Source: Stramonita haemastoma (taxonomy: Eukaryota; Mollusca; Gastropoda; Neogastropoda; Muricidae). Taken from it: a stretch of DNA of 64,000 bases. The notes under the pieces were generated by a model. That model was not told the origin of the DNA. It did not search any database and was given only the letters and a program-made list of their open reading frames with translations. Below are positions 1 through 64,000 of the stretch, one piece after another. Within the stretch, counting starts at the first letter, position 1. Every line of letters begins with the position of its first letter. The DNA lies in the NCBI GenBank assembly GCA_030674155.1, contig CM060318.1, positions 74,526,090-74,590,089 on the forward strand, in the 5' to 3' direction. The position numbers and the translations under genes were made by a program.

Positions 1-274
1 GACCTCTGTTACCAACACGATGTGTCCTTTGTCACTGTGCGTTTAATTCTAAAAAGTAAGACGCCCCTATCACCAGTGTAATGAGGTCTAAAGGTGTGAA
101 GAGTCCAATAAGCTGTTAGCTCGTTGCTGCTCCCAGTGGAATTGTGTACAGTGTGCTACTTTTCTGAATAAACATCTGTTTAAACCCAAAGAGTCCTTAA
201 TTTACGATTCATTTAACCTGAAAGCTTTACTAACTTTAGACGGTCAGAATTAGCTTTATCAGTCAAAGTCTTTT

Positions 275-365
275 TTTTTCTTTTTAAAAAATTCTTTTAT
301 TTCAAAGGTAATGGAATAAGCACTTATGTGCTTTTTTACATCCAGTCCCTTGTATATGCTGTTTT
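275..365 (+). repeat. Dispersed repeat with 'ataagcac-ttatgtgctttt' core
   Basis: The segment with atggaataagcacttatgtg followed by tacatccagtccct recurs in diverged form at 16905-16985 and 20685-20750, and in reverse orientation at 8575-8650. This marks an interspersed repeat family. I see no coding capacity. It may be the 3' part of the SINE-B family, because the reverse copy at 8575 abuts a SINE-B fragment. Confidence 0.5.
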
Positions 366-528
366 GTAAATTTTGTCAAATTTAAACATTCAGCCTTGTT
401 TCCAGATATTCAGAATCTACGATATTATGTATGATGATTATGGTGGATGAATTTAAGTGTGACTAAATGTTTGCTCTGGGGAGAAGATGGACATGGAGGG
501 ACAGGAGAAAGATATTGGGTGTGTTGTT

Positions 529-529
<1 letters not shown>

Positions 530-573
<44 letters not shown>

Positions 574-700
574 TGTGTGTGTGTGTGTGTGTTGTGTGTA
601 GTTGTGTGTGTGTGTGTGGTGTGTGTGTGTGTGTGAGTGGTTTGTTTGTGTGTGTTGTGTGTGTGTGTGTGTGGTGTTGTGGAGTGTATGGTTGTGTGTA
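530..700 (+). repeat. (TG)n microsatellite
   Basis: Imperfect GT repeat of about 170 bp in the first visible ADAM17 intron. It lies on the sense strand, so the pre-mRNA carries a UG-rich tract. Confidence 0.95.
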
Positions 701-935
701 GTGTGTGTTATTATTATTGTTATTGCCACTGGAAAATTTTGAGTAAAAAAACACCAGCAACAATATTTTGTTATATACATCTATAAACTTAGCCATTTTC
801 GTAATATGCTCATGTGTGATTAGAATGACAGAGTTAATGCACCAGGGTACATACTGTGATGGCCATTGATAAAAGCTGTAGTTAACTGGGCTCAACGTGA
901 CGTGATGAGTGCAAAGCTTGTGTTGTGTTTTACAG

Positions 936-1019
936 ATGCAGATTCACACACAGTTCACTGCCAACCCCAAGGGGCATTACAATTCTGACACAAGCTGGGA
1001 CTACAATCAGAAATTATAT
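936..1019 (+). CDS. ADAM17: ADAM17 exon W1 (catalytic domain)
   Basis: 28 codons, phase 0 in and out, bounded by ttacag and gtaagt. It reads MQIHTQFTANPKGHYN..SWDYNQKLY, matching the QI....KHYN...WDVKMLLE stretch of ADAM17 catalytic domains. The initial ATG is internal (a Met within the domain), not a translation start. Confidence 0.85.
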
Positions 1020-2452
1020 GTAAGTGTCAGTCTTCATGGTGGACAGAGAATTTAATATATTGTCCTGAATATCATGTTGAAGAAAATATTAATTAAGGTG
1101 TATGAAAATGTCAGTCTGAGTGTTTGCGTCATCATCTTAATTCCTAAGGTACGGCACTTGTGATGGCTAGTTTAGTTTGTCCTTCTTTCATAAAGGTAGA
1201 CTACACAACTGAATAGTTTGAATTGTAAGAAAAAGTAATAGCATAAAAGTTTTAAAAATTATTTTCAACTTTGTCCAAACTTTAGTCAGCAGATTTTTTT
1301 GCAATGGATGGATGGGTTGGGCGGGGGGGGGTACTAATGAAGGCATTCAACACAATTTTGGGGGTACCTTCAGTTAAGCATTTTATCTAAAAATACTTGT
1401 TTTATTGTCTTGTCACATTTTTTCAAATCTATAACTTTGGTGAATGATGTACGACCATGATAAAATTACGCAAACTTTATTCATGTTAACACTGCAAAAG
1501 TTGAAACCCATGTCCTAAGTGTGTACTCAGTCCATAGCCTAGTAATCTCGGTGTGCTGCTGTGAATGAGAACGGTGCTGTTTTGTTCAGGCCTAGTGTGT
1601 TAAGTCCATGGCCTAGTAGTGTAGGTGTGATGTTGTGCATGACGACGGTGCTGATGTTGTGCGTGATTGACTGTGCTGTTTTTGTCAGGCTAGTGTGTTT
1701 TTAGTCCATGGCCTAGTAGTGTAGGTGTGTGCTGTGCATGACGACAGTGCGGTTTTGTTCAGGCCTAGTGTGTTTAGTGCATAGCCTAGCAGTGTAGGTG
1801 TGCTGTTGTGCATGACGACTGTGCGGTTTTGTTCAGGTCTAATGTGTTTAGTCCATGGCCTAGTAGTGTAGGTGTGCTGTTGTGCATGACAACAGTGCGG
1901 TTTTGTTCAGGCCTAGTGTGTTTAGTGCATAGCCTAGTAGTGTAGGTGTGCTGTTGTGCATGACGACAGTGCGGTTTTGTTCAGGCCTAGTGTGTTTAGT
2001 GCATAGCCTAGTAGTGTAGGTGTGCTGTTGTGCATGACGACTGTGCGGTTTTGTTCAGGCCTTCAGCAGGTCTCGCAACATCAACCGGTTCTGCCTGGCC
2101 CACCTGTTCACCAGCTACCCCTTCAAAGACAACGTGCTGGGATTGGCTTTCATCGCCCCGAAAGTGCTGCTGCCGCTGGGGGCATCTGTTCTATATGTAA
2201 GCTGGGTTTTGTTTGTGTTTTGGTTTGGGTTTTTTTCTGTTGAGTTATAGTTTTTGATTGTGTGACTTGTGTATCATGATGAAGAGTGTTTAGGTGTTAT
2301 GATCACAGTAAAGTGGTTGATTATGATTTTTTTTTTTATGTTAGAGCATTCTCTGATTTAAGTATGTTGTCATTAAACATGTGTTCACACTTTTGCTTGT
2401 ATTCATTTACACATTTCTCACACAAACACACAGAGACTCAGACACACACAGA

Positions 2453-2544
<92 letters not shown>

Positions 2545-3834
2545 TACACTCTCACCACCACACACAAACATACATACACATTGTGCATACATGTACACAC
2601 GATACACAGATAGGATATACTCATGAATGCATGCACATGTACATGTTCATAGTCATATACAAGTACACACACAGACACACGTTGTCTACAGCTCTCTTTC
2701 TCTCTCTCACTTTGTGTTTCCTTTACTGTTGTGCTCTTTCCATCTTGATCTCTTTGTTTCTCTCATACTGGATCAAAATTGATAAACAAAAAAAGAGCAG
2801 GCTGTTTGCTAACACTTTGATGAGAATTTGCATCAGTTAAACATGAATTACAGATACCCTATTTTCAGCTCAGCTTCTTCATAGATCAGTATCTTATTGT
2901 CTTGTTCTGTTATGTCCAGCCTGTCAAAGGTTCTGTGTATTTTGAACAGCCTCTTTCATAGAGGGGGCCCCGGTGTACCCACGCACTGGATGGAGCTCTG
3001 CTAAGAACAGCCGAAAGCAACAAGTGCTGTCCCTCCAGTTTGAGCTGGTCACCACTCACGGTCAGTTCTGCTAGCAGGCTTACATGTTTTGATGATAATA
3101 GTAATAATAATAATATTGATAATGATGATGATGATAAATGGAAGTGATAACAGCGCTATGTTTTGGAGGTCTGAGTCTTTTTTTCTCCTTGCTTGTTTTG
3201 TTCTTACAGGGTGCTGATTTTTCAGATACAGAGATTCACTGCTTCTTATCATCTGGTGTCTTTTTTTTGGGTGCTGATTTCTTTTGGCTGAATTTCAATG
3301 ATTTTTCTTCATTTTCTTCCAGTGGAAAATGAATTTTATGTATGACAAATAGGAATCATGAGTCAGTATGTGCATATGATAGGTTTAAACCATATTCACT
3401 TCTTATTGATTTTTATTTTATCCTTTGTTAAAATCAATGACATGAATCATTCCTTTATAATTGATTTTTATTTAATCATTTTGTTATACTTAATGACACA
3501 GAATTGATTCACTCCTAACTGATTTTTGCTAGCTCCTTTGTTAATCTAATGACATGTGATTCTCTCTGTGTGCATGTCTGGTGCTGTGGACAATACAGAA
3601 CTGGGTAAGTTAACAAAACAGGGCTTGGTAAAACTGCTGTGTGAATACATAGGGAGTGTGTGAATGTGCACACGTACATGTGCGCATGCAAGTGTGTGAG
3701 TGTATTTATGCAAACATTTGCCACATTTGTATATGTAAGTGCAAATCAGAAAAAAGCATCTGAAATACAAGGCTTGCCTCTTTTCATGCCTTAAAATAAA
3801 TAACTCTTGCTCTCTCTTTTTTTCTCTTTCATAT

Positions 3835-3869
<35 letters not shown>

Positions 3870-4360
3870 ACCACACACACACACAACACACACACACCAC
3901 ACACACTCCGCTCCGCTCCACTCCACTCCACTCCACCTTACCCCACCCCACCCTACCCCACCCACACATGCACGCACGCACGCACACACGCACGCCACCA
4001 TCACCACCACTACTTCTACTACCATCACCAACAACAACAATACCAACAAGATGAATCTCACATCATCTTGATCGAAACCTCTCCCTTTATCAGTGACCCC
4101 CAAATTCACCGTGGCTTGTGTACAAATGCACTGCCAGGTCATAACTGGGGAGCAGAGCACGACCCAGACACCGACGAATGTGGGCCCAGTAGTCGAGATG
4201 ACGGCAAATACGTCATGTGGCCGTACGCCGTGCCTGGCTTTGAGGACAACAACAAGGTTGGTGAAACAGTAAATGGTGGTACAGGGATAGAAAGAAAGGG
4301 GTGGATGTTGTGTGGTAAAGTGCGTGCAGTGTGTCTGTTGAGGTGAGGGTGTTGGAGTGT

Positions 4361-4425
<65 letters not shown>

Positions 4426-7400
4426 GGTTGTATGTGCTTGTGTTCATGTAAATTTGTGCAACCTGTGTGTATGCGTAGCTACTATGTATTCATATGTGTA
4501 CATTTTGATCATGGACTTGAGAGAGGGGGAAAGAGAGAGAGAGAGAGTGTGTGTGTGTGTGTGCTGTGCATGGCATGCTGCATACATGTATGTGTGTGCG
4601 TATTTTGTGTGCATTAGTTTTATGCTTATAAATTTCATCTCACTTTTGTCCTCTTCTTCACAAGATTCCAGAGCTATTTTTTCCTGCAAGCCTGTAGTTG
4701 TTTTTTTTTCCCTTTTTTTCTTCATAATGCGGTTGTGTAGTTTGCAGTGTTGGTAACAGTGACATACATGGTGATTTTTGGGAAATGGTGATGGATGGAT
4801 GTTAAATTATCAGAGTGTGTCTTCTGCTGCAGTTCTTCTCTCCCTGTAGCAAGCGGTACATTGCTCCAGTGCTGAGGTCCAAGTCTGCCTTCTGCTTCCG
4901 AGGTAAGCACTGGAGCTGGAGAGTTGTCCTTCTTTCATTCGATGTTGTAGTTTTTTTTTCTAAGTCAGTGTAATCATTTTGTTGTTGTTGTGCTTTGTGT
5001 TTCTTGATGTTTAGAAACCCTCTTTTTAAGTTTTAGAAACCTTTTTTTTCTTCATTGATGAGTTGATCATTAACAGTGTTTTGTTTTGATGATTTTTTTC
5101 TCTCTCATAATTTGATGCACACGTTTGAGCATGGTTGTGCATTGTGCACTGGAAATGAAAGTTGGAATGCTGATAAATAGGGCATCATGTCTGACTTTCA
5201 CAAATGTAGCGTAAGTGAATGAGCGAATGAGTGGCAGAAGCAGTGTTTGCATGTTGGGAATGTTTGGGCCTGACTGTAAAAGACAAGCTGTACACATTGT
5301 GTTAATCGTCTGCAGGTTTTTATACTGTTATGTCAAGAAGTTTGGCTTATGCTGTTTGAAGCTTAGAGCTTAATGATGCTTTCTGCAGTAAAGGTGAAAA
5401 AGGTGAAAAAGTCTTGTCTCTAATGACTTTGGAAAAAACCTCAAAGGCTGAAAGCAAAAGTGACATGGGACTGGGACCTTGCAGTGTGTCAAGACTGCTG
5501 AATTGTTGCATTCTGGCTTTTGGATTGTGCATTTGGGCTTCCTGTAATGGCTTTTAACCCTGAGCTGTCTGCCTTTGCTCTCTCTATAGATGTCCTGTAT
5601 TTTCCTGAAGTACTAAACTGTCTTCAAATCTGAACTTATGGGATAAGTAGGCACTTAACCTTAATTTGAAATGCTTTATAAAATGGTACAGAAAACTGCT
5701 TTTTCCAAATCTGAACTTATGGGACAAAGAGGTACTAAATTAACCTTATTTTGAGATGCTCTATAAATGGTACAGAAAGCTGTTATGTTTGAAATGTAAT
5801 TAAAGTGGTCCTGAAGGGAATTAAAGACAGTTACTGTGTCTTGATTATTATGAAGAATTTTGGGGGGATGAGAAATGAGTATGCTGGTGATTTTGGAGTG
5901 TGAATAAATGAAACTTGCACTTTAAACAGATGACCAAAAATTGATTGCAGTTTCTTTTAAAGATTTTCCAAATTTATGACCAGCAAAATTACTAAGTGAA
6001 ATCCTTACATCATGACCAAGTTTCAAGGCTGTCAGTTTTTAGAAATTTTATTTTATTTTCAACTTGATTTAATTCATTTGACTGCTTTCACAATTTTCTT
6101 TACATGAATCAGACTAAGCTGATTATAATTACATGAGTTACAATTTTAATCAATTTTTGCACAAGTTTGAGCCAACTGATCATTTTTGTTTATGACACCA
6201 AGTGATAATTACCATTTGAACATAATTTGGAATCAAGACTTAGGGTTGTGACAGTGGTACAGGTTGTATGAAATATGCTTCTTTGAACATAATTGAATTT
6301 AATTTCCCAAGTGTGTTCTTCTCAGCAAATCTCTTTCCACAGTATTGGCATTAAGCAGTTGGTTTTGGATTGGTCTGTTCATCTTTTAACATCTTTAACA
6401 TGGGAGATTTTTCTTTCTGCTGAAACCATTTACTTAACCAGTTTTTTAACCCCAAACCAAAGAAAAATGAATGTAACAAGAAGTAAAACACACTCATAAA
6501 AAAGAAGAATGAAAAATGTTGACTCAAGTGAAAGCTTTATTCACTGGAAGTGTAACAGAACATCTGTTTTATTTTTGTACCTTGCCTCTTTTTTGTATGA
6601 TGTTTTTTCTTTAAGAATGGCAATAATCAATTTAATCAAAATGATAAACTTAGACATTTTTTTTTTAATATCTCACCTGTCATATGAAATATATGAATGT
6701 AAATGCCCCAAATCCTGTCTTATCCCTTGGAATTGTATACATGTATGTGGTATGTTGTGTATTTCACAGCTCATTTCAGTCAGTAGAATAGAAGAAGAGT
6801 GTATTTGCTAAAACTTTATCATGAGAAAGGAGCGGTGTATCTAATCAAACATTTGGTCTTATCATTACTCATCCACCATCTGCAGAAATATTGCTGGTTT
6901 GAAAACCTTGCCAGTGTGTCTGTCTATAGATTAGTTCAGCACATTCCAGTAGATTTGTCCAGCACATTCAATAAAGCATCCAAACCAAATTGGAAATATA
7001 TGTATAAAAGATTTTCATGGTATAATTATTTTTGGTCCTTGACTTCCTCTCAGAACAAAAAAAACTATTGAAATATATGTAAAAAACACACACAAACCCA
7101 TTTTGAATATAAGTACATAGGTAGTGAAATGATGACATAACAGCTTTATAGTTAAGCGAAGATTAAAGTAATAAAGCCTAACTGGAAGTATCAGAAGCAA
7201 TATTTTTTTGTTTTTGTTGTTTTTTTCCCCCCACCTTCCTCAGAAAAAAAAGAACTGTCACTGATATGCCATAAAGAGAAGTGCTCATTGCTTTGTAGTG
7301 TTTGCGATATGTTTAAATGATGACACGCAGCAACACAGTTTACCTGTCTGTTATAACTTATTTTTAACCCCTTTGTTGCCATGCCCATTTTATGCTCACT

Positions 7401-10400
7401 TACAGTTATTTGCCAACAGGATTTTGTGGCGCATTTAAAAACTCAGAAGCATAATGACAAAAGCTTTCTTGAGGCACTAAAGAGATTAATCCCCCCCCCC
7501 CTCCCAAAAAAAAAAGAAGTTCTGTTACATGGCACAATATTATAGAATATGAAGGTGTGTGTGTACACAAGCACACATGAATGCATACATGTATGCACAC
7601 ATACATGCCACACATGTAATCATGCATGCACACACCTAACCTTACAACTCTAGTCGCAGACTTTATATCATTTATTTGCAAACATATCTGAACAATTTGT
7701 AGATATATATCACTTCTTTGTGTCTTAAACCCCTGCTGGTTTTCTGCACACATTGTCACTCCCTATTCTAAAGATACCCATAAATCAAACATAGTTGGCT
7801 TTGATAGTAATTGAAGCTTACATAGATATTTTCAAGCATGAAAAGTAAAAAGATTTTCTATAGTTGGCTTTGATGGTAGTTGAAACTTGCATAGCTATGT
7901 TCAAGGAAGGAAAGTAAAGAGATCTGTAGTTGGCTTTAATGATAGTTAAACCTTACATAGAAATGTTCAAGCAAGAAAAGTAAAGAGATCTCTTGTTGGC
8001 TTTGCTAGTAGTTTAGATTTACATAGATCTATGTTTTCAAGCAAGGAAAGTAAAGAGATCAGTAGTTGGCTTTGATGGTAGTTTAAGCTAACATAGATCT
8101 ATATGTTGAAGCAAGGAAAGTAAAAAGAGATCTGTAGTTGGCTTTGATGATAGTTGAAGCTTACATAGAAATGTTCAAGCAATAAAAGTAAAAAGACATC
8201 TGTAGTTGGCTTTGATGATAGTTGAAGCTTACATAGAAATGTTCAAGGAAGGAAAGTAAAGAGATCTCTTGTTGGCTTTGCTGGTAGTTAAAATGAACAT
8301 AGATCTATGTTTTCAAGCAAGGAAAGTAAAGAGATCAGTAGTTGGCTTTGATGGTAGTTTAAGCTTACATAGATCAACATTTTCAAGCAAGGAAAGTAAA
8401 ACGAGATCTGTAGCTGCACCTTGTATTTCTACCTCAGTTGTAGAGGTCTTCTTGTGCTCGTCCTATGGAAAGTAGGACATCTTCTGCATACATTAATTTA
8501 AAACCTGTTCCGCTTTTTGGAAGAATAGGCCATTGTGTGCCAGTGGAAATGGATGACAAAGGTTACAAAACTGCATACATGCGGGGACGGAATGTAAAAA
8601 AGCACTTGAGTGTTTATTCCATCATCTTCAAAATAAAAGAATAAATAAATAAATAAATAAATAAGTAAAAGTTGGCTGCTGGCTTTGATCACTATTGGCT
8701 GCTACCTTGCACATTCACTTTTCTCTTTTCTTTTCTTTTTGCATTGTAGGTCTTAGCAAAAAAAAAAAAAAAAAAATCCTAACTTAATTTCCAGACTGTG
8801 AGTTGCCCTTATTTTGTCAAGCACGGAAAATGAGTTACTACGTGCAGAATACATCCTAAACACTGCTAATCTTTCAAACAGATTTTTGTAGTTTTAAAAA
8901 AAAAGTATATATAGATTTTTGTAGTTACGCTAACATGTCATTTACACAATGGACCCCTGATGTCATCTGAAAAGGAAAGGTTGCTAGCATTTCATTAGTT
9001 ATCTCTCTCTGCTTTTTAAATGTGGATTGTTTGAAAACTGGTTTTGTGCCAGTGTTAGTAAAAACACTGTAGCTTAGAATAGCTTATATGAAATTAACTG
9101 CTGCTGATAATGCAAAATCCTTGACTGCAAACAAAAACAAAATCCACAATTTTATTTTTGTATATAATGGTAGTTTAAAACTGAGTTGATATCAGTTCAA
9201 TATTTTTTTAATTAAGATTAGTTATGGTCCATATTGTTCTGTCCTCATATATGATTTTTATAGTCAGTTTTGAAATGTCTTGCATTGACAATGATTTTGC
9301 TTGTGAATTCTGCACTTAACACGGTACGTTTGTCAGGTTTGCTTGCAGAACTGTTAACAAGATCTTCTGTATGTAAATGAATGTAACAAGTCTCAAATCA
9401 TGGTTTAACTAACTTCTGTCTGTATGTGTTCTCGGACAAAGAAAGTATCTTGAAAAACTGTCAACAAATATCACAAAATAAAAAAAAATGTTTTGCCCTT
9501 GTACTTAATACAAAACAGTCTCTACCACAAAGACTTACATGTCTGCCTTTACACTGTCATGGTTGGTCTACAGCAGTTTTTGGATTGTAACCTCCCTGAT
9601 CTTTTAAATTGGAATAACTACTACCAACACAAAATAATGCTGCTTATTTTGTTCTGTGCAAGAGTTTATAAAAAAACAAAAAAACAAAGCCTCTCCTCAA
9701 CTTAGGTCACTTCACCAAGGATGTGTCACAGCTCATATACAGCTCTCTTCCTAAACATCTGCCTGTTATTACTAGTATGAAGCTTGACACTGCTCCATCT
9801 TTCCAGTCTGATGTGATACAGTTCTGTGAATCATTCAGAGCAGCTTTTTGTTCAGGCTCTCATGCTGAACATGGTTGTCCCATGCATTTAAACCTGTATG
9901 GAAGGTGCCCCATTCCTACATGATTTCAAATATCTGGAATTCTTTTCCTTGATTTCTGCTGTCTTCACAAACCTCTGCTGTTTTCCTGCACTTCTGCTGT
10001 CTTCCTGCACTTCTGCTGTCTTCCTACACTTGTGCTGTCTTCCTACACTTGTGCTGTCTTCCTACACTTCTGCTGTCTTCCTACACCTCTGTTGTATTCC
10101 CAAACCACTGCTATCTTCACAAACTTACGCTGTCTTCACAAACCTCTGCTCCCTTCCGAAACAGCTGCATAATGTTTCCCCTTTATCCTCCTTTAAGTAC
10201 CAGGCCAAAAGTTTCAAGTTTATGAAATGATGAATAAACTGGAAAAATAAGGCACACTTAGGAGATTATTGTGAGGTGTGTGTGTGTGTGTGTGGAGAAA
10301 GTCAGTCAAAGTCAAAATTTTATTTCCAAATATTTATTTGTGTGTGTGTGTGTGTGTGAGCGCGTATATGCATGGGTGTGCATGTCTGCATGTGTTATAT

Positions 10401-13400
10401 GTGTGACTGGGTACAGTGGATAGTAGGAAAATTGTAAGGTTGTGTGGAAGTAAGAGAATAGACCCTAGATATATGTCTGTCCTGAGATGGCATAAAAAAA
10501 TTTCAGTATATTTTCAAATGTTGTTTTAAACTGGTTGACCATTTAAAACTTCAAAGGATCACACTTGGTATAGCAGGAATGGTGTTCAGGTTTTCCCTGA
10601 CTCTGTATGTTCTGTTCTCACCTCATTTATTTTTTTCTATGGTTTGTTTAAGCCACAGGTATGTACTGTTTATTTTTCTTCTTTACTGTAGGTTTTATGA
10701 GTGCATTGTGATGCATGTAGTGCCATTTAACTTGCAGGAATAGGCACAGCATAAAAATATAGTTGTCATTATTAAGACAGTGCTGCTTCTGCCTATTAGT
10801 TTTATGAACTGTTTACAAGGTGCTCATATGTATATTTGATTATTTTAGAAACAGATTTTATAGCAAAAACAAAGTTCACCACAGTAGATTTGCAGATGTT
10901 CACATAGAGTATGGATAATAGAAGAAAATATTGCTTCATATGCACCTCTTCCTCGCTCTTTGTTTCTGTTTGTTTCCCTTTTTCTGGGGGTCATATTTAT
11001 GTGTGGGAAAAGGGGTATAGGAAAAGATTGAACCCCCACCTGTTAGTCCTATCCCGGGTGATTGTTACTAAAGCCGTTTGAGATGGGTTTTGTCATTTAA
11101 CGATCACAGGCCCTGCACCTACCTCATTGTTAACCACCTGATGTGCATGTGTTTGATGGCGTTGCCCGTGTTTCTCTTTTTTTTTTCTTTCCAGAGTTTG
11201 TTGTCAAAGTAGATCCTGACAACCAGACTGATTCTGGGTGTAAGTTGTAAAAAGGCATGCTAATCCCACATCACTAGAATGCTGTCTTAGCCATATGTGT
11301 ATACCCTGTCTGCCAAAATCTCTTCTCGTCACGTTTGCCACCCAACTGTCTTACACCCATCTCACACATCAATTGTTCTAAAGAAAGGGCAAGGCAGCTG
11401 ATGTGTATGTTGTGGAAGTAGTTTGAACATAAGTAAAGGGCAAAAAAGTCTAAATCTTTGTGTTTCGTGCATTCTGTTCTGGTATTTTATTTTTCCTGTT
11501 CAATGCAGAATTTTGATCCATTTTTTTCTTCTAGAACCAAATATACAACTAAAGAAATGAGGTTAACGTTCACATGTGTAAATAAAAAAAAAAGTGTACT
11601 TTGAAACAAAAATATATATCATGCATTTTATGTTTAGAGGTTTGCAAAAAGTGTGGTACAACTTTCAACAGGGCCAAGTCCTATTCATTATAGTATAGAT
11701 TTATATAGATGTGCTTGTGTGCATAACCTTTTTTTCCCAGTTGTTTTTTTCCCCTCACTTTCTGCTGTAGTATGGTTTTCAGGTTAGGGGTAAGTAATAA
11801 AATAGGAGAAAAAAACATTTTAAAAAGGTCAGGTGTCGATAGATTTTCAAATTCTTGTGCATTTTGTTAGTATGAATAACAGCCACCTGGAAAATTCTGT
11901 AAGTGTTCATTATAAAGTACGGCTACTATGCCATTTAGTTGGTTTCATAAATATTCCTGTTGCTTAAAGAATGAAGCTTAGTCTTCAGAGTTTTATCAAG
12001 ACTTTTGTTTGTTTGCTGCTACTGGTTATGAAAATTGTTGTCTTCCAAAACAAAATAGAGTGTTATTTCATCCAGTCTTTGACTGATATATCTTTATCTG
12101 AGGAGTTTGGCATTCATGTTGATGCATCATTGTCTCAGCCAGAAGCATGCTCGTTATATTCTTTTTTGTCAAATCGTTGTGTTGATGGCTTGGGTGGCAA
12201 AATTGTCTTGTTCTGTGTGTGGCCTGTAACCAAAGGATGTGGAGGGTGTGCATGCATTATAACCCATACTCAACATCCCTGTGTTCGTGCTGTGTACTGT
12301 GTGCCAGACTGGGGGGGGCTGGGTGGTGGTGGTGGTGGTGGTGATGATATTCGTGGGCACTGATAAAGTGAGGTGGTGGTGGTGGTGATGTTGGTGTTTT
12401 CGTGTATGTTAAGGTGTTGCTTCAAATATCAGCAAGCATGCACTGTTATTAGCGCGCTGTGGCTAGTGGTTAGGTGTGTATCGTAATCTAAAGGTTGCGG
12501 GTTCGATCAGCTATTCGCTATGGCGTTGTGCCTTGGAAAAGGCACTTTACGGCTATTTTTCACCCACCCAGGTGTAAAAGGGTACAACCTTGTGTTGGGG
12601 GTTAATCCTGCGATAGACTGGCGTCCTATCCAGGGGGGAGTCTATGACTCTAGTCGCTTAACGCCACAGAAACGGGATAAGCACCGGCCTGATGAGCTTA
12701 TGGCTCGGGACAGACTTTAACTTAATGCACTGTTATTGGGTTGTTTTATTTTTTGTTGATTTTTGTGGTTTTATTTCTTTAAACAAATTGTATATAATGT
12801 GCTTGTTTTTTTTTCTCATTTTAATTCAGAGTGTGTATTTGTTCCGTAAGAGGTTGGTGAAGCAAGAAGAAGCATTATTTTTTTCTTTAATCAAGAGGGA
12901 GGCAGTGAACAACATGGTTTTGTTTGTTTTTGTATCTGGTTTTGATTTTCAGTTTTTGACATTTTACCTTTTTTTCTTTTTTTATATACCTCTCATATCA
13001 TTAAAAATAAAAGTTGAGGACCCCCCCCCCCCTCCCCGTCCCAAAAAAAAGCATCAAAAACAACCAACAAACTAAGAATTTAAAAAATCTAAGACAAACA
13101 TTGGAAGAACACTTTCAACATGAATTGGGAGGGGAAGGGGGTATAGTCTTGTAGTTGGAGTGTTGACATCCCAGGTTAGAGCCCACCTGTTTAGGGGGAT
13201 TTTCTCTTGGAGTTAAATCAGTACTGTTTCACTCCCCCCAAAAGTCCTTTGGTGACACTGTTTGCAAACATTAAAACCTGTTTCGCCTTTCAGGAGAGTA
13301 GGTTGTTTTGTAGTGGTAGGAACAGATGATGAAATTTTAGAAAATGCATGCACACAGGTGTGGTGTTCGGACATCATCCTAAAAGTCCAATCCAGTCCTG

Positions 13401-14780
13401 TTGTTTAAAGCCTCACCATCTCTGAAGTCAGTGTGCGGCTACCTTAATGGTAGCCATAGATGAACCTTGGAGCTTTAGCCAAGGAATAACAACCACCAAC
13501 CCATTAATGTTTCCAGTTTGGTGTTTTTAGTAGGATGTGTGTTTTGTAAACTAGTAAGGAATTTCCTGTATCTGGATGGATGGCCTGTACTACTTTGAGC
13601 CATGCTGAAGTCACTAGTTACTGATCTCAAGGATCCTTTATTTCGTGTTGTAACTTTTATACTTGCAGTGTCAGTCTGTCCCTTCTCTGAATAGTATATT
13701 TTACTCAATCATTTACTTATGCTGCTTTTCTTACAGTTACTGTCTAACATAGTGTATAGTTTAACTTTTTTATGTCCAGTATTTTTTGGGCAGTAACCAT
13801 ACTTATTCTCCCATAGATGTAGATGTTTTGTGTGCACAATGTATTGTGCTGGAGAATAAACCAATAATCAGGTAACCCCTGTCCTTTCTGTGGTTTACTG
13901 CTGCTGTTGATTATAGCCAGATATGGAGCTTCCAGTGGATAGATGTCATGGTGGTTTTCATATAGGATATGACACAACTAAACCAAAAAAGCATTAATAT
14001 CTTTGTCAGATTGACTGTAATTAATATGATCAGTATCTTTCCTGGCATCAGTTTAGCATTAAATCAATTTAGATTTGAAAGTTGGTGTAGGTTTTGTATT
14101 GTAAAAGACGAATACCAGAGTCAAACTGATGGATCGTTGTTGCATAGATGCTTAGTAATTATATTCAGTCTCACTGGATTTGAAGACAAGATAGATGTTA
14201 TCATATATAAAGCGGCTTCCTATATTACTTTTTTATTTTAATAACAAATGTGATCGATTGTAATTGAAAAATGATGATGTGCAATGATCATTTGCATGAT
14301 CTGTCAGAATATGCCACTTGGGTGGCTGAGTGGAATTTTATGACTTGGCATAAGATAGTTATGAATGATTAAGATAAGAGTTGTATGCTTATAGCTGGGG
14401 TTCCGGGACTGAGAGGCAGTCTGCACATCGGGAAATCTGAATAGTTTGACCAGTAAATGCAGTTTTCCCCTCCAGCAAAGACAAATCATTGGTTTGGAAA
14501 GTATGTTCTAGAACATATGTGTTCTGTTGCACAGCTGTGTCATTTTTTGCTTTGTTCTTATCACAGAACTGTGTGGATCTTTTGTTTTAACACACTTTTC
14601 ACATAACACATTTGTGCAAAATAATATGTCATCAGGTAATGTGTATTGAATGACTATTACTATTGATGAAAATGCAAGCAATCTGATCTACTTTTACTTG
14701 TGTGTGTTTGTGTCAAAGTCAAGTTGAAGTCAAACTGTCGTTTCCAGAAGATACATTGAATAAGTCATGCTTTGACTCTG

Positions 14781-14863
<83 letters not shown>

Positions 14864-16840
14864 GGGTGGGGGGCAGGGGGTGTTAGTGTGTGCATTGTAT
14901 GCGTGTGTGCGTGCATAAATATGTGTTCCTGTGAGAGTTATTTTTTATGTAAATATAAATCTCTTCTATTCAATATCTCAGTGCATCTACATATTTCCCC
15001 ACTATCTATAATCGAGCTGCTAGATTGCTACGCTGACACCCCTTGCTTCTTCTGACTACCCTTCATACATTTTCTCAATGCTCTGTTATAGTCAGGGCAA
15101 GTGTGCTTGGCATAAGATAAATGTTTGTTATTGGTTTGTCTGCTAGGTAAAATAAGACATGATAGTTATGATACTGAAGGTGATAGTACTGAGTTATTGA
15201 AAGTCAGTGAGTTAAGTGAATAGCAGACCAGCCCTTAGCTTGTTTTCTCCATAGTTAACCTTATTTACTGTTTTTTTTGTTTGTTTTTTAGAACAAAATT
15301 TTAGTGGGGGAGGGGGGGATTTGGGGGACAAAAGAGGTAGAAGAGAGAAAAAAAAAAGTGGGGGGGGGGGGGGGAGCAGGTGGCATTGCATATACTGTTA
15401 AGAGATAATTATTATAATGACATATTGAGTCATTGTAGTGTGAAGTGTTTAAATGATATTTCTTTTTAGATTTTTGTTTTTTTTAATGATTGATCAATTT
15501 TTAAAGAGCATGCCACAAAGATATTCTGCAATATTTGTTCACCCAGTTCCCATGTTCATGTTTATATGTGGTAGTAAACCATTGGAACTTTCAGTATGTT
15601 GCAGAAATATCTTTCAGTGTAAAATCACCCATTTCTACATATGCATTTCTTTTTAATGACATATCAAATTGTTGTAATCAGAAATAACCACTTTGATAAT
15701 ATGAATATACATGTATGTTTGTTTTGTTGTTGAAGTATGTCATGATGACAGTGTCCATGTCTTGGGGAGGGAATTATGATAAATCATTGCTATCAAGAGT
15801 CAAATATTTGTTTGTATTGTTGTCAAGGGCACACACTGTGATAATTTTTTTTTATAATGATATGTCAAATAATTGTCACCCGAAGAATATCATTTTAATA
15901 CTTTACATTAAAGCATTTTTAGCACATTTTGATGGTTTTCTACTTCCATAAGAATGGGTGTACCCTCAAAGTAAACCCATCACCCATGAAAGGTGTAAAT
16001 GATAAAGAGCAGATGTGGAAAAAAAATCGTTTTTAGATGCAGAACTTCCGGAAGATTGATACTGCCTGGAATCTGGAAGATTTGTACTACCATGTATAGT
16101 GGTTTGAAAAATTGGACCATGATTCATTATATATATCATAATTCATTATACTCTGTCTTGGTAAATAAGACAAGCTGGTTGGGGTTTTTTGGGGTTTATT
16201 TTAATTTTAAAAAAGTGAAAAATTATTTCCAAAGTGATTTTTCTAGAAACAACACATAGTTGATGGGATTTTCCATCAAGCTTGAACTTGTAATTATGGA
16301 GTGTGTTGTTACGATTTATTGCAAAATGTGAAGCATATTTAGAGAACAGTTTAGTGTGTAAGAGAGTTGGTTTAGTGGATTATGTGGTGTGTCATAGTTG
16401 GTTTAGTGGATTGTGTAGTGTGTCATAGTTGATTCAGTGGATTATGTGGTGTGTATAGTTGGTTTTGTGGATTATGTTGTGGATTATGTAGTGTAAGAGT
16501 TGGTTTAGTGGCTTATGTAGTGTGGGTTTATAGAGGCAGTGTGTGTGTGTTCGAAGCTTGTGTTTATGCACATGCGTGTGCACAAGTGATCCATGTGTGT
16601 ATGAGTGTGTGGGGGGGGGGGGGGGGGGGGTGCGAGTATGAGGTTCGTTTAGTGAACTAAAGCAGTGTGAAGGATGATGTAGTGGAATGCAGAATCTGTG
16701 AAGGCTGGTATAATAGGTTGAAAAGGATTTTGAGAGGAATACCTGTGAGTGTGTGTTGTGTTAACATGTATGTGTGTGAGGACTGGTTTAGTGAATTGCA
16801 GTGGTGTGTGTGTGTGTGTGTGTGTTGTGTGTGTGTGTGT

Positions 16841-16882
<42 letters not shown>

Positions 16883-17072
16883 ATTTTGTTTTATTTTATT
16901 TTATTTTTTTATTTCAAGAATAACAGAATAAGTGCTCAAATACTTTTTGTACATCCAGTCCCTGTGTGCATTTGGATTTGTAAATGTTATCATCTGTTCC
17001 CATGTTGTTATTGTGTATGTGTGTCTATGGGCATGCTCATGTGTTTGCTTACATTCATGAGAGAGAAAAGAA

Positions 17073-17148
<76 letters not shown>

Positions 17149-17471
17149 TGATTTTGTATAGTATACATACAAGCTAGCTTGTGGATTGCAGAATATGATG
17201 AATCATTTTACAGCTTGTTCATTGGATAGCAGAAGTGTGTATGAGGGCCGGTCTCTGTAAAGATGTGTATGAGTTCAGTTCATTTCAGTTGACTGTGTTG
17301 GTATTGCAGCTGAGGAGGACTTCAAGGGCCTGTGTGGCAACGGAATGTGGAGCAGGGGGAGGAGTGTGACATTGGCTTCACAGAGGAGGGGGAGGAGGAT
17401 CTCTGCTGCACCAAGAAGTGTAGGCTGAAGCCTGGGGCTGTCTGCAGGTAGGGGACTGTGTGTGTGTTCTT

Positions 17472-17543
<72 letters not shown>

Positions 17544-17560
17544 TTGTGCGTGTGTGTGTG

Positions 17561-17594
<34 letters not shown>

Positions 17595-20500
17595 GGTGTG
17601 TGTGTGTGTGTGTGTGGTGTGTGTGTGTGTGTGTGTGTTTGTGTGTGTAGTGTGGTATGTGTGTGTGTGTGTGTGTGTGTGTTGGTGTGTATGGTGTTGT
17701 GTGTGTGTGTGTGTGTGTGTGTAGTGTGTTGTGGTGTGTGTGTGGTGCGTGCTGGTGTGTTGTGTTGTGTTTTGTGTGTGTGTGTGTGTGTTGTGTGTGT
17801 TTGGGTGTGTGGTGTGTGTGTGTGTGTGTGGTGTGGGTGTGTGTGTGTGTGTGTGTGTAAATGTTATTAAAATCTGTGTGTTTTTTTTTGTGTGTGAAGA
17901 GTGTGCTGTAATGCATAAAATGTTTTCAAATTATGATGCACTTTTGAGACTTTGTTTGTTGCTTTACAGGATTCAACATTATAAAAGTTCCATGTATCAT
18001 GATGATAATGATAACAGCAACAACAACATAATAATCATCATCATCATTAATATCATCATCATCTCATCACCACCCCCACACCACATCATCAATCATCATC
18101 ATCATCATCATAATATCATCATCACCACCACCACCACCACCTCATCATCATATTCATCATATCCACCATCCCACATCATTATATCATCATCATCACCACA
18201 CACACCACTCATCCACACACCTTATATATCATCATCATCACCCACCACCACATTATCATCACATCATCATCACTGTGACTATTGTTATCATTGACGATGA
18301 TGTCTGTGATGGCAGTGACTTCAACCACGCGTGCTGTCAGGGGTGCCAGGTGGCCAACAACACTGTGGTGTGTGAAGCCAAGAACCCTCTGGCCTGCAAG
18401 GATGAGGCCCTCTGCAAGTATCCTTTGTCTGACTGACGCACTTTGACCCCTGTGCAATGCAAATGCAGTGCAATGCAGTGAAACACACAGCTGTCATTTT
18501 TCTCCACTTTCAGCTCCTCTCAGCTGCTGTCCATCCCAGCCCAGCCGGTGCTTATTGTAGAAGGAAGTGGCCACATGTGGACTTGGTAAACAGGAAGGGG
18601 TGCACTAATTTTAGTACTTGGCCCTGGACCCCTGACTTGAGTTATGCTGGATTTGTGCACTGTGTGCAATGCAGTACAATGCAATGTGATACAACTCACA
18701 GTGCAGTGGAATACAATACAATATAATACAATACAATGCAAAACAAAACATGCAATGCACTACGGTACAAAACAATACAAGACGAAGAATGCAATCCAGT
18801 AAAGTACAGTTTAGTACAATACCATGCAATACAATATAGAAAGTTTGGCTGTTAAAGTACAGAAATAATATATAAAATAAAAAAATAAACGAACTTAAAA
18901 CAAAATCTTCAAGAGAAAATGCCTTAACTGATACTTCAGCGGGATAAGCCTAAACTGCCCAACTCCAGGAAGCTTGATGATCACACAGACTGCCTTGATA
19001 TGTGAGTATTGCATTACTGTTTATATTTTATCTATATTTGATCATATTTGTAGATCATTTTATTTGTAAGGGTTTTTATGATGAGGGTTTCATGATAAAA
19101 TTCAGTGTGCTGCCTTGTGAGGTGAAAAAGCAACCATTGATAAACAACATCGTGTTATAATGGTGAGTGAGAATCAGAACAAAAAATCATTACTTACAGA
19201 GTCTGTTTATTCCGCTTGATAGTATTTTGCGTGAAAATATTCCATTTCATTGCTCTTTAATTATGTTATTTTATCCAATGTCATAACATTTTTTTTGATT
19301 TATAAAATTAAAAAAGTTTATTCCATGTCATGAATTGTTTTATCTTATAGCATTGCATTGGAAGTTTTATTCTAGTTTGTCACTCACTCACTCACTCACT
19401 CAGTCCATGTCCCAAAGGACGTAGGGGGGACATGTAGAAGACGCAACAGAGATCTTTTTCCATGCTTCACGATCCTGTGTGGCTAGTAGGAGGTGTTGCA
19501 GGGGTTGGGCGGTCCAGTCTTTGATGTTGTCAACCATGATTTCTTTTGGCGGCCTCTTCTTCTCTGCCCTCAACTGTTCCTTGCAGATGGTTTTTGCTAG
19601 GTGTGTGTCTTGTGGTGTGACCAAACACATCAGCTTTCTCCTCTTTATGTGAGAGCAAGGCTCTTGGGGCCCACACGCTTTTGATTTTTCTTTCACATAG
19701 TTATTGGTCTTGTGTTCTTTGTATGATATTTTGAGGAGTCTTCTGTGCACTTGTTCTCGAATGCTTGGATTCTCCTCTCTAACTCTGCTGTCAGAGTCCA
19801 TGATTCACAGCCATATAGGAGGATAGATATCACGAGGGATTTGTAAAGGTGGTATTTGTGCAGAAGCACAAGTTTGTAATTGTTTTTAAATGTTACATTT
19901 ATTTAAAAATGTTAAATTGTTTTAGATTGTTTGGAATGTTTCAATGTTTGGTGTTTTTTTTTTCTCCATGTGACTGTATGTGGATTTCAGGGGAAATGTT
20001 ACAATGGTACGTGCATGAACTACTGTGCCCTGCTTGGTATACAGAGAGGGAAGGTGCTGACACCCTGCCTGTGTGTTCAGAATGGTGAGTCCACAGCCTC
20101 TGTTAGTTCTTCCTTTTTTCATTTTCATGTCATATGATTTTATACATATTTTTTCCATAAAGATCTTTAGACTGTTTTTTTTTGTGTGTGTGTCTTTACC
20201 TGACGTGTAATTTTTTGTCTGCAGGAAAGCTTTTGACTTTGATGATGATTTTATAGATTTTTTTAAAAAGATGATTTAATAGTTTCTGTTGTTGTTGTTG
20301 TTGTTTTTTAAGCATTTTAAGTTTTTGAGGTGAAATAGATTTCTTTATTGGATTTTCCGTGCCAGATGAATATTTGTTTATTGTCAGTTGTATTGTTTTT
20401 ATCCTTGATATGTCTTAGTTTATTTCCCTTAATGTATTTTTGCCTGCCAAATAATTTATACTTATTGTAAGCTGTATTTATTTTTCATAAATATATCTGA

Positions 20501-23500
20501 TTCAATTTTTCTGAGTTTTTCTTTTTAATCTTTTTTTATATTCATTTTTATTAATTGGTGGATGTGTTTTGAAAGAAGTAGGTGATTCTTGCAAGTGTGT
20601 GTGATTTGGGGCTAATTCAGAAACTCACCCAAAAACAAAAATGTGAGTATCAATCGGTATCATTTACTGCTTCACATATATTTATTTATTTAGTTATTCT
20701 TTTATATCGAGGATAATGGAATAAGCACTCATGTGCTTTTTTTTTTTTATATGATGACATGATTTGGCCTGGCCACTGTGTGTGTCACTGTTTCTTGTCA
20801 TGTCGTGTCATGTCATGTCATCAGCCACTGCCATGTGTCGGCGATGCTGTGCGGAGGTGGGCCGGGGCAACAGGAAGGGAGAGTGTCTGCCCACCAAGGA
20901 AGTGCAGACTCCTGGCAGAACCTGTCACCTGGGCACCTGCAATGATGTGAGTGTGTGTGTGTGTTAGTTAGTTAGTTAAAGTCTGTCCCGAGCCTAAGGC
21001 TCATCAGGCCGGTGCTTATCCCGGTTTCTGTGGCGTTAAGCAACTGAGAGTCATAGACTCCCCCCTGGATAGGACGCCAGTCTATTGCAGGGTTAACCCC
21101 AACACAAGGTTGGTACCCTTTTTGCACCTGGGTGGGGTGAGAAAATAGCCGTAAAGTGCCTTTTCCAAGGGCACAATGCCATATCCAAAAGCTGGGATTG
21201 AACCCGCAACCTTTGGATTACGAGTCCAACGCCCTAACCTCTAGACTACAGCGGTGGCTTGTGTGTGTGTGTAGTGAGTAGTTTTGTGAAGGAGGAAGAT
21301 GGTGTGATCTTCTGCAGTGATGTAAATGTAACCTTATCTGTGGTGTGCAGCCTGGTCAAGAGATACCCATATTTTCCAGCTTATGAAGTGCATTGCTGTT
21401 AGTCATCACCTGAGTTGTAGAGAAAAAATCCTGAAGGTGCATATGGACTGAGAGTTGTTTAATAACAAAAAAAAATTCAACAATAGGTCATTGAAAAATG
21501 ATCCAGTTGTGAATTGAGTTTAAAAGAAGTGCATTTTTAAATATAAAATACTGTAGTTTTTCTCTTTTAGAATAGGGGATGGCCTAATGGGTAGACCATT
21601 GCACTCGTAATCTGATGGTACAGGATCGAGCCACCATGAAGGTGCCTGCTTTAGGGAATTTTACCCTCAAGTTTTTTTTGTTGTTTTTGTTTTTTTGTTT
21701 TACCCTGGAGTTAACATCAATACTTTTGTTTTACCCTGGAGTTAACATCAATACTGACTCCACCCCCGCAAAAGTCCTTCAGAAGAGACAGTAAACTGAG
21801 GCCCTGTGTGCAAATGCATGCAGAACATCTTGCATGCACATTACAAACCTGTTCTGCTTTTTTAATAAATATCAGAAAAGTACACATAAGAGAAGTATTT
21901 TCTGAGAGGTTTCTTCATTCTCTGAAGACAATGGCAGCACCTTCTTTGACTTGATCAGTCTTGTTTGGAGCAGCATCTGGAGTGGCTTAGCAGACCAATC
22001 CCTGCATGGCAGTGTCTGTCACAGTTCTTGCAGGTAGACAAAACTTGATGCAGGATTGTTGGCCAAGGGATACTCTCTGCCTTTTAAGCAGCTGCTTCTT
22101 TTCAATGTTTGGAGTCTTTTTTTTTTGCTTCTCCCCTGCAGATTCCTCACATATTGATTAACCAAGCTGTGTGTTGTGTTTCAGAATGGGGAGTGTGTCA
22201 AAGTGGAGCAGCAGCTCGCTCATCGTATCTTCAGGTTCATCCAGAGCCTCACTGTCAGCAAGCTAGGTGAGTATGTTGTGATGTCAGTTCCCCAAAGTTG
22301 TAATGTGGCTACCTTAATTCTTTCATTCCCACAGCCCGGTTTACCGGTCTGCAGACTTTTCTTCCTTTCCTTCCCAGCGCCCGGTATACCGGTCTCCACT
22401 AACAAACACCCTTCCTTCCCACAGCCCGGTAAACCGGGCTCAGCAGGGAGCGCTCTGTTCTTCCCGTTAGTTGCTTATCAGTTGTCAGCCACTAACGGGT
22501 CTTTGTTTATGTAAGAAATTCCAGGCTGGGCAGCCTCCCTTCCTCCTCCCCTCCCCCCCCCTCCCTCATTAATCTTGACCTGTCAGCATCTTGCCCCTTC
22601 AGCCACTACCCAGTCTATGTAGTAGTAGCTGTGAATGGAATGCAGTTCCAGCATTGGTCTTCCAGCTCTCACCCCCCCTCTCTACCCCCCCCCCCCCCCC
22701 CCCCCCTACTCGTGAGAAAGTAGTCGCTTGAGAAATTAGTTGGTTTTAGAATGAGTGTAAGAGTGTGTGTGAAGATGTGGCTTATTTCTTGGCTGTGAAA
22801 ATGGAAGGTGGAGAGAATTCGGATTCTGATCAAGGTGTATTATACATGTGTCACCTGTGTGTGACATATCATGTGATACTTGGACAGAAGGGCAGACATA
22901 TGTAATTAGAGAGCATGTAAATACTATCTGTATATAAAAAGTGTGCAAAATAGTGTGGGGCTTGCTCTCTTTATTGGTGTGTGGTAGTCATACACAGTCT
23001 ACAAAAAAGAGAATAAACTGTTGATGTGTTGGGGACAATCATGGTGACAATGGAGACAGTTCTCATGGAGTATTCACATAAACAATGCAAGGGGATGTAC
23101 ATGAGGCATCAGTTGGTGAGTACAAGCACGAAACATACAACTGGCTAGAAAAATACTGATCTGCATGGAGTGCATGATGGCATACCTGGTTTTTTACTGT
23201 CAACTTACCTGTTTTACACCTGTGTCACCTGTCATGTTACTGTGAAGTGTCAACATGGTCACCAACACCATCTCACATCAATTTCCTACACAATGATATA
23301 TGACATTCTTTGGTTCATATAATATGGGCTACTGCCGTAAGTCTGTAAAGTAAGTACCCCATTATGCTAAGTGTTTTGGTCTGTAAATCCGGGAATGAAG
23401 GGAAGAAACAGACAAGAGGAAGCTGGGAATAAAGGGAAGCAATAGCAAGTGTAAATTGGGGAATGAAAGAGTTAAACATGGGGAAAAAACCTGTCGCATA

Positions 23501-23771
23501 TGCAAAAGCCTCACCATTGGTGATCTTTAAGAGCTCTAGCTGAGGAACGAAAAAATATATTTTTTATTCATTTTTTTCATTCATTTAAAAAAATTTTTTA
23601 AACTGTAATACATTACATTGAGTATCACATTGTTGCAGCTTCTCTATAGTATAGGTTTTTCTGTCAAAAACAATATGTTGTATGAGTAAAGAGCACATAT
23701 ACCATGGTCTGAGGAAGTAAACTAGCAGAGCAGACATTGTGTGTATATGTGTTTATCTGTGTGTGTGTGTG

Positions 23772-23862
<91 letters not shown>

Positions 23863-26800
23863 CATTTCAGTGGAAGTGATGCGGACGAACATTGTGGGCA
23901 CGGTCATCATTCTGTCCCTGCTGATCTGGATCCCTGCCAGCTGGGTGGTTAGCTGTGTGGTCAGTGCCCCTCTCTTTGTCCACGCCTCTCACCCTGTCTC
24001 CTCTCTGTGTCCATACACCTGTCCTTACTTTTGTCCTTACACGTCTGTTTGTCCTTACATGTTTATTTATTTATTTATCCGTACTTTTGTCCTTACATGT
24101 CTGTTTGTCCTTACATGTTTATTCATTTATTTATTACCACTTTATGTCACAGCAGATTTCTCTGCATGAAATTCGGGCTGCTCTCCCCAGGGAGAGTGCG
24201 TTGCCACAAGTGCAGTGCCACCCATTATTTTTTTTCTTTTTCCTGTTTGCAACTGTATTTGTCCTTACATGTCTGTCTGTGCTTACATGTCTGTTTGTCT
24301 TTACATGTCTGTCTGTCTTTACATGTCTGTCTGTCCTTACATGTCTGTCTGTCCTTGCATGTCTGTCTGTCCTTACATGTCTTTCTGTCCTTACATGTCT
24401 GTCTGTCCTTACATGTCTGTCTGTCCTTACATGTCTGTCTGTCCTTGCATGTCTTTCTGTCCTTACATGTCTGTCTGTCCTTACATGTCTGTCTGTCCTT
24501 ACATGTCTGTCTTTACATGTCTGTCTGTGTGTCCTTACATGTCTGTCTTTACATGTCTGTCTGTCCTTGTGTGTTTGCCTTCATACTTATGTCCATTTTT
24601 TCCTGTCTCCCTATCTGCATAATCTTTTACATGTCTTGTCTACTGTTCTTGCACATCTGTCATCCTTTCACCTCTATTTGTTTCTTTCTTCTGTTGCCAG
24701 TTTTTTTCTCTTTTTTAACTTAAAAAAAAAGTATGATTTCATTATTATCTCACCATTGCTGATTGGTGAACGTCAGAGCTCTAGTTGAAAAACAGGAGGG
24801 GGAAGGGGGGGAATATTGATATTTGAAAAATGTTTGCAAATATCTGGCTTTTGTTCTCAGTGTTATAACTATTCCATCTATCATATCCAGGTAAACCATA
24901 ACAAATTTTCATTCTATGTCACTTATCTGGTTGGTAAAAACATGAGCGATTTGAGGTGTAAAAATCATCTTTTTTTTTTTTGTTTCAGGATAAACGGAAA
25001 ATTGTGCAGGAGGAGGATTACCTACAACGATGGATAAGCAGAGAGGTAGGTGTGAGATAGGTGGTTGTTCATGAATGGTGTGTCGGACTGAATGACAGTG
25101 CCAATTACTGTGGGATAGATGATGTCATTTCACATGTGTTATGTGACAATGTGTATAGGCTGAGGATGGAAGAAACAGTTAAAATGACAGTTTAGTTGTG
25201 CATGATGGTGTGCTGATATTTGGTATCATATTGTATTAATATGTTTGTGGGGTGAGGATTTAAGGAGGTGTATCTTAAGATGTTATGCAGTGCAGTGACA
25301 GAAAAAAGGAATAAGTGTATAAGAAGTTTACAAACAAGGACACCCTTTTCCTTACTGTTTTTGTTCTGGTGGCTTAAGTTCCTGGTAGTGCCTGGTAATG
25401 AACTTGACGTTGATTGTGAAATGTAAAAAATGATGAAAGAGGATAGAGATGAATTTGCTGCTGTACATTTGCATGACTTTTAGTGTGTTTGTGTGTGTGT
25501 GGTGTGCGTGCGTGCGTATGTGAGCATGTTTATGAATGTACTTGCATGAATATTCGCAGGAATTAGATCATGACAAGGGGCAGGATAGCTCAGTGGCTAG
25601 TGTTGAGTGTGTGATCTGATGGCCCAGGTTTGAGCCACTACCAAGATGCCTGTTAGAGGGGATTTTCCCCTGGAGTTAACATCAGTACCAACTCCTCTCC
25701 CCTGAAAGTCCTTCGGATGAGACTATGAACCAAGGTCCAGTGTGGGAATGCTCACAGAACATCTGTTGTGCACATAAAAAGCCTGTTCTGCCATCAGAAG
25801 AGTAGGCCATTGCATGCAGATAGGAACAGATGACAAATTGTTTAAAAATGCATAGACTGATGTTGTGCTTCGACATCATACTGAAGTTGGAATGTGGCTA
25901 CCTTAATGGTAGGTAAATGGTTGCATGCACAGAATTTCTCATTAGCAAACCTCAGTAATTTAGCCAAGGAATGGAGAGAAAAAAATCATGACAGTATTTT
26001 TTCCCCAAAATGCGATATATTTACAAGGAACTTCACTATCAATTTAGAAAAAGCAAAACAAAGAAGAATAAGAAAAAAACAACACCCCCCACCCCCCACC
26101 CCCAAGAAGGTGAATTAGTATGCCAAGCAAAAATGAAATCTTAATACCCTTATGTAAAAAAACCAAAACCAAAAACCAAAAGAGACTTGGTTAGTTGAAA
26201 GGTCAGCACAAAGCTAACGCTGTACTCGCAGTCCTTTGGATTTCAGCACTCCATCCTGGGCATGTCCCGCGAGGATCTGTCCAACTTCCGCATCAAGAAC
26301 TCACGCTTCACCCGCCTGCCCCCCTCCCTTGCCCACAGCCAGGGTCACGGCAACAACTTCCACCACAGGTCAGGTGCTGGGGGGCCCCCCAATTTCTATG
26401 GGGAGGATGACATGGAGTCCGCCATTTGATGTTGCTTCCTCTTCAGTTGGGGGGCTGGCTGTCTGCTTCACTCCTGCAGTGTCCTTCTGTTCAGTGCCTG
26501 TGGGGGACTCTTTTCTTTTTCGTGTCTTTTGGTTGTGGTTTTTGAGTTTTGGGGGGCTTTTTTGTTTCTTTCTTTTTTTTTTTTTTGGTTACTTGCAGTT
26601 TTTTTTGTTTGGTTTGAGTATTGTTCAGTCATGGTGTTTGCTGTCACTGACTTGTCATGCATGTTGGGAAGAGTGGGATTACATGTAGGGGCCCTTCCTT
26701 CCTTCCTTCCTTCCCCACCCTCCTCCTCCTCCTCCTGTGTTCTGTCGTATCATATATGTATTTTTGCTTATATGGTATTTTCTGGCAAGGAAGTGATGTA

Positions 26801-27756
26801 GTTGGAAGAGGTGTATTACTGGACGATGGAATGTGATAGTGATGAGGGTTCTGTATTGTTTTGAATGATGAGGGTTGTGTATTGTTTTGAATGATGAGGG
26901 TTGTGTATTGTTTTGAGTGTGAGAGTGACGAGGGTTCTGTATTGTTTTGAGTGTGAGAGTGACGAGGGTTCTGTATTGTTTTGAGTGTGATAGTGACAAG
27001 GGTTCTGTATTGTTTTGAGTGTGATAGTGACGAGGGTTCTGTATTGTCTTCAATGTGATAGTGATGAGGGTTCTTTATTGTTTTGATATTATAAGTACTC
27101 TTCCCTTCTGTACTCTTACCTCTTATATCACCTCTGTTTCCTAACTGTGATGTACACTTGGGCATTTCGTCTTTTTTCCTGTGATGATTTCACTTGAAGT
27201 AGGTGTCTAATAAGTCTTGTAGTTGGGATCCATTGGTCACGAATAGCCATGGATCTCTGCCAAAGCGTCACCTTTAGTTGGCACTCTGGAAGGTTGATCA
27301 CAAATGATTTTTTTTGGGGGGTGGGGGGGAGAATGTTATATGGTTGAGTGAAATGTGATAAGATGGTAGTTGAAGCCAGGGTGCTTAGGAGAGAAAAGCA
27401 CAATATGTAATAACAGAAACATTTAAGAGAAAAATGATGGCAGGTCTAAGCACAAAAGTTTGTGATTGGCTGAGTGTTTTTTTGGGGTTTTTTTACTTTC
27501 TTTGTGTTGGTTCGCTTTGATCTGTGTTACTTCTTTTTCGATTTTTATTGTTGTGATTTTGCCTTAAGAACAAATTTTATTCAGCGAGAAAAGTATGTTA
27601 TGCTCTATACACCACAGTGACTGGGGAAGTGACTACAAAAAACCACACAGTGTGTACAGCTGTGGTGTCTTACTGTGCAGTTGTTACCTGTTTTGTGATT
27701 GATTAGAGGTATTCCTTTTGATAAGGAAAATCTGTGATTTGTCTGCATAAAATATG

Positions 27757-27810
<54 letters not shown>

Positions 27811-30800
27811 TATGCTTAAAAACAGCATAAGTGCCTTAAACGGATGAATTGTCAGGACTACTGTATATATATATTGTAAATCAAAAGCAGTTACGTATTT
27901 GCTAGTCCCCAAAGTTGTATGCTGTTCCCGAGCAGTCATATCGGAGATAATGTGCCTTATACCTACCTACCTACCTACATGATAATCCTCTGAGTCACAG
28001 CAACGTAACTACATGGCGATTCAGTCAAAAGTGCTATAATTGACTGAAGCTTGAAATCATGATACCAAGTACCGATTGAGAAATGGCCCTTCCTCATTCA
28101 TTCACATGACCAGGTGTAAAACTGGCCATTTTTTTCCAGTTCATTGATTTCAATTTTCATTGCCACTGTTGTACTACAATTAATCAACATATGAAATGTA
28201 ATTTGTAACATCTATTTCATTGTACTCTGAGCAAATTGTTAATTTACTATATTTCAACCATGAGAGAATGTAACCAGATTGAGCAAGTATTTGAGCTGTG
28301 CTGGTTTGGCCAGATTGAATACCTTCCCACTAACTGATAATGGGTGAGGTCAGTAGGAAGAAAGGTTTATGTCATGAAGGGAAAAGATAGATTCTTTTCT
28401 GGAGAAATAAGGCAAACTTGGTATCTAGTGGTATACCATCACACCTGTGAACAGCCAAATTTGCAATATTAGCATCCTTCTCCTCTAAGCAGTAGCCTAC
28501 TTTCATATTGATTGGTAGGGGGGGGGGGGGATGCACAGTATGCTGCAGCCATTGGTGGTTTTTCCACAGTATCCTGCAGCCATCATAGTTTCTTTCTGGA
28601 GCATTATGTGATGACTGACACATACCACTAATGAAAATATTGCTTCTTCTGCCCCGGGACAGAAACACTGAGACTATCCTGTTGATTTTGACTAGCACCA
28701 AAAATTGTTTTGCTGAGGTTGTCTGTAATCTTTACAATTTTCTTCATTCTGGACTTTCATTTTTCACTCTTGGATCAGGAGAGAGCTAAAGGGAACTATG
28801 CCACTGTTTTTGTTTCATTAAAAGGAGCTTGAATGCTAACTGCAGGTGATTTCTTTCCAACCCATTAGAATATCAGGACTAAGCACTGTTTAGGATTCTA
28901 AAAGAAAAAAAACCCCACACCAAACAGTTCTGTGTAGTATAGGTTGTGGAGAGGTTAAAACGTGTAGAAGAGGGGGTGGGGTGTTGTTTATTTGTGTGAC
29001 AGATTCAGGATTTGATAATAGAATTGGATACTGTTGCTTTGGGTGCCTGTGTCATGAACATTTGTGTACATTTTTTTTGCTATTTAATGGGCTGCTCATT
29101 ATTTCTTTTTTTTTTTTTTTTCCATTGCTTTTGTATTCCTTTTTGTTCTTATTTTCCTTTGTTGATGTGCTGAATGCATGCGTGGAATGCCTGCCTTGGG
29201 TTTGTGTACTGTTTGCTTTACGAGTCCCTTCTTTTGGTTTGCTGGATGTGTGTAGTAGACAAGTGACAATCTTTTCCAAGATTTGTGACACGTGTCTGCA
29301 AGTTTTCTGTCTGCAAGATTGTTGTGTACCATCCAGTGGCAATGAAGATGTATGCGTGTGTGTGATGCTTTGGAAGAGCATTATGTTCACTGTTCATTGA
29401 CCAGAGAGGTGAGGATAGCACTGCCAGTTCCAGCATTTGGTTTTTGTTTCCATTTTGTTTAAGTCATATTTGAGTAATTGTCCATCTACATGGTTATTTC
29501 GTACATTTGTGTCAAATGTCATGTGTTTTCTTTTTGCTTTGATGTCTGTTAAGCTGGTGTTACTTTATACTGGATGTATTTGATTTATGGACAGGTTTCA
29601 CTTCATTCTCGTCTTCATTACGTCTCATATAAAACCATTAATGGCAGCTTATTCCATAGGGAAAGGTTTTCTCTAAGAAATTCCAGTCTTCTGTACTTAA
29701 TTGATGCTGTAAACATCTCTTGTATCTACTGTTACCTAATTGATGTTTTAAACTTCTCTTGTATCTGTTACCTAAATGATGTTTTAAACATCTCTTGTAT
29801 TCTTACTAAGTGTTAACATCTCTTACTAAATGATGTTTTAAACATCTCTTGTATCTGTTACCTAAATGATGTTTTAAACATCTCTTGTATCTACTGTAAC
29901 TAAACAAATTACACCTCAAGGATAACCCCCCCCCCCCCCCCTTAACATTTGTAAGAAATGAGGGTAGAGGGAAATCTTTCTCAAGTACATTTTTTTTTTC
30001 AAAATATTCTGAGTGGTGTGGCAGTTCTACAAAAAGATGCCAATGAAAAAAAAAGTCCTGCACGTGTCAAAGACTATGCCAAAAACAGAACTGTCCGTAC
30101 TGATGTTTGCCAATGGAAAAGCTCAATGTCAGGCAAAAAAAAAAAAAAAAATTATCTTGCCAAAAATATTGCTGAATTTACAATTGCTTACTGGTGGTGT
30201 AGTTCATATCAAATATTTCACTTCTTGTGGTGCCACTTTAGGAAAACTGAAAGATTAAAGTGTTAGAGGGCGTTTGATTTTAAACCATATGACTTTCTAC
30301 CTGTCAGTAGTTCTGAGTACTCTTTTCCTTTGCCAGTGAAAAAACTGTTTGACTCAGGAAAAAAGCAACTCTCAAGCTTTCTGTTGCTAGGTTTGATTCT
30401 ATGTATGTTTGCCTTTTAAATAAATGTAAATCTAGAAAATATCTGTACATGTTGTGAAAGTATTAGTGCCCATGAAATAGTTGTGTGTTGAATTTGTAAA
30501 CGTTTAATTTTATAGGTACTTTTCTGTGGAATAGCTGTTACTTTGTAAAGCCTTTCTGTAGAATCTGTATGGTTTTTTGGACAGTGAAACATGCTGTATA
30601 GTTGATTTACAACATTTTTTTTTTCAGTTTTCATATGTAATAGACCAGTCAAAATTTGATGTTTCAGAAGCTGTGTTGATATAACACTTGTCAGAATTTG
30701 TAAAGTGATTAGAAGGAAATGAAGGGAAGTCAGAATTCGATGACAAAATCATATGCCTCAAATGTATGATGTAACAAGAGGAAATGATAAGCATTGATTA

Positions 30801-30893
30801 AAAAATAGGATGTAAAAATATCAGTGGTCAGAACAGACAATTAGCAATGACATGCAGTGGGGTTGGTTCTCTTGAGGAATCATTTCCAAGGTG

Positions 30894-30924
<31 letters not shown>

Positions 30925-31282
30925 ATGAGAGATGGAAGCATGGTTGTGTTGTAGAAGGGGGGCGCCAGCAGAACCTGCACAGTCCCTGACTGTGGACCCC
31001 AGCCTGATGGAGACCATACAGGAGGAGGCGGAGAAGGAGATGGACTTGAGGAGGCAGACAGAGAGAGCGGCAGAGGATAGACAGGAGGTGGGCGGCGGTG
31101 GCCAGTGGCCGGGTAGTGTGTTGACAGACAGGGGACGGTTCAGTGACGACATGTTCTACACCAACGTCATGACAGGAGACGATGCCCGCATGGACTCCAT
31201 GGACTCTGCGGACTCCATCGATCTAAGTGCCACACCAGGGTCCGTGTCTGAGGAGGAGGGTCGCACCGTCGCCAATGTATGA
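936..31282 (+). CDS. ADAM17: ADAM17/TACE-type membrane metalloprotease (5' partial, 17 exons visible)
   Basis: Join 936-1019, 2059-2196, 2964-3060, 3599-3604, 4138-4256, 4833-4902, 11195-11239, 17310-17447, 18316-18417, 18940-19001, 19991-20084, 20825-20946, 22185-22266, 23871-23959, 24989-25045, 26232-26368, 30955-31282. Domains in order: end of the reprolysin-like catalytic domain with HELGHNWGAEHD zinc site and Met-turn KYVMWP; disintegrin-like region (CGNG..VEQGEECDIG, CCTKKC, ACCQGC); membrane-proximal Cys-rich domain and juxtamembrane helix; one transmembrane helix (IVGTVIILSLLIWIP); cytoplasmic tail with METIQEE, like the MDTIQE motif of vertebrate ADAM17. ADAM17 sheds membrane-anchored ligands and receptors at the cell surface. 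Intron phases agree at most junctions. Exceptions are apparent 1-base losses in the exons at 2059, 17310 and 18940/19991; taken literally, the 17310 exon then reaches a stop. The gene is therefore either functional with assembly errors or a decaying copy. Family assignment is secure; the functional state is not. Confidence 0.93.
1500..2058 (+). repeat. 74-bp minisatellite containing the W2 splice acceptor
   Basis: Units of 74 bp of the type tagtgtaggtgtgctgttgt...gcggttttgttcagg repeat with the AG of ttttgttcag at 1762, 1836, 1910, 1984 and 2058, exactly 74 apart. A variant copy ends at 1688 and an older one at 1589. The last AG (2058) is the acceptor of exon W2, so each unit carries a potential 3' splice site. 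Confidence 0.92.
2059..2196 (+). CDS. ADAM17: ADAM17 exon W2 (catalytic domain, internal frame discontinuity)
   Basis: 138 nt with donor gtaagc. The first 36 or so codons read AFSRSRNINRFCLAHLF... then NVLGLAFIA in phase 0, matching CLAHLFT...LGLAY of ADAM17. The conserved GGVC-type motif appears only one frame over, as ESAAAAGGICS. One base therefore seems to be missing near the CCCC run at about 2153-2158. Read without correction, the exon stays open (APKVLLPLGASVLY) but loses that cysteine, which pairs with a later one in the family. Confidence 0.8.
2453..2541 (+). repeat. (CA)n microsatellite
   Basis: Two CA runs broken by aacaccac, in the W2-W3 intron. One of the few ADAM17 introns where the sense strand is CA rather than TG. 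Confidence 0.95.
2964..3060 (+). CDS. ADAM17: ADAM17 exon W3 (catalytic domain up to first zinc His)
   Basis: 32 codons plus 1 base. It reads GAPVYPRTGWSSAKNSRK then QQVLSLQFELVTTH and ends CAC G before gtcagt. This aligns with YLNSGLTSTKNYGK..LTKEADLVTTHE of ADAM17. The acceptor is either catag (start 2962) or tagag (start 2964); 2964 keeps phase 0 from W2. The exon ends after the first base of the catalytic Glu codon. Confidence 0.85.
3599..3604 (+). CDS. ADAM17: ADAM17 exon W4: 6-nt microexon AACTGG carrying the catalytic Glu
   Basis: The sequence tacag AACTGG gtaagt lies in the middle of the intron between W3 and W5. Joining W3 (CAC G) + AACTGG + W5 (GT CAT AAC) gives CAC GAA CTG GGT CAT AAC, H-E-L-G-H-N. 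This restores the HExxHxxGxxH zinc site exactly. Without it the join is H-G-H-N, with the Glu and Leu missing. The donor is a strong GTAAGT and the acceptor is preceded by TGC-containing pyrimidine-rich sequence (tctctctgtgtgcatgtctg). The call rests on exact restoration of an invariant motif; no transcript data were available. Confidence 0.83.
3838..3960 (+). repeat. (CA)n followed by (CTCCA)n-like repeat
   Basis: CA microsatellite to about 3905, then ctccgctccactccactcca and ccccacccca repeats. Lies in the intron between microexon W4 and exon W5. Confidence 0.9.
4138..4256 (+). CDS. ADAM17: ADAM17 exon W5 (zinc site and Met-turn)
   Basis: 119 nt, phase 1 in, phase 0 out. It reads (G)HNWGAEHDPDTDECGPSS then DDGKYVMWPYAV and PGFEDNNK. 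It contains the second and third zinc-binding His and the Met-turn. The match to the corresponding ADAM17 segment is close (GHNFGAEHDP...ECAP...GKYVMYPIAVSG..ENNK). The acceptor is ctgccag and the donor gttggt is weak. Confidence 0.95.
4360..4425 (+). repeat. (TG)n microsatellite
   Basis: About 65 bp of GT repeats 100 nt after the W5 donor, followed by a short GA run (4530-4547). Confidence 0.95.
4833..4902 (+). CDS. ADAM17: ADAM17 exon W6 (end of catalytic domain)
   Basis: 70 nt, phase 0 in, phase 1 out, bounded by ctgctgcag and gtaagc. It reads FFSPCSKRYIAPVLRSKSAF then CFR, matching [24 protein letters not shown] of ADAM17, with both disulfide cysteines kept. Confidence 0.92.
5612..5785 (+). 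repeat. Two-copy ~85-bp tandem duplication
   Basis: The phrase caaatctgaacttatggga followed by taaccttattttga, atgctttataa and atggtacagaaa occurs twice, starting near 5625 and 5706. The copies are diverged by substitutions and small indels. Intronic. Confidence 0.75.
7790..8416 (+). repeat. ~68-bp minisatellite, nine copies
   Basis: Units contain tagttggctttgatggtagt, gcttacatagatc and aagtaaagagatctg. The tagttggctt element starts near 7792, 7861, 7927, 7993, 8063, 8132, 8202, 8269 and 8338. Copies are diverged. No coding meaning seen. Confidence 0.88.
8480..8660 (-). repeat. SINE-B fragment joined to reversed dispersed repeat with (TAAA)n
   Basis: 8490-8590 (aaacctgttccgc...ataggccattgtgtgc...atggatgacaaa) matches the middle of the SINE-B copies at 13139 and 25575. 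8590-8640 is the reverse complement of the dispersed repeat near 300. It ends in an ataaataaataaat run. Confidence 0.55.
9960..10150 (+). repeat. 19-bp minisatellite (cttctgctgtcttcctaca)
   Basis: About nine diverged copies of a 19-bp pyrimidine-rich unit in the W6-W7 intron. The apparent open frame through it comes from the periodic sequence and is not a gene. Confidence 0.85.
11195..11239 (+). CDS. ADAM17: ADAM17 exon W7: 45-nt candidate cassette exon
   Basis: Strong acceptor (a long T/C run ending tttccag) and donor GGGT|gtaagt. Phase 1 in and out, 15 codons: (E)FVVKVDPDNQTDSG. It would lengthen the linker between the catalytic and disintegrin regions and adds an N-glycosylation sequon (NQT). 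W6 can also join W8 directly in frame, so this is a possible optional exon. Sequence similarity to other ADAM17 proteins is not evident here; the call rests on splice sites and phase. Confidence 0.65.
12451..12724 (+). mobile_element. SINE-A copy 1, with perfect 13-bp target-site duplication
   Basis: A tRNA-derived SINE. The head has a box A-like tggctagtggtta and a box B-like gggttcgatca. The body carries gatagactggcgtcctatcc and ends in gacagactttaacttaa. It is flanked on both sides by atgcactgttatt (12438-12450 and 12725-12737), a perfect 13-bp duplication. Two further copies lie at 20964 and 51178 in reverse orientation. Confidence 0.93.
13139..13490 (+). mobile_element. SINE-B copy
   Basis: Shares with the copies at 21574 and 25575 a tRNA-like head remnant (gttagagccc), the block tggagttaaatcagtact, aaaagtcctttggtgacac, aacctgtttcgcc, a cggacatcatcc segment and the tail ggctaccttaatggtagcc...gaaccttggagctttagcc. 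About 350 bp, diverged. Confidence 0.75.
14779..14861 (+). repeat. (TG)n microsatellite
   Basis: About 80 bp of GT repeats in the W7-W8 intron. Confidence 0.95.
16345..16520 (+). repeat. ~37-bp degenerate tandem repeat
   Basis: Copies of gttggtttagtggattatgt followed by ggtgtgtcata recur four to five times with drift. Confidence 0.8.
16806..17147 (+). repeat. Two (TG)n tracts flanking a dispersed repeat
   Basis: TG runs at 16806-16880 and 17075-17147. Between them lies a copy of the tacatccagtccct dispersed repeat. Confidence 0.9.
17310..17447 (+). CDS. ADAM17: ADAM17 exon W8 (disintegrin region, frameshifted)
   Basis: Phase 1 in. It reads EEDFKGLCGNG, then one base is missing after GGAAT, and the rest reads VEQGEECDIGFTEEGEEDL then CCTKKCRLKPGAVC one frame over. 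The two halves match CGNSRVDEGEECDPG...CCNSDCTLKEGVQC of ADAM17, so the ancestral exon was 139 nt. Uncorrected, the frame hits TGA near 17424-17432. Donor CAG|gtaggg, phase 2 out after correction. Confidence 0.88.
17458..17860 (+). repeat. 400-bp interrupted (TG)n block
   Basis: Nearly continuous GT repeats starting about 10 nt after the W8 donor. Sense strand UG. Confidence 0.95.
17998..18290 (+). repeat. (ATC)n/(ACC)n trinucleotide block
   Basis: About 290 bp of catcatcat and caccaccac repeats reaching to about 25 nt before the W9 acceptor. Confidence 0.93.
18316..18417 (+). CDS. ADAM17: ADAM17 exon W9 (disintegrin region)
   Basis: 102 nt, phase 2 in and out. It reads (S)DFNHACCQGCQVANNTVV then CEAKNPLACKDEALC, matching CSDRNSPCCKNCQF..A..KCQEAINATCKGVSYC in cysteine spacing. 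An NNT sequon is present. Acceptor gatggcag, donor gtatcc. Confidence 0.93.
18640..18840 (+). repeat. ACAAT/GCAAT degenerate short repeat
   Basis: Repeats of acaatgcaat, aatacaatac and related pentamers. Open frames on the minus strand here are repeat artefacts. Confidence 0.85.
18940..19001 (+). CDS. ADAM17: ADAM17 exon W10 (disintegrin region, frameshifted)
   Basis: From W9 (phase 2) it reads (N)GISLNCPTPGS, matching TGNSSECPPPGN. The downstream half matches only one frame over: KLDDHTDCLDM against AEDDTVCLDLGKC. One base appears lost near CCAGGAAGCTT (18967-18976). A further base is missing at the W10-W11 junction. Acceptor acttcag, donor gtgagt. Confidence 0.82.
19379..19850 (-). mobile_element. 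5'-truncated non-LTR retrotransposon (LINE) 3' end
   Basis: On the minus strand, 19801-19400 codes a degraded segment with REQVHRRLLKISYKEHKTN, KRRKLM and MVDNIKDWTAQPL. This resembles the C-terminal end of animal LINE reverse-transcriptase proteins (..RRLLRISW..KTN..; KRRKL.WFGHV; W.DNI..WT). The expected WFGHVxRHD block is decayed. The 3' end is a (TGAG)n run (19380-19402), as many LINEs have. It lies in the W10-W11 intron. Confidence 0.8.
19991..20084 (+). CDS. ADAM17: ADAM17 exon W11 (Cys-rich region)
   Basis: 94 nt, phase 0 in, phase 1 out. It reads GKCYNGTCMNYCALLGI then GKVLTPCLCVQN, matching GKCKDGKCIPFCE...LESCACNET of ADAM17. It has an NGT sequon. W10 ends in a phase that does not fit, so one base seems lost at this junction, probably in the GGG or AAA run at the start of the exon. 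Confidence 0.9.
20825..20946 (+). CDS. ADAM17: ADAM17 exon W12 (membrane-proximal domain)
   Basis: 122 nt, phase 1 in, phase 0 out. It reads ATAMCRRCCAEVGRGN then KGECLPTKEVQTPGRTC and HLGTCND, matching CKVCCRDLSGRCVPY...KGKPCTVGFCD. A SINE-A copy starts only about 17 nt after its donor (gtgagt). Confidence 0.93.
20964..21260 (-). mobile_element. SINE-A copy 2
   Basis: Reverse-orientation copy of the SINE at 12451. Box B-like gattgaacccgc and box A-like tctagactacagc (as read on +) sit at the right end, and the tail is a (TTAG)n run at the left. It is flanked by 12-bp (GT)6 on both sides, compatible with insertion into a TG tract. It lies directly next to the W12 donor. Confidence 0.9.
21574..21870 (+). 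mobile_element. SINE-B copy with tRNA-like head
   Basis: Begins ggggatggcctaatgggtag (box A-like). Box B-like region gatcgagccacc, then ggagttaacatcaatactga (partly duplicated), aaagtccttcagaagagac and acaaacctgttctgc. About 300 bp. Confidence 0.78.
22185..22266 (+). CDS. ADAM17: ADAM17 exon W13 (juxtamembrane helix)
   Basis: 82 nt, phase 0 in, phase 1 out, acceptor tgtttcag and donor gtgagt. It reads NGECVKVEQQLAHRIF then RFIQSLTVSKL, matching [24 protein letters not shown] of ADAM17. This is the end of the membrane-proximal domain and the amphipathic juxtamembrane segment. Confidence 0.93.
22331..22440. repeat. Three 45-bp units each with a CCCGGT-palindrome
   Basis: CCCGGTTTACCGG, CCCGGTATACCGG and CCCGGTAAACCGG start at 22335, 22380 and 22425, exactly 45 bp apart. 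The middle one contains the perfect palindrome CCGGTATACCGG. The third extends to an 8-bp stem (AGCCCGGT/ACCGGGCT) with a 2-nt loop. They lie within the left end of the MITE. Confidence 0.9.
22684..22706 (+). repeat. Poly-C run
   Basis: More than 20 consecutive cytosines inside the MITE. Length is unreliable in any assembly. Confidence 0.9.
23759..23861 (+). repeat. (TG)n tract next to the acceptor of the transmembrane exon
   Basis: About 100 bp of GT repeats ending 8 nt before the AG of exon W14, with only acatttcag between. See findings. Confidence 0.97.
23871..23959 (+). CDS. ADAM17: ADAM17 exon W14 (transmembrane helix)
   Basis: 89 nt, phase 1 in, phase 0 out. It reads VEVMRTNIVGTVIILSLL then IWIPASWVVSCV, a single hydrophobic helix matching [26 protein letters not shown]. 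Donor gtcagt. Because 89 is not a multiple of 3, skipping would remove the membrane anchor and shift the frame. Confidence 0.96.
24257..24575 (+). repeat. 18-bp minisatellite (gtctgtctgtccttacat)
   Basis: About 17 copies, some shortened, in the W14-W15 intron. Since 18 is a multiple of 3 and no frame has a stop, all three forward frames stay open. These are not genes. Confidence 0.93.
24989..25045 (+). CDS. ADAM17: ADAM17 exon W15 (start of cytoplasmic tail)
   Basis: 57 nt, phase 0 in and out, strong T-rich acceptor tttgtttcag. It reads DKRKIVQEEDYLQRWISRE, matching the basic stop-transfer segment DKKLDKQYE of ADAM17. Confidence 0.92.
25575..25975 (+). mobile_element. SINE-B copy, the most complete
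   Basis: tRNA-like head with box A-like tagctcagtggctag and box B-like ggtttgagcc, then ggagttaacatcagtacc, gaaagtccttcggatgagac, cacagaacatctgttgtgca, aagcctgttctgcc, gcttcgacatcatact, gtggctaccttaatggtagg and a tttagccaaggaa end. About 400 bp. It serves as the reference copy for the family in this window. Confidence 0.85.
26232..26429 (+). CDS. ADAM17: ADAM17 exon W16 (cytoplasmic tail) with alternative read-through stop
   Basis: Spliced form 26232-26368, phase 0 in, phase 2 out: SFGFQHSILGMSREDLSNF then RIKNSRFTRLPPSLAHSQ and GHGNNFHH. This resembles the VEMLSSMDSASVRIIKP region of vertebrate tails. Donor CACAG|gtcagg is weak. If it is not used, the frame continues through RSGAGGPPNFYGEDDMESAI to TGA at 26427-26429. 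That short tail ends in S-A-I, a class I PDZ-ligand pattern. Confidence 0.88.
   Translation, partial: SFGFQHSILGMSREDLSNFRIKNSRFTRLPPSLAHSQGHGNNFHHRSGAGGPPNFYGEDDMESAI
26815..27090 (+). repeat. 26-35-bp minisatellite (gagggttctgtattgttttg)
   Basis: Eight or so units of gatgagggttctgtattgtt followed by ttgaatgtgatagt, first about 26 bp and later 35 bp long. Confidence 0.9.
27760..27809 (+). repeat. (TG)n microsatellite
   Basis: About 50 bp of GT repeats. Confidence 0.95.
29690..29905 (+). repeat. ~35-42-bp tandem repeat (atgatgttttaaacatctct)
   Basis: Five or so units of acctaaatgatgttttaaac with atctcttgtatct recur with indels. Confidence 0.85.
30896..30924 (+). repeat. (GCAG)n microsatellite near W17 acceptor
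   Basis: Seven tandem GCAG units about 30 nt before the W17 splice site. Every unit contains CAG, a potential acceptor dinucleotide. Confidence 0.93.
30955..31282 (+). CDS. ADAM17: ADAM17 exon W17 (long cytoplasmic tail, stop)
   Basis: Acceptor ttgtgttgtag; phase 2 in: AG + A gives Arg. It codes RGAPAEPAQSLTVDPSLM then ETIQEEAEKEMDLRRQTE, an acidic and serine-rich region (DARMDSMDSADSIDL) and ends EEEGRTVANV with TGA at 31280-31282. The METIQEE motif matches MDTIQED of ADAM17 tails, which supports this as the genuine long C-terminus. Confidence 0.9.
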
Positions 31283-32723
31283 GGCCAGCCTCCTGCCCTC
31301 TTTCATGCTGACCCTGCTTTTCCATGTGAAAAATGATGTGCTTGTTAATTTATATTATGTGGTGTTGTGGTCCTCGGATAATGCTCAAAAGTAAATAGTA
31401 GCTGCCATGGTCATTTTGGGGTGAGGTTTGGGAGAGGTTTGGCTTATGAAAATGACAGTATCTGCTGATTACATTAGTGCTGAACAATGGTATATCCTTG
31501 CTTGTAAACTGTTCCGTCTTTGCACTAGACCTTTCTGTTTTTAAGACAAACTTTTGTCCACTACATTTACAAGATTTAGCAGCAGATACTGTTTTGTTGT
31601 CATAGCATGTTATTCATTTTTCAGACCATGGAATTTCTATGCATACATGCACTAATCCAGTCCCAAGAAGATATTCATGATAATTCATTGGAAGAGAGCA
31701 GACTTTTTTCAGCCCTATACAGGAAACATGCACCTGCCTTCCATCACAGAAGATGTTACTATGGTGTCATGGCTTTTACAGTATCTCATCCTATTCAGCT
31801 AAGGGGTGGGGTTTATAACAGGCAAGACTTTATGACAGGAATACTCCTAGTGCCAGTTTTCTCCTTTGTACAGGTATACCTTGAGCACAGAGAGTGCTCC
31901 CTGCCTTTCCATGTGCTTTACTAAGATTTATTATGTTTAATATTTGTTGCCCATATATTTACTAGTGACAACTTTTTCTTGTTCTGGAGATATGTTTAAC
32001 AATGATGTATGTATGTGTATGTGGAATGCATGTGTGTGTATTATTAAGTCATTTTAAAGAAAAGAGCCCGTGACAGTAGGTTAAAAACCGAAATGAAGGT
32101 GCCTTTGTTTTTAACTTGTCATGTATCAATATTGTTTGTGTTGAGACGTATATTTCATGTTACTTTTGTGCTTATGGGGGGGTGAAAGTATTCCTTGTTG
32201 ACACAGATCATCAGTTCCCTTCAGCTTTCATCCCAAATCTGATCTTTTCCCAGATCTCTTGATCTAAACATTCCAAACTGTGTTGCCATTCTGTTCTTGT
32301 CCATGCCTGTATATCTCCATACGCTTTCGTCAGTGTTGCTTTCATTTTCCAGGATCATACTCGTTCCTTGTCTCTGTGTGTGAAGAATCTTAGTGGTGGT
32401 ATGATGAGGCACAAGATTATGTAAATCTCTGTATCTGTTGGGTCTCTGTTCTTAGTCTCGTTTTGTTTTTTTCCAACCTCAGAGTCGGCAGTAGTGCTTT
32501 GAAAAATTGTGGTGACAGTAGTTAAGCTTTACTAAATCATGCATCTATTTATTGGTATTTCTATGTAGTCAGATTGATCAAGAATCTTTTCTTTTTCTCT
32601 TGTGTTTACTCTCAGAAATGGCATCTGTGGTGCAAGGCACTTTTGGTGATAGTGTGGTAGATGTGTAATCTGTTCGATTCCTTAGACTGCAGTCTTTTTA
32701 TTTGAGTTTTGACTAGGCTGTGG

Positions 32724-32797
<74 letters not shown>
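32724..32797 (+). repeat. (TG)n microsatellite
   Basis: About 70 bp of GT repeats, ending in gcgagtgcgcgcatatgtgcg. Confidence 0.95.
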
Positions 32798-32802
<5 letters not shown>

Positions 32803-33018
32803 CGCGCATATGTGCGTGCATGTTTGTGTGTTTATTCCAGTATAACCTATGCCAGTATTTGGTTTTTCAACTTGTGCTTTGTTTATAAATTTCTGCTTTT
32901 TATTTTGGTGGTTTTTATGACTTACATTTTGTTAACGAAAGCAGCTGTAGATTTTGTCTCTTTGTTTATAGATATATACTTCTTCTTCTTCTTCTTCTTA
33001 AAAGGCTGTTGTTAGTAA

Positions 33019-33689
33019 TGTGGCAGGGCGGTAATTAGATTACTTCCCTTGCGATCGGAACTGCCAATCGCAGCGTCGTGGGTGTAACGTTTGGATCCAC
33101 ACTGTGAATTGTGCGACATTCTGTATCGTTGGGGGGGGGTTGAAAGCCGTCCTCTGCATGCACTTTGCCCGTAGCGGTAAAATGTAGTATTTATGCAGCC
33201 TCTCTTTAGAGGCCACATTCCCACTGTCTGACCGTGCTGTCGTCGCCGAGAAGTTGTACAGAGTCGCGGCAGATCAAATATCTGCGCTCTGTTACAAAGT
33301 GGCGTCGCCGACAGGATGGAAAGAACTTGGGACTACTGATCTGAGCGTCAAATACGCTGGTCAGTACCCACTGTGCCTCGGGACGCGGCACAAAGTCAGC
33401 GGTGGTGGATGTGGCAGGGCGGTAATTAGATTACTTCCCTTGCGATCGGAACTGTCAATCGCAGCGTCGTGGGTGTAACGTTTGGATCCACACCTGTGAA
33501 TTGTGCGACGTTCTGTATCGTTGGGGGGTGGTCGAAAGCCGTCCTCTGCATGCACTTTACCCATAGCGGTAAAATGTAGTATTTATGCAGCCTCTTTTTT
33601 AGAGGCCACATTCCCACTGTCTGACCGTGCTGTCGTCGCCGAGAAGTTGTACAGAGTCGCGGCAGATCAAATATCTGCGCTCTGTTACA
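33019..33689. mobile_element. TRIM-like miniature LTR retrotransposon, complete
   Basis: Two direct repeats, 33019-33296 (278 bp) and 33410-33689 (280 bp), about 96% identical by eye. Both begin TGTGGCAGGGCGG and end CTGTTACA (TG...CA ends). They enclose only 113 bp, which start aag then TGGCGTCGCCGACAGGAT, a primer-binding-site-like sequence beginning TGG. Flanks are gtaa at 33015-33018 and gtaa at 33690-33693, a 4-bp target duplication. There is no room for coding sequence. A clear polypurine tract is not seen (ggtggtgga precedes the second repeat). Confidence 0.83.
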
Positions 33690-34439
33690 GTAAAATTAGC
33701 AGCAGAACATTTGGAGGCAAAGAAGAATGAAGCCCTGAAAATGAGGCTGATAAACTGAAATTTGAGAATTATGGAGCTGCCAGAGGCTGAAAATATGCCC
33801 AAAGCAAAATTTTGTATGTCCAGTTTTGTGAAAGTAACTTTAATTTCATTTTTCATGCTTTTGGACATTTAAGATAGTACCTGTTTCCACCTTGTCTCTT
33901 TTCTTTAACCAATTCTTTTTTTTTGGGGGGGGGGGGGGGAGGAGTCACAACTGACACGTTCTTCTGTTCCCGAAGCTACATTGTTTGTGAAAAAATGAAC
34001 TTCAGCTAATTGACACATTTGTGTACTCACTGTGTGGACAACATTCTCTGATTTTAGAAATTTTACAGTAGCAGTAGAGAGAGTGCTTAAAAACAACCGT
34101 CACAAGTCTTCATGTGCCCAAAGGGGTCATTTTGGTTGCTGGTGAAATTTTCAAGGAACTATACCTACAAATTAGAGAATTAGTAAATATTATAGTATGG
34201 TAGGTGTTAAATATTTATATATTGTGTAGAGTATTTTTTGAGACATCATTTTTTTGCTTTAGTCTTTGTAAACAAACTATCCAGTGTATTTTGAGTAAGA
34301 GTACAAAATATATATATAAAGTGTTGGTCTACATCATATAGAGCTGCTTGAATAAGAAACCATTTCACAGTGTACTCTCTGTTCTTGTTTATAGAATGTA
34401 ATCTTAGTTGAAGTGAATTGCACCTTTTTTTTTTTAATC

Positions 34440-34680
34440 AGTAGGTTTTAATTTTTCTAATGTCGTCAGTAGATGTAAACACCACTGTCCTTTATCAATA
34501 GATATAAATGTCACTGGATTTTTTGTCAGTACATGTAAAACAAAGTCACTGTTGTATGAGTACTAGATGAAGATGTCACTGGGTTTTATCGGTAGATTTA
34601 TAAATATCACCGTTTTTCATTAGTAGGTGTAAATATCCCTGTCCTTTATCTGTTGGTATAAATAACACTATTTTTGGGGT
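34440..34680 (+). repeat. Degenerate ~45-bp tandem repeat
   Basis: Units of the type cactgtcctttatcagtaga followed by tgtaaat recur about five times with heavy drift. Confidence 0.65.
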
Positions 34681-35638
34681 CTTTTGTGTGTTTTATTTAA
34701 ATGAAGTGTTTATTCCAGTGGTCTGCAGCTATTTCTATTCTGCAGCAAAGTCGGTAGTGAGAAATACTGGGTGTGGCCTGCTCTTCCTCTTTATCGCTCT
34801 TTCTTTCTTTTTGGTGACTACTGTAATGGACATTTTGTCCTGCCGGATGACACTCATTTTTTTCTGAGTATTTTGCCTTTACATTCCTTTTCAAAGTATT
34901 TTGATATATTTCAATGTCTTTCACTTTTTTAAATGCTTCTTTACTGTTTGTATTTCCTCATGTTTCTGTATAGTATACCTGTGTGCTCTTTCTGTATCAG
35001 AAAGAAGATAATTGAGAAGAACCACTCTGATGTAAAACATGCTGAAGTCAGATACGATAGGTCTGACAAGTTAGGTGCTTGACTGCAGCGCAACACATTT
35101 TCGCTTCGTGTGTGACAGACAGCATTATGTCTGAATGTTCGATGAAGGAGAAATTATGAAGCTAGAAAGTCAGTATGCTTCCTTTTCTATACTTCAAATG
35201 AACGACAGAACTTTACTCTCATAAAAGTCCCTTTTCATAGGCTTTATTTACTTTCACCTTACCTCACAGTTTTGATGGGAAGATCTTTGTTGGTGGTGTT
35301 AACAATAAGTAGATTAGATCAATGGTTTGACAAATAGCTTTTGTTTCAACAACACCCCTTCCTTACATTCAGATGAGTTTTAGAGTCATAGCAGACTTAT
35401 TGTACTCATCTGATTTTATCGTATTTCTTGTGGTTTGTAATATTTTTGACAGGCATACCTCTTTTTTGTTATCATTCCTTCTTTTTTTTAATTATGTCAT
35501 ATTTCTTGTCATTTAGAATATCTTTGATAGGCATACCTTTTTTTTTTTTAATCTTCATTCCTTCTTTTTTATTTCCTTTCTCATGCCACATGCAATGTGT
35601 TCACACATGTGCATGTTCTGATGCATACCCATTTTTAC

Positions 35639-35755
35639 ACACACACACACACACAGGCACGCACACATGCATGCTCACACACAACACACACTTACACACA
35701 CACACACACACTCACACATACTCACTTACGCACGCACTCACTCACTCACTCATTC
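35639..35755 (+). repeat. (CA)n / (CACT)n repeat
   Basis: CA-rich stretch ending in cactcactcactcattcact. Confidence 0.9.
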
Positions 35756-36115
35756 ACTTTTCCTTCATCTTTTTTTTAAAACAACTATTGAGAGTCATTG
35801 AAACTGAAGCAGCAGCAAAGTCAGACAATCAGTGTTGTGTATTTAATTGAACAAGAGCAGTGAAGAAGAATATATGTGCTGTTAGAGTGTATTCATTTCT
35901 GCATAACCCAGAATTTCCCCCCTCCCCCCCAATCTCCTCTCTCTCCCTTCCCACCCCCCAAAGTGTCATCAATCTTTGCATGTTTGTTAGTTTGTTGTGT
36001 TGTTTTGTTTATTTTTAACTAAAGCCGAATGAATATATGAATAAATAACTTTTGTATGTGAGTGTATATGTTTTTTGTTGTTTTTAAGTCAAGGTGAATG
36101 AATATAAATATGAAA

Positions 36116-36163
36116 CTGTGTGTGTGTGTGTGTGGTGTTGTGTGTGTGTGTGTGTGTGTGTGT
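36116..36163 (+). repeat. (TG)n microsatellite
   Basis: Two GT runs broken by gtgttg. Confidence 0.93.
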
Positions 36164-36519
36164 TTGCATGAGAAACTGTAGTGCTACCCCCATAATGAGA
36201 GCTGGTACCAAACATGTAACATTTTGAGGGGGTACACATGTTAGTGTTACAAGAAGACAGACTCTGCTTAGTGTGTGTTGACCCTGTGAAGTAGCGTGCA
36301 TTAACTAGTTATGTAGTAGAACAGTTAGTTTATGCTGCAGCAAAGTGAAGTCCTTTGTTTGCCTTTGCCTCTTTCACACATTCCTTGTATTGACTTGTGC
36401 CTCATATACAGATGGGTAAAGTCATGTCACAAGAGGAGATTATCAGAATTAGCTTGTGACTCGTTACAGTGTGCCACAGCGAGAGAAAGTCATAATCTAA
36501 TTTTGTGCCAATGCAGAAC

Positions 36520-37390
36520 AGATTCATAATGTTAGCTTGTGCCACAGCAAGACAGATTCATATTAGCTTGTGCCTCAGTAAGGCAGGATTCATATTAGCA
36601 AATGCCACAGCTAGACAGATTTCATCATAGCAAATGCCACAGCTAGACAGATTTCATCATAGCAAATGCCACAGCTAGACAGATTTCATCATAGCAAATG
36701 CCACAGCTAGACAGATTTCATCATAGCCAATGCCACAGCTAGACAGATTTCATCATAGCAAATGCCACAGCTAGACAGATTTCATCATAGCAAATGCCAC
36801 AGCTAGACAGAATTGCATTAGCAGTGCCACAGTAAGGCAGAATTCATATTGCAAGTGCCACAGTAAGGCAGAATTCATATTACCAAGTGCACAGCTAGAC
36901 AATAATTTATATTAGCTTGTGCCACAGCTAGACAATAATTTATATTAGCCTGTGCCACAGCTAGACAATAATTTATATTAGCCTGTGCCACAGCTAGACA
37001 GAATCATATACCTGTGCCACAGCTAGACATAAATTATATTAGCAAGTGCCACAGCTAGACATAATTTATATATGCAAGTGCCACAGCTAGACAATAATTT
37101 ATATTAGCCTGTGCCACAGCTAGACAATAATTTATATTAGCCTGTGCCACAGCTAGACAATAATTTATATTAGCAAGTGCCACAGCTAGACAGAATTGAC
37201 TAGCAAATGCCACAGCTAGATAAGAATTCACATTAGCTTGTGCCACAGCAAGACGAGAATTCATATTAGCAAGTGCCACAGCAAGATGAGAATTCATATT
37301 AGCAAGTGCCACAGCTAGATGAGAATTCATATTAGCATATGCCACATGTGCTAGAGCAAGACGGAATGTGCCAATGTGCTACAGCAAAGG
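36520..37390 (+). repeat. ~32-36-bp minisatellite (gccacagctagacagatttc)
   Basis: About 25 units built on gccacagctagacagatttc and atcatagcaaat or aataatttatattagcctgt. Homogenised blocks (36600-36800 and 36890-37190) alternate with variants. A minus-strand frame through it repeats 11 residues (LAVALANMNSH-like), expected from 33-bp periodicity. Confidence 0.93.
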
Positions 37391-38039
37391 CAGTCAAAGC
37401 AGCTTGTATTACATATTCTAGTTTGTAGAATGTTATAGTTCAGTGCAGAGAGATTACTGATACCCAGTGTTTGTTCATTAATCCTTTGTGAAAGTGGATG
37501 AAATGATATACAAATGCTACAGCCTAATCAAAATAGACAGTAAATTTTAAACTGAGAGAAACATGATGACTCAAAGACAAACAGAAACATTGTACAATAT
37601 CTCAGGAAATCATGGAGAGCATGTATTATTGGATCTCATTTCAAGGAAAAACTTTTCCTCTGTGCAACTTCCACACAGCAGCAATTATGTTATTTCATGT
37701 GAGATGATAAGAATTGCATGAACTGCACTGATGAAACTTTTTTTTTTCTTCTAGACATTATATTTAAAAAAACAAGTTTACTGTGACTTTGTCTGATTCT
37801 GGGTGCTAGTTTATAATGACTAGTTATGAACAAGAGTGTTAAACTGCTTTATGTACTCAGCTTGATGTAGGTAGATAATGTTGTTTAACAAGGCCTTGAC
37901 CTTCCAGAAGGATATAGATTTATTACATATTCATGATATAGAAACGAGTTGTCAGGTACAATAACTATGTGCTTTGTTGAATATGAACATTAAATGTTCA
38001 TTTTATTGTCTTTTTGGCTAAAGGTGATACGTGACAAGA

Positions 38040-38130
38040 GGTGTGTTTTGTGTGTGTGTGTGTGTGGTGTGTGTGTGTGTGTGTGCGCGCTTATGTGTGC
38101 GCTTATGTGTGTGTACATGTGTGTGTAGGT
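38040..38130 (+). repeat. (TG)n microsatellite
   Basis: Interrupted GT repeats. Confidence 0.93.
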
Positions 38131-38366
38131 GTGCATATTATTGTGTAGGCTCTATGGTACATGTGAACATGAACATATGGCGTTCACTCCTTTTTGTCTA
38201 CATGTTAGATAGCAAAATGAGGGGTTGGTATTTTACTGATGCTTATATTAACCTTTTTTCTTTTCTTATTTTTTGGTGCAATAGCGGGTAAAACTAAAGA
38301 CACACACATATCATTTACATCTGTTTTAGACTCGAATCATGATGAAGTATGTCAGCTAAGGGCATA

Positions 38367-38370
<4 letters not shown>

Positions 38371-38465
<95 letters not shown>

Positions 38466-38515
38466 CTCTCTCTTCTCTCTCTGTCTGTCTGTCTGTCTGT
38501 CTGTCGTCTGTCTAA
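38371..38515 (+). repeat. (CT)n followed by (CTGT)n
   Basis: About 90 bp of CT repeats then ctgtctgtctgtctgtctgt. Confidence 0.95.
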
Positions 38516-40959
38516 ATGGATTTCCTCTCAGGTCTTTTGTTTTTTCTTCTTTTTAAAAAATCTTTTTTGAATACTTACACATGTATATCTGATACATTGT
38601 CAGTCTGTGATTAGGGGTTATGGTGTTATTTTGTACTCGTGGTCATGATTATTACTTTATCTTCAACGATAAAATGAAAATTGTTTCATGAAACATATAC
38701 ATATTGTACAGGAAGCACTTGATGCATTATGGGAAAGTTTTTAGCTATATAATGGTAAAAAAAAAAAAAAATTAAAGATAAAAAGTTTTTTTTCCCAATT
38801 GTTATAATTTTTTTTTTAATTGTCTTATGGATCATGTAGTAAGTGTGAATACAGATTAACAGAGACTGAATAAACTTGAGATGCGTGCAATTGGAAAAAA
38901 GTTGTAAAATAGGAACATAGTTGTTGAAAAAATCATAACATAGTTTAATACAATTCTCTTTTGTGTGTTGCGTGTGGTGTGTGTGTGTGTGTGTGTGTTA
39001 AGTGTGTGTAACCTACACAAAAGTTAAAAGAGGGGAAAATACATTTATTATTGCACAGCTTCAGATATGCTGCTGAAAGTCAGTGTCACTATCCCATGCT
39101 GGACTGGCTTGTGGTCAGATGGCTGAGATATTTTCTGCAGGCATACTGCCCTTTACTGTTTAAAGTGAATGCTCCATTTGAAAGACTTATTTGAAATTGT
39201 ATGCCTGATAATTAGCATAACTGTGGTCTGCTAGATTTCCACAGTGAATCTGGTGGCTAAGTTGCAGCATGCATCGCATTGATTTTCAGTTTTATCTAAG
39301 GCAATAAGTCGTCTCTTTTGCAATCGGAATTAGCATAATGTTTGAGCATACACACCTCATTGATTAAAAAAAAAAAAAAAGATTATGTGTTGTAAGAATA
39401 CTTTTAATAAGCTTATGCTTTTTGTACACATACTTCATGTGTTGCTGCTATGTTGTTTTGGTCTTATAAAAGTTTTTTTTTAAGACCATATCATTATTGA
39501 TTGTATTGTGATTTTTTTTCCGATCTGCAGTAATTGAAAGTCGCCTCTTTCGCAGAATGAATTGTGCATAATATTTTTACCTTTGGTCATGCATGTTACA
39601 TGTTCATTATGATTGATAACAAATCATGAAAAGTTTTCTTTGATCAGACAGTAACTTTCTGTTTGTGATTAAAATTATTTTCGAGGCCTGCTTTCAATTT
39701 CTGAGAGTGATTGTCTGTCTGTTTATGGATGAAGTGTATAGACAACACATTAAAAAATAAATATAATGTATGAAAGAAGCAGAATTCAAATGAGAAAAAC
39801 TTTGGCACTTTTCTCACCAGACAGGCCTGTGGGTCAGGGTCTGTCTGTCAGGTCTCTGACTGACCCTGAAGTTGTCAGTCCAGCATAGATCTGTGATTGT
39901 TCTGGCTTCTCTCCTGCCATCAACAAACTAGTGAAACTGACAGAACTTCTAATTACATGTTCCTTATGTAAAGGAACAGGTGTGGGGTAGCATACACAGA
40001 TTGAACACAAACGTTCAGGATTTGGCAAAGACCTTAGCCCTTGAAACTAATGCCTACATAATAGAATTCAAAGGTGTAGAGATAATGCTTCACTTTTAAA
40101 AAGAGGAAAAGAATATGGCCTTTTTCAGCATCCACCAAGGAACACTCAGTCACATGTGAAATTTTTTTTTTAATAAAAAAAGTTAGGAAAGTCAGCTGCT
40201 AAGGGATACATACCCACAGTGCTCACTGCTGGCAAAGCCAGGGAAGTAGTATTCCTTGTTTGTTACTGACTTTCTCACCAGTCCCGGTATGATCCCCATG
40301 TTTAAGTGTTGGGCAGTGAACTACATGAATGAATGAGCTTCTCAGGTGGGGACTTTTGTCGTTTTTGGTTGTGTTCTTTGGGGTGGGTGGGTGTTGATCT
40401 TTCATCAGTAATACGAGTGCAAGATTTTCTTCTTTAAACCCTATCATTGGAGGTATATTTGTTAAAGCAATTGTTATTTTTCATACACAGATATTTAGCT
40501 CTACTAGATCTGTCCATCTCCAAACTATGTGCTGTCCATTATTGTGATTTTTAAAGCTAAAGAAATTATCTTTATTGAGAGGGTGGAGTTATAGTATATA
40601 TCTATATTGAGAGGTTGGAGTTATTGTCCATTTTTCATGAACATTATATCTTGTATTATTTTGTATGCACGTCTATTCCTCATTTCATATGTTTTGCGTT
40701 ATTTATTTATTCATATTTCTATCATGAAACAGATTTTTGGTATCTAACTTGGGATCAGGGCTTAGGCCTCTATGCAAGTTCCCCATCTTAAAACCTGTAT
40801 GGAGGATGTTCCATTAGTAGTGGTGCAGTTGTCTGGAGTCAGAGTGTCGTGTGTGTGTTTGATACTGTGATCCATGCAGACCTTCCTGACAACAGACACT
40901 AGCAAATAACTAGACGGTTTGTGTGTAGTATAGTGTGTGCATGCCAGTGTTTAATTATG

Positions 40960-41350
40960 TTTATCAAGACCACCCTCATAAGGGAAAAAAATAATGTTGG
41001 TTTGTGTAAACTTGGATGTGCATGAATAACTAATGAATTCATAGAAACAACCTGATAGAAAAAAATTGAACAATCGTTATTATGGTTTGTTTGTGCGAGT
41101 GTTTTAATAATGTGATTATTATGAACACCATCCTGTTGTTATTAAAGAAAAATTACCCAATGATTACATGGTTTATGCGTGTTTGTGTGTGTACGAGTAA
41201 TAACATGTTCATAGAAATCAACCTGACAAAAAGGAAAAATAATCCGTAGTTAGATCATTTGTCGTGTGTGTTTGTTGCATGATAAATAATGTGTTCATAG
41301 AGACGATTTTGACAAAAACGTGGTTTGTGGAAATGTGTGTGTGTGTTTTT
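40960..41350 (+). repeat. Degenerate ~100-bp tandem repeat
   Basis: The pattern of tgtgtttgtgtgtg, ataataatgtgttcatagaa and caacctgacaaaaa recurs about four times. Ancient array in the presumed ADAM17 3' region. Confidence 0.55.
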
Positions 41351-41699
41351 ATTGACAAGTTGAAATAATAAAGACTTTCCCCAAAATTAATGTGTGCTTG
41401 GGTCTCTCTCTCTAGACTGTCCAATTAGAAGAGGTTGTGTATGACTTTGGCATGCAGAAAGTAAACTTCATCATTTATTTATTTATCTTTGTAATGCTTG
41501 TTAATACACTAACTGGGTATTAAATATAAAAGATTTGTAATGTGCCTGTGTCAGCTTGTTTTGTGCTTGAAGATGTGTGAGGCTGCCACGAGTCCAGAGA
41601 CTCATTGTTTAAATAATTGCACACATACCTGTATTTAAAAGATTAAAAAAAAAAAAAAATATTTCAACAAATCATATGCACACCTGCTCCCACATATAC

Positions 41700-42155
41700 A
41701 CACGTGCCTGCACATGCAGCACACACAAAACCACACACACATACACATACGCACACACATACACACGCCCACACACACAAAACCAAATTATATAGATTAT
41801 TAAACTTTGCTGGTAGTGATCACTGCACATCATCACAGGAGCCCCCCCGCCTGATTTGTATTTGTTTTGCTTATGTCAGGTGTGGTGTGGTCCTCTAGAG
41901 AGGAATTACTAGTGAAAGTGAGCATGGAGATTTTGGCTTGATTTGACTGTAACTAACAACAACCACTGCTCTCCTCATGAATACATTAAGGTTGGTTTTT
42001 GAGTAGTTCACAGCTACTCTAGGTATTAAAAAAAGAAAATTGCATTGACCCTTCAACAAATGACCCTTCTTGCAGCTTCCCACACTCTCACAAACTTGTA
42101 CACACACAACACAACACACACACACACACACACACACAACACACACACACATAAA
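41700..42155. repeat. (CA)n tracts at the strand-composition boundary
   Basis: CA-rich runs at 41700-41780 and 42098-42152. These mark the switch from mostly TG to mostly CA repeats on the + strand. Confidence 0.8.
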
Positions 42156-43330
42156 ACAGGACAGATGTAAAGTAATAAACACACCATTTTATTTCTCATT
42201 CTTCCATTCAAGACAACAGCAGAACCAAAGATCACACGTATTGCAAAGTACAGCATAATAACATTGGAAAAGTAAAATATTTATAAACAATACCAATGAA
42301 AAGGGCAGAAATCATTTTTACACATTTGAACTTTTAATTAAAAAACAAACAAACCAGCTTGCACAATAACCTCTACAGGGTTTGGTCATATATACAGTTG
42401 TTACCTCCTACAATGCATGCATAGCAAATCACAGATGCTAATGAATCAGCATCTTTCTCGCTGTCTCTCTCTCAGTCTGTCTGACTCTCACACGCACACA
42501 CTCACACACAAAGTGTTCTACTAAATCTAGCGTCCAATACTACTACCACAGGCAAAATTTAAAAGCAACTGGAAGCAGACATAAGTAATAATCATACAAA
42601 TACACAATACCCCTCCAAAACCATATCAAAATTGTATACATAATTTCAATAATACAAATGTACGTACATATTCCAAATTATCAACAAAGAAAAATCCTGT
42701 TGATTTATTGATAAACTCCACCAATGGTTCCATGAAGATCTGCCACACACACATACTCTGACCTGTATGAGACCACAACCAAAACCACAATAACAAATCA
42801 CTTCCATTGCTCACGACACATTCATTTCAAATCAAAACGTATCCACAAATATTTTTTTTTATAAGACTTGTACATTATTGATGCTGCAAAGAGGAAAATA
42901 AAAGCCAAGATACAAAAGTGAGCAAAACCATATAATTAGCTCTGCAAAATATACGTATGTACACTATATACACAAGAATTTACACATAAAAGCATACATA
43001 TGTATAATTTACAATATTACCATTCTTGCCCACCCTCCCTCGTCTCAAGCATGTGTGCACAAACATACACTGATGTACACATAGACATACATCAACTGAT
43101 CTAACCACACGACGATTTAAGCACAGTAGAAATGCATTCTGTGAACAAATCTGAACGGTCAAAACACTGGCATAGACAACACTCAGGTATCCCCTAAGTG
43201 GACTTCACGCCATGTACACTTCGATTCTTTCCTGAATACTGGTTTTCCCAAGTCAGTCACAAACACTCTGCAATATAACGCCAACAAACTCCTTCTCCAC
43301 AATATCGATCATAGTCTAACCAACCACACT

Positions 43331-43651
43331 GTCACCGTGGTTAGCGCTCTGGGTTCCTGACTGGACAGTGGTGAAGCTTTGGGTTCAAATACCACCACAG
43401 GGGCTCTGACTCAGTGATGGTGCCTTGCCTATGTGATGTTGGATTAGCACAGGCTCCACTGGGCGTACACTACTGAAGTGACTCAGTCGTGCAGGGTCTC
43501 TTCTGATGAGTGGCCTTTCAGCGGATGGCTTCCTGCGGACTTTTACCTCTTGAGGGTGCTTCGATGGCAAGACTAAAGAGTGGTATGGGAACAGCAGCAT
43601 TGGTATGTCACAAATAAAAGGCAGCAAAAATAAATAAATAAATAAATAAAC
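43331..43651 (+). mobile_element. SINE-C, tRNA-derived with (AAAT)n tail
   Basis: Box A-like gtggttagcgctctgg and box B-like gggttcaaatacc head a ~300-bp element ending in aaataaataaataaataaat. It differs in sequence from SINE-A and SINE-B. No clear target-site duplication found by eye. Confidence 0.75.
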
Positions 43652-46600
43652 AATACTTAAGTCATAGATCTGGTCTGATATGTTTGTTTCAAACACAACT
43701 AGAGACACGAATTATCACAACAGACTGCCCCCTTCCCTAACTCTCTTCATTCTATACAAAAAGGACTTTGTTTTTAATCCCAGGCTCTGCTATTATGTAA
43801 TGTACAAATTCTTTCCCTCTTTATTTTTTCTTACATTTTCTAGTTTGGACCTCATATGGTTACTTGCTTAAAAAAAACAACAAAAAACCTTTACATCTTT
43901 TGTATAAGCTTTTGTTATTTCAGAAATTTCAAAGGAAAACGAGAAGATGGAAATGTTGACAATATTTATAATGAATTACACAACAGTAATGATAATGCTA
44001 TGAAAAGAAACACCCACACACAGACTTTAAGGTGATAACTCTTGGTGTCATTCCATACAAGAATTGGTTCTAATCAGTATATAGGTTTCCAGAATGTAAA
44101 AAAATGGTGATGTACTTTTTTTTATAGCAATAAAATCATTCAGATGCCACAGTTATATTTTGTTTTCCAATTTCAGTTTGGTCCTCTTTACAGTTAAGGC
44201 CATTTAATGTCACAAATGAATGGGCTGTCCACATGTGTCTTTTTTTCTTTTACCACACACACCTACTGCCACTATTCTCTTTATTTTATATGTTAAGGCT
44301 AGAAAAAAGAACCATGGTCTTTACTCACTTTAACACCGAATCTCTGATTGAAAAAAAAACAAATCTTTATCGACAAGATTATGAACCAAATAAAGTCCAT
44401 TAAAAAAGCAAATGAAAACCAAAACATATAAAAATAGCTCTTCCATGATGACAATTTTCCCAAGTTACAACAGAAAATCAATTCATATACAGAAAGCCTT
44501 ACACAAGTTTCTCATTTTGATCTGCTGGAAGAGGAAAAGAACTTCAGAACAGAAGGTGTGCACACTTTGCTCCCTGCAGTGTCAGCCTGGTGTCTCCCAC
44601 TTCACCTGCTTCTGTGTGCTGGCTTGAGGCCCTCCCTCCCTCCCTCCCTGAGCACTAGGCTGATAACTTGTCAGAGGTCTGCTGACAGCCAACTCCACTC
44701 TCTGCTAGCCACTATCTTCATGGGGCACAAAGTGCTCTGTCCATAAATCTTGAAAATAGATTTTTGTTTAGTTAACAACTTTAATTTTTATGTTCCTGCA
44801 GGTTTTTTCATTTATTTTTGTTTTCTGTCTTGTTTTAGGGGAAAGTATATGTCACAACTGACAGGGAGCTTTCATTGCTGTATGTTGCCCTCTGTTTTTG
44901 TTATTTTATCATTATGACTATAAACAGATATTTTTTATTTCAATCACAGATTTTAATCTTTAAATTTGTCACCTAACTGGCCAATGGACTTTGGTAATAA
45001 TGTAATGCATCTTTAAAAAAACAACAACAAAGGAATACACCTTAAATCAGAAAACCCCCTAAAGTATGTCTGTTGTGAGTATAGTTTTTTGGCTTTTTCT
45101 TTTAACTGTAACTATACTTGATCTAAATCAATGAAGTGGTTTTTCACTGTGGAGACAAAGGAAAAATATAACCCTCTAAACCTAATAACTTCTTTGTGTT
45201 GGTAACTTGTTTGTCTGGCGGTTGTTTTTTTTTGTAGTTTGTATGGTTGTTTTTTTCCCTTTGTTCTTGTTTCATTTTGTTTTTGATCTTGATCTTCAGA
45301 ATCCATTGCACAAATTCCCTTGAAAACTATTGCAATTTTACATTTGACTGTAACATAATTTGTAGGATGCTGTACTGTTCAAAAAGACAAACCAACCCCA
45401 AAACCTCAGTGGACACAAAACAAAAGCAAAGGTTTCAAGTCACATTTCTTTTTAAAAAACCCCATCTCAAACAATCAAAAACAACAACAACAAAAGCTGA
45501 TATAATTACATATGATAAATACTTTTGAAGCTGGTTGTGATCTTAAAAAAGTTTAATCATGACAGACATTTGCCTCTGGAAAGGCCATTACAAATGGATG
45601 GGCAATCCATTCTTTTTTCATTTTTTGAGCTTTCAACCACGTATGAACAGTATTGACAGAATATGTAGATGGAAAACCTAAAATGTTAGTTTACCGCAAG
45701 AAAGGAGTACCTATGCTCCTCTCAAGCACACGTAGATTACATATACACAGCCCTAATATTTACAATCATATTACCCTCTGACTTTTTTCTCAAAAGACAA
45801 TATACCAGTCATGCTATCACTATTACTATCAACATATCAATTTTACTAATATGATCGCTATACTATCGCAAAAAGAGTATTTGAAAACATGATCGAATCA
45901 AAGTCACAATTTAGTAATATTAAACTTAAAGTGACAGATCTAACTGTTATTCTTTAAATTCAGGAAACAGTAACATCCAATGTTAACAAACTCTTCATGA
46001 TAGCAATAACAATGTAAACCCCTATAAAAACAAAACAAAAGAAACCCAACTTCATATCCAAAGTATTCACATCAGTCATCATAACAGAAAGTTTTAAAAA
46101 ATTACCATATACACCTAAAGCAATCTCATGTATTAGATTACTATGTGGCATCCTATGATTTCTTTGATAATGTCAGAACACTTTTTTTTTTAAGGTCATA
46201 TATTTCAGGCATGACATGATTTGGAGTATTTAAAAAAAGCCAATCTGAAACTGCTCCCACTTCTCTGACTCCCGATTTCACCATTTTTAAACAGTCTCAT
46301 AGGTATACACATTTATCCTTCCTCTCCTCTTAAGCTCTGATATCTAAAAAAAGAACAAAAAAAAGAACAGAAAACAAATGTGAATTTACGACACTTTCAC
46401 TTCCAGTTCAGAAGTAGTCTTCATCTGCAGCTTCTTTTCTCTCATGCCAAGTGCTGCTTGTTCGTGAAATCTCATTCAGCACTGTAAGAGGGGGCACTAC
46501 AACATAATGGATAGAATCTTGTTACTAGTAGTATACTTGTGTGTGCTTGGTTTGACGGGTAGGATCTGACTATAGAACTCATAACTCACACTACTAAGCA

Positions 46601-48394
46601 CAAGTTATGTGCTGCCTTGAAAGTGATGTTTCAGTTTAATAGCCTGAAAGCATACTTTGGTGCATCATGTACAGACTGCTGTGGTACAAGCATGATCTAC
46701 ACCTATTATGGTGAATGTGGACAAACAGTCCCTCCTGTTTCTGGAAATACGCGAGTTGTCATGCTAGCTTTTATACACATATAAAATGCTTTCCATTTCC
46801 TCTGTCATGTTCTCACACTTCTCTTATGTCTGCCTCCATTACCCAGTCACCTGCCGTTTATCCCCCAAAGCTTCTTTGAAGTTCCATGAAGATGGAGTAC
46901 AGTTGCCCTCATGGCAAGATTTACAGCAAAAGAGAAAGCTAGAGCTGGATACAAATAATATATATATATATATAATATATTCTAAATAATACCCACCACA
47001 ACAAGGCAGGTAAGCTTGCTGCGAATTAACAATACATTTTGAGACTGAAAGACCAACGCCTGTAATATTTCAACAGAAGTGGAACAAAATATCTATCACA
47101 TATATACGCAGAACAAAAACACATGCATGTCCAACGATGTTCTTCAACACAGGCTGCCACACACTACCTACACCAGTTCCATGATTTATCTTTACTATCA
47201 GGCAATTCAAAGAACTCCATAACTATGTGCAACACAACTGTCAGGAGCCAGAACTGGCTGGCTGTGTGTTCTTGTAGGTGCTATATAAATAACTCTTCTA
47301 GTGTATCACCTTAATCATGTGTACCATAATATTGAGCTGAGTGTAAAAACTACATTCAGAGTGCAATGGCTAACATTACTGACTGCTGTTAGAGTTGTGT
47401 TCACAAAGACAACGTTGAACATCTACATCTCCGCACATGAAAGGTGGGTACTAAATCTAATCGGTAGGGGCAACATTACAGGATGCTTCAAACCTGTTGC
47501 TTTATGACTACAAAACTACAGAGAGTCATCTACAACAGACAAGAGATCAATGCAATAGCTAACATTTTAAAGCACACTTCTACATCCTCGAAACTAAAAA
47601 AAAATGAATCAAGAACTAACATCACATACTTCAAAAACAGGAAAAAAAACATGAAAATCATCCAGAAAAACAATCAGCACCCCAAAGCAAAACTGACGAA
47701 AATGACATGAAAACAGTCAGTTTACAGAGTCTTTGCAAGAGATCAGCTTGAAGAAAAAAAGGAAAAAAAAAACCCATATGATGACAAACACTGGAAATGA
47801 CTAATGTACTACTTATATTTTGAAGGCATCAGTATAGCTCTAGACATTCATTTCTAATAGTAAACAGAGTGGTAGGTGATTCATGACAAGTTAAGACAAA
47901 CAAACCCCCCCAAACCCAAACACCTTAAAAGGCCGACACTTCTCGAACTTAACTACCCACAAGGGGAATAGGCACACATATACACACACACACAGAAAAG
48001 CTCATAACACAGTTGTGTCTCTTTCAAAAGAACTTCATTAAAAAAATCTTTAAATGGCTGCTCTATGTCCTACATTTTTCAGGGTTTTTTTTTAATGATA
48101 CCAGGCTGAGAAAAAAAAAATCAAAATTATCAAGTGAGTAAACACTTGGTGACTTACAAGCTGCCATTTTCTTCAGTTCCATTCTACAAACCACAATATG
48201 AAGCTTTTGAAAAGAAAATGGGAAAGCAGGCTGTTTCAAAAACATGTAGCACTGGTCGTATCTTGCAAAAGTAAAAACTTTTCAACATCTTATACAAGCT
48301 AGCTTGTCTAAATTTGGCAAAAACTTGGTGTGTGGTGTTGTTTTTTTTCCGGCAGCAACATAAACCTTTTGGAGCGTGTCAAAAAGTGGTACAG

Positions 48395-48555
48395 GACACA
48401 TTAACAGTCAATATACTTACAGTCTTTCAATCTACATTTTTTACTGGAACCCATAAACTGTTAAATAAGGGTACAGAAAACACAAACATTGATTACATTC
48501 ACAGTCTCTCAATCTACACTTTTTTATATATCACTGGAACCCATAAAACTGTTGA
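48395..48555. repeat. Two-copy ~105-bp tandem duplication
   Basis: cacagtctctcaatctacac, ttactggaacccataaactg and gtacaggacacattaacag-like segments occur twice with drift. Confidence 0.7.
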
Positions 48556-49076
48556 ATCTCAAATGCCCCCTTCTCATGTTGCTAATATTCAATACAAAAA
48601 TTTCGGTTATTTTACGCAAATCGGGTAAAAGGCAATAAATGTGGACAAGAATTACTGTCCATAAACAGAGGAAGACATTAGAAAATAATCACTATGTATT
48701 TGTTTTTAAAGAGAGTTGATCCATGGTCCATGTTTTTTTCCGGTCTATTTTTCCCATCATTTGGTATTCACACAGATATCTAATTGAAGTTTCTCTCAAA
48801 AATCTACAGTAAAAAACTCCATTCTTGCAGAATTGCTTGTATATTCCTTTAAGCGAAAAAACCCCTCTTGGTCTCAATGTTTATTCTGTTCTTCAATGAA
48901 TGCTCTTCCACCTTCATCTATAAACCATAGTACTGCATTTAATAAAGAACATGCACACATGGTCACACTGAGGAACTGGGAAAGGCTGGGAGCAATTCTG
49001 GTTGAAGTGAATGAGACCTTTATTAATGCCACTAATGACCACACTAAGCATGGACACAAGGTTCACACATAGGCAC

Positions 49077-49077
<1 letters not shown>

Positions 49078-49129
<52 letters not shown>
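49078..49129 (+). repeat. (CA)n microsatellite
   Basis: About 50 bp of CA repeats, UG in the DIP2 sense direction. Confidence 0.95.
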
Positions 49130-49130
<1 letters not shown>

Positions 49131-49831
49131 AAAACCTATGCAACACTGACAGATTTTCCACTGCATAACTCATACTATTAAGTTATTATTTTTCCTCACT
49201 TCCAGTTGTGCTAAGTCAGTCTTCATTATTCTTTCTTTCTCTTCCTTTACTGATATAAAAAAAAAATGCCCAAGATTAACAGAGAAATGACTGGGTAGGG
49301 GTAGCAAGTGAGCCACCAAAACCTACCCCTTCCCCCCACTTCTGATCACAAAACCAAGACTTCAAGGTCCATCCACCCTCATGCTCTCCTCCTCACAACT
49401 TTACTGTGAGCACGTCTGACTCTCCAAACCTTGCAACAGTTCACAACTGTACAACCATGTAGATCTACACCAGACGATTTTAACACATGGGAGGGTGTAG
49501 TGATCCAAATAAGCCAAAACAAAAGGTTTCCCTGATTCTGCTGTTGTACAGACCCAGACTGAGATGATGTTGTGCTGAAAAGATGAAGAAAAAAAAAAGC
49601 ATTCATAAAAGGATAGGTCTTGTTTGTGTGTGTGTGCTGTAAACTCCACAAGTTTACCTTCTAGACAGGAAAGAAAGACCCACACAAGGGGCTGGGGAGA
49701 CTTGCAGGAGAGGAAGTCTTGAGCAAATCACAGTATTCTCACAGCTTCGGGTGGTATCCACATCACTTTTCTCTTCTCCTCCTTGGTCCAAAGGTGCACG
49801 CACGTTCCTCAGTGTTTCGGGGCTCAACTCT

Positions 49832-63391
<13,560 letters not shown>

Positions 63392-64000
63392 CTGAAAACA
63401 GAAACAGCCCGGGATGTAAACATTACTTCACGTATTACAATGCCTTAGTGATCACTATCATTAAATCCTATAACAAATATCTGTAAGGAAAATGCAAGAT
63501 ACATTCACATGGTTCATTTCTCACAATGTAAAAAGAAGCTTCCAAGTATGATCGAATCCAATCCACTCTTATTGTTTAGAACCCCCACCAACAATTGTGG
63601 CTACATCAGGGCGGTCACAAAAGCTTCAACAGTGATGACCAACAGTTTATGGAAGGATCCCTTTTCCCTCACACTTTATCAATCCACTTACCAACAACCT
63701 TACCACCAAACTTTATGCAAGTGGATAAAAACATGTCAACACTATTGAATTCATGTTGGGTATCAGTTTTTGGGGGGTTCTTTTTCAGATATGTTATGAC
63801 TTACCAAATACACATTCAGCTAGAGTTACTAAAATGAAGGGGCTAAGCACAAAGGCTGCTAAGAAGACTTAGGACAATAATAACATCTAGTGATGATGTA
63901 AACTGATTTCTTTTGAACTTACAGCTGCACATATATATATTAACATTTCATCCCTGCATGTTAGATTCACCTGAAAAGTTATCTCAGGAGACTGATGTCT
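63392..64000 (-). other. DIP2 intron at right edge
   Basis: I see no exon with the phase needed (ending phase 1) before D1. AT-rich, no strong repeat. Confidence 0.5.

Follow-up and report, generated by a model that had tools for sequence, protein, structure and literature searches.

A candidate six-nucleotide microexon for the catalytic glutamate of ADAM17 in the gastropod Stramonita haemastoma

The ADAM17 Locus

The stretch of DNA analyzed here, hereafter the window, covers 64,000 nucleotides of the genome of the muricid gastropod Stramonita haemastoma (C3:74526090-74590089) and carries on its plus strand a gene for the metalloprotease ADAM17. An earlier note, made from the letters of the sequence, had given the gene this identity, and rightly so: with query sequences that read across one frame break, the best PDB matches of the catalytic exons place human ADAM17 (1bkc, E 1.4e-34) ahead of ADAM10 (E 1.7e-17), and five Pfam reprolysin families are matched by the exons of the catalytic domain. 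Many of the best relatives found by protein search likewise carry the names ADAM17 or ADAM 17-like. The exon map was obtained by tblastn with two relatives, P0001 (Nucella lapillus) and P0002 (a transcript-like entry), whose residues from about 271 to the C-terminus are matched exon by exon in the window, including the disintegrin, membrane-proximal, transmembrane and cytoplasmic parts. Prodomain residues 13-68 of these relatives are matched upstream of the window, and exons for approximately residues 63-270 were not found in 9.9 kb of upstream sequence, 5,000 bases of which are N. The features are as follows.

936..1019, plus strand: exon W1 of the metalloprotease domain, MQIHTQF...NQKLY (tblastn of P0001/P0002; AG/GT borders)
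2059..2196, plus strand: exon W2, AFSRSRNINRFCLAHLF...GGICSI, with a frame break relative to the relatives (sequence, tblastn)
2950..3060, plus strand: exon W3, ending in LVTTH and the first base of the Glu codon (sequence, tblastn)
3061..3598, plus strand: intron 5' of the candidate microexon, GTCAGT ... CAATACAG (sequence)
3599..3604, plus strand: candidate 6-nt microexon AACTGG (sequence, phase, AG-N6-GT scan, paralog copy, protein gaps)
3605..4137, plus strand: intron 3' of the candidate microexon, GTAAGT ... CTGCCAG (sequence)
4138..4256, plus strand: exon W5, 40 residues, 39/40 identical to P0001 and to P0002 (tblastn)
4833..4902, plus strand: exon W6, FFSPCSKRYIAPVLRSKSAFCFR (sequence, tblastn)
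11195..11239, plus strand: 45-nt exon EFVVKVDPDNQTDSG (tblastn match to P0003; borders by reading)
17309..20083, plus strand: disintegrin/cysteine-rich exons, outer limits approximate (tblastn)
20821..22266, plus strand: membrane-proximal exons ATAMCRRCC... and NGECVKVEQQLAHRIF..., limits approximate (tblastn; end by reading)
23871..23959, plus strand: transmembrane exon, 30/30 residues identical to P0001 and P0002 (tblastn)
24989..31282, plus strand: cytoplasmic exons with two alternative ends (tblastn; stops by reading)

The start of W3 at 2950 (CAG/CCTCTTTCATAGAG) is shown by the protein of a relative, which reads SSHIEGAPVYPRTG. A start at 2964, with which W2 would stay in one frame, was rejected because the relatives read SSHIEG before GAPVYPRTG, and one at 2962 is excluded by the relatives' proteins, which place the start at 2950. 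Further downstream, the disintegrin/cysteine-rich matches in tblastn fall at 17309-17445, 18314-18418, 18932-19002 and 19988-20083. The frame-preserving 45-nt exon occurs in the Babylonia protein P0003 but in neither P0001 nor P0002, and is probably a cassette exon between the protease and disintegrin parts. Of the two cytoplasmic ends, one (26247-26429, stop 26427-26429) matches the tail of P0002 and the other (30962-31282, stop 31280-31282) that of P0001; alternative last exons of ADAM17 thus seem to be conserved among related snails. Two database models follow courses of their own near the catalytic exons, that of P0003 starting at W5 with an unrelated leader and that of P0006 (Littorina) joining W2 to W5.

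Elsewhere in the window, the minus strand carries exon-like stretches at 61491-62024 and 49654-50288, which we take, as a guess, to be DIP2; the former matches AMP-binding weakly, under the Pfam family cut-off, and other minus-strand matches are weaker still. The segment at 20970-21260 is repeat-like and by eye resembles approximately 12450-12720 on the opposite strand; it is perhaps a SINE.

The Hexamer and Its Splice Borders

The active site of ADAM proteases follows the motif HExxHxxGxxHD, and in metzincins generally the glutamate activates water while the leucine preserves the helical register between the histidines that bind zinc. In the window, the codons for this motif are interrupted. 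Exon W3 ends in CACCACTCACG (ACC ACT CAC G) at 3060 and is followed by GTCAGT, and exon W5 begins with GTCATAACTGG (GT CAT AAC TGG GGA) at 4138 after CTGCCAG, such that these two ADAM17 exon ends bound an intron of 1077 nt. Joined directly in silico, W3 and W5 give HGHNW, with no Glu-Leu. Within the intron, at 3599-3604, lies the hexamer AACTGG, with TACAG on its 5' side (the flank ends CAATACAG) and GTAAGT on its 3' side; it consists of the rest of the Glu codon GAA, the Leu codon CTG and the first base of a Gly codon. When W3, AACTGG and W5 are spliced in silico, and only when the hexamer is included, a complete HExxH zinc motif results, and the full motif HExxHxxGxxHD is present with the hexamer and absent without it. 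Phase 1 on either side makes its omission frame-neutral. With a length within 30 nt and divisible by three and with canonical AG/GT borders (CAG/AACTGG/GTAAGT), the hexamer has the properties of a microexon.

A scan of the 1077-nt intron for 6-nt exons returned four AG-N6-GT sites, among which only that at 3599 restores HExxH; the other three hexamers yield no Glu and were excluded. Among 20,000 introns simulated under a first-order Markov model trained on the window intron, 165 held any AG-6-GT site restoring E-[L/F/I/V/M], and only 2 of the 20,000 held such a site together with a GTRAG donor. The earlier note had proposed this motif-restoring hexamer at exactly these positions and had estimated its chance occurrence at about 1 in 100,000 per position. 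Sequence, phase, in-silico splicing and the uniqueness of the site among the AG-N6-GT candidates bear out the proposal, and the estimate is about right, the Markov simulation giving approximately 8e-6 per position. It could still be argued on principle that E and L are encoded elsewhere, by a second intronic exon or, through an alternative splice site, by W3 or W5 themselves. No such segment was found in the window, where the intron was scanned for exons of 6 nt; the borders of W3 and W5 inspected by eye hold no E-L codons at alternative positions, and the site at 3599 is the one HExxH-restoring candidate of the four; we consider this alternative barely credible.

The most economical reading is that AACTGG is a genuine coding exon of ADAM17, though a very short one, and on the combined DNA and protein comparisons we hold this to be very likely; its splicing in S. 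haemastoma is inferred. The spliceosome would pick out the hexamer by its ideal GTAAGT donor and a normal acceptor and join it between W3 and W5, finishing the Glu codon (G/AA), adding Leu (CTG) and beginning the Gly codon (G/GT), such that the mRNA would encode a full zinc site. Skipping would instead give H-G-H and remove the general base, and the enzyme would therefore need the microexon. As the introns are in phase 1 and skipping keeps the frame, gene predictors that miss the exon would output full-length but dead-looking HGHNW models.

Paralogous Copies in the Same Genome

A genome search revealed further ADAM17 copies elsewhere in the same assembly. Among them is a tandem pair on C1, in which an exon begins at the matching codon position (G/HNW) and in both members of which the string AG/AACTGG/GTAAGT occurs approximately 1.3 kb upstream of that exon, the hexamer starting at C1:98803747 in one copy and at C1:98914702 in the other. 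The two copies are approximately 93-97% identical to one another over the long pieces of 4 kb compared, and are therefore counted as one event. Around the matching exon, the pair shares approximately 56-60% protein identity with P0002 and P0011. In these divergent paralogs the hexamer and its splice sites recur unchanged. Comparison of the window intron with as much of the C1 intron as is readable returned, besides the next exon, one weak 55-base match (E 0.006), all remaining listed matches having E values of at least 0.29. After simple words were dropped, AGAACTGGGTAAGT was the single word of at least 12 bases shared between the two, and such sharing is expected by chance 9.7e-6 times. The conserved island of the two introns is the hexamer with its splice sites.

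Searches by tblastn and regular expressions, in stretches that are partly N, recovered no W3-equivalent exon for the C1 paralogs, and splicing in these paralogs was judged from the side of the downstream exon. One of the C1 copies also holds, further upstream, a second site that would restore E-L, AG/AGCTTG/GTACTC. This site has a poor donor and was set aside as the exon, AACTGG being common to both C1 copies and the window. In a third paralog, on C3, the corresponding exon likewise begins at the G/HNW border; no candidate hexamer was found in 263 readable bases, a small part of its intron. The genome additionally contains a locus (L029, C10:54322000-54331999) with long ADAM-like reading frames in which HELGHCFGSTHD and HELGHSFGSSHD lie in one piece, apparently intronless there; this is perhaps a different, retrogene-like ADAM group.

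In the window gene, frame breaks with respect to its relatives occur in three exons, namely W2 (2059-2196) and the disintegrin-region exons 17309-17445 and 18932-19002. Together with the exons for approximately residues 63-270 that were not found upstream, in a stretch that is half N, these breaks leave room for a decaying gene, and for the view that this is a pseudogene or a truly dead ADAM17 whose hexamer arose by chance. Such a history would be difficult to reconcile with the later protein parts matched in the window down to both cytoplasmic ends, with the identity to relatives across the transmembrane exon and nearly all of W5, and with the presence of the identical hexamer and identical splice sites in paralogs. 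Because later exons and conserved residues persist, we regard a pseudogene as very improbable. The frame breaks themselves look like small indels of the kind that long-read assembly would introduce and are probably assembly errors, since the neighboring residues are conserved and the splice sites are kept.

A Two-Residue Gap in Database Proteins

If the exon is as easily overlooked as its length implies, proteins predicted from genomes should lack its residues. The earlier note had forecast as much, anticipating that annotation would miss the exon and report a dead protease, and this fits what is found in the databases: of 210 proteins fetched, 14 are without precisely these two residues. The query carrying the included form returned 1041 proteins, and in 9 of the best 120 listed exactly E-L/F is lacking (H-GHN): two from Nucella and one each from Littorina saxatilis, Haliotis cracherodii, Lymnaea stagnalis, Ostrea edulis, Physella acuta, Aplysia californica and Nymphon striatum. 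Two further searches were seeded on purpose with gapped regions and so enrich for the gap. From 10 candidates, the Haliotis region yielded 4 proteins, three of which have the gap, and the Nymphon region yielded 247 proteins, 120 of them listed. These searches added Biomphalaria, Rhipicephalus microplus, Haemaphysalis longicornis, Ixodes scapularis and Argiope bruennichi. With the gap-seeded searches included, the 210 proteins thus comprise 14 that are gapped (9/120 in the first set and 5/90 in the next), 192 with HExGH and 4 with neither.

The distribution of the gap is uneven. With entries grouped by name and contig, and with taxonomy taken from general knowledge, it is found in 9 of 33 molluscan and 5 of 16 chelicerate entries and in none of 114 others (among which P0206, an ncbi entry on a 9.2-kb contig, was placed). 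The HExGH form carried by 20 of the 33 molluscan entries is compatible with either a microexon or a fused exon. Contigs no longer than 7.1 kb were taken to represent spliced transcripts, and none of the 47 transcript-like entries on them is gapped; 10 of them are nearest to molluscs (n=7, the ORF filling 85-94% of the contig) or chelicerates (n=3, 45-89%). Conversely, for 13 of the 14 gapped entries the contig is at least 276 kb long; the fourteenth, from Biomphalaria, has no listed contig. The closest transcript-like relative of the window gene, P0002 (85% identical), reads THELGHNW, its ORF occupying 88% of a 2.6-kb contig. On these sequence comparisons, skipping of the two residues is very probably the work of annotation and not of the animal, and the exon would be included constitutively. 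The divergent paralog copies and the transcript-like relatives with HExGH together lend support to the microexon reading first advanced for this DNA.

A skeptic might attribute the gaps in other species to independent slips of annotation with no shared microexon behind them, given that small exons are often mispredicted and that the P0003 and P0006 models break in other ways at the same exon border. Yet all 14 gaps remove the identical two residues at the identical place, always leaving H-G-H. Moreover, when 206 of the 210 proteins were aligned (four had no anchor or too little sequence before it), the E-L/F gap was the sole recurrent gap within the zinc motif; other recurrent gaps fall in variable stretches outside the motif, and transcript-like entries are among those that show the commonest of these. 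Independent slips are accordingly quite improbable, and a missed microexon with a single origin would account for the pattern.

A second view accepts the microexon as real and proposes that it is alternatively spliced, such that skipping yields a full-length but catalytically dead ADAM17. The symmetric phase 1-1 introns and a length divisible by three would permit this, and several gapped entries are named as one of several isoforms (Aplysia X2, Biomphalaria X2, Ixodes X4). Against it stand the complete lack of skipping among the 47 transcript-like entries, which include 10 that are closest to molluscs or chelicerates, and the strong GTAAGT donor, which favors inclusion. The location of 13 of the 14 gapped entries on large genomic contigs also has a simpler cause in a missed microexon. 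We therefore judge regulated skipping unlikely, and it is similarly doubtful that a splicing factor sets the fraction of active sheddase in this manner. In its most speculative form, in which we place little confidence, the 6-nt microexon would be an on/off switch of ADAM17 inherited from the protostome ancestor, the dead form perhaps competing with the active one and lineages having either kept the switch or fused the exon.

Age and Origin of the Microexon

Returning to the microexon as a constant part of the enzyme, the DNA of the C1 copies supports an age greater than the split between these and the window gene, and hence than at least one gastropod duplication. Across species the comparison covered proteins, and a wider age is suggested by the gaps in them. 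Because the gap is common to a bivalve, gastropods of three major groups and chelicerates (tick, spider and sea-spider), it suggests that ancestral protostomes had the microexon and that lineages with a fused exon lost it. Among the matches listed, the gap was not seen in insects or crustaceans, and the protein data suggest that the exon is fused in both.

Relation to Known Systems

Microexons of this length have precedents. Exons of 6 nt are described in Drosophila invected and chicken cardiac troponin T, that of troponin T being termed constitutive (PMC7392893, PMC4674806). The snail exon resembles these in being a coding exon of exactly 6 nt, and differs in that its residues belong to the catalytic zinc motif of a protease that should fail without them. 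In plants, microexons of at most 15 nt are conserved and often absent from reference annotation, resulting in wrong proteins (PMC8831610). The likeness to the present case is threefold (ultra-short, conserved and missed by annotation), whereas the plant cases were found from RNA-seq and the snail exon belongs to an animal gene and was found from DNA and protein gaps. The zinc-binding domain of mouse ADAM17 is reported to be encoded by one exon, exon 11 (PMC6404580); the snail motif is instead split into three pieces by two introns. Finally, gapped database entries resemble the ADAM pseudopeptidases, but these are described as having residue substitutions (PMC11266112), whereas the loss of the snail type is probably an annotation gap.

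The open-licence literature, which leaves most subscription papers and preprints outside, yielded no earlier description of a 6-nt exon in ADAM17. To our knowledge, no 6-nt microexon encoding an enzyme's catalytic residue has been recognized. Among conserved microexons of ultra-short length, that of the snail would stand out by the catalytic residue that it encodes and by the apparent breadth with which it is overlooked.

Implications

Should the pattern prove general, a good part of the molluscan and chelicerate ADAM17 entries would be falsely recorded as inactive, and such records would mislead work on shedding, immunity and pseudoproteases in these animals. Public databases list ADAM17 enzymes that look dead and are probably active. 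The recurrent two-residue gap could serve as a simple signature by which other missed microexons may be sought in protein databases. The split of the HExxH codons by two introns likewise offers a clean test case for the recognition of ultra-short exons. For ADAM17 itself, these codons appear to have been cut by two introns and kept so through an old duplication, perhaps since the protostome ancestor.
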